Source: Muribaculaceae bacterium
GTDB taxonomy: Bacteria > Bacteroidota > Bacteroidia > Bacteroidales > Muribaculaceae
DNA: 41,158 nucleotides
Assembly (NCBI GenBank): GCA_017621225.1
Contig: JAGATN010000031.1
Coordinates: 1 to 41,158, forward strand
Reading direction: 5' to 3'
In this document: positions 1 to 41,158 of the stretch, in pieces
Layout of the letters: every line of letters begins with the position of its first letter
How positions within the stretch are numbered: the stretch's first letter is position 1
Notes under the pieces: generated by a model
What the model saw: the letters and a program-made list of their open reading frames with translations, nothing else
The model's database searches: none
Told to the model about the DNA's origin: nothing
Made by a program: the position numbers and the translations under genes

Positions 1-528
1 CAGCTCAGCTATGCCATCGGCATCGCCCGGCCGCTGAGCGTCTACGTGGACACCTACGGCGGAAAAGGTGCGCACGGCGGCGGCGCATTCTCAGGAAAAG
101 ACCCCTCGAAGGTTGACCGCTCGGCAGCTTATGCGGCACGTCACATAGCAAAAAATCTCGTGGCGGCGGGAGTGGCCGACGAGGTTCTCGTGCAGGTGGC
201 ATACGCCATCGGAGTGGCTGAGCCGGTGAGCCTGTACGTAAACACCTCGGGAACGGCCAAGGTGAACATGTCGGATGCCGAAATATCGCAAAAGGTGGCT
301 GAATTGTTCGACATGCGCCCGAAAGCCATCGAACGCAGGCTGAAGCTGCGCCAACCCATCTACGAGGAAACGGCAGCCTACGGACACATGGGACGCGAAC
401 CCCGGACGGTGGTGAAAAAATTTACCTCGAAGTACGAAAACGAAAAGGAAAAGCTGATGACGGTTGAACTGTTTACATGGGAAAAACTCGACATGGTTGA
501 GCCGATAAAAAAGGCCTTTTCGCTGTGA
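1..528 (+). CDS. metK: S-adenosylmethionine synthetase, C-terminal part (5' end outside window)
   Basis: MetK makes S-adenosylmethionine from methionine and ATP in the cytoplasm. The visible 175 codons contain the family motif [19 protein letters not shown], then the C-terminal domain through YGHMGREP and the usual ending VELFTWEKL, with a TGA stop. The open frame runs off the left edge, so no start can be given. The oddity is the first 16-18 codons: before DTYGG every MetK should read close to GLTGRKIIV, but here it reads [16 protein letters not shown], which resembles the segment that normally comes about 50 residues later and which is present again here at about 190-245 as [16 protein letters not shown]. 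Codons of the first ~50 bases are also more GC-rich. From about position 46 on the gene looks normal. Identification is secure; the extreme left edge is suspect. Confidence 0.93.
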
Positions 529-563
529 ATGCCATTTTTTTATAAGCCATAATTGTTTTTAAT

Positions 564-594
564 TTTGACAAAAACGAAAAATAAAGTATCTTTG
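564..594 (+). promoter_or_regulatory. Bacteroidota-type promoter for the PpiD-like gene
   Basis: A TTTG at 564-567 is followed after exactly 19 nt by TATCTTTG at 587-594. This fits the Bacteroidota primary sigma factor consensus (-33 TTTG, -7 TAnnTTTG). Transcription would start near 600, giving a leader of about 80 nt that is A-rich just before the ATG at 682. Confidence 0.8.
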
Positions 595-681
595 TGCGCT
601 AAAACCGGGTCATTTGGCCAGAATTGGCTCGTTTTAACCGATAACATACCGATCAAAAAACAAAAAAACATATAAATATCA

Positions 682-2754
682 ATGGCAACATTAGAAAAAA
701 TCAGAAGCAAATCAGTATTTTTGCTTGTAGTCATAGGTGTGGCTCTACTGGCCTTCATCATTGGCGACTTCTTTACTTCGGGCCGCACTCTGTTCGGCAC
801 CGGAACTACCATAGCTAAGGTAGGCAATCAGAAAATCGACATTCAGGAATTTCAGCGTCGTGTGGAGCAAGCCAACCAGCAAGCTCAGAATTCAGGACAG
901 AAAATAGATCAGGCCGTGTTGCAGCAGCAGGTGCTCAACTCGCTTGTCAACGAAAAGCTGTTCAAACAGGAACTCGAAGACCTCGCGCTCGTCGTGACCG
1001 ACAGCGAATTGTCTGACGCAATGCTCGGAAGCGGATCGGCTTACGTCGACCGTATGGTGCAGTCGCAAACGGGCATCGAAAGCGCCGCTACCCTCCACGA
1101 TATGGCTTTCAACCCGGTTAAATACGGTTTGGATCAATCGCAGGCCGCTCAGTTGCAAGGCTTCTGGATGATGCTCGAAACTCAGGTTGAGCAGTCGCTG
1201 CTTCAGCAAAAGTTCCAGAATCTGTTTGGCGGCACGCTCGTAGCCAACCAGCTCGACGCAAAAGCTCTCTACGACGAAAACGCGTCGACCGCACACGTGG
1301 CCTACGTTCAGAAGCCCTTCTCGGCTCTGAGCAACGACAATTACGTCGTAACCGAGGACGAAGTGCGCAAGGAATGGGAAAAGAACAAAGAGATGTATCG
1401 TCTGCCCGAAGAAGTGCGCTCGATAAGCTACATAAACATCGACATAGCTCCCTCGCCCGAGGATGTAGTTGCTGCTGAGCAGCGCGTCGAATCGGCCATC
1501 GCAGCACTTCGAGAAAAAGAAGGCGTGGAAGGCGTTGCCGACATGACCGACTTCGTTGTCAACCGTCAGAAATCGGCTCTCGGCTCCATCCGCGACAATC
1601 AGCTGAAGCGTTTCGCCGACACCGCATCGGTAGGTGAAGCCGCTTTGGTTTCGCGCGTAGGCAACGACTTCGTATTGGCCAAGATGATCGGACGCAGCAA
1701 CGAAGTTGACTCCATCAACCTCGACTACATAGCAGTGGCAGGCGACGCCGCAATGCTCGACTCGTTGGTCAACGCCCTCAACAACGGCGCATCGGTAGCC
1801 GAACTCAAAAACAACCCCAACGTGCAGAATGCACAGGACAGCATGTGGGTATCGGCCATCGATCCTCAGATGTCGGCATTGAAAGATGTGCTTCTTTCGC
1901 AGAACACCGGCGTTTACTTCACGCCCGACACCGCAGCAACGCAAGGCGGCCGCATTTTCCGCGTAAACCGTCGCAAAGCTCCGGTATCGGTTGTCGACTA
2001 CGCTTTGATCGACTTCACCGCCGAACCGTCTAACGCTACCGTCAACCAGCTTCAATCCAAGCTGCAGACATACCTCAACGCCAACAAGACCGCCAAGGAG
2101 TTCGTGGAAAATGCAGCCGAAGCAGGCTTCAACGCATTCCCCACTCAGGTTAGCGCATCTACCCCCGAAATAAACCGCATACCCGAAACCCGCAACACCA
2201 TCAGCTGGGCCATGAATGCAAAGAAGGGCGAAGTGTCACCCCTGTTCGGCGACGAAACGTCGGGTCACTTCATGGCAGCAGCCGTCACCAACATTTACGA
2301 CGACTACACTCCGGCTACCGACGCTCAGCTCAAGGCCATGCTCACCAACAAGCTCATCAACGACAAGAAGGCAGCCGACCTAATCGGTCAGTATCAGGGC
2401 AAAGCCAACGACTTGGCCGGATATGCTTCGCTGATGGATTCGAAAATCGACTCTACATACATCAACTTCGGAGTGCTTACCCCCTACAATCCCGGCGTGG
2501 CCGGAGCCGACATCACCGCTAAGGCATCGTTGGCCAAGGCCGGCGAACTCGTCGGACCCGCACAGGGTGCTTCGGGCGTGATGGTTCTTCAGGTGATAAA
2601 CGTAGACGACCAGGGCCGTCCCTACAACTTCGACGAAAGCGCAAACAACTACTTGCGCACTCGCGGAGTCGGATTCCTCGGCAACCAGATGGAACTCATC
2701 CTCCTCGGCAACAAGAATGTGAAGAACAACATACTTAAGTTCTATCGCGACTAA
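682..2754 (+). CDS. PpiD/SurA-like periplasmic peptidyl-prolyl isomerase (membrane-anchored chaperone)
   Basis: The 690-residue protein starts with a short basic segment and one membrane helix (about residues 12-31), followed by a large periplasmic part. Residues about 35-190 are the glutamine-rich helical SurA/PpiD N-terminal chaperone region (KVGNQKIDIQEFQRRVEQ and LVNEKLFKQELEDL). The middle (about 225-340) is the expected place of a parvulin-type domain but it is divergent, so I would not claim isomerase activity. The architecture matches Bacteroidota proteins annotated as peptidylprolyl isomerase or SurA N-terminal domain protein, which help outer-membrane proteins fold. It has its own promoter at 564-594 and a hairpin at 2826-2855 downstream, so it is probably monocistronic. 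Confidence 0.85.
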   Translation: MATLEKIRSKSVFLLVVIGVALLAFIIGDFFTSGRTLFGTGTTIAKVGNQKIDIQEFQRRVEQANQQAQNSGQKIDQAVLQQQVLNSLVNEKLFKQELEDLALVVTDSELSDAMLGSGSAYVDRMVQSQTGIESAATLHDMAFNPVKYGLDQSQAAQLQGFWMMLETQVEQSLLQQKFQNLFGGTLVANQLDAKALYDENASTAHVAYVQKPFSALSNDNYVVTEDEVRKEWEKNKEMYRLPEEVRSISYINIDIAPSPEDVVAAEQRVESAIAALREKEGVEGVADMTDFVVNRQKSALGSIRDNQLKRFADTASVGEAALVSRVGNDFVLAKMIGRSNEVDSINLDYIAVAGDAAMLDSLVNALNNGASVAELKNNPNVQNAQDSMWVSAIDPQMSALKDVLLSQNTGVYFTPDTAATQGGRIFRVNRRKAPVSVVDYALIDFTAEPSNATVNQLQSKLQTYLNANKTAKEFVENAAEAGFNAFPTQVSASTPEINRIPETRNTISWAMNAKKGEVSPLFGDETSGHFMAAAVTNIYDDYTPATDAQLKAMLTNKLINDKKAADLIGQYQGKANDLAGYASLMDSKIDSTYINFGVLTPYNPGVAGADITAKASLAKAGELVGPAQGASGVMVLQVINVDDQGRPYNFDESANNYLRTRGVGFLGNQMELILLGNKNVKNNILKFYRD

Positions 2755-2825
2755 TCGAAACATTGCCATCACAGGTATCGATGAAACCTTGAAAAAGGAA
2801 CATCCATCGGCATAATCTTACAAGC

Positions 2826-2855
2826 TTCAGCCCGACGCATATGCGCCGGGCTGAA
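2826..2855 (+). terminator. Hairpin downstream of the PpiD-like gene
   Basis: A 30-nt near-perfect inverted repeat: outer arms TTCAGCCCG (2826-2834) and CGGGCTGAA (2847-2855), inner palindrome CGCATATGCG, with one mismatch between them. No T-tract follows, so it is a terminator only by position, about 70 nt after the stop codon. Confidence 0.5.
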
Positions 2856-2909
2856 ACATTGACAAAAGCCTACAAAATCAACAACAATTCACACCAACAT
2901 CGAATAATC

Positions 2910-4121
2910 ATGAAATCAATACGCGAACTATACCGCATCGGCATAGGCCCGTCGAGCAGCCACACAATGGGCCCGCGAAGCGCCGCCCTCACATTCGTCG
3001 ACCGCAACAAATCGGCCGCCAAAATACAAACCACCCTTTACGGGAGCCTCGCGGCCACGGGCAAAGGACACCTTACCGACAAAGCCATCATCGACTCCAT
3101 AGAGCCGCACGTGCCCGTCGAAATAATATGGCAACCCACCGTATTCCTCCCCTTCCACCCCAACGGAATGAAGTTTGAGGCATTCGACGAAAACGGCAAC
3201 GTCACCGACTCTTGGACGGTATATAGCGTAGGAGGCGGACAACTCGCCGACGAAAACGGCCCCATATCGTCGGGAGCCGAATCGCCCGACGTCTACTCAA
3301 TGTCGACCATGACCGAAATTCTCGAATGGTGCCAGAAATATGGCCGCTCATACTGGGAGTACGTGGATGAGTGCGAAAGCCCCGAAATATGGGATTATCT
3401 GGCCGAAGTGTGGCAAACCATGCGCGAAGCCATAGAGCGTGGCCTCGACTGCGAGGGAGTGCTTCCCGGCCCGCTCAACTTGCCGCGCCGCGCCGCCACC
3501 TATCACGTCAGGGCTTCAGGCTACAAGTCGAATCTGCAGTCGCGCGGACTCGTATTTTCGTACGCGCTGGCCGTCAGCGAGGAAAACGCATCGGGCGGCA
3601 AAATAGTCACCGCGCCCACATGCGGATCGTGCGGAGTAGTGCCCGCCGTGCTGTATCACCTGCAAAAAAGCCGTGAGTTTTCAAATGCCAGAATTTACCG
3701 CGCGCTCGCCACTGCCGGACTCGTGGGCAACATCGTGAAGCACAACGCCTCGATATCGGGCGCCGAGGTAGGTTGCCAGGGCGAAGTGGGAGTAGCCTGC
3801 GCAATGGCTGCCGCCGCCGCCAACCAACTGTTCGGGGGCAGCCCGGCACAGATAGAATATGCCGCCGAGATGGGCCTCGAGCATCACCTCGGCATGACCT
3901 GCGACCCCGTGTGCGGCCTCGTGCAGATACCCTGCATAGAGCGCAACGCTTATGCGGCCGCGCGCGCGCTCGACGCCAACCTCTACTCGGCATTCACCGA
4001 CGGAGGTCACCGCGTGTCGTTCGACCGCGTGGTTGAAGTGATGAAACAAACCGGCCACGACCTGCCGTCGATATACAAGGAAACCGGCGAAGGAGGCCTC
4101 GCCCGCACTTGGCGCGAGTGA
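2910..4121 (+). CDS. sdaA: L-serine dehydratase, single-chain iron-sulfur type
   Basis: Converts L-serine to pyruvate and ammonia. I chose the ATG at 2910 (MKSIRELYRIGIGPSSSHTM); the reading frame stays open for 23 more codons upstream to 2841, but those lie in the preceding hairpin and have no homology-like content. The 403-residue protein has the beta domain (GIGPSSSHTMGPR near the N-terminus) fused to the alpha domain. The [4Fe-4S] cysteines expected for this family are visible in GCQGE (C289), TCDPVCG (C331) and PCIERN (C342), and the TAPTCGSCGVVPA loop (about 234-246) and GGHRVSFD near the C-terminus are conserved. The iron-sulfur centre is oxygen-sensitive, which fits an anaerobe. No promoter of the TAnnTTTG form was found upstream. 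Confidence 0.95.
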   Translation: MKSIRELYRIGIGPSSSHTMGPRSAALTFVDRNKSAAKIQTTLYGSLAATGKGHLTDKAIIDSIEPHVPVEIIWQPTVFLPFHPNGMKFEAFDENGNVTDSWTVYSVGGGQLADENGPISSGAESPDVYSMSTMTEILEWCQKYGRSYWEYVDECESPEIWDYLAEVWQTMREAIERGLDCEGVLPGPLNLPRRAATYHVRASGYKSNLQSRGLVFSYALAVSEENASGGKIVTAPTCGSCGVVPAVLYHLQKSREFSNARIYRALATAGLVGNIVKHNASISGAEVGCQGEVGVACAMAAAAANQLFGGSPAQIEYAAEMGLEHHLGMTCDPVCGLVQIPCIERNAYAAARALDANLYSAFTDGGHRVSFDRVVEVMKQTGHDLPSIYKETGEGGLARTWRE

Positions 4122-4136
4122 AAATAGCGCCGCGCG

Positions 4137-4180
4137 CCGACACCACACAGACGTCGCACCGACATCACACAGACATCACG
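4137..4180 (+). repeat. Two-copy 22-bp tandem repeat after sdaA
   Basis: Two adjacent 22-bp units (4137-4158 and 4159-4180) share the core CCGACA-CACACAGAC and agree at 18 of 22 positions. The repeat starts 15 bp after the sdaA stop codon, in non-coding DNA. No function is evident. Confidence 0.6.
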
Positions 4181-4236
4181 ACGCCGAAATGAAATGCAAT
4201 GCCACGAGGGCAATTGAAAAAAGTCGGTGAAAATGA

Positions 4237-4266
4237 TTGTGGTGTGGGAAATTATGACTACCTTTG
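4237..4266 (+). promoter_or_regulatory. Bacteroidota-type promoter for rpsA
   Basis: TTG at 4237-4239, a 19-nt spacer, then TACCTTTG at 4259-4266, followed by GCACC where transcription should begin. The resulting leader of about 65 nt contains the 12-bp palindrome ATGCATATGCAT (4287-4298), which may matter because S1 synthesis is often controlled at its own leader in other bacteria; that role here is only a guess. Confidence 0.8.
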
Positions 4267-4339
4267 CACCTTGACGGATAGAAGGCATGCATATGCATCT
4301 GCCCGTTACTTGAATTAATCTTATTTACTAACTAATTAA

Positions 4340-6124
4340 ATGACTGAAGAATTAAAAAATTCTCCAATCGAAGATTTCGATTGGGACGCCTATGAAAACG
4401 GCGAAACCCGAGGCGCAAAGACTCGCGAAGAACTCACCAAGACTTACGACGAGTCACTCAACACCGTCAAAGACAAGGATGTAATCGAAGGTACCATCAT
4501 CGCACTCAACAAACGCGAAGCAGTGGTTAACATCGGATACAAGAGCGACGGTATCATTCCCGTAAACGAATTCCGCTACAACCCCGACATCAAAGTTGGC
4601 GACGTTGTTGAAGTGTTCATCGAAACACAGGAAGACAAGAAGGGACAACTCATTCTCTCCCACCGCAAAGCACGTGCAGCACGTTCATGGGATCGCGTGA
4701 ACGAAGCCCTCGAAAACGATGAAATCATCAAGGGCTACATCAAATGCCGCACCAAGGGTGGTATGATCGTTGACGTATTCGGCATCGAAGCATTCCTTCC
4801 CGGATCACAGATCGACGTTCGCCCCATCCGCGACTACGATATCTTCGTAGGAAAGACAATGGAGTTCAAGGTTGTAAAGATCAACCAGGAATTTAAGAAC
4901 GTTGTCGTTTCACACAAAGCACTCATCGAAGCCGAACTCGAACAGCAGAAGCGCGATATCATCGCCAAGCTCGAAAAAGGTCAGGTGCTTGAAGGAACGG
5001 TTAAAAATATCACAAGCTACGGCGTGTTCATCGACCTTGGTGGCGTAGATGGTCTCATCCACATCACCGACCTTTCGTGGGGTCGCGTAAACCACCCCGA
5101 AGAAGTGGTACAGCTCGATCAGAAGCTCAATGTCGTTATCCTTGACTTTGACGATGAGAAGAAGCGTATCGCCCTTGGTCTCAAACAGCTCATGCCTCAT
5201 CCTTGGGATGCACTTGATCCCAACCTCAAAGTTGGTGACAAAGTTAAAGGCCGCGTAGTGGTAATGGCCGACTACGGTGCATTCATTGAAATAGCTCCGG
5301 GTGTGGAAGGTCTGATCCACGTAAGCGAAATGTCATGGTCACAGCACCTCCGCTCGGCTCAGGACTTCATGAAGGTAGGCGATGAAATCGAAGCCGTAAT
5401 CCTCAACCTCGACCGCGAAGACCGCAAGATGAGCCTTGGCATCAAGCAGCTCAAGAACGACCCGTGGGAAAACATCGAAACCAAATATCCCATCGGCAGC
5501 AAGCACACTGCAAAAGTACGCAACTTCACTAACTTTGGCGTATTCGTTGAAATCGAAGAAGGCGTTGAAGGTCTCATCCACATCAGCGACCTCTCTTGGA
5601 CCAAGAAAATCAAACACCCGAGCGAATTCACTCAGATCGGTGCAAACATCGACGTTCAGGTTCTCGAAATCGACAAAGAAAACCGTCGCTTGAGCCTCGG
5701 CCACAAGCAGCTCGAAGAAAATCCCTGGGATGTATTTGAAACCGTATTCACCGTTGGCAGCATACACGAAGGCACCATCGTTGAAATGGTTGAAAAGGGT
5801 GCTGTAATAGCTCTCCCCTACGGCGTAGAAGGCTTCGCAACTCCCAAGCACCTCGTAAAAGAGGACGGAACTCCCGCGAAGATCGACGAAAAGCTCAACT
5901 TCAAGGTTATCGAATTCAATAAGGACAGCAAGCGCATCATCCTTTCGCACAGCCGCATCTTCGAAGATGAAGCTAAGGCAGAACGCAACGAAAACCGCAA
6001 GGCTAAGCGTGCCGCCAAGCGTGCAGAGGAAACTCCGATGCTCTCTACTCCCATCGAGAAAACCACTCTCGGCGACCTCGAAGCTCTTGCCGAACTCAAA
6101 GAAAAGCTCTCTGGCAAGAAGTAA
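4340..6124 (+). CDS. rpsA: 30S ribosomal protein S1
   Basis: The 594-residue protein consists of repeated S1 RNA-binding (OB-fold) domains, about six, from roughly residue 48 to 545. Repeated signatures GVFIDLGGVDGLIHITDLSW, GAFIEIAPGVEGLIHVSEMSW and GVFVEIEEGVEGLIHISDLSW are characteristic. A short acidic N-terminus and a basic KAKRAAKRAEE tail frame the repeats. S1 helps load mRNA on the 30S subunit; Bacteroidota lack usual Shine-Dalgarno sites, and start sites in this window show A-rich upstream DNA instead. The ATG at 4340 is preceded by the A/T-rich TTTACTAACTAATTAA. The gene has its own promoter (4237-4266) and a strong terminator (6159-6190), so it is transcribed alone. Codons are of the highly expressed type (AAC, GAC, AAG, CGC). 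Confidence 0.97.
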   Translation: MTEELKNSPIEDFDWDAYENGETRGAKTREELTKTYDESLNTVKDKDVIEGTIIALNKREAVVNIGYKSDGIIPVNEFRYNPDIKVGDVVEVFIETQEDKKGQLILSHRKARAARSWDRVNEALENDEIIKGYIKCRTKGGMIVDVFGIEAFLPGSQIDVRPIRDYDIFVGKTMEFKVVKINQEFKNVVVSHKALIEAELEQQKRDIIAKLEKGQVLEGTVKNITSYGVFIDLGGVDGLIHITDLSWGRVNHPEEVVQLDQKLNVVILDFDDEKKRIALGLKQLMPHPWDALDPNLKVGDKVKGRVVVMADYGAFIEIAPGVEGLIHVSEMSWSQHLRSAQDFMKVGDEIEAVILNLDREDRKMSLGIKQLKNDPWENIETKYPIGSKHTAKVRNFTNFGVFVEIEEGVEGLIHISDLSWTKKIKHPSEFTQIGANIDVQVLEIDKENRRLSLGHKQLEENPWDVFETVFTVGSIHEGTIVEMVEKGAVIALPYGVEGFATPKHLVKEDGTPAKIDEKLNFKVIEFNKDSKRIILSHSRIFEDEAKAERNENRKAKRAAKRAEETPMLSTPIEKTTLGDLEALAELKEKLSGKK

Positions 6125-6158
6125 TCAGACCGACTACTTTTACAAGTCAATCAATACC

Positions 6159-6190
6159 AAAGAGGCCGAATCGACTGATTCGGCCTCTTT
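6159..6190 (+). terminator. Rho-independent terminator of rpsA
   Basis: Arms AAAGAGGCCGAATC (6159-6172) and GATTCGGCCTCTTT (6177-6190) form a perfect 14-bp stem with a GACT loop, followed by more T residues on the + strand. It lies between convergent rpsA and hypB and could stop transcripts from both sides, although the T-tract favours the + direction. Confidence 0.9.
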
Positions 6191-6206
6191 TTTACTAATA
6201 TTTAAA

Positions 6207-6950
6207 TTACGGTTCGAGCAGATAACGTATCCACGGCTTCATACCTTCGCCGGTAGTGGCCGATATTTCGAAGAAACGAAGGTTGGGATTCACTTTCAAT
6301 GCATTGGCCTTTATGCGCTCCAATTCGCAATCCACGTAAGGCAACAGGTCAATCTTATTGATTATGCATATGGAACTGCCCGAGAACATATACGGATATT
6401 TAAGCGGCTTGTCGTCGCCCTCGGTGACGCTTATCACCACTACGCGCTCCGTCTCGCCAAGGTCGAACATGGCCGGGCAAACGAGGTTGCCTACGTTTTC
6501 TATGAAAAGCAGCGAATTTTCCTTTATTCCGAGATCTTCAATGGCGTGACCCACCATATGGGCGTCGAGATGACAGCCATTGGCAGTGTTTATCTGCACG
6601 GCATCAACGCCAAGCGCCCCTATTCGACGGGCATCGTTGTCGGTTTGCTGATCACCCTCTATCACCGCTATGCTACGGCGATTGTCGATGGCCTTTATGG
6701 TAGCTTCGAGAAGCGTGGTTTTGCCCGATCCGGGCGAAGAAACCATATTGAACGCCTTTACATGGCGCGCGGCGAGAAACCCACGATTAAACATTGCATA
6801 TTTATTGTTTTCGCCAAGTATGTCGGCCTCAAGCCTTACGGTCTCCTCCACGGCATGGCCGTCGCCGTTATCGTGATGATGATGCTGAAGATGCGTATCT
6901 TCGTCGGAATGTGCGTGATGATGCGTAGAGCATCCGCATGTAGTACACAT
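6207..6950 (-). CDS. hypB: Hydrogenase/urease nickel incorporation GTPase HypB
   Basis: HypB is a cytoplasmic GTPase that delivers nickel to [NiFe]-hydrogenase and in some bacteria to urease. The 247-residue protein begins MCTTCGC, matching the CxxCGC high-affinity nickel motif, and is followed by a histidine-rich stretch (HHHAH at 10-14, HHHH at 23-26), a nickel storage feature. The P-loop SPGSGKT is at 72-78, the GTPase-domain metal site GCHLDA (Cys-His) follows, and NKIDLLP gives base specificity. No hydrogenase, urease or other hyp gene is in the window, so its client lies elsewhere. It is probably the last gene of an operon with the DUF4491 and TPM-domain genes upstream (84-bp and 35-bp gaps), with an unusual hairpin just before its start codon. 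Confidence 0.95.
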   Translation of the reverse strand: MCTTCGCSTHHHAHSDEDTHLQHHHHDNGDGHAVEETVRLEADILGENNKYAMFNRGFLAARHVKAFNMVSSPGSGKTTLLEATIKAIDNRRSIAVIEGDQQTDNDARRIGALGVDAVQINTANGCHLDAHMVGHAIEDLGIKENSLLFIENVGNLVCPAMFDLGETERVVVISVTEGDDKPLKYPYMFSGSSICIINKIDLLPYVDCELERIKANALKVNPNLRFFEISATTGEGMKPWIRYLLEP

Positions 6951-6966
6951 ATGCTATATGATTTTT

Positions 6967-7003
6967 TTTAGTGTTAAGAATGAAACGTCATTTTAACACT
7001 AAA
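6967..7003 (-). promoter_or_regulatory. Strong hairpin/dyad immediately upstream of hypB
   Basis: TTTAGTGTTAA (6967-6977) pairs perfectly with TTAACACTAAA (6993-7003), and AATGA with TCATT inside it; one G bulges and the loop is AACG, so 16 bp pair in all. On the hypB strand it is followed by A residues rather than T residues and ends about 16 nt before the ATG. It is therefore not a normal terminator for the DUF4491 gene. It could be an operator dyad or an RNA structure controlling hypB translation. Confidence 0.6.
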
Positions 7004-7033
7004 CAACCATCAGGCACACATTGTTTGGGAATT

Positions 7034-7375
7034 TCAGGAATCCGACCTATCCACTCCTTTTTTTTCGCGCGTCTTCCGAGCCGGATTGGCCGGAAACCAC
7101 CCTTTGGCCACACGTTCCTCCTGCTCGAAAATTTCCTTTATGGTCCAATACGACGAGAATGCCACTACGCCGAGAAGCGTTGAAACGAACAGATCGTCAA
7201 CCATAATCGACGCCGCGAGAGCCGCCGTGCCGAGAATCAGAAACCACCACCAGCAGCGCGTGCCGAAATAATAATGGCATTTTATCACCACCGGATGAAA
7301 CAGACCTATCACCAAAAAGGTGCACAGGCCAATGGCTGCCCCGAGAAGATGATATGATGACAAAAATTCAGTCAT
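7034..7375 (-). CDS. DUF4491 family small membrane protein
   Basis: A 113-residue protein with about three membrane helices: residues 10-28 (LLGAAIGLCTFLVIGLF), 42-60 (WWWFLILGTAALAASIMV) and 63-80. The pattern FHPVVIKCHYYFGTRCWWWF, and EQEERVAKGWFP after the last helix, match what I know of DUF4491, a Bacteroidota/Firmicutes family of unknown function. A basic tail (NPARKTREKKG) is probably cytoplasmic. It lies 35 bp after the TPM-domain gene and 84 bp before hypB on the same strand, so co-transcription is likely. No function can be given from sequence. Confidence 0.8.
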   Translation of the reverse strand: MTEFLSSYHLLGAAIGLCTFLVIGLFHPVVIKCHYYFGTRCWWWFLILGTAALAASIMVDDLFVSTLLGVVAFSSYWTIKEIFEQEERVAKGWFPANPARKTREKKGVDRSDS

Positions 7376-7410
7376 TGTACGTTATGCTTTAATTATCGAC
7401 TACGTTGTTT

Positions 7411-8652
7411 TTACCAGCCACCCGAAGCGCCGCCGCCTCCGGTCATGCCGCCGCCAAAGCTGCCGCCGGAGAATCCACCTCCGCCGCCTCCGCCGCCTCC
7501 GATTATCGGCACAATGACAGGCGTGGGCAATTTGGGTATGTTGTATGGCTTGTTGATCTGATTGCCGCAATTTCGACAACGGTATATCTTAACGCCCTTC
7601 CCGGCGTGCGACTCCGTAGGATTCACTATCCGGCGATCGCCTACCAAAGTGCAAGCGCGCGCGCCACAAGCCGGACACACGGTGTACGACGAAGCCTTGT
7701 TGATAAACGGTATGACATCTTTTTCATGGCACTGCGGGCAAAGCCACACGTCATAGTCTATCGAATTCAGCCGTTCCTCGAGATCCTGCGCGGGGGTAAG
7801 ATAGTCGTTATCGTGCTTTTCATCGAGCTTCACCATGGCATGGTGACAGTTAGGACATTTGCGCTTTTTGTTGCGTATGCGTCTCATAACCAACAAAAGC
7901 AGCAGAAAAGCAGGCAACGGCATACCCAATCCGGCAAAGGAGAGAAACAAACCGGGAGCCTTCAGCCGGTCGAGCTTGTTGTAACGATTGAACTCATCCT
8001 CCTTGCGCGTCTTGAAAACGCTCAGCAACACCAACAACAGATATGCAACAGCCACTACGGCGCAAATGTCAAGATATATTTTGAATCCGTCAACGCCATC
8101 TCTTTTCAGCACGTCGTTTTCATACTTCGATTTAACTTCGGCCGCCGCGTCGGGATTGCTTATCATCTCACATACGCGCGCCACCGCCTTCAGCGTTCCG
8201 GCATCATAATCGCCATTTCGATAATGAGGGGCCATGTCGTCACGTATTATGCGGCCGCACACAATGTCGAGCATCACGCCTTCGAGTCCGTATCCGGTTC
8301 GCAGCACGGCTCTCCGCTTGTCACGCACTATCAGCATCAGCATGCCATTGTCGTTATCCGACTTTCCGATGCCCCATTTTTCATACAGCTTCGTTGCAAA
8401 TCCGTCGATGTCGTCGGTGTCAATGTCGTCGACCGCCACCACTACGAATTCAGAAGAAGTGGCATCCCACAGACGGCCAATCATCTCATCCATCGACCTC
8501 ACAGCCGCATCCGAAAGCGCACCGTCGGGGTTCGACACATATCGGTTGCGGTCGGCAGTATGCACGTTGGGAATATCAGCTACCGAATGCGCCGCCATCA
8601 AAGGCAACACGCATCCCAGCAAAATCAAGTATATAAAAACATATCGTCTCAT
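7411..8652 (-). CDS. TPM-domain (YgcG/TPM_phosphatase) membrane protein with zinc ribbons and Gly-rich tail
   Basis: The 413-residue protein has a signal peptide (about 1-21, ending LMAAHS), then a TPM domain (about 25-165) with the family pattern NPDGALSD, GIGKSDNDNGMLMLIV and RTGYGLEG. Two membrane helices follow (about 190-212 and 232-256). The part after them has two CxxC pairs (CPNC and CPQC, about 265-325), then another two (CPACG and CRNCG, about 330-370), so two zinc ribbons are likely. The last ~30 residues are almost only Gly and Ser (a run of nine Gly, then FSGGSFGGGM). TPM proteins of this type have been linked to membrane protein quality control and photosystem repair in other organisms; the role here is unknown. 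It is probably the first gene of the TPM-DUF4491-hypB operon. Confidence 0.85.
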   Translation of the reverse strand: MRRYVFIYLILLGCVLPLMAAHSVADIPNVHTADRNRYVSNPDGALSDAAVRSMDEMIGRLWDATSSEFVVVAVDDIDTDDIDGFATKLYEKWGIGKSDNDNGMLMLIVRDKRRAVLRTGYGLEGVMLDIVCGRIIRDDMAPHYRNGDYDAGTLKAVARVCEMISNPDAAAEVKSKYENDVLKRDGVDGFKIYLDICAVVAVAYLLLVLLSVFKTRKEDEFNRYNKLDRLKAPGLFLSFAGLGMPLPAFLLLLLVMRRIRNKKRKCPNCHHAMVKLDEKHDNDYLTPAQDLEERLNSIDYDVWLCPQCHEKDVIPFINKASSYTVCPACGARACTLVGDRRIVNPTESHAGKGVKIYRCRNCGNQINKPYNIPKLPTPVIVPIIGGGGGGGGGFSGGSFGGGMTGGGGASGGW

Positions 8653-8760
8653 ATCAACAAAGTTACAAACTTACGCGGTAATTGCGCGCATTTTTGCAGA
8701 ATATTAATGAATAATTTGTAATTTTACCCTTCTAAACATTCAACAACCAAATCATACAAC

Positions 8761-8788
8761 AGTTGATTGGAAATAGTTGATTGGAAAT
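8761..8788 (+). repeat. Perfect 14-bp tandem repeat upstream of the AsmA-like gene
   Basis: AGTTGATTGGAAAT occurs twice in a row (8761-8774, 8775-8788), about 73 bp before the AsmA-like ATG and between divergent genes. Spacing and position would suit a regulator binding site. No TAnnTTTG box at the right distance was found for the + gene, so the promoter itself is not assigned. Confidence 0.6.
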
Positions 8789-8860
8789 TTAATTTTACGA
8801 AAAGCGAACAATACGGCACAATAACGTATTTGTAACTTATACAACAGCAAACGTCGCACA

Positions 8861-11800
8861 ATGGAAACCAAGACACCCAATCAAGACAACGCCAATGACG
8901 AAACGCCGCGTAAGCCAAGCTTATGGTGGCGTCCCATAAAGTGGATATTGCTGACTTTCGCATCAATATTGCTGATTCTTGGAATAGCCATTTCAATAGT
9001 GCTATGGCTGCTCACCCCCGAAAAGCTTACGCCGATGGTATCGAGGTATTCGAGCGACTACGTAAACGCCGAGATAAATGCCTCGCGCGTGGAACTGTCG
9101 TTTTGGTCGACATTTCCGAGAATACAGCTCGACATAGACAACCTCGAAGTTACGAGCCACTCGCTCGACAGCCTTACCACCGACGAGCGGGCCAAACTGC
9201 CTGCTTATGCCGACACCCTGGCCACCGTGAAGCGCTTTTCGGGTGGCATAAATCTGTGGGCCTTGATGTCAGGCGAAATAATGCTGTATAACGTTGAGCT
9301 CGAATCGCCAAACATAAATCTGGTGAAATACGACGACAAGCACACAAACTTCGACATAGTGCCCGAATCGGAGTCGACAAGCGACTCCACCTACATACCA
9401 TCCATATCGATAAACCGCTTCTCAATAAACGATGGCTCGAGAATACGCTTCTACTCCTACGCCGACACCATTGATGCCGCGATAAGCCTCGCATCAACGC
9501 ACATAAACGGCACCAAAGCGCCGATGTATCACCTAAACGCCTCGGGCAAGGGCAATGCACAGATGGCATCGCTATTCACACTGCCCGACATAAAATTCGG
9601 TTTCGACGGAGGCATAAAATGGGATCCGCAAACGCCCGACCGATTGAAAATTGACAATTTCACATTGGGCTTAAACGACGTAACATTAAAATTCGGCACC
9701 GACATTTCGTTTAAAAATCAACTCGTGATGCATGACTTCACTCTTTACGGAGCAGACATCAACATCAACGACGTGATTGAAATAATACCGGAACAATACC
9801 GAGGCGAATTAAGCAAAATAGAGTCAGATCTTAACGTAGGACTGTCGATAGAATTACTCAAAAAATACGAGCCCGCATCCGATTCAATACCGTCATTCAA
9901 GGTAGGACTCGACATATTAAACGGCTCCCTGGCATACGAAAACCTGTCGCTGCGCGAAATAAAGGGCAGCATCGATGCCATAATAAAAGGGAACGCCCTC
10001 GACGAGTCAACATTCAACATACATGACCTCAACATAAAAGGGCGTAGCGTCGAAGCCTTCATATCGGGGTCGGCTTCAAACCTGATTAGCGACCCGCATA
10101 TCGACGGCGTGTTCAAAGGCTATTTAAACCTAAACGCATTGCCCAAAAGAGTTTGGCGAAAATCGCCAGTCATAGCAAAAGGGAGCATCAGCGGAAATTC
10201 AAAATTCAATTTCAAGATGTCGGATCTAACGGCAAAGCGCGCCCACTTCATAAAAGCTTCCGGCAACCTTACGCTCAGCAACCTCACCATAAATGCCGTT
10301 GACTCATCAATGCATTTCTACACCCACAAAGCATCGTTAAGCCTCGGAACCAACAAAACCATAAGGCTCGACAGCATCAAAGCCGACTCACTGCTCATGG
10401 CAACCATACAGGTCGACACCACCTCGATAACGTCGGGCGGCATACGATTACACGCCAAAAATCTGCGAATGGGGGCTGCGGCAAAGAATGCATCGGCATT
10501 CGACACCACGAAAATCAATCCCATAGGCGCATCGATAAAAGTGTCGTTCCTAACCCTGCGCTCAGACAGCGACTCGACAAGGATACTGCTACGCAACTCG
10601 GCTATAAAAGCCTCCTTGCAGCGATATAAAAACGAATCGCGCACTCCACTGCTCACGCTCGGCATCGGGTCGGAGCGCGCCATGCTATTGTCGCCCATGC
10701 TCAGGGTCACGCTCGGCGATGCCGAATCAAGCATAAAAATGCATCTGCAAAAGCGCCCCGAAATGAGCAAGCGGCTTTCAGCCTGCTTTGACTCGCTAAC
10801 GGCCCTATACCCACATCTGAGGCCCGATTCGGTCTACAACATGGCATTGTCGACCATGGCGCAATACCGAATGAACGGGCGCAGAGACTCCCTGAGCGTT
10901 CGCCGGCCGCGCGAGAACCGACGCGAAAACATAGAGTTGGTTTCCGACCAATCCATCAAATCCATGCTTCGGTGGTGGAAAGCCGAAGGCTCCGTGAAAG
11001 CCAAGTCGGCGCGCCTGTTCACACCTTACTTCCCGGTGCGCAACTCAATCGACAATCTGAACGTAAACTTCTCGACCGACAGCGTGTCGGTAGCCGACAC
11101 CGAAATACGCATAGGCAAGAGCGACTTCCTGGTCAACGGGCACATATCGAACATATCAAAGGCCATAACATCGCGCCGAGGCACCCCCCTCAACATCGAC
11201 TTCGACATTCAGTCCGACACGATCGACCTGAACCAAATAACCTCTACGGTGATGATCGGATCGGCATATGCCGACCGCAAAGTGAAGCTGTCAGACACCA
11301 TCGACACCATCAGCGATGAAAGCATGCACCAACAAATGGTCACTCAGGTCGTCGACACGACACAAAAGTCGGCATTCATAGTGCCGTCAAACATTTCGGG
11401 CCAGTTAAAAATCAATGCCGAGAATCTGCTATATGCCGACATATGGTTTCAACGCATAGCCGGATTGGTGGCTATACATGACGGAGCCATAAACCTCGAC
11501 CACCTGCGCGGATACACCCCGATGGGCTCCATGGACATAACGGCACTCTATTCGGCACCCACGCGCAACGACCTCAAGGTAGCGGCCGGAATAGTGGTAC
11601 GGAAGCTGAGGATACATCAATTCCTGCGCATGATGCCCGAAATCGACTCTATATTACCCCTGCTCAACGACGTAAAGGGCATCATAACGGCCGAAGCAGC
11701 CATGACCTCCGACCTCGACTCGATGATGAACTTGAAATTCCACACTCTCAACATGGCTCTGAAGCTGAGCGGCGACAGCCTCGTGCTCGTCGATAGCGAT

Positions 11801-12376
11801 ACGTTCAGAAAAATGGCCAAATGGCTAATGTTGAAGCACAAAGACCGCAATATGATAGATCATATGGCCGTGGAGCTAATGATACGCGACTCGAAGCTCG
11901 ATCTGTTTCCGTTCGTTTTCGACATGGACCGATACCGATTTGGCGTAAGCGGCGGCAACGACTTGAACTTCAACTACAATTACCATATAGCAGTGCTCAA
12001 GTCGCCGCTACCGTTCAAATTCGGCATAACGATAAAAGGGAAGCCCGGCGACATGAAGGTGCGACTCGGCAAAGCGCGCTTCAACGAAAATGCCATAGCC
12101 TCGCAACGCGAACTCACCGACACGGCCCGAATAAACCTGCTGAGCGAAATAAAACGCGTATTCCAGTTCGGAGTGCAAAGCGGACGGCATACCAAACTCA
12201 TGCTTTCGGAGCCAAAAGTAAACGATGCCGAATTCTCGGTATCCGACACTCTCACGCATGCCGACTCGCTGATGTTCATTCAGCAGGGTGTGATAGAAGC
12301 CCCGCCGGGATTCGTAATGCCCGACGACGAATCGAAGGCAACCGAAAAGAAATCGTCGAAAAAACAGAAAAAGTAG
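8861..12376 (+). CDS. AsmA-like family protein (AsmA/TamB-like envelope protein)
   Basis: A 1171-residue protein with a short cytoplasmic N-terminus (to about 26), one membrane anchor (about 27-52, KWILLTFASILLILGIAISIV) and a very long periplasmic part rich in alternating beta-strand and Asp/Ser patterns. The start of the periplasmic part (VNAEINASRVELSFWSTFPRIQLDIDNLEV) is the AsmA N-terminal signature, and the C-terminal region around SPLPFKFGITIKGKPGDMKVRLGKARF matches the AsmA C-terminal domain. Family members form long grooves thought to carry phospholipid between inner and outer membranes. The last residues are a lysine-rich tail (EKKSSKKQKK). It starts a + strand run with the HAD and aroB genes at gaps of 19 and 33 bp. 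Confidence 0.85.
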   Translation: METKTPNQDNANDETPRKPSLWWRPIKWILLTFASILLILGIAISIVLWLLTPEKLTPMVSRYSSDYVNAEINASRVELSFWSTFPRIQLDIDNLEVTSHSLDSLTTDERAKLPAYADTLATVKRFSGGINLWALMSGEIMLYNVELESPNINLVKYDDKHTNFDIVPESESTSDSTYIPSISINRFSINDGSRIRFYSYADTIDAAISLASTHINGTKAPMYHLNASGKGNAQMASLFTLPDIKFGFDGGIKWDPQTPDRLKIDNFTLGLNDVTLKFGTDISFKNQLVMHDFTLYGADININDVIEIIPEQYRGELSKIESDLNVGLSIELLKKYEPASDSIPSFKVGLDILNGSLAYENLSLREIKGSIDAIIKGNALDESTFNIHDLNIKGRSVEAFISGSASNLISDPHIDGVFKGYLNLNALPKRVWRKSPVIAKGSISGNSKFNFKMSDLTAKRAHFIKASGNLTLSNLTINAVDSSMHFYTHKASLSLGTNKTIRLDSIKADSLLMATIQVDTTSITSGGIRLHAKNLRMGAAAKNASAFDTTKINPIGASIKVSFLTLRSDSDSTRILLRNSAIKASLQRYKNESRTPLLTLGIGSERAMLLSPMLRVTLGDAESSIKMHLQKRPEMSKRLSACFDSLTALYPHLRPDSVYNMALSTMAQYRMNGRRDSLSVRRPRENRRENIELVSDQSIKSMLRWWKAEGSVKAKSARLFTPYFPVRNSIDNLNVNFSTDSVSVADTEIRIGKSDFLVNGHISNISKAITSRRGTPLNIDFDIQSDTIDLNQITSTVMIGSAYADRKVKLSDTIDTISDESMHQQMVTQVVDTTQKSAFIVPSNISGQLKINAENLLYADIWFQRIAGLVAIHDGAINLDHLRGYTPMGSMDITALYSAPTRNDLKVAAGIVVRKLRIHQFLRMMPEIDSILPLLNDVKGIITAEAAMTSDLDSMMNLKFHTLNMALKLSGDSLVLVDSDTFRKMAKWLMLKHKDRNMIDHMAVELMIRDSKLDLFPFVFDMDRYRFGVSGGNDLNFNYNYHIAVLKSPLPFKFGITIKGKPGDMKVRLGKARFNENAIASQRELTDTARINLLSEIKRVFQFGVQSGRHTKLMLSEPKVNDAEFSVSDTLTHADSLMFIQQGVIEAPPGFVMPDDESKATEKKSSKKQKK

Positions 12377-12395
12377 CTAAAACCAACAGATAACG

Positions 12396-13145
12396 ATGTA
12401 CAGTGCATACATTCAGCGCTTTCTTGCGCAACACAACTACATAAACGTTACCCCGCGCGCCGCGTTGATCGACATGGATGGCACCCTATACGATTCAATG
12501 CCATTCCATGCCGACGCATGGCACAAAGTAATATCCGATGCAGGCATCGACATTGACCGCGATGAATTTTTCAGGTTCGAAGGCCGCACGGCCGCATCGA
12601 CCATCAACATCATATTTCAGCGCACTTATGGCCGTGACGCCACTCCCGAGGAGATAGAACGGATATACGAACAGAAATGCCATTACTTTTCGTCGACGGC
12701 CAATCCGCAACCGATGCCGGGCGCGAAGGACATGCTCGACTTCATAAAAAGCATCGGCATGACCGAAGTGCTGGTAACCGGCTCCGGACAAAATTCGCTG
12801 CTAAGCCGTCTGGACTCCGACTTTCCCGGCATATTCACGCCGGAAATGAGAGTGACGTCGCGCGACGTAAAGCATGGCAAGCCCAACCCGGAGCCATTCA
12901 TAATGGCGATGAAAAAAGCCGGAGTGGCACCCAATCAATCGATAGTGATAGAAAATGCGCCTCTCGGAGTGGAGGCCGGCAATGCCGCAGGAGCCTTTAC
13001 AATCGGTGTCACCACCGGGCCGTTGCGCCGCTCCGAACTCGAAGATGCGGGAGCGGCAATAGTGTTCGACTCAATGGTCGAGTGCGCCGAGCAGCTTCCG
13101 GTGCTGATATATTCGCTCATAACCACGAGCAACAACTTCAATTAA
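12396..13145 (+). CDS. HAD-superfamily phosphatase, beta-phosphoglucomutase-like subgroup
   Basis: A 249-residue cytoplasmic hydrolase. Motif I is DMDGT (D26 nucleophile, D28 acid/base), motif II is VTGSGQ, motif III the lysine in GKPNPEPF, and motif IV reads ENAPLGVEAG, where the usual second acid is replaced by Asn while the Glu remains. A helical cap (about 40-110) lies after motif I, as in subfamily I enzymes such as phosphoglycolate phosphatase and beta-phosphoglucomutase. The substrate cannot be read from sequence. It sits between the AsmA-like gene and aroB with short gaps, so probably shares their transcript. Confidence 0.85.
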   Translation: MYSAYIQRFLAQHNYINVTPRAALIDMDGTLYDSMPFHADAWHKVISDAGIDIDRDEFFRFEGRTAASTINIIFQRTYGRDATPEEIERIYEQKCHYFSSTANPQPMPGAKDMLDFIKSIGMTEVLVTGSGQNSLLSRLDSDFPGIFTPEMRVTSRDVKHGKPNPEPFIMAMKKAGVAPNQSIVIENAPLGVEAGNAAGAFTIGVTTGPLRRSELEDAGAAIVFDSMVECAEQLPVLIYSLITTSNNFN

Positions 13146-13178
13146 ACAGTCCCCAAAACCCCAGAATCAAAACATACG

Positions 13179-14246
13179 ATGGCCAATCAAAAACTAATAT
13201 TCACCAACTCACCGGCCGAAGCCATCGACCGCTATATCAACGAGATAAATCCGCCTCAGATATTCGTACTGACCGACTCAAACACTTCGCGACTCGTATA
13301 TCCGAGAATCGCCGAAAAGTCGAGACACCTGAAAAAGGCTTGCGAAATAACCATAGGGGCCGGCGATGTCAACAAATCGCTCGAATCGTTGGCATCGATA
13401 TGGTCGGCACTCGGCAACAATGGAGGCACACGCCGTTCGCTCATGATAAACGCGGGTGGAGGCGTGATAACCGACATAGGCGGATTTGCAGCCGCCACCT
13501 TCAAGCGTGGAATACGGTTCATCAACGTCCCGACGACGCTACTGTCGGCCGTCGATGCCGCCGTGGGCGGAAAGACGGGCATAAACTTCAACGGCCTGAA
13601 AAACGAGATAGGCGTGTTTCGCGAAGCCGATGCCGTGATAATATCCACCTGCTACTACGACACGTTGCCGCAAACCGAACTGCGCTCGGGATATGCCGAA
13701 ATGCTCAAGCACGGACTGATATCGGATCGCGCCACATTCGAGGAGCTACTGCAATTCGACATAGCCGAAGCCAATGCCGAGCCGCTGCTTGCCCTGCTCG
13801 AAAAAAACGTGATGGTGAAGAAGCGCATAGTGGAGGAAGACCCGCTGGAGCATGGATTGCGGCGCGCCCTTAACCTCGGCCACACTCCGGCGCACGCATT
13901 CGAGTCATGGGCCATGGCCAAAGGGAAGCCGGTGCCTCACGGATATGCCGTGGCGTGGGGATTGGTGGTCGACCTGATACTATCGCATATGTCGCTCGGA
14001 TTCCCATCCGGCGATTTGCACAAGGTAGCAACGTTCGTCGAGCGCAATTACGGCCCCATCGGCATCACGTGCAATGACTATCCGCAGCTGCTGGAATACA
14101 TGCGTCATGACAAAAAGAACGCCTCGGTCAACGAAATAACGTTCTCGCTGCTCGAGGCGCCCGGTAAGGTAAAATTGGGTCATACGGCTACGCCCGACGA
14201 AATAAGCGTGGCGCTCGACATATTCAGAGACCTAATGCACATATGA
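13179..14246 (+). CDS. aroB: 3-dehydroquinate synthase
   Basis: Second step of the shikimate pathway: DAHP to 3-dehydroquinate, using NAD and a divalent metal. The 355-residue protein shows the nucleotide loop GGGVITDIGGFAAATFKRG (about 93-111), VPTTLLSAVDAAVGGKTG (117-134), the metal/substrate region LRSGYAEMLKHG (168-179) and NLGHTPAHAFES, where the usual GH before A is AH. The DKKN motif near the C-terminus is present. All main catalytic elements are visible, so it should be active. It is the last gene of the AsmA-HAD-aroB run and converges with hflX, 19 bp away. Confidence 0.95.
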   Translation: MANQKLIFTNSPAEAIDRYINEINPPQIFVLTDSNTSRLVYPRIAEKSRHLKKACEITIGAGDVNKSLESLASIWSALGNNGGTRRSLMINAGGGVITDIGGFAAATFKRGIRFINVPTTLLSAVDAAVGGKTGINFNGLKNEIGVFREADAVIISTCYYDTLPQTELRSGYAEMLKHGLISDRATFEELLQFDIAEANAEPLLALLEKNVMVKKRIVEEDPLEHGLRRALNLGHTPAHAFESWAMAKGKPVPHGYAVAWGLVVDLILSHMSLGFPSGDLHKVATFVERNYGPIGITCNDYPQLLEYMRHDKKNASVNEITFSLLEAPGKVKLGHTATPDEISVALDIFRDLMHI

Positions 14247-14253
14247 TCGGAGG

Positions 14254-14277
14254 TTCGGAGCGCAATCACGCTTCGAA
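14254..14277. terminator. Possible bidirectional hairpin between aroB and hflX
   Basis: TTCGGAGCG (14254-14262) pairs with CGCTTCGAA (14269-14277) through nine pairs including one G-T, with a 6-nt loop. It overlaps the last codons of hflX. No T-tract follows, so the assignment as terminator rests on position between convergent genes. Confidence 0.35.
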
Positions 14278-15492
14278 ATCCGATTCATCGTACTTCGTGA
14301 ACAGAAAATCGTTGTAAGGAAACCGCGACAAATGCACGGCTTTTGCATGCTCGTATATCTTTTCTTTCAGCTCATCGATGTTGATGCCCTTCTTGGCCGA
14401 AATAAACACCACGTCGTCGCCCATACGGCTCATCCATGAAGCCTTCAGCTCGTCGAGCGAAATGTTTTCGCGGGTGCGCGGAGTCAGATCGTCGTCATCC
14501 TTGGGCTTGTAGCAGAACGCATCAACCTTGTTAAACACCATTATCATGGGCTTGTCGGAGCTGCCGCACACTTCGGCAAGGGTGCGATTGACCACCTCTA
14601 TCTGCTCCTCGAAGTTAGGATGCGAAATGTCGACCACATGGAGCAGTATGTCGGCTTCGCGCACTTCGTCGAGCGTGGATTTGAACGACTCCACCAGATG
14701 CGTCGGAAGCTTGCGTATGAATCCCACCGTATCGGTGAGCAAAAACGGCAGATTGTCAATTATCACCTTACGCACGGTAGTGTCGAGAGTGGCAAACAGC
14801 TTGTTTTCGGCAAATACGTCGCTCTTGCTCAACACGTTCATAAGAGTCGACTTACCGACGTTGGTGTATCCCACCAACGCCACTCGCGTAAGCTTGCCGC
14901 GATTTTTGCGCTGCAACGACTTCTGGCGGTCGATGTTTTTCAACTCCTCTTTCAGTCGCGATATTTTGTCGAGAATGATTCGTCGGTCGGTTTCGATCTG
15001 CGTTTCGCCCGGACCGCGCATGCCAATGCCGCCGCGCTGACGTTCGAGGTGCGTCCACATTCGGGTGAGTCGAGGCAACAGATACTGATATTGCGCAAGC
15101 TCCACCTGCGTTTTTGCATTGGCCGTTTGTGCACGTTTGGCGAAAATGTCCAATATTAGGCTCGTGCGATCGAGAATCTTCACCTTCAGTTCGCGCTCAA
15201 TGTTTGCCACCTGCTTCGAGCTGAGGTCGTCGTCGAATATCACCATTCCTATTTCATTTTCCTCCACAAACAGGCGTATCTCCTCAAGCTTTCCCTTCCC
15301 GACAAATGTGCGCGAGTCGGCACCGTTGAGACGTTGCAGAAACTTCTTCACGGTCACCGCGCCGGCCGTGTCGGCGAGAAAAGCGAGTTCGTCAAGATAT
15401 TCGTTAGCCTTCGCCTCATTTTGAGTTGGCGTAATCAATCCCACGAGCACCGCCCGCTCCGTTGACTCCTTATCGATTATAATATCCTTCAT
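14266..15492 (-). CDS. hflX: Ribosome-associated GTPase HflX
   Basis: HflX binds the 50S subunit and splits stalled ribosomes under stress. The 408-residue protein has the N-terminal HflX domain with FVGKGKLEEI (63-72) and DDDLSSKQVANIE, the linker motif GGIGMRGPGETQIETDRR (154-171), and the G domain: G1 GYTNVGKST (208-216), G2 ATLDTT, G3 DTVGF and G4 NKVD. A C-terminal domain follows. All signatures are intact. It lies 73 bp downstream of bcp on the same strand, so it may be co-transcribed with it; no separate TAnnTTTG box was found before it. Confidence 0.96.
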   Translation of the reverse strand: MKDIIIDKESTERAVLVGLITPTQNEAKANEYLDELAFLADTAGAVTVKKFLQRLNGADSRTFVGKGKLEEIRLFVEENEIGMVIFDDDLSSKQVANIERELKVKILDRTSLILDIFAKRAQTANAKTQVELAQYQYLLPRLTRMWTHLERQRGGIGMRGPGETQIETDRRIILDKISRLKEELKNIDRQKSLQRKNRGKLTRVALVGYTNVGKSTLMNVLSKSDVFAENKLFATLDTTVRKVIIDNLPFLLTDTVGFIRKLPTHLVESFKSTLDEVREADILLHVVDISHPNFEEQIEVVNRTLAEVCGSSDKPMIMVFNKVDAFCYKPKDDDDLTPRTRENISLDELKASWMSRMGDDVVFISAKKGINIDELKEKIYEHAKAVHLSRFPYNDFLFTKYDESDFEA

Positions 15493-15565
15493 GTAGTGTG
15501 TTTGTTTACCATTTATTAATTAACGCCCGAACGCCTGAAAAATATCCGACCGACAATTATTTGCA

Positions 15566-16018
15566 TCAGCCCACAATCTGTGCGGCGTGATTTTTGGTCT
15601 TTATCTCCTTAGACGATATGATGCGCTCTATCACCCCTTCGGGCGATATGATGAATGTGGTTCGAAACGTTCCCATGTATTTTCGGCCATACATCGACTT
15701 TTCGCCCCAAACGCCAAATTCTTCCACCAATTTATGATCTACATCGGGAATCAATGGAAATGGCAATGAATTTTTTGCTATGAACTTATTGTGCGAGTCG
15801 GCACCGTCGACGCTTACGCCTATCACCTGATATCCCTTGTCGAGAAGCTCTGCGTAATTGTCGCGCAAGTTGCAAGCCTGGGCAGTGCATCCCGACGTAT
15901 TGTCCTTCGGATAAAAATACAATGCAATGCTCTTTCCGGGATAGTTGCTGCGCCGCACTTCGGCGCCCGTTGAATCGACGCCCAGCAAATCGGGCACCTT
16001 AGATCCTATTGTCAACAT
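15566..16018 (-). CDS. bcp: Thioredoxin-dependent thiol peroxidase (Bcp/PrxQ-type peroxiredoxin)
   Basis: Reduces hydrogen peroxide and organic peroxides in the cytoplasm with electrons from thioredoxin. The 150-residue protein has the PrxQ active site YPKDNTSGCTAQACNLRD: C44 is the peroxidatic cysteine and C49 the resolving cysteine five residues later, typical of atypical 2-Cys enzymes. GVSVDGADSHNKF and TFIISPEGVI are also family motifs. Length is normal; the C-terminus ends shortly after NHAAQI. A structured leader (16073-16114) and a weak -7 box (16136-16143) lie upstream, facing the GH125 gene. Confidence 0.95.
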   Translation of the reverse strand: MLTIGSKVPDLLGVDSTGAEVRRSNYPGKSIALYFYPKDNTSGCTAQACNLRDNYAELLDKGYQVIGVSVDGADSHNKFIAKNSLPFPLIPDVDHKLVEEFGVWGEKSMYGRKYMGTFRTTFIISPEGVIERIISSKEIKTKNHAAQIVG

Positions 16019-16072
16019 AATTCTTCTGTTTTAACAATCTACTTTTTTACCTGTTATTGTCTGCTCGAAGCC

Positions 16073-16114
16073 TTGTAGCCCAAATAATCGAAATGCAAGT
16101 CGATGCGGCTACAA
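16073..16114 (-). promoter_or_regulatory. Nested hairpin in the bcp leader
   Basis: Outer arms TTGTAGCC (16073-16080) and GGCTACAA (16107-16114) are perfectly complementary, and inside them ATCGA (16087-16091) pairs with TCGAT (16100-16104). If bcp is transcribed from the box at 16136-16143, this structure sits about 55 nt upstream of the bcp start codon. It matches no riboswitch class I can name. Confidence 0.5.
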
Positions 16115-16135
16115 TGATTTTTTGCTTCAGCACCA

Positions 16136-16165
16136 CAAAAGTACGCAAATAAATTATTAAATTTG
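16136..16165. promoter_or_regulatory. Divergent -7 boxes for bcp (-) and the GH125 gene (+)
   Basis: On the - strand TACTTTTG (16143-16136) and on the + strand TAAATTTG (16158-16165) both fit TAnnTTTG. Neither has a TTG at the correct 19-nt spacing, so these are weak predictions supported mainly by location in the divergent intergenic region. Confidence 0.35.
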
Positions 16166-16206
16166 TAGACTATCAAATCTAAAAATTAACAAACCGCAAA
16201 AATTTT

Positions 16207-17664
16207 ATGATACGCAACGCCTTTGTAGCTACATCGATTTTATTCGGAGCATGCGCAGCATATGCATCTCACAACGTATGCGAAGCCGATATGACGGCCG
16301 TTCCCGCCCTGGCCGTCGAAAAGTATGCCAAAACCAACCGACCGGCCGAAAAAGACAGATTGTTCAAGTCGAAAGAAGTCGAAAAGCAGATTAAGCGTGT
16401 AAAGTCATTGCTCAAGAATCCCAAGTTGGCCTGGATGTTCGAAAACTGTTTTCCCAACACCATTGACACCACGGTGCATTTCAGGAAAGACGAAAAAGGT
16501 AAAAACGATACGTTCGTGTACACCGGCGACATACACGCAATGTGGCTTCGCGACTCGGGCGCACAAGTGTGGCCCTACGTGCAGCTGTGCAACGACGACA
16601 AGGAGCTGAAAGCAATGGTTGAAGGCGTGATTCGCCGACAGATAAAATGCATACTCCTCGATCCGTATGCCAATGCGTTTAACGATGGCCCTACCGGCGG
16701 CGAATGGATGAGCGACAACACCGACATGACCCCCGACATCCATGAACGCAAGTGGGAAATAGACTCGTTGTGCTACCCCATACGACTCGCCTACGAGTAT
16801 TGGAAAACAACCGGCGACGATTCGATTTTCGACGAGAACTGGATTGAGGCCGTGGGCAAGATACTCGACACGTTTACCGATCAGCAGCGAAAAGGCTCGA
16901 AAGGCAAATATCATTTTCTGCGTCGCACCGACAGAGCGTTCGATACGCTCAGCAACAACGGACTCGGCGCTCCGGTAAGCGGATGCGGACTGATAGTGTC
17001 GTCGTTCCGCCCGTCAGACGATGCAACCACGTTCCAATATCTGATACCGTCGAACTTCTTTGCCGTATCGTCGCTACACAAAGCAGCCGAAATACTTCGC
17101 ACCGTAAACAAAAACGAGGCATTGGCCAATAGATGCACCGCACTCGCCGACGAAGTGAAGACGGCCCTGAACAAATATGCCATATACGATCACCCCGAAT
17201 TCGGCAAGATATATGCATTTGAAGTTGACGGATTCGGCAACCATATGCTGATGGACGATGCCAACGTGCCGAGCCTGCTTGCGATGCCTTATCTGGGCGA
17301 CGTGGACGTGAACGATCCCATATATCAGAATACGCGCCGATTTGTATGGAGCGACAGCAACCCGTATTTCTTCTCGGGAAAAGCCGGCGAAGGAATTGGC
17401 GGTCCGCACATCGGATATGACATGGCGTGGCCCATGAGCTTAATGATGAAAGCATTCACGTCGACCGACGATGCCGAGATAGCCAAATGCATACGCATGC
17501 TCATCGACACCGATGCCGATACGGGATTTATGCACGAATCGTTTAACGTCGACGACGCTTCCGATTTCACTCGCCCGTGGTTTGCATGGCAAAACACCCT
17601 TTTCGGCGAACTGATACTCAAGCTCGTCAACGAAGGCAAAGTGGATCTCTTAAACTCCATTTGA
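16207..17664 (+). CDS. Glycoside hydrolase family 125, exo-alpha-1,6-mannosidase
   Basis: GH125 enzymes remove terminal alpha-1,6-linked mannose from N-glycans or mannan. The 485-residue protein has an export signal (about 1-20, ending AYA-SHN; the GAC at 14-16 makes a weak lipoprotein signal an alternative). Family motifs include DTFVYTGDIHAMWLRDSGAQ (101-120), GGEWMSDNTDMTPDIHERKWEID, SSFRPSDDATTFQYLIPSN (265-283, holding the likely general acid Asp271 or Asp272), GGPHIGYDMAWPMSL and GFMHESF, in which E444 corresponds to the known catalytic base. Length is normal. It stands alone without SusC/SusD partners. It is followed by a terminator shared with the convergent lyase gene. Confidence 0.93.
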   Translation: MIRNAFVATSILFGACAAYASHNVCEADMTAVPALAVEKYAKTNRPAEKDRLFKSKEVEKQIKRVKSLLKNPKLAWMFENCFPNTIDTTVHFRKDEKGKNDTFVYTGDIHAMWLRDSGAQVWPYVQLCNDDKELKAMVEGVIRRQIKCILLDPYANAFNDGPTGGEWMSDNTDMTPDIHERKWEIDSLCYPIRLAYEYWKTTGDDSIFDENWIEAVGKILDTFTDQQRKGSKGKYHFLRRTDRAFDTLSNNGLGAPVSGCGLIVSSFRPSDDATTFQYLIPSNFFAVSSLHKAAEILRTVNKNEALANRCTALADEVKTALNKYAIYDHPEFGKIYAFEVDGFGNHMLMDDANVPSLLAMPYLGDVDVNDPIYQNTRRFVWSDSNPYFFSGKAGEGIGGPHIGYDMAWPMSLMMKAFTSTDDAEIAKCIRMLIDTDADTGFMHESFNVDDASDFTRPWFAWQNTLFGELILKLVNEGKVDLLNSI

Positions 17665-17700
17665 CAGCAAGCCGTCCGTTAACAACGACACGATAAAAAC

Positions 17701-17760
17701 AATCCGATTTCCCGAATGGAGCCTTACCAATCAAAAAGGCATCGCACGGGAAATCGGATT
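17701..17760. terminator. Bidirectional terminator between the GH125 and lyase genes
   Basis: AATCCGATTTCCCG (17701-17714) and CGGGAAATCGGATT (17747-17760) form a perfect 14-bp stem with a 32-nt loop. A residues precede the left arm and T residues follow the right arm, so both strands end in a U-rich tract, as expected between convergent genes. Confidence 0.85.
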
Positions 17761-17781
17761 TTTAATTATCGGATATCTATA

Positions 17782-19230
17782 TTAAAGGCTATCGCCAAAA
17801 TCCATTCTGAATTTTTCAGCCAGATCCTCTTGCCAATGGCCTATCTCCTTCATTCGGCCAAAGAAGAATCTGAGCACCTTGGGCTCCTCGGTCCATTGCA
17901 GGCCACCGATAAGCGAGCGGTTGTCCCAAAGCCATTTCACCCTGTCGGCGCAATACTTCACCTGGCTCAACGTAAACACACGGCGAGGCATGGCAAGGCG
18001 TAGCAATTCAAGCTCGGCATAACGCTCCGTTCCATCGGGTTCGCGCTGCTCAGACACCGTGCCGCGCTCCATACCCCTTATGCCGCCGGCTATGTAGAGA
18101 GCCGCACCTACGGCTGCTGCCGGATATTGGTTGTGGGGAAGATTCGGCACTATTTCCGAACAGTTGAGGTGTGCGCCAAGTCCGCCGGCAGGCTTTATGA
18201 CAGGCACGCCATATTCGTCGAGTTCCTTAACAAGATATTGGATGAATTCGGGACCCTGGTTGATATACTCCATATCGAGCGACTCATACAAGCCCACGGC
18301 CACTGCCTCAATGGAGCGAACGTCCATGCCGCCATAGGTAAGGAATCCCTCATACAGCGGGATGAACTCCATAAGGCTTTTCATCAACTCGCCGTTATGG
18401 CTCGTTATGGCACCGCCTCGGCCAAATCCGAGCTTGCGGCTCGAGAAGTATATAATGTCCATCTTATCGGCCAACAGATGATAGATCTGTTTGGTGGTCA
18501 TATACTTGCACTGCGCCTCGCGAGTCTTCATGAAGTACACGTTATCTTGCAACAGCGAAGCGTCGAGCACGCTTTTCACTCCGTACTGATGGCATATGTC
18601 GGCCACGGCAAGCATATTTTCAAGCGATACCGGCTGACCGCCAATAAGATTGGTACCTGCTTCAACTCTGACGAAAGCCACATTCTCGGGGCCATACTGC
18701 TCGATGGTTTCGCGTAGAAGCGACAGATCGAAATCGCCCTTGAACGGGTCGTCGCTCTGAGGCAAGAGCCCCTTCTTGTCGACGAGTTCGAGAACCTCGC
18801 CACCGCAACGGGTTATATGGGCCTTGGTGGTGGTGAAGTGGAAATTCATTATGGCCACCATTCCCGGCTTTACAAACGCTTCGGCGAGTATGTTCTCGCA
18901 CGCGCGGCCCTGATGCGCGGGAAGGAGATGCTCCGTACCGAAAACCTCTTTCACGGCACGACGCAGACGATTGAACGTTTCGCTTCCGGCATACGAATCA
19001 TCGGCCGTAAACATTGCCGCCGTCTGTTCGTCCGACATGGCGTTCACGCCACTATCGGTGAGCATATCCATATAAATATCTTTGTTCTGAAGAAGAAACG
19101 TATTATTGCCGGCACCTTGAATGGCTTGCAAACGTTTTTCGACAGGCAATAAGTTCAGTTTTTGCACCACTCTTACTTTATGCATTTCGAGAGGCACCTG
19201 ATTTTCTGACTGATAAAATTTAACTGCCAT
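17782..19230 (-). CDS. Tryptophanase / tyrosine phenol-lyase family PLP-dependent beta-eliminating lyase
   Basis: The family splits aromatic amino acids into indole or phenol, pyruvate and ammonia. The 482-residue protein has DIYMDMLTDSGVNAMSD, DDSYAGSETF (Y80), HQGRACEN (R109), GTNLIGGQPVS (N194), LDAS (D223, ring-nitrogen contact) and the PLP lysine K266 in SSRK. Specificity positions look like tyrosine phenol-lyase, not tryptophanase: T133 where tryptophanase has Asp, GMERG (M387, R389) where tryptophanase has VEIG, and LRFFFG (F455) where tryptophanase has His. However, the PLP-loop SGKKD is replaced by SSRKL and the arginine after DAS/DAT by L226, so it may be a separate subgroup. Residue equivalences are from memory of the two families. 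It has its own promoter (19274-19304). Confidence 0.85.
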   Translation of the reverse strand: MAVKFYQSENQVPLEMHKVRVVQKLNLLPVEKRLQAIQGAGNNTFLLQNKDIYMDMLTDSGVNAMSDEQTAAMFTADDSYAGSETFNRLRRAVKEVFGTEHLLPAHQGRACENILAEAFVKPGMVAIMNFHFTTTKAHITRCGGEVLELVDKKGLLPQSDDPFKGDFDLSLLRETIEQYGPENVAFVRVEAGTNLIGGQPVSLENMLAVADICHQYGVKSVLDASLLQDNVYFMKTREAQCKYMTTKQIYHLLADKMDIIYFSSRKLGFGRGGAITSHNGELMKSLMEFIPLYEGFLTYGGMDVRSIEAVAVGLYESLDMEYINQGPEFIQYLVKELDEYGVPVIKPAGGLGAHLNCSEIVPNLPHNQYPAAAVGAALYIAGGIRGMERGTVSEQREPDGTERYAELELLRLAMPRRVFTLSQVKYCADRVKWLWDNRSLIGGLQWTEEPKVLRFFFGRMKEIGHWQEDLAEKFRMDFGDSL

Positions 19231-19273
19231 GGCATTAGTGTTGTTTTTATGTTCGTTAATTATTTTGAGAGCG

Positions 19274-19304
19274 CAAATATAAGCACAATATGTCTGTTTT
19301 ACAA
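19274..19304 (-). promoter_or_regulatory. Bacteroidota-type promoter for the beta-eliminating lyase gene
   Basis: On the - strand TTG (19304-19302) is followed after 20 nt by TATATTTG (19281-19274). The start of transcription would be near 19267, giving a leader of about 37 nt, too short for a tryptophanase-type leader peptide with attenuator. Confidence 0.65.
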
Positions 19305-19438
19305 GAAAAACGCGCTATTTCCTTCCAATTGCAACGAATCAAGCCCCGAAAAGTTACACATCGACACGCTTACGCCGACACCGCACATCTCCTGCATAAC
19401 GCACCGACGGCGCGGCCAACGGCGCGCGCATCACGTCA

Positions 19439-20137
19439 TCAGCCATATTTGCTTATGCGGCGCAATTCTTCTTCGTCAAGAATTTTTATCTGTCGGCCGT
19501 CAACCACTATTATCTTGTCCTCCACAAAGCTGCTGAGCGTGCGTATGGCATTCGAAGTGGTCATGTTCGAGAGGTTGGCGAGATCTTCACGGGCCATATA
19601 TATGTGGAGCGTAGCGCCGTCATCCTCGTAGCCATAGTTTTCCTTAAGCACTATGAGAGCTTCGGCCAAACGGCCTCGTATGTGTTTCTGCGTGAGGTTT
19701 ACGGTTCGCGTATCGGAGCTTCCGAGGTTGCGGGCCAATTCATGTATGAAAAACCACGCCAGCCGTCGGTTTCCATCTATCAATTCGGCCACGAGCGACA
19801 TGGGCAACGCGCCAAGATCCGACTCCTCGATGGCCACTGCCGTGTGCACGTATGGCTCCTGCGCAAAATATGCTCTGTAACCGAAATACTGAACGGGGCG
19901 CAAAAGTCTCAATATCTGTTGACGCCCGCCAACGCCATCCTTGTAAAGCTTTGCTTTTCCCTTAAGCAGACACCAGAGATATTCGGGCGTTTCGTCCTCG
20001 GCATATATTATCTGATTTTTCTTAAAATGACGTATTGTGAAATTATCCGTAATCTTACGCTTCTCTACGCTATCCAATATTGTCCATATTTCCGACAAAT
20101 CATCATTTATAACCTGACCGAGAGTGTTTTTTATCAT
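19439..20137 (-). CDS. Crp/Fnr family transcriptional regulator
   Basis: The 232-residue protein has an N-terminal cyclic-nucleotide-binding-type beta-barrel (about 28-120: IIYAEDETPEYLWCLLKGKAKLY, ILRLLRPVQYFGYRAYFAQEPY) and a C-terminal winged helix (about 160-222), whose recognition region is MAREDLANLSNMTTSNAIRTLSSF. There is no N-terminal cysteine cluster, so an oxygen-sensing [4Fe-4S] Fnr type is unlikely. The signal and targets are unknown. It lies between the respiratory block and the lyase gene, on the same strand as both, so control of either is possible but not shown. It is 208 bp upstream of the lyase start; I see no clear terminator between them. Confidence 0.9.
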   Translation of the reverse strand: MIKNTLGQVINDDLSEIWTILDSVEKRKITDNFTIRHFKKNQIIYAEDETPEYLWCLLKGKAKLYKDGVGGRQQILRLLRPVQYFGYRAYFAQEPYVHTAVAIEESDLGALPMSLVAELIDGNRRLAWFFIHELARNLGSSDTRTVNLTQKHIRGRLAEALIVLKENYGYEDDGATLHIYMAREDLANLSNMTTSNAIRTLSSFVEDKIIVVDGRQIKILDEEELRRISKYG

Positions 20138-20223
20138 AATTGTATAACATATCTGCTTATAATCATGCTAAGTTACGCATTATTATCTAAAAATCAACTA
20201 TATGCCGACATTTAATATGCGGC

Positions 20224-20256
20224 GACGCGTCTACGGGGATGGCCCGTAGACGCGTC
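20224..20256 (-). terminator. Perfect palindromic hairpin after nuoN
   Basis: GACGCGTCTACGGG (20224-20237) and CCCGTAGACGCGTC (20243-20256) make a perfect 14-bp GC-rich stem with a GATGG loop, 30 bp after the nuoN stop codon and 86 bp before the regulator start. It most likely ends the respiratory transcript, although only a weak A/T stretch follows. Confidence 0.65.
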
Positions 20257-20285
20257 AGCACATTCTATGTCAATATTTTAAATGC

Positions 20286-21737
20286 TCAAAATGAAATTTC
20301 AAGCAAATGATTGTAAATGCAGCTTACAACGCCGAGCAGCAGAATGCCACCCACGCATATCCACAATGCGAAACGTTCGGAGCAAGCGCTGCGGAAGGTT
20401 GCCACGGTGCTTTCTTCGTCGCTGATAAACATTGCCTTCACCACAAGCAGATAGTAGTAGAGCGAAACGATTGTGTTTATCAACGCTATGAGCACCAATA
20501 CGTAAATGGCCACCGAGCCTTGGTTGATGGCGCTCGTGAAGATGAAGAACTTGCTGAAGAATCCTGCAAACGGCGGAATGCCGGCAAGAGAGAACATAGC
20601 AAGCATCATCGTAAACGCCAATCGAGGATTGGTCTTGTACAATCCGTTGTAGTCCTCCATATTCACCTTGCCCGAATTGTTTTCGATGGCGCCAATTACG
20701 CCGAATGCAGCCAAGTTTGAGAATATATAGACGAGGATGTAGTACATCAGAGCAGCCATACCCATGCCGTTAAACGCTATGACGCCGAGCATTATGTAAC
20801 CGGCCTGCGAGATGGACGAGAATGCGAGGAATCGCTTCATGTTGCGCTGACGGATGGCAAACAAGTTACCGATGGTGATGGTGAGTATTATCAGTGCATA
20901 GAGCATCCACTCCCAAGCAAAGGTGTAAACGCATCCGAACACTTGCCACAGCACCACGAGGAATGCAAATGCAGCCGCGCCCTTCGATATGACCGAAAGG
21001 TATGATGTGACCGGCGTGGGAGCGCCCTGATACACATCGGCGGTCCACAAATGGAACGGAACGAGCGAAAGCTTGAATCCGATGCCCGATATCACGAATG
21101 CGAGAGCCACCACAAGCAGTGCATTGATGCCATCGCCCATCATGAGCGCCGTTGCTATCTTGCCGAAGTAAAGCGATCCGGTAAGGCCATACACGAACGA
21201 CAGGCCCATGAGGAATATCGCCGACGAGAACACGGCGGTAAGCACGTATTTCACGGCCGCTTCACGGCTCTCGTAACGGTGCTTGTCGAAAGCCACCATT
21301 GCAGCCAACGGAAGCGATGCGGTTTCGAGACCGATGATGAACAACAGGAAGTGACGAGCCGAAATCATGAGGTACATACCAAACAGCGTGGTAAGCAGCA
21401 ATTCATAAAACTCGCCGCGACGTATCCTGACCAGATCCTGATCGGCCCAACGCATGGCTTGTATCATCACTATCAATGCGCCAATGTTGAGTATGGTCTT
21501 TATGTTCGCGATGACGGCCGAAGTGGCATACATGCCGCTGAAAGCCGTTTCGACGGGCGAATCAAACACCGACGGGCAGAAGCCGTAGGCCACAAACAAT
21601 GCAAACAGCACGCTCGACACCGTGCCCAACGCTCCGAGCGAACGCTTGGGCATGAACGTGTCATATAGGAAAACTATAAGAAACACGGCCAACAGACCGA
21701 TTTCTTGCTTCATTACTAAAAACTGTGAGTAATCCAT
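20286..21737 (-). CDS. nuoN: NADH-quinone oxidoreductase subunit N
   Basis: One of three antiporter-like proton-pumping subunits in the membrane arm of complex I. The 483-residue protein is almost entirely hydrophobic with about 14 helices. Typical are GLETASLPLAAMVAFDKHRYESREAAVKYVLTA (the Glu and Lys of the proton channel), PFHLWTADVYQGAPTPVTSYLSVISKGAA and RFLAFSSISQAGYIMLG. It begins 15 bp after nuoM and is the last gene before the hairpin at 20224-20256. Family length and motifs are complete. Confidence 0.96.
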   Translation of the reverse strand: MDYSQFLVMKQEIGLLAVFLIVFLYDTFMPKRSLGALGTVSSVLFALFVAYGFCPSVFDSPVETAFSGMYATSAVIANIKTILNIGALIVMIQAMRWADQDLVRIRRGEFYELLLTTLFGMYLMISARHFLLFIIGLETASLPLAAMVAFDKHRYESREAAVKYVLTAVFSSAIFLMGLSFVYGLTGSLYFGKIATALMMGDGINALLVVALAFVISGIGFKLSLVPFHLWTADVYQGAPTPVTSYLSVISKGAAAFAFLVVLWQVFGCVYTFAWEWMLYALIILTITIGNLFAIRQRNMKRFLAFSSISQAGYIMLGVIAFNGMGMAALMYYILVYIFSNLAAFGVIGAIENNSGKVNMEDYNGLYKTNPRLAFTMMLAMFSLAGIPPFAGFFSKFFIFTSAINQGSVAIYVLVLIALINTIVSLYYYLLVVKAMFISDEESTVATFRSACSERFALWICVGGILLLGVVSCIYNHLLEISF

Positions 21738-21752
21738 TGGTTTCTCTTCTTA

Positions 21753-23261
21753 TTAGTTCATGCCTATCACCGCAAAGATTGAAGGGCTGAAAGTAAACTT
21801 AATCAAATCGGCAAAGAAGTTGGGGAAACAACCGATTGCCGCTACACTTATTATGAGCGTAACCGTTGAAGTGCGTTCCCACCATTCGGCATCGGTAAGC
21901 GACAGATGATGTTCGTCCTGAACCGGGCCAAACAACAGCTTGCCAACCACGCGCAAGATGTAGACGGCCGTTATCACGATAGAACAGCAGGCCACGATGG
22001 TGAACACGCGATGGAACATATCGGCATGCTCGAACGAGCCTACGAATATGGTCATTTCAGCTACGAATCCGCTCAATCCCGGCAAGCCGAGCGATGCCAT
22101 ACCGGCTATCACGTAGCATACCGCAAGGAAAGGCATTATCTTCATCAAGCCGCCCATCAGACGAATGTCGCGAGTGTGGGTGCGGCCATATATCATACCT
22201 ATCAATGCAAAGAACAGGGCCGTCATCAAGCCGTGCGAAAGCATCTGCATGATGGCACCGGTCATTGCGGTGGTGTTGAGCATCAATATGGCAAAGAGCA
22301 CCAAGCCGCAGTGGCTTACCGATGAATATGCATTTATATATTTAAGGTCGGTCTGAACGCATGCGCTAAACGCACCGTAAACCACCGATATGCCGGTAAG
22401 TATAAGGAATATCCAGGCCAAGTCCTGTGCAGCCTCGGGCATCAGATAGATGGCTACGCGGAAACATCCGTAACCGCCAAGCTTCATAAGCACGCCCGCA
22501 TGGAGCATCGAAACCGCCGTAGGTGCCGAAGCATGACCGTCGGGGCTCCAAGTATGGAACGGGAACATGGCACCAAGAACGCCGAAACCAACAAACGTCA
22601 TCGGGAACAAGAAATATTGCCAACCCTTGTCGATCGATGCGTTGTTGACGATTTCGAGCAAGTTCCAAGTCAAAGGCTGTCCTTCGGGAGCCGAATGATA
22701 GTAGATGCCTATAAGGCCGAGCATCAGGAATGCCGAGCCGCCCATGAGCATCAGCGTAAGCTTCATTGCCGAATAGTTCTTGTTGCCACTGCCCCACACG
22801 CCTATGAGAAGATACATAGGTATGAGAGCCACTTCATAGAACATGAACATAGTAAACAAGTCGATGGAGATGAAGAATCCGAACACTCCGGTGGAGAGCA
22901 ACACCAACCAAAGGAAAAATTCCTTGGGAAGCGGATTGATTTTCCATGAAGCGAAGCTGCCGGTAAGAAGTATTATCGACGAAAGTATCAGCATGGCCAC
23001 CGAAATGCCGTCGACGCCAACGGCCAGATTGATGTTGAGCGGGCCAAACCAACTCCACGAGTCGGTATAGAGCATCGGCGCCGTATTGCCGGCGGCGCGA
23101 AGCTGCATATAGTCAAGCAGCAGCCACACCGAAAGCGCCGTGAGCGCAAGCGCACCGACAACGGCTACCGCGCGGATCTGCTTAATGTTCCGGCAGAGGG
23201 CGAGGCCCCCGAGCATGATCAGGGGTATCACCACAAAATAAATCAATATATTGGAAAACAT
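21753..23261 (-). CDS. nuoM: NADH-quinone oxidoreductase subunit M
   Basis: Antiporter-like subunit of the complex I membrane arm. The 502-residue protein has about 14 membrane helices. Signatures are GVDGISVAMLILSSIILLTG, MFYEVALIPMYLLIGVWG (the key helix-5 Glu), FPFHTWSPDGHASAPTAVSMLHAGVLMKLGGYG and LKYINAYSSVSHCGLVL. It lies 37 bp after nuoL and 15 bp before nuoN. The start at MFSNILIYF gives the normal N-terminus for the family. Confidence 0.96.
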   Translation of the reverse strand: MFSNILIYFVVIPLIMLGGLALCRNIKQIRAVAVVGALALTALSVWLLLDYMQLRAAGNTAPMLYTDSWSWFGPLNINLAVGVDGISVAMLILSSIILLTGSFASWKINPLPKEFFLWLVLLSTGVFGFFISIDLFTMFMFYEVALIPMYLLIGVWGSGNKNYSAMKLTLMLMGGSAFLMLGLIGIYYHSAPEGQPLTWNLLEIVNNASIDKGWQYFLFPMTFVGFGVLGAMFPFHTWSPDGHASAPTAVSMLHAGVLMKLGGYGCFRVAIYLMPEAAQDLAWIFLILTGISVVYGAFSACVQTDLKYINAYSSVSHCGLVLFAILMLNTTAMTGAIMQMLSHGLMTALFFALIGMIYGRTHTRDIRLMGGLMKIMPFLAVCYVIAGMASLGLPGLSGFVAEMTIFVGSFEHADMFHRVFTIVACCSIVITAVYILRVVGKLLFGPVQDEHHLSLTDAEWWERTSTVTLIISVAAIGCFPNFFADLIKFTFSPSIFAVIGMN

Positions 23262-23298
23262 AAATTACTATATTTTTTGATTTGCACCATTCTACTTA

Positions 23299-25284
23299 TC
23301 ACAATATGCACACTGCGGTGATTGCGCCGAGCGCCAAAGCTCCGATAAGATAAATCCATACATACATCTGTATGCTGCCGCTCTGAAGTCCGCGTATGGC
23401 ATACGATGCCTTGTTGGTAACGTAGGCAAAGCCATCCATGGTGCCGTCGATGATGTGACGGTCGAACCACGCTATCGGACGGCAGATGCCGTTGAATATG
23501 ATCTTATGCGTGATGAACATATAGAGTTCGTCCCAATAGAAGCGATGGTGACACCAGTCCCACAACGTAGGCATGGCATTTTTCATCTTCGCGGGCAGAG
23601 GATTTTCCTTCATGTACATCTTGGCCGCAACAAGTATGGCCACCACTGCTACCAAAAGGCTCACGGCAGCTATGCTCCAGTCGAAATGGCCGAACAAATC
23701 ATACGGTTCGCCGTTCCAGCTAACGAAATTGCCAAACGGTATCAAACCGGCCACGGTGGCTATCGCTGCAAGTATCACGAGCGGCAGCGTCATGGTCCAG
23801 GGCTGGTCATGAGGAGTATGGTGTCCTTGACGAACGGGGTGTTCCTTCCACCAGAAGATGAGGAAGTACAGACGGAACATATAGAACGCCGTAAGAGCTG
23901 CTACCATCGACATCCAGAGATAAGCAATCCAACTGTTGCCGAAGCATGCGCTCAATATTTCGTCCTTTGAGAAGAAGCCGGAGAATGGTATGATGCCCGC
24001 AATGGCCAGACAGCCTATCAGGAACGTCACGTGCGTTATGGGCATGTATTTGCGAAGGCCGTGCATTTCGGTGTAGTCGTTCGATCCGATGGCGTGGATG
24101 AGCGCACCGGCACCGAGGAACAACAACGCCTTGAACATGGCGTGCGTAAACAGATGGAACATCGAAGCCATGTAGCCGAGACCTTCATGGAAGTTAGGAT
24201 CGGCAACGCCGAGCGACACCATCATGAACGCTATCTGCGATATGGTCGAGAATGCCAAAACGCGCTTTATGTCGATCTGCGTACAAGCCACCATTGCGGC
24301 ATAGAACGCCGTAACGGCACCAACCACGGTTATTATCACCATGGCCGAATGCTCCATGAGATAAAGCGGGAACAAGCGCGCTACCAAGTATACGCCGGCC
24401 ACCACCATCGTAGCGGCATGTATCAATGCCGATACAGGGGTCGGGCCTTCCATTGCATCGGGAAGCCATATGTGGAGAGGAAGCATGGCCGATTTACCCA
24501 TGCCGCCCATGAATATGAGCACCAATGCCCACGTAAGCACCGAAGCGCCCATGAATATCGGAGCTTCGCTGCCGGCTATGAGGTTCTTTATGCCCTGTGC
24601 GGTGTCGAGGCTTACGCCATAAACGCCGTCGGCAACGGGAGCCGAGGTAAAGTCGGTGAAGTTAAACGTTCCGGTGTAGAACGACAATATCAGTATGCCT
24701 ATCAGGAAGCCCAAGTCGGCAAAACGGGTTACGATGAATGCTTTCTTCGATGCCGACACTGCCGAAGGCTTCACATAGTAGAAACCGATGAGCAAGTATG
24801 ACGAAGCACCCACGAGCTCCCAGAAAATGTACATCTGGAAAATGTTGGTTGCCACCACGAGGCCGAGCATTGAGAAGCTGAACAACGACAGGAACGCATA
24901 GAAACGCTGGAAGCCGTGTTCGTAAACGCCATGATGGTCGCGCATGTATCCGTTGCTGTACAAGTGAACCATAAACGATATGGTGGTGATCACAACCAGC
25001 AGCAACGCCGAAATCGGATCGAGAAGGAATCCGAGACGTATCACAAGATTGTCGTAGAACTGAAGCCAGTCGACATTAAACACTATATACTGCAATCGCT
25101 GCCCTTCGGAGCTCACGAAATCGGGGCTGCCTGAAAAGAAATAAGTGAATGCAGTGAAATAAGCCAACACAAGCGTTACGCCCATACCGGCTGTGCCCAA
25201 AATTCCGGCAAGTTTATGGCTCATCTTCATCCCGAGCAAACCGAGAATCAGAAACATACACAACGGTATGGCCAATATTAGCAA
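23299..25284 (-). CDS. nuoL: NADH-quinone oxidoreductase subunit L
   Basis: The distal antiporter-like subunit, with the long lateral helix at its C-terminus. About 661 residues are visible, with FWELVGASSYLLIGFYY, LPLHIWLPDAMEGPTPVSALIHAATMVVAGVYL and RVLAFSTISQIAFMMVSLG. The start is uncertain. The frame is open back to the nuoK stop codon (25309-25311), and the in-frame upstream residues DFVIPLL extend the first helix as expected, but there is no ATG or GTG there. The codon where an ATG would fit (25300-25302) is AGG. The first possible start is TTG at 25284, given here; the first ATG is at 25257. Confidence 0.92.
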   Translation of the reverse strand: MLILAIPLCMFLILGLLGMKMSHKLAGILGTAGMGVTLVLAYFTAFTYFFSGSPDFVSSEGQRLQYIVFNVDWLQFYDNLVIRLGFLLDPISALLLVVITTISFMVHLYSNGYMRDHHGVYEHGFQRFYAFLSLFSFSMLGLVVATNIFQMYIFWELVGASSYLLIGFYYVKPSAVSASKKAFIVTRFADLGFLIGILILSFYTGTFNFTDFTSAPVADGVYGVSLDTAQGIKNLIAGSEAPIFMGASVLTWALVLIFMGGMGKSAMLPLHIWLPDAMEGPTPVSALIHAATMVVAGVYLVARLFPLYLMEHSAMVIITVVGAVTAFYAAMVACTQIDIKRVLAFSTISQIAFMMVSLGVADPNFHEGLGYMASMFHLFTHAMFKALLFLGAGALIHAIGSNDYTEMHGLRKYMPITHVTFLIGCLAIAGIIPFSGFFSKDEILSACFGNSWIAYLWMSMVAALTAFYMFRLYFLIFWWKEHPVRQGHHTPHDQPWTMTLPLVILAAIATVAGLIPFGNFVSWNGEPYDLFGHFDWSIAAVSLLVAVVAILVAAKMYMKENPLPAKMKNAMPTLWDWCHHRFYWDELYMFITHKIIFNGICRPIAWFDRHIIDGTMDGFAYVTNKASYAIRGLQSGSIQMYVWIYLIGALALGAITAVCIL

Positions 25285-25308
25285 AGGTATTACAAAATCC
25301 CTAGCGCC

Positions 25309-25620
25309 TTAAAATTTCATTTTTTTGAGGTCGGTGACATCGATATTCTTTGCTGCGCGGAACACATTGATTATAATGGCAATGGCCAGAGCCGTTTCAG
25401 CTGCGGCAATTGCTATTGCAAACAACGTGAAGAACATGCCTTCCATCTGTCCCGGAAACAGGTATCGGTTAAACACCACGAAATTAATATCTACCGCATT
25501 GAGCATAAGCTCCAGCGAAATCAGCATTGCAATCATGTTTTTACGGGTAAGGAATCCGTAGACTCCACAGCAAAACATGATCAACGTCGGTATCAGGTAA
25601 TAGATCATAGTCGTTTCCAT
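25309..25620 (-). CDS. nuoK: NADH-quinone oxidoreductase subunit K
   Basis: A small three-helix subunit (103 residues from the ATG at 25620; another ATG at 25608 gives 99 residues, closer to the usual 100). It has the buried Glu in LISLELMLNAVDINFVVF, part of the central proton path, and ETALAIAIIINVFR with the second conserved Glu. It starts 10 bp after nuoJ. Its stop codon is in the same frame as nuoL, 24 bp before the first usable nuoL start. Confidence 0.95.
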   Translation of the reverse strand: METTMIYYLIPTLIMFCCGVYGFLTRKNMIAMLISLELMLNAVDINFVVFNRYLFPGQMEGMFFTLFAIAIAAAETALAIAIIINVFRAAKNIDVTDLKKMKF

Positions 25621-25630
25621 AAGCAATCAA

Positions 25631-26146
25631 TTATCTTTTACGGGCGACTACAACGCCACCGATTATACATGCGAGCAACAACACACTGACTGCCTCGAAC
25701 GGTAGAAGATACTGACCGTCGCCCGATCCCATAAGCGTAGTGCCTATCGTCTTCATATCGGGATTGCTCATTTGAGGAAGCTTAGTGCAAAGCATTCCAC
25801 AACGGCTCACCAATGCGTAGCCGGCAATGACCAGCGTGGCGACAGACGCTACCAGGCCCAACACTCTGCGACGCGACACGAGGCGCTCGCTGTTGTGGCC
25901 GGGATGAGAGGTAAGTAATATCGAAAACACGAACAGCACCACTATACCGCCTGCGTACACCGCTATCTGCACGGCTCCCAAAAACTCGTAGTCGAGCTTG
26001 AAGTAAAGTGCCGCCGTGGCAAAGAGCGTGAACAGCAGATACGTGGCAGAGCGCAGAATCTTGCGCGTAGTGACAGTCAGTACCGAAAATACGACAATCG
26101 ACAATGCGATTATCCAGTACATAATTATACTTCCTACTGATTCCAT
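25631..26146 (-). CDS. nuoJ: NADH-quinone oxidoreductase subunit J
   Basis: The 171-residue protein has about five membrane helices and the family segment TTRKILRSATYLLFTLFATAALYFKLDYEFLGAVQIAVYAGGIVVLFVFSILLTS, in parts, which covers the conserved third helix with its pi-bulge (YAGGIVVLFVF). NuoJ couples quinone reduction to the pumping subunits. It starts 9 bp after nuoI and is followed 10 bp later by nuoK. Confidence 0.95.
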   Translation of the reverse strand: MESVGSIIMYWIIALSIVVFSVLTVTTRKILRSATYLLFTLFATAALYFKLDYEFLGAVQIAVYAGGIVVLFVFSILLTSHPGHNSERLVSRRRVLGLVASVATLVIAGYALVSRCGMLCTKLPQMSNPDMKTIGTTLMGSGDGQYLLPFEAVSVLLLACIIGGVVVARKR

Positions 26147-26155
26147 ATCTGATGA

Positions 26156-26761
26156 TTAGTTATTATTATCGGTTTTAGGAGCCGATGCGGCACCCGCGCC
26201 TTCGGCTGCTGCCTTCTTGGCGGCGGCTGCAGCTTTTGCAGCGGCTATCTTGGCTTCGCGCTCGGCCTGAATGCGGGCAAGTTCTTCGGGCGACGGAGCC
26301 GGTTCCTCTACTTCGGGAAGATAGTTGAGCTTCTTCACGAGCTTGTCGCGAGTAAACACTGCCTGCTCGAAGTCGTTTGAAAACTCAAGCGCATTCTGCG
26401 GACACGAAGTAACGCACAGCTGGCAGAACGTACAGCTGCCAAGGTCATACATATACTTGTCGAGCTTACGCTTTTTCTTACCGTCGGCCGTATCGACCAT
26501 CTTTGTGGTCAACGAGATGGTTCCATTCGGACAATTACGTTCGCAAATGCCACAAGCTATACACTTGTGACGGCCGTCGGCATCATACTTAAGCTCCAGT
26601 ATCGCGCGGAATCGCTCCGGAACTTTTACGGTGTCGCGGTCCTCAGGATATTTTTCTGTAATCTTAGGGGTGACAAATTCCTTGCCGGTAACCTGCATGC
26701 CTTTTACGAGGCTTACTATTCCCGACCCTAATGACGAAAAATAATCTTTTACACTACCCAT
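26156..26761 (-). CDS. nuoI: NADH-quinone oxidoreductase subunit I (two [4Fe-4S] clusters)
   Basis: Carries the N6a and N6b clusters that pass electrons towards the quinone site. The first motif is CIACGICERNCPNG (C67, C70, C73, C77), the second CTFCQLCVTSCPQNA (C110, C113, C116, C120). After about residue 150 the protein has a tail of roughly 50 residues rich in Glu, Ala and Lys (IAAAKAAAAAKKAAAEGAGA), which is longer than in most bacterial NuoI. It is the first nuo gene after the embedded atp genes, 45 bp after atpG. With no NuoEFG present, NuoI and NuoB are the only iron-sulfur subunits of this complex in the window, so NuoI is the likely entry point for electrons. Confidence 0.95.
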   Translation of the reverse strand: MGSVKDYFSSLGSGIVSLVKGMQVTGKEFVTPKITEKYPEDRDTVKVPERFRAILELKYDADGRHKCIACGICERNCPNGTISLTTKMVDTADGKKKRKLDKYMYDLGSCTFCQLCVTSCPQNALEFSNDFEQAVFTRDKLVKKLNYLPEVEEPAPSPEELARIQAEREAKIAAAKAAAAAKKAAAEGAGAASAPKTDNNN

Positions 26762-26806
26762 AGACTTTAATGATATTGTTTTAATTTCTTTTCTTCATTT
26801 ATTATT

Positions 26807-27688
26807 TCATCTGACCTGACCGCCCAATATGTCGAGCAGCTCGGTCGTAATGCTTTGTTGTCGCAGCTTGTTGTACTCCAGGCGAAGCTGCTCAAGCAAC
26901 TTCTTGGCGTTGTCGTTGGCGCTTTGCATTGCCATGACTCTTGCCGCCTGCTCCGAGGCGCGGTTTTCGGTAAACACCTCCTGCATCACCGACATGATAA
27001 ACATCGGCAGCACCGAAGTGAATATCGTGGCCGCGTCGGGCTCGAATATGTAGGGCCGACTCTGAACGGTCACGCCATTGGTGGCAAACGTCTGAGCCAC
27101 GACGGGAAGCAATTGCTCGGCCTTGGGCACTTGACGGCTCACGCTCTTGAAGTTCATATAAAGCACGTCGACGCAATCTACGCTGCCATCTATGAAACTT
27201 GCCTGAAGGCGTTCGGTGAAAATCCGCACTCCGTCGCCGGTTGTTTTCGAATCGACTCCGGTGTTAAACTCCACCGACACCGTGCCGTCCGACAGGCGCG
27301 ACACGGCCTTGGCCATTTTCTTGCCTATTGGATACACCGTCACCTTGACGCCGCTGCCATACAATGCCTTATATTCGGCCAAACGGGCAAGCAACTGCTT
27401 GTATATGTTTACGTTGTAGGCTCCACACAGTCCATCGTCCGAACCAAACACCACTATGCCCACGCGATTTACCTCGCGCGACTCAATCAATGGCGACGAA
27501 AACTCGGCATCTGCCGAAAGAATGTTTCCTATGATTGATTCAATCTGCGTGCGAAACGGGAGCAAACGCTTCAGAGCCAATTCCGCCTTGTGCATCTTGG
27601 CCGAAGATATCATCTTCATTGCACCGGTAATCTTCTCTGATGAAGCTACCGATCCGATTCGTCCTTTTAGTTCGCGTAGAGTCGACAT
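26807..27688 (-). CDS. atpG: ATP synthase F1 subunit gamma
   Basis: The central rotating shaft of F1. The 293-residue protein begins MSTLRELKGRIGSVASSEKITGAMKMISSAKM, the usual N-terminal coiled-coil helix, and ends with the matching C-terminal helix (SANDNAKKLLEQLRLEYNKLRQQSITTELLDILGG). The middle has FGSDDGLCGAYN, the Rossmann-like domain signature. It is the last atp gene, 14 bp after atpA and 45 bp before nuoI. Confidence 0.96.
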   Translation of the reverse strand: MSTLRELKGRIGSVASSEKITGAMKMISSAKMHKAELALKRLLPFRTQIESIIGNILSADAEFSSPLIESREVNRVGIVVFGSDDGLCGAYNVNIYKQLLARLAEYKALYGSGVKVTVYPIGKKMAKAVSRLSDGTVSVEFNTGVDSKTTGDGVRIFTERLQASFIDGSVDCVDVLYMNFKSVSRQVPKAEQLLPVVAQTFATNGVTVQSRPYIFEPDAATIFTSVLPMFIMSVMQEVFTENRASEQAARVMAMQSANDNAKKLLEQLRLEYNKLRQQSITTELLDILGGQVR

Positions 27689-27702
27689 CGTTTATATTAT
27701 GC

Positions 27703-29277
27703 TTAATTATATCTACTTGATATTTCCTGTGCGGCGCTCGTAAGCTTTTCGGTCACATCGTCAGTGAGCTTTCCTGACTTTATCACGTCAAGCACATCTT
27801 TCTGATACTTGGCGTGAAGGAGCTGAAGCAACAGGCTTTCAAACTCGGCCACCTTGTCGAGAGGCACGTTTTCGAGCAATCCCTTCGTTCCGCAATAAAT
27901 CACGGCAACTTCATCTTCCACTGCTATGGGATGATATTGCGGCTGTATGAGCAGACGTTCGTTCTTGCGGCCCTTGTCGATGACGCGCGCAGTCACCGGA
28001 TCGATGTCGCCGCCAAACTTGGTAAACGATTCGAGTTCTCGGAACTGAGCCTGATCGATCTTCAACGTACCGGCCACCTTTTTCATCGACTTTATCTGAG
28101 CATTGCCACCCACACGCGACACCGATATGCCCACGTTGATCGCGGGACGGATGCCTCGGTTGAACAATGCCGTTTCGAGGAATATCTGACCGTCGGTGAT
28201 CGAAATCACGTTTGTGGGAATGTAAGCCGAAACGTCGCCGGCCTGTGTCTCGATGATAGGCAAAGCCGTAAGCGAACCGCCGCCCTTCACGAGGGGCTTC
28301 AATGGTTCGGGAAGGTCGTTCATGGCCGAAGCCACCTCCTGATTGTCGATTATCTTTGCGGCACGTTCCAACAAGCGCGAATGCAGGTAGAAAATGTCGC
28401 CCGGATAAGCTTCGCGGCCCGAAGGACGCTTCAGGATAAGCGAAATCTCTCGATAAGCCACGGCCTGCTTCGAAAGGTCGTCGTACACTATCAATGCGTC
28501 GCGACCGGTATCACGGAAATATTCACCGATGGCCACGCCGACAAAAGGCGAATAGTAGCGCATCGAAGCCGAGTCGGATGCCGTGGCGGCTACCACTACG
28601 GTGTAATCGAGCGCACCGTGCTGGCGCAGCGTTTCGACCGTCGAAGCCACCGACGATGCCTTCTGACCAATGGCCACGTATATGCAATATACCGGTTTAC
28701 CGGCTTCGTAAGCCGGACGCTGGTTAATTATCGTATCAATGGCGATGGCCGTCTTTCCTATCTGACGGTCGCCGATTATAAGTTCGCGCTGTCCGCGACC
28801 GATGGGCACCATCGAGTCGACAGCCTTGATGCCTGTCTGCAACGGCTGATTGACGGGCTGACGGAATATAACGCCGGGAGCCTTGCGTTCGAGGGGCAAA
28901 CGCATCAGATCGCCCGAGATGGAGCCTCGACCGTCGATAGGTTCGCCAAGAACATTTATGACACGGCCAAGCAAGCCCTCCCCTACGGGAATCGAAGCTA
29001 TCTCGCCCGTGCGGCGCACCGACATATTCTCGGTAACTTTATCTACATTGTTAAGCAATATGACACCGACATTGCTTTCTTCAAGATTCAGGGCCACTCC
29101 CTTCACGCCGTTTTCGAACTCCACGAGCTCATTGGCGCACACGTTGTCAAGCCCATACACGTGGGCCACGCCATCGCCTACTTCAAGCACTGTGCCGGTT
29201 TCTTCGAACGACACTTTAGAGTTTACGTTTTCGAGCTGCTGCTTTAAAACTTCGGATATCTCGCTGGGGTTTATCAT
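27703..29277 (-). CDS. atpA: ATP synthase F1 subunit alpha
   Basis: The non-catalytic nucleotide-binding subunit of F1. The 524-residue protein has the P-loop GDRQIGKT (169-176), VYVAIGQ-type segment [14 protein letters not shown], the Walker B region [16 protein letters not shown], and the alpha-subunit signature [14 protein letters not shown] with the arginine finger. Length and order of motifs are normal. It starts 7 bp after atpH. Confidence 0.97.
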
Positions 29278-29284
29278 TATAGTT

Positions 29285-29830
29285 TTATTTGCTTAATAAT
29301 TTCAATCGCAATTGCTTTAATTCGTTGCTTATCGAAGCATCGAAGCGTTCGTTGTTGATGTTGACGACGAAGCCGCCCAACAATTCGGGATCCACGCTGC
29401 CGGTATATTCCATCGTTCCGCCATCGAGATGCGTCATGATGATATCCTTTAAGCGTTTCTCCTCCGAAGGCTTCAACTCACTCGCCGAAACCACGTTGAC
29501 CACATATATCTTGCGTTCCTTTCTATAAAGGTCGATATATGCCAGCGCAATGCCGTGCGCAAGATTGAGGCGATGATTTTCGGCAAGCAATTTCATAAAA
29601 TCAAGCATGCATTCATCGCCGGCACCGTCGCCCGAAGCAGTTAGAAGCAACGACTGCTTGTCGGCCGACGATATGAAAGGATTGCCCAATGCCTCCTGCA
29701 ACGACGGAGCCGATGAAAAAGCGTTGGCTACGTTTCTCATCAGTTCGTACATACGTTCAGCTTGCCCCTTTTCAAGAGCAAACCCGTAAAGGGCTTTGGC
29801 ATATCTGCGTGGTATCAGGCCTTCGTTCAT
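29285..29830 (-). CDS. atpH: ATP synthase F1 subunit delta
   Basis: Peripheral stalk subunit that holds the alpha/beta hexamer still. The 181-residue protein begins with the helical N-terminal domain ([16 protein letters not shown]) and ends with the C-terminal domain motif [29 protein letters not shown], which identifies the family. It lies 9 bp after atpF and 7 bp before atpA. Confidence 0.95.
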
Positions 29831-29839
29831 TGCGATTGC

Positions 29840-30337
29840 TTAATTTTGTTTTTCCATATCGTCAAGCAGCGAATCGACGAGTCGACTCTGTGCTTTCTGA
29901 TCTTTCATTTCGTTGCGCACCACCTTGGCGGCAATGTCGAGAGCAAAAGCGCTCACTTCATTGCGGAAACTCAGTTCGGCCTCTTTGCGTTCCTGTTCGA
30001 TCGACACTTTGGCCGCGTCCATGACTTTCTGAGCTTCTTTCTGAGCCGCCATACGGGCATCTTCGATAATCTGAGTTTTCATTTTATCGGCTTCGCGAAG
30101 CATTTCTGCCTGCTGACGACGCGCATCGACTATGTATTTCTCTGCCTCTTCGCGGGCATGATCAAGCTGCTCTTTGGCATTTTGAGCGTACTCCACACCT
30201 TTATCGATGAGGTCGGCACGGCTTTCAATCCCCTTGATGATCACGGGCCAGCCCCATTTGTACAACACAAAAAAGAGCACGGCAAATGCCACGAACATCC
30301 AGAATATCAAGCCAAAATCAGGCGTGAACAGTTCCAT
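29840..30337 (-). CDS. atpF: ATP synthase Fo subunit b
   Basis: The 165-residue protein has one N-terminal membrane helix (about 7-27, FGLIFWMFVAFAVLFFVLYKWGWPVI) followed by a long charged helix that forms the peripheral stalk with delta (heptad-like pattern with EEAEKYIVDARRQQAEML). The sequence is typical of Bacteroidota b subunits. It lies between atpE and atpH, 15 and 9 bp away. Confidence 0.95.
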   Translation of the reverse strand: MELFTPDFGLIFWMFVAFAVLFFVLYKWGWPVIIKGIESRADLIDKGVEYAQNAKEQLDHAREEAEKYIVDARRQQAEMLREADKMKTQIIEDARMAAQKEAQKVMDAAKVSIEQERKEAELSFRNEVSAFALDIAAKVVRNEMKDQKAQSRLVDSLLDDMEKQN

Positions 30338-30352
30338 AGCCTAAAAAACCGC

Positions 30353-30604
<252 letters not shown>

Positions 30605-30631
30605 TTAGTTTTAGGTTTGTTATTATTATAT

Positions 30632-31747
30632 TTATTTGTTTTCAATTATTTGCGGTTGTAGTTGTTCAGCTCCCTTTTCATGCTGCTCATGCCCGTGCTC
30701 CTGACCAAACGAAATGAACAGCGTGGAGAGCATCGTGAACACATATGCCTGAATGAAGCTCACCAACACGTCGATAAGCAACATAAATATGGAGAAAAAC
30801 ACCGACATCACAGTGGTGGCACCGGTCACAACCGGACCCATGGCCGCGAAAATGAATATGAGCAGCGTCAACACTATGACTATCATGTGGCCACCGAGCA
30901 TATTGGCAAACAGACGCACCGTAAGCGCCGCCGGCTTGGTGAACACGCCGAATATTTCGATTACCGGCATTATGGGAATCGGCACCTTGAGCCACATGGG
31001 CACGTCGGGCCACAACACTTCTTTCCAATAATGCTTGGTGCCGAATAGGTTCGTAACCAAGAAAGTGAGTATTGAAAGCACGAGGGTCACGGCTATGTTG
31101 CCGGTAAGGTTCGCGCCTCCTGGAAATATCACTATCAATCCCAATAAGTTCATATACAATATGAAGAAAAACACCGAAAGCAGGTATGGCGCAAACTTCT
31201 GAGCCCTGTCCTTGAGCGTGGGACGTATCACCCCATCGTAGATGAACGATATGAGCGCTTCGATGATTCCCACCACCTTGCGGGGAGCCTTCATTGCCAT
31301 ACGCTTGTGCCAACGAGCCACGGCAAGCACGCTCCACATCACGAGGATGACAGCTATGAACACGCCGCACACGTTTTTGGTAATCGAGAAATCCCACGGA
31401 CGATATTCCTCGCCGTCAACCATCTCAACCACCTTTCCCTTGTATTTGCTATCCTTGCCGGCTATCTTGAACACGGCGTCTCCGTCGCGATATTCCTTTC
31501 CTTCGGCCAAACGCGAGGAGCTGAAGCAATGCAATCCGTCCTTTCCGAACACTATTATCGGAAGGGGCATGCGCTTATGGTGATTGAAGGGCACTTCCCA
31601 TCCATAACCGTCGCCAAGATGTTCGAAAATGATTTCTTTGGGATCAATCTTGCCCGCATCGCCGCCATCCGAAGCCTTTATGCCTCCGGGAAACGAAAAT
31701 GCCATGACAAGCATCGTCAAGATGAGAACCGCTTTCTTCATATTCAT
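30632..31747 (-). CDS. atpB: ATP synthase Fo subunit a with N-terminal periplasmic extension
   Basis: The a subunit forms the two proton half-channels against the c ring. The C-terminal part has TVRLFANMLGGHMIV with the essential arginine and the following Gly/Asn pattern, and ends with a His-rich tail (EHGHEQHEKG). Before the first Fo helix there are about 130 extra residues: a signal-peptide-like start (MNMKKAVLILTMLVMAFSFPGGIKA) and a soluble part containing FEHLGDGYGWEVPF. This long form is known in Bacteroidota. I chose ATG 31747, where it overlaps the atpC stop as TGATG; ATG at 31759 and 31741 are alternatives. Confidence 0.94.
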   Translation of the reverse strand: MNMKKAVLILTMLVMAFSFPGGIKASDGGDAGKIDPKEIIFEHLGDGYGWEVPFNHHKRMPLPIIVFGKDGLHCFSSSRLAEGKEYRDGDAVFKIAGKDSKYKGKVVEMVDGEEYRPWDFSITKNVCGVFIAVILVMWSVLAVARWHKRMAMKAPRKVVGIIEALISFIYDGVIRPTLKDRAQKFAPYLLSVFFFILYMNLLGLIVIFPGGANLTGNIAVTLVLSILTFLVTNLFGTKHYWKEVLWPDVPMWLKVPIPIMPVIEIFGVFTKPAALTVRLFANMLGGHMIVIVLTLLIFIFAAMGPVVTGATTVMSVFFSIFMLLIDVLVSFIQAYVFTMLSTLFISFGQEHGHEQHEKGAEQLQPQIIENK

Positions 31748-31980
31748 CAATAAATGCATACTGACACCACGTTATTGTCGACATCAACCAATCCGCCATT
31801 CACCTCTATTTCGCCCGTATCGCCATTGGCAACGTAGCGCACCACGCCGGCTTCCAAAGTCGAAATCAGCGATGCATGGTTATGAAGCACCATAAACGAA
31901 CCCTGCGTGCCCGGAAGCGTCACAGAATCAACGGTGCCTTCAAAAAGCACATCTTCAGCCGATATTATTTTCAGTGTCAT
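31747..31980 (-). CDS. atpC: ATP synthase F1 subunit epsilon, short form
   Basis: The 77-residue protein consists only of the N-terminal beta-sandwich (LKIISAEDVLFEGTVDSVTLPGTQGSFMVLHNHASLIS) that contacts gamma and the c ring. The C-terminal two-helix domain of about 50 residues, which inhibits ATP hydrolysis in E. coli and Bacillus, is absent. Short epsilon subunits are usual in Bacteroidota. It lies 63 bp after atpD and overlaps the start of atpB. Confidence 0.94.
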   Translation of the reverse strand: MTLKIISAEDVLFEGTVDSVTLPGTQGSFMVLHNHASLISTLEAGVVRYVANGDTGEIEVNGGLVDVDNNVVSVCIY

Positions 31981-32043
31981 ATATACTGTTTATGTTTCTT
32001 ACTAATTTCACACTATAACATTCTCGTCAAAGGCAGGGAATCA

Positions 32044-33573
<1,530 letters not shown>

Positions 33574-33578
33574 TTATA

Positions 33579-34655
33579 TTAAAAATGCAAACCATAGACG
33601 ATGACAAGCACCATCAGAACCAAATTGAACAAGTTGATAGGCAACAGGTACTTCCACTCCAATGAAAGCATTTGGTCGATTCGAAGACGCGGGAACGTCC
33701 ACTTAAACCATATTATGACAAATGATAATGCCACGGCCTTGCCTATGAACCAAACCACCGACGGAATGTAGTCCATCACGTGATTGAATGCATCCCAACC
33801 GGGGAAGTGCAACGGCATCCATCCGCCGAAGAAAAGGAGCGTAGCCACGCCTGCCACGATGAACAGGTTGAGGTATTCGGCGAGGTAGAAGAAGCCGAAG
33901 TGGATGCCCGAATATTCGGTATGATAACCGGCGGTAAGCTCGCTCTCGGCCTCGGGAAGGTCGAACGGGCCACGGTTTGTTTCAGCCGTTCCGGCTATGA
34001 GATATATGATGAATGCTATTATTGCCGGTATGTGTCCCGAGAAGATGAACCACAAATCCTGCTGCTTGGCAACGATTTCGGTTACCGACATCGAACCTGC
34101 CAGACATACCATGGTGATTACCGACAATCCGATTGAAAGCTCGTAGCTGACCATCTGCGAACCCGAACGCAATGCACCGATAAGCGTAAACTTATTGTTA
34201 CTTGACCATCCGGCCAGCAGAATGCCGAGCACACCTATCGACGAAACGGCAATCAGGAAGAAAATGCCTATGTTGAAGTTTATTATCTGCAAGCCATTAC
34301 CCCACGGCAACACTGCAAATGCAAGCATCGAAGCCAATATGACGAGATATGGAGCCAATGCAAACAAAAATTTATCGGTGTGCTTGAGCGAGATGAGCTC
34401 CTTGATCAAAATCTTGAACATATCGGCAAAACTCTGGAGCAATCCCATCGGGCCGACTCTGTTCGGGCCCAGGCGGCACTGGAAAGCAGCACACACCTTA
34501 CGCTCAAACCATATGTAGAAGAGCGCCAATAATGCATAAGCCAACAGCAGACACACGCCTATCAGCACGCATTCGGTGGTAACAGTGAGCCATTCAGGCA
34601 TGAAAGAGCTGAGCAGTTCATGTATCCAATTGGTAAGCAATGAAAAATCAAACAT
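33579..34655 (-). CDS. nuoH: NADH-quinone oxidoreductase subunit H
   Basis: The membrane subunit that forms most of the quinone tunnel. The 358-residue protein has eight or so helices, with [36 protein letters not shown] (about 51-86, the quinone-site loop) and [37 protein letters not shown]. Both signatures are intact. It is the last nuo gene before the embedded atp genes. Confidence 0.97.
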
Positions 34656-34724
34656 AATTTACTATATTTATGCGAGGTTTATACCTTTTTACTTTGTCAC
34701 ATTCTCAAATTCACCCTTACGAAA

Positions 34725-36353
34725 TCAACGGTCCATGTCGGGTACTATGTAGTCCAGCGAGCCACCGATTGTAATCAAGTCGGCTATCTTGTTTCCACTG
34801 GTGATGTGATCGACCACGGCGGCGGCAGGCAGCGACGGGGGCACTATCTTCAAACGATAGGGCGACGTAGCACCATCGCTTTCGAGGAATATGCCGAACG
34901 TTCCACGGCAGCCTTCCACCTTGCGGAACCAATGACCTACGGGGAGCTTCAGCACCTTCGGCACCTTCACGCAATATTCGCCATCGGGTATGTTGTCGAT
35001 GAGCTGCTCTATTATGCGCGCGCTCTGCGTTATTTCGTCGAGGCGCACCTTAAAGCGTGCCATCGAGTCACCTTCGTGGCGTATCACTTCGTCAAATTCG
35101 AGTTCGCCATAGATGCTGTACGGATCGGTTTTGCGAACGTCGCAAGCCCAACCCGAAGCACGTCCCGACGGACCGGTAACGGCCCACGAAATGGCGTCTT
35201 CGCGCGACAACACGCCCACGCCTTCCATGCGGTTCTTGGCTATGATGTTGCCGGTAAATATCTGATTGTATTCCTTTATGTTCTTTGGTATGACAGCCAG
35301 GAGAGCCTTTACGTCGCTCACGAAGTCGGGGTGCAGATCCTGCATCACGCCGCCTATGCACTCATAATTGAATGTCATTCGGGCTCCACACGTTTTCTCC
35401 ATTATGTCGAGAATCTGTTCGCGAACGCGAAGCGTGTAGAACAGCATCGTGGTGGCACCCAAGTCCATACAGAACGTACCCATGAACAAGCAGTGCGATG
35501 CGATGCGCGAAAGCTCGTCCATCAACACGCGTATCACTTGTGCGCGGCGCGATATCTCGATGCCGGCAGCCTGCTCTATGGTCATACACAGACAGTGGTG
35601 ATAGGGATGGGCCGAGAAATAGTCGAGACGGTCCATGAAATGGAGCGTCTGCGGATAGGTCAGCTTTTCGCATATCTTTTCGATGCCGCGATGAATGTAG
35701 CCCATGTATACGTCGATTTTCTTGATGGTCTCGCCATCAACGGCCGTACGGAAACGCAACACGCCGTGCGTTGCAGGGTGCTGCGGGCCTATGTTCACCA
35801 CGAAATCGTCGGCTTCGAATACGCGGGTTTCGCGTTTTTCCACCTTACCGTCTTCAAGCTCCACGTAAGTGTCGGTGTAGTCGCTCTGACGTTCATTGTC
35901 GGTAGGCACCGGATTGGTTTCGGGACTTTCGTCATAATCCTTTCGCAAGGGGTATCCCTTCCAATCTATGCTGAGGAACAAACGGCGCATATCGGGATTG
36001 CCGATGAACACTATTCCGAAGTAGTCGTAAACCTCACGTTCGAAAATTCCGGCTATCGCCCACAGATCGGAAATACTGTGAAGCATGGGGTTCGAACGGT
36101 CGGCGGTGGTAACCTTTACCGATATTTTAGCATTATTGCGCGTCGATGTCAAATAATATATGCATCCGAGGGTTTCCTTCCAGTCCATTCCGACTATCGT
36201 CACGAGGAAGTCGAAGCTCAGGTCGGCGTCGTCGCGAAGCGTACGAGCCAGATTGTGCCATTTTTCGTCGGGGATATTTACCAGTAGCGTATCGCCCTGC
36301 TCAAATGTCGCATCGGGAAACAATTTGGCTATTTTTTCCTGAATGTCTGCCAT
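34725..36353 (-). CDS. nuoCD: NADH-quinone oxidoreductase subunits C and D, fused
   Basis: A single 542-residue protein. Residues about 1-160 are NuoC (EREVYDYFGIVFIGNPDMRRLFLSIDWKGYPLRKDY) and about 180-542 NuoD, with NIGPQHPATHGVLRF near the quinone site, MGYIHRGIEKICE, and the invariant end DYIVPDMDR. In E. coli the two are also fused; here the junction carries a charged linker (ETNPVPTDNERQSDYTDTYV). It sits 48 bp after nuoB and 69 bp before nuoH. Confidence 0.97.
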   Translation of the reverse strand: MADIQEKIAKLFPDATFEQGDTLLVNIPDEKWHNLARTLRDDADLSFDFLVTIVGMDWKETLGCIYYLTSTRNNAKISVKVTTADRSNPMLHSISDLWAIAGIFEREVYDYFGIVFIGNPDMRRLFLSIDWKGYPLRKDYDESPETNPVPTDNERQSDYTDTYVELEDGKVEKRETRVFEADDFVVNIGPQHPATHGVLRFRTAVDGETIKKIDVYMGYIHRGIEKICEKLTYPQTLHFMDRLDYFSAHPYHHCLCMTIEQAAGIEISRRAQVIRVLMDELSRIASHCLFMGTFCMDLGATTMLFYTLRVREQILDIMEKTCGARMTFNYECIGGVMQDLHPDFVSDVKALLAVIPKNIKEYNQIFTGNIIAKNRMEGVGVLSREDAISWAVTGPSGRASGWACDVRKTDPYSIYGELEFDEVIRHEGDSMARFKVRLDEITQSARIIEQLIDNIPDGEYCVKVPKVLKLPVGHWFRKVEGCRGTFGIFLESDGATSPYRLKIVPPSLPAAAVVDHITSGNKIADLITIGGSLDYIVPDMDR

Positions 36354-36401
36354 ATTAATGATTGGTTTCTTCTGTTACTATATTAATTAAGCGTAGCGGC
36401 A

Positions 36402-37010
36402 TCAATCATCGACGCCTTCTATCGGATGAGCCTTTAAAAATTCCTCTTGTTTTTCCTGACGGTTCACGCCGCCGAAAAAGCGCTCTACTTTTATCTTACG
36501 CGAAAGCTGCATAATTGAATAAATCATAGCTTCGGGACGTGGAGGACATCCGGGGAGATAAACGTCGACGGGAATGATTTTGTCAACGCCCATCACCACA
36601 TGGTACGATTTCTTGAACGGGCCTCCCGACACGGCGCAAGCGCCGCAGGCTATCACGTATTTGGGCTCGGCCAACTGATCATAGAGACGGCGCAACACGG
36701 GAGCCATGCGATGCACTATCGTTCCGGCTACCATTATGAAGTCGGCCTGACGTGGCGACGAACGAGCCACTTCCCATCCGAAGCGGGCCATATCGTAACG
36801 CGCAGCGCCGAGCGACACGAATTCTATGCCGCAGCAGCTCGTGGCAAACGTAAGAGGCCACAACGAATTCGAGCGACCCCAGTTTATGAGTTTGTCAAAC
36901 GTGCCTACTATCACATTGGTGCCATTGGCCTGAAGTTCTTTTACCAGCGACTCGATATACTCGTTGTCCTTCCACGCCTCGTAGGGCATGCTTTTTGTTG
37001 TCACTTCCAT
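36402..37010 (-). CDS. nuoB: NADH-quinone oxidoreductase subunit B (cluster N2)
   Basis: Carries the N2 [4Fe-4S] cluster that reduces quinone. The ligand pattern is complete: tandem C59-C60 in [10 protein letters not shown]125 in [10 protein letters not shown] and C155 in LPGCPPRPE. The 202 residues are normal in length, and the short C-terminus after [11 protein letters not shown] is charged. Its start overlaps the end of nuoA by 10 bp. Confidence 0.97.
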
Positions 37011-37369
37011 TCAAGAGCTCCTTTCCGCCAGGCATACATAAGGCCCAGCACTATGATTCCAAAAAAGATTGCGATGCTCAACAGTCCGTCAACACCCAGT
37101 TCTCTAACTTTTACAGCCCACGGGAACAGGAACACGCATTCAACGTCGAACATCAAGAACAAAATTGCAAACAAATAATAGCCCACTTTAAACTGAGCCA
37201 TACTTTCACCTCGGGTAGGAATACCGCACTCATAAGCTTCTCCCTTTTGCGGATTGAACGATCGCGGTGATATCAACCCTGCAAGCCACAACGCCAACGC
37301 CACCAAGCCAATACCTGTCAGTGCCGCCACGATGGCAAACGTTGAATTTTGAATCGATAAAAATACCAT
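37001..37369 (-). CDS. nuoA: NADH-quinone oxidoreductase subunit A
   Basis: A three-helix membrane subunit (122 residues from the ATG at 37369; the frame is open to a TTG at 37384, which I consider less likely). Signature segments are [45 protein letters not shown], in parts, including the cysteine loop between helices 1 and 2 near the quinone site. It is the first gene of the respiratory block and has a 311-bp non-coding region upstream. Confidence 0.96.
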
Positions 37370-37415
37370 ATTGTGTTTTGTCAAATTATTTCACCGGAGA
37401 AATCTACGCACCAAA

Positions 37416-37434
37416 AACCGTCATTTTGACGGTT
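37416..37434 (-). terminator. Terminator-like hairpin in the nuoA leader (possible attenuator)
   Basis: On the nuo strand AACCGTCA, loop AAA, TGACGGTT, followed at once by TTT. The 8-bp stem and T-run look like a small intrinsic terminator, 47 bp before the nuoA ATG and downstream of the only promoter-like box in the region. Confidence 0.5.
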
Positions 37435-37598
37435 GAGAATGACACATTCAATGGCTTTAAGGTTATATGCATTCAATGGCACTTCGATTTTACACACCAC
37501 AAAGTTATACAAAAGTTCACAAATACCCCACTTTAGCGTATTAAAATTTCAGGTTTTTTCATATTTGAGCCAATTTAGGCTCCATATTGACGACACAA

Positions 37599-37645
37599 AG
37601 CCCTCTGTTGACGACCAACCGATTCGCGGTCGTCAACAGAAGGCT
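37599..37645 (-). terminator. Terminator of the TonB receptor-lipoprotein unit
   Basis: AGCCCTCTGTTGACGACC (37599-37616) and GGTCGTCAACAGAAGGCT (37628-37645) pair over 18 bp with one mismatch and an 11-nt loop. It starts 51 bp after the lipoprotein stop codon and is followed on the - strand by TTTG. Confidence 0.75.
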
Positions 37646-37695
37646 CATGAAATTTCTTGAATAAACGCCGCCGCTTTCGCGGCAAAAAGTCCGGT

Positions 37696-38571
37696 TTAAT
37701 TAACGGGCGAGTAAATCGACGACAGGTCGGCCTCTACGCTAAACACCTTCATGCATCTGAATCGAAGTTCCATGTCCGAATCGAACTCGGCATCGACATA
37801 GAAGTTGGATATGGCGTAAGAGGGATAGGGAGTGCCCGCAATCGAGGGGATGAACTGAGGCGAATGCAGCTCAAAGCCACCGTCCGACAGCACAAGATTG
37901 ACATCTTCGAAAAGCATGTCGCGCAAGGCAGGCATGGCGGCATCGAACGACGCATTCGACACCGTAACGTCGGCAGTCATGGTCGACGGATCGAGATCGA
38001 TGGTGTATACCGTCTTGGTCGACACGAATTTTTTCGACGTCATGGTGTTAAGGGTCTCCGTGGTTCCGCCGCACACCATTCGGTAGGGCACCATGGTTAC
38101 GTTGGCCGTACCGTTCACCTCATATTCCACGGCCAGGCCACGGCAGTCCACGTTATCAATCATCTTTTCCTCACCGTAATAAATTATGTCGAGTTCGTCA
38201 AATACCACGTTTGAATATCCGTCAGGCACTATCGACTTAACATCTATCACCTTTGCCTTGCCGCCGTCGCCCTGAGTCCAGGGCACATCAATGAAGCGAT
38301 ACGACTTAGGCTCGTCCGACTCCGACAGCTTTATGTTTTCCATAGTGACAACGGCCTTCTTTGAATTATTGTCAAACACCACCTCGTAGCGCGGAGCATC
38401 CGACACGAATCCGGCCGCATTACCGACGGTAGTCACGTAATTGAATGCCTTGGGCGAAGAAGCGACCGTCAGATCCACCGGATCGTCATCGTTTTCATCT
38501 CCACCACACGACACCATTGTCAAAGCTGCAAAACAGCAGCAAATAAATTCAAATTTCCTCATATTAGTCAT
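37696..38571 (-). CDS. Hypothetical surface-type lipoprotein
   Basis: A 291-residue protein of no family I recognise. It has a signal peptide with lipobox (FAALTMVSC-GG, cysteine near 22), followed by an acidic stretch (GGDENDDDP), which in Bacteroidota can act as a surface export signal. The remainder looks beta-rich, with paired patterns such as RYEVVFDNNSKKAVVTMENIKL and TVYTIDLDPSTMTADVTVSNASF. There are two candidate starts, 38571 and 38562 (MRKFEF), the second giving a more usual signal peptide. It lies 49 bp downstream of the TonB-dependent receptor on the same strand, so it may be an accessory lipoprotein of that transporter. It is not SusD-like in length or motifs. Confidence 0.75.
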   Translation of the reverse strand: MTNMRKFEFICCCFAALTMVSCGGDENDDDPVDLTVASSPKAFNYVTTVGNAAGFVSDAPRYEVVFDNNSKKAVVTMENIKLSESDEPKSYRFIDVPWTQGDGGKAKVIDVKSIVPDGYSNVVFDELDIIYYGEEKMIDNVDCRGLAVEYEVNGTANVTMVPYRMVCGGTTETLNTMTSKKFVSTKTVYTIDLDPSTMTADVTVSNASFDAAMPALRDMLFEDVNLVLSDGGFELHSPQFIPSIAGTPYPSYAISNFYVDAEFDSDMELRFRCMKVFSVEADLSSIYSPVN

Positions 38572-38620
38572 TACATTAAAAACTCTTATACTTGTATCTA
38601 TTATCTATGCATCACATTGG

Positions 38621-40864
38621 TCATGAATCAAACGTAAGCCGCACCGTGGCACCCATTCGCGCCGGCTTGCCGCGCTGCACGAATGCATTGCCAATCGACT
38701 GAAACCAAAACGTATGAAACTTGGTGTTGGTAATATTTTCGCCCCATACGCCAACCGACAGCCATCCGAAGTCGAATGTCATTTCGCCTCCGAGCTGGGC
38801 ATAAAAAGGCTGCTTGAAGTCATTTTCCTCGTTCCAGTATATGCTGCCCACTCCCCTTACGCCTAAATTAAAGGTTATGCTTCGCAATGAGCGGTTTATT
38901 GGCTGAACGTACGTGGCGTCGGCAAACAAGGTGTTCTGTGGGGCATACGGCACTCGTTTGCCCGAATAGTCGGTCTTGCCATTGAAAAATTCGCGAAACC
39001 GGGCGTTGGTATAACCGTAACTGAAATTAAACGACCATCTGTCGACGGGCGAATATCCGATTTGAACCTCGGCGCCATAGCTACGCGTCTTCCCGGCATT
39101 CGAGGTTATTCGCCCCGTAGTGGTGCCGTCGGGAAACATGGTGAGCTGCTGATCGCGGCAATCTATGTAAAACAGAGCCATATCCGTGCGCACTCGGCCG
39201 TCGGCGCACGTCATATGAGCGCCCAACTCGTAATTCCAACTTTTTTCGGGCTTGTAGCTCACCACGTCGTCAACGTCGTATTGCGCGCCCACGCCCATCA
39301 TACCCATTATGCGTTGCTGGAGCACGTCGCTAAACATCTGAGTGTTGAATCCGCCCGATTTATACCCTTTGGCCACCGACATATAAACGTCGGACGCCGA
39401 CTCTACCGGCAACCGATACGATACCGTCAGTTTCGGCAGAAGCTGAAGAAACGATTTCGAAAGCCGCCCGGTGTCGTCGATGTCGACCGGCTCTTTGCGA
39501 AACACCGTCGGGTCGCCTTCGCCCGTGGCATCCCATATGGTATAGCCCGTATTGCAATGACTCCGATAACGGAGCGACGCATGCTCATAATCGAGCCTCA
39601 ACCCCATAGCCAGATTGAATCGTCCGAAGTCCAAAGAGCTTTGATGATACAGCGCAAGCCCATACACGGGACATGAAAAATCGCTGCCGAGCACAAACGA
39701 CCTCTCATCCCACGTTATAGGATAAAAAGGATTGACCTCATTGCGGCGTTCCTCTATCAATCGCCTTATGCCTACATCCTTAAACGTCACGGGAGCCCAC
39801 ATCGACGTATGCTTGTAGAAGCCGAAAACGCCTCCGAGCCAGTCATAATTCCCGACCGATCCGCGTGCCACCATGTCGTGCGTCACGTTCCACTCATGAC
39901 GCTTTTGGGTAAGGGTAAAGTAATCTAACGGAAGAAAATCCTGATCGAGCGTCATGTTGTCGTTCAGATACTGCACGCTCGACACGCTCGAAACCGATAC
40001 ATCGCCCGAAATCCATCTCACGGTCAGTCCGTCGGAAAATCCGTTTCGCCGGTAAAAGCATGTATCGTTATAATTTATCTCGCCCGAGACTGCATATTCG
40101 TAAGGATATCCCCCCTGATGCGAAAGAGCGAATGCCGCCACGTTTCCTATCGACAAATCGGCACGCGGTCGCCACTCTGTGCGCCATCGCAAGCTGCCGC
40201 TCTTTTCGGTGCCTACCTTTCGTCCATCATACAGATTGGTAAAATATCCGCCACAATAATTAAAATATCCCGATATGCCCATGGCCAACCTGTCTGACAG
40301 TTTTTCATAATGAGCTATCGACATGCGCATCACCGGACCTTTTCCGGTTTCGGCCATGACGCGGCTACCCTGATATTTCATTGGCGAGATAGTGTAGATG
40401 TTTATCTGACCGCCCATAGTGTTTCGGCCATACAACGTGCTCTGCGGGCCTCGCATTATCTCCACGCGCTCAATGTCGCCAAGGTCGAAATCGTAATTGT
40501 CCTTGTTCAGGAAAGGCACATTGTCAATGTTGAGCCCCACCACCGGCTGATCGATTCGCGCTCCTATGCCTCGAACGTAAATGCTCGACGTCATACGCGA
40601 TCCGTAATCGGGAATGTAGAAGTTAGGGGCTATCTCACTGACATTCTTTACCGCCAGCACGTTGAAACGTTCGACCTGCGACTCACCTATTACCGTAAGA
40701 GCCGTAGGGAGCAGGCTTATGTCGGAGCTTTGTTTAATGGCCGTAACCGACACCTCATCGAGCCACTTCGTAGTGTCGGGCTCGGCAGTCAAATCATCGG
40801 CCACCGTTGCCCACGCCGACGTCGTAACAACCAAGCCGGCAACACCCATACGGAATCGTTTCAT
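38621..40864 (-). CDS. TonB-dependent outer-membrane receptor
   Basis: Imports a scarce ligand (such as iron-siderophore, heme or cobalamin) through the outer membrane. From the ATG at 40864 it has 747 residues: signal peptide 1-19 or so (SAWA-TVADD), a TonB-box-like DEVSVTA (36-42), the plug domain (about 45-155, with SIYVRGIGARIDQPVVGLNIDNVPF and VEIMRGPQSTLYGRNTMGGQINI) and a 22-strand barrel ending in aromatic LTFDS. It lacks the carboxypeptidase-like N-terminal domain of SusC proteins, so glycan import is less likely. The frame is open upstream to 40915, but that DNA is the promoter, so start 40864 or 40870 is required. The substrate is unknown. Confidence 0.92.
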   Translation of the reverse strand: MKRFRMGVAGLVVTTSAWATVADDLTAEPDTTKWLDEVSVTAIKQSSDISLLPTALTVIGESQVERFNVLAVKNVSEIAPNFYIPDYGSRMTSSIYVRGIGARIDQPVVGLNIDNVPFLNKDNYDFDLGDIERVEIMRGPQSTLYGRNTMGGQINIYTISPMKYQGSRVMAETGKGPVMRMSIAHYEKLSDRLAMGISGYFNYCGGYFTNLYDGRKVGTEKSGSLRWRTEWRPRADLSIGNVAAFALSHQGGYPYEYAVSGEINYNDTCFYRRNGFSDGLTVRWISGDVSVSSVSSVQYLNDNMTLDQDFLPLDYFTLTQKRHEWNVTHDMVARGSVGNYDWLGGVFGFYKHTSMWAPVTFKDVGIRRLIEERRNEVNPFYPITWDERSFVLGSDFSCPVYGLALYHQSSLDFGRFNLAMGLRLDYEHASLRYRSHCNTGYTIWDATGEGDPTVFRKEPVDIDDTGRLSKSFLQLLPKLTVSYRLPVESASDVYMSVAKGYKSGGFNTQMFSDVLQQRIMGMMGVGAQYDVDDVVSYKPEKSWNYELGAHMTCADGRVRTDMALFYIDCRDQQLTMFPDGTTTGRITSNAGKTRSYGAEVQIGYSPVDRWSFNFSYGYTNARFREFFNGKTDYSGKRVPYAPQNTLFADATYVQPINRSLRSITFNLGVRGVGSIYWNEENDFKQPFYAQLGGEMTFDFGWLSVGVWGENITNTKFHTFWFQSIGNAFVQRGKPARMGATVRLTFDS

Positions 40865-40885
40865 ATGCATCGTGATAAATTTATG

Positions 40886-40916
40886 CAAAGGTATACGTTT
40901 TTGCTGATAAAACAAA
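40886..40916 (-). promoter_or_regulatory. Bacteroidota-type promoter of the TonB-dependent receptor gene
   Basis: On the - strand TTTG (40916-40913), a 19-nt spacer, then TACCTTTG (40893-40886): a full consensus match. Transcription should start near 40880, only about 10-16 nt before the ATG codons at 40870 and 40864. This fixes the start of the gene. Confidence 0.85.
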
Positions 40917-41000
40917 AACAGCGGCTTCGGGCAAATGGTTCATGTCTTAATAATAGGCCAATTGGCATAAATATATCGGTTTTATATTGGCAAACCATTA

Positions 41001-41033
41001 GTAATTCGCGATTTTTTTGTAATTCTCCGCGAT
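41001..41033 (-). repeat. Imperfect direct repeat upstream of the receptor promoter
   Basis: GTAATTCGCGAT (41001-41012) recurs as GTAATTCTCCGCGAT (41019-41033), differing by three inserted bases. Nearby, ATTGGC also occurs twice (about 40960-41000). The 243 bp from 40916 to the end show no gene. These repeats may be regulator sites. Confidence 0.35.
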
Positions 41034-41158
41034 ATAAAACGGGAAAAACGGGGATAAAATTAAATACAAGCAAATAAACGGATTAGCAAGATGCTGTTTT
41101 TCCGTGGTTTGCCTGCAAATGGGGCGATTTTCTCAAAAAGTACACCTTTTGTACCCCG

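Follow-up and report, generated by a model that had tools for sequence, protein, structure and literature searches.

The window (the whole stretch of DNA analysed, 41,158 nucleotides, forming one 41-kb contig of a draft Muribaculaceae genome that is 94% complete) contains a full set of F-type ATP synthase genes inside a complex I locus. Gene order, its conservation and the distribution of transcription signals suggest, with a probability that we put at about 0.75, that the locus is one 18-gene proton-circuit operon, in which an 11-subunit complex I-like quinone reductase would be the pump and the F-type ATP synthase the consumer. The basic arrangement is already known; added here are its spread over seven families, the likelihood that it had a single origin, and the promoter/terminator pattern. 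A search of a library of open-access papers found no report of the spread, the origin or the transcription-unit signatures.

Organization of the nuo-atp locus

The 18 genes are located on the minus strand in the order nuoA-B-CD-H, atpD-C-B-E-F-H-A-G and nuoI-J-K-L-M-N, and all are intact. Each has an NCBIfam match of its own, with an additional Pfam check for four of them, and the ATP synthase set is complete, with all eight subunits (alpha, beta, gamma, delta, epsilon, a, b and c). These gene calls agree with the earlier note on this DNA, which placed the whole atp set within the nuo operon, on one strand and with every gene intact; its figures of 29 and 45 bp for the gaps at the two insertion points are exact. 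The features, in the direction of transcription, are:

37500..37507, minus strand: Bacteroidota-type -7 promoter box TAACTTTG (TAnnTTTG), about 130 bp before the nuoA ATG
37001..37369, minus strand: nuoA, ATG at 37369 (the ORF list gives an upstream TTG at 37384)
36402..37010, minus strand: nuoB, family match
34725..36353, minus strand: nuoCD (nuoC and nuoD fused), family match
33579..34655, minus strand: nuoH, family match
33550..33578, minus strand: junction 1, nuoH-atpD, 29 bp
32044..33549, minus strand: atpD (beta), family match
31747..31980, minus strand: atpC (epsilon), 77 aa, N-terminal domain only, family match
30632..31759, minus strand: atpB (a), family match starting at about residue 110-134
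30353..30604, minus strand: atpE (c), family match and c-subunit residue comparison
29840..30337, minus strand: atpF (b), family match
29285..29830, minus strand: atpH (delta), family match
27703..29277, minus strand: atpA (alpha), family match
26807..27688, minus strand: atpG (gamma), family match
26762..26806, minus strand: junction 2, atpG-nuoI, 45 bp
26156..26761, minus strand: nuoI, two 4Fe-4S motifs, CIACGICERNCP and CTFCQLCVTSCP
25631..26146, minus strand: nuoJ, family match
25309..25626, minus strand: nuoK, listed start TTG, with an ATG two codons further in
23299..25284, minus strand: nuoL, listed start TTG
21753..23261, minus strand: nuoM, family match
20286..21737, minus strand: nuoN, family match
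20224..20256, minus strand: strong hairpin after nuoN, presumed operon end, with 14-bp arms at 20256-20243 and 20237-20224

The traits of an operon that were found are the common strand, the short gaps and the conservation of the arrangement.

Conservation and origin of the nesting

The gene directly after nuoH is atpD in 78 of 80 named NuoH relatives, among them the isolate Paramuribaculum intestinale DSM 100749, and the contigs of the remaining two (L071 and L080) end at this point. In all 54 named loci that hold both genes, nuoI directly follows atpG. This conservation of the nuoH-atpD and atpG-nuoI order is far beyond chance. Within Muribaculaceae, NuoH and AtpG are encoded on one contig and strand in 53 of 59 genomes, with AtpG 5.8–6.5 kb after NuoH; contig ends cut the locus in the other six, where one or both junctions are still visible. 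Both junctions are short throughout, junction 1 measuring 21–161 bp (median 45; 87 nested loci) and junction 2 measuring 6–187 bp (median 47; 63 nested loci), the window included in each case.

A survey of gene order around nuoH/nuoI in Bacteroidales, as proposed in the earlier note, found the atp set nested in every one of 92 genomes covering seven related families and in none of the 49 nuoH-bearing genomes elsewhere in the same order sample, all 49 of which have nuoI directly after nuoH. All the unnested genomes were read as DNA, as were G126 and twelve genomes of f106, and the result was unchanged. In a phylum sample of 75 genomes, including that of the window, no second nested case was found among the genomes for which both a NuoH and an AtpD match were listed. 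The order is thus kept across seven families, in line with the earlier view of a stable arrangement and not a disruption.

Separate trees of the nuo and atp genes each contain one nested clade, with an ultrafast bootstrap of 100 in both and identical branching of the families. A single origin is the most likely history: in an ancestor shared by all seven families, the atp cluster would have been placed between nuoH and nuoI, where it has remained since. It is rather unlikely that this cluster was a foreign acquisition, made together with the nesting or shortly before it, and not a relocation inside the genome, but the idea has some basis in the atp tree, where G163 (f106, not nested) joins the nested clade at 100, which it does not do in the nuo tree. 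Moreover, AtpD is 75–79% identical to that of the window in the f106 genomes with NuoH (13/13) and 66–71% identical in those with AtpD but without NuoH (11/11). The tree evidence for such an acquisition comes from unrooted trees with few taxa and long branches, and inside the nested clade nuo and atp concur on the order of the families.

Signals for a single transcription unit

Complex I and the ATP synthase are probably made from one message, whose transcription would start at the nuoA promoter, cross both junctions and end at the hairpin after nuoN. The signatures fit a promoter at the head only and a terminator at the tail only, as motif and folding counts with exceptions, and such scans are weak evidence, which other promoter types would escape. 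TAnnTTTG, which we take to be the Bacteroidota -7 box consensus, lies within 200 bp upstream of nuoA in 68 of the 78 nested loci counted, compared with 12.9 expected in shuffles, and is absent there in 10; the loci are not independent because they come mostly from one family. Within the same distance it precedes atpD in 3/86 and nuoI in 1/62 nested loci, frequencies close to those before other genes inside the operon; before nuoL it occurs in 8/60. Enrichment of the box is thus confined to the region before nuoA. A hairpin of −15.9 kcal/mol or stronger follows nuoN in all 24 nested genomes with enough DNA. After atpG, hairpins reach this strength in 9 of 63 nested loci and fall below −12 in 28, so partial termination at this point is possible, whereas after atpG of separate operons they fall below −12 in 7/10. 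The absence of a visible promoter or terminator at the insertion points, claimed earlier, is borne out to the extent that boxes are no commoner there than at other internal borders and junction hairpins do not leave the range seen where other genes inside the operon end. A sigma-70-type scan of both strands (promoter-like sites, 33 vs 22.7 in shuffles; terminator-like sites, 40 vs 20; one weak terminator-like site at the nuoH end) was set aside for the TAnnTTTG count, as it is ill-suited to Bacteroidota. Rfam gave no match up to E 1 on positions 19300–38700.

It is unlikely that the atp genes are nested in place and not in expression, with atp (and perhaps nuoI-N) transcribed mainly from internal promoters in the nuoH and atpG coding sequences, so that the units would be regulated apart and the nesting would be a frozen accident. 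ATP synthase is usually needed constitutively. In B. fragilis, by contrast, nuo expression is reported to be poor, and strains that had lost nuo showed no defect in colonisation (PMC7002350), which suggests that the ATP synthase might need a promoter of its own; the three boxes before atpD and the nine strong hairpins after atpG point the same way. However, separate atp operons carry TAnnTTTG within 250 bp before atpD in 5/8 cases, while the box has about the same low frequency at the junctions as at other internal genes, and the gap medians stay at 45 and 47 bp over seven families. The explanation of the nesting as an assembly or binning artefact, for which one could cite the single draft contig of the window and the mostly metagenomic origin of the named relatives, is already refuted by the identical order in isolate-type records (L009, L010 and L022) and in independent assemblies of seven families, including the single-contig genome G338.

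If transcribed as one operon, the pump for protons and the enzyme that mainly consumes them would share a promoter, which would be unusual. The earlier note suggested expression in fixed ratio from one ~17-kb mRNA; a shared mRNA alone would not fix protein ratios, and codon usage relative to the S1 gene, alike for atp and nuo (p 0.90), is uninformative on unequal output because it involves one reference gene and one genome. More tentatively, and with the odds against it, the nesting may have bound the 11-subunit complex I to the ATP synthase as an obligate partner, always co-made from one 18-gene message and perhaps assembled adjacently in the membrane. If so, a complex that is described for B. 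fragilis as poorly expressed and without a colonisation phenotype would, in the nested clade, have joined the constitutive energy machinery. The nested clade, beside related families that keep nuo and atp apart, offers a natural experiment for asking if the levels of the pump and of the ATP synthase must match, and what role an NADH-less complex I plays in abundant gut bacteria.

Predicted electron donor and coupling ion

The complex I is of the 11-subunit kind, with nuoC and nuoD fused. The operon contains no nuoE, nuoF or nuoG, and NuoF was not found in the genome (94% complete), where the only PF01512 match is RnfC. This absence, which the earlier note does not mention, makes activity as an NADH dehydrogenase unexpected; electrons would come from reduced ferredoxin or flavodoxin instead of NADH and pass through NuoI/B/CD to menaquinone, and NuoL/M/N would pump H+. 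NuoI belongs to the Q module with NuoB/C/D, and NuoA and NuoH are membrane subunits, so the earlier claim that the nuoH/nuoI break separates the quinone module was wrong.

One AtpD was found in the genome, and the nested ATP synthase is the only F-type one found there. At the positions of Q and of the S after Glu in the Na+-specific 1yce chain, which we take to be Na+-binding residues, its c subunit carries I and G, and EGV after the helix-2 Glu is present in all 77 readable sequences of 79 AtpE (70 nested and 9 separate). The enzyme looks H+-type rather than Na+-type, and its c ring would let H+ back and make ATP. Na+ pumps are encoded elsewhere, outside the nuo-atp operon; by the usual assignment, Rnf is such a pump here. 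Nqr is reported for most Muribaculaceae genomes by Ormerod et al. 2016 (PMC4936053).

Comparison with known systems

Ormerod et al. 2016 described, for S24-7 / 'Ca. Homeothermaceae' (Muribaculaceae), a complex I locus with an integrated ATP synthase, and reported the ATP synthase in 26/30 genomes (PMC4936053). The window, which its best named NuoH relatives assign to Muribaculaceae as well, has an arrangement of this kind: its complex I locus includes the F-type ATP synthase genes, and the complex I is likewise of the 11-subunit type. The novelty implied in the earlier note is thus not upheld. The description takes up one sentence in the cited part of that paper, without the gene order, junctions, promoter or other families that the present analysis adds.

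Desulfitobacterium hafniense and Bacteroides fragilis, like the window, have nuoABCDHIJKLMN without E, F and G, and their electron donor is given as unknown or ferredoxin-like (PMC11238625, PMC7002350). In the cited sections their operon is described as nuo only, with no atp inside, in contrast to the window, from which they also differ in that its nuoC and nuoD are fused. The B. fragilis nuo genes are BF638R_0850-0841 (PMC7002350), in agreement with the earlier statement that nuo and atp are separate in Bacteroides.

The ordinary Bacteroidales F-type operon (atpDC-x-BEFHAG) has the same eight genes in the same order (L102, L104, L105 and L107–L110), but it is a separate locus. A conserved crp-like gene downstream of nuoN was sought in 15 further genomes of the family, and none of the 15 gave a tblastn match (E 1e-6) in the 1.6–5.9 kb downstream. 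Between atpC and atpB, a gap of 270–423 bp is present in six of eight separate or unnested loci that were measured and is missing from the nested clade. The ORF in this gap was considered as AtpI in two separate operons and rejected (no Pfam AtpI match; one sub-threshold TauE match); its product is membrane-like in the six loci, with 119–142 aa in five and 96 aa in L110.

Gene order and extent of the nested arrangement

The operon lies on the minus strand of the window in the order nuoA-nuoB-nuoCD-nuoH-atpD-C-B-E-F-H-A-G-nuoI-J-K-L-M-N, with the following ends:

37369, minus strand, ATG of nuoA
20286, minus strand, last base of nuoN

ORFs and family searches reproduced the nuo-atp-nuo order on one strand that was claimed in the earlier note; all genes are open and match their own families, and the gaps at the nuoH-atpD and atpG-nuoI junctions (junctions 1 and 2) have the same values, 29 and 45 bp. 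The AtpC protein (31747-31980) has 77 aa and consists of only the N-terminal domain; the C-terminal helices, which are inhibitory in other systems, are missing. A gene for a Crp/Fnr-like regulator (19439-20137) is located directly downstream of the operon, with no match at that position in 15 of 15 family genomes that were checked. The window spans a whole contig (41,158 bp) of a draft genome that has 2.5 Mb and consists of 47 contigs, and a search of that genome found no second AtpD copy. The presence of ATP synthase genes in the complex I locus is already known from Ormerod et al. (PMC4936053). The present analysis adds that the arrangement extends over seven families and probably arose once, and it describes the promoter and terminator signals.

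The closest named NuoH relatives belong to Muribaculaceae, including Paramuribaculum intestinale DSM 100749 (91% over 341 residues), so the window's own family, f1, is probably Muribaculaceae. Among the best 80 of 241 NuoH relatives, a set skewed toward close kin, atpD lies directly 3' of nuoH in 78 loci, and the contigs of the other two (L071 and L080) stop at junction 1; nuoI lies directly 3' of atpG in all 54 named loci with both genes. In a sample of 59 f1 genomes from 30 genera, taken from a larger group, AtpG was found 5,795-6,523 bp past NuoH on the same contig and strand in 53 genomes. The loci of the remaining six are broken by contig ends, with nuoH-atpD visible in five (G006, G045, G047, G048, and G056) and an uninterrupted run from atpD through nuoL in G039.

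The survey of gene order around nuoH/nuoI in Bacteroidales that the earlier note had proposed revealed nesting in seven families: f1, f22, f28, f60, f68, f88, and f109 (11 genomes of a 159-genome order sample). Over all available members, the nuoH-atpD adjacency was present in 9/9 genomes of f22, 8/8 of f28, 5/5 of f60, 7/7 of f68, and 3/3 of f88, and the one mapped genome of f109 is nested. This gives 92/92 nested genomes over the seven families, with both junctions fully mapped in eight non-f1 genomes and the other genomes of f22, f28, f60, f68, and f88 counted by junction 1 alone. Outside these families, the order sample contained 48 genomes whose NuoH is full-length and at least 51% identical, plus G126, whose NuoH is split in two pieces; none of these 49 is nested, and in the DNA of each, nuoI comes next after nuoH and no atp gene intervenes. 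No such NuoH was listed for the other 99 genomes. In f106, nesting is absent from all 13 genomes that have both genes; nuoH and atpD share a contig in three of them, 23-68 kb apart. A phylum sample contained no further nested case among the matches listed. Also among those matches, nuoH and atpD of six f134 genomes (G233, G245, G249, G265, G284, and G288) lie on opposite strands and face each other at a distance of ~9-14 kb, so that in this other family nuo and atp appear to be neighbours in convergent orientation.

Origin of the nesting

Two unrooted trees with a sparse outgroup were built, one from nine Nuo proteins (31 taxa and 1,639 columns) and the other from six Atp proteins (29 taxa and 1,911 columns). 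In each tree, the nested genomes form a single clade at an ultrafast bootstrap of 100, and the branching order of families within it is identical in the two trees. Most simply, this agreement would mean that the nesting arose once and that neither the nuo nor the atp half has since been swapped between families.

The atp genes of G163, a genome of f106, join the nested clade at 100, but its nuo genes do not. In a comparison of G163 and 28 other f106 genomes, AtpD is 75-79% identical to that of the window in all 13 with NuoH and 66-71% identical in all 11 with AtpD but without NuoH; five have neither at E 1e-60. This hints that the atp type of the f106 NuoH genomes travels with nuo even when un-nested, but the association may simply mirror subclades.

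In six of eight separate atp loci measured, the atpC-atpB gap is 270-423 bp and contains an extra ORF:

L102, L105, L107, L108, L109, and L110, membrane-like ORF at the atpI position of the atpC-atpB gap

Two of these six ORFs were searched against Pfam and gave no match to AtpI. The ORF is absent from the nested clade, where the gap has a median of 4 bp and a maximum of 158 bp (72 loci), and from L090 (f106) and L104 (f9).

Predicted function and ion coupling

The nuoH/nuoI break had been read as splitting off the quinone module, but NuoI is itself part of that module, and NuoA and NuoH are membrane subunits. The complex I of the operon is without NuoEFG, and a search of the genome for the FMN domain (PF01512) had RnfC as its sole match, which adjoins RnfB and an RnfD-like ORF (RnfD was assigned by eye). 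The operon's complex I is not expected to be an NADH dehydrogenase. In Bacteroides fragilis, according to PMC7002350, a Nuo of this kind has no NADH dehydrogenase activity, its loss causes no colonisation defect, and expression of the nuo operon in rich medium is poor. Since NuoI retains both 4Fe-4S motifs, the electrons probably come from reduced ferredoxin or flavodoxin; PMC11238625 places ferredoxin among the donors proposed for Desulfitobacterium.

Of 79 AtpE proteins (70 nested and 9 separate), 77 were readable by pattern, and each of these has the sequence EGV after the helix-2 Glu. The c subunit is also without the Na+-type residues present in chain 1yce, which we take to be those that bind Na+. 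Because of these two features, the ATP synthase is likely H+-coupled. One operon would then encode a proton circuit, with the predicted Na+ pumps encoded separately.

Promoter and terminator pattern

The motif TAnnTTTG, which we take to be the consensus of the Bacteroidota -7 promoter box, occurs in 68 of 78 nested loci no more than 200 bp before nuoA, versus 12.9 in dinucleotide shuffles. Within the same distance, it precedes atpD in 3/86 nested loci, nuoI in 1/62, and nuoL in 8/60, and other internal genes have it in 0-3 loci each. The box with TTG 17-23 bases upstream was found for nuoA in 25/79 loci, atpD in 1/87, and nuoI in 0/63. As a control, five of eight separate atp operons have the box within 250 bp before atpD.

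Hairpins were scored over 120 nt past the gene end in a 40-nt window, with -15.9 kcal/mol or stronger considered strong. A strong hairpin lies 3' of nuoN in 24/24 nested genomes with enough DNA (median -25.0, with differing sequences) and in 4/7 unnested nuo operons. In nested loci, the counts 3' of nuoH (4/86) and atpG (9/63) are inside the range of other internal genes (0/60 to 30/71 for genes with at least 60 loci). At the laxer -12 level, the contrast between nested (28/63) and separate (7/10) atpG is modest. A hairpin with a T tract follows nuoN in 13/24, nuoH in 4/86, nested atpG in 2/63, and separate atpG in 3/10. Counted over non-independent loci, largely of one family, the box and hairpin pattern fits a single unit from nuoA to nuoN but is not proof of it. 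A shared mRNA alone would not set the protein ratio.

A leader of ~120-150 nt between the promoter box and nuoA was common among the loci examined. The nuoA leaders of several loci (L012, L054, L064, and L076) contain a palindrome like CTATCAGAATGATAG, and that of the window (37370-37493) contains a AACCGTCA/TGACGGTT hairpin and a T run.
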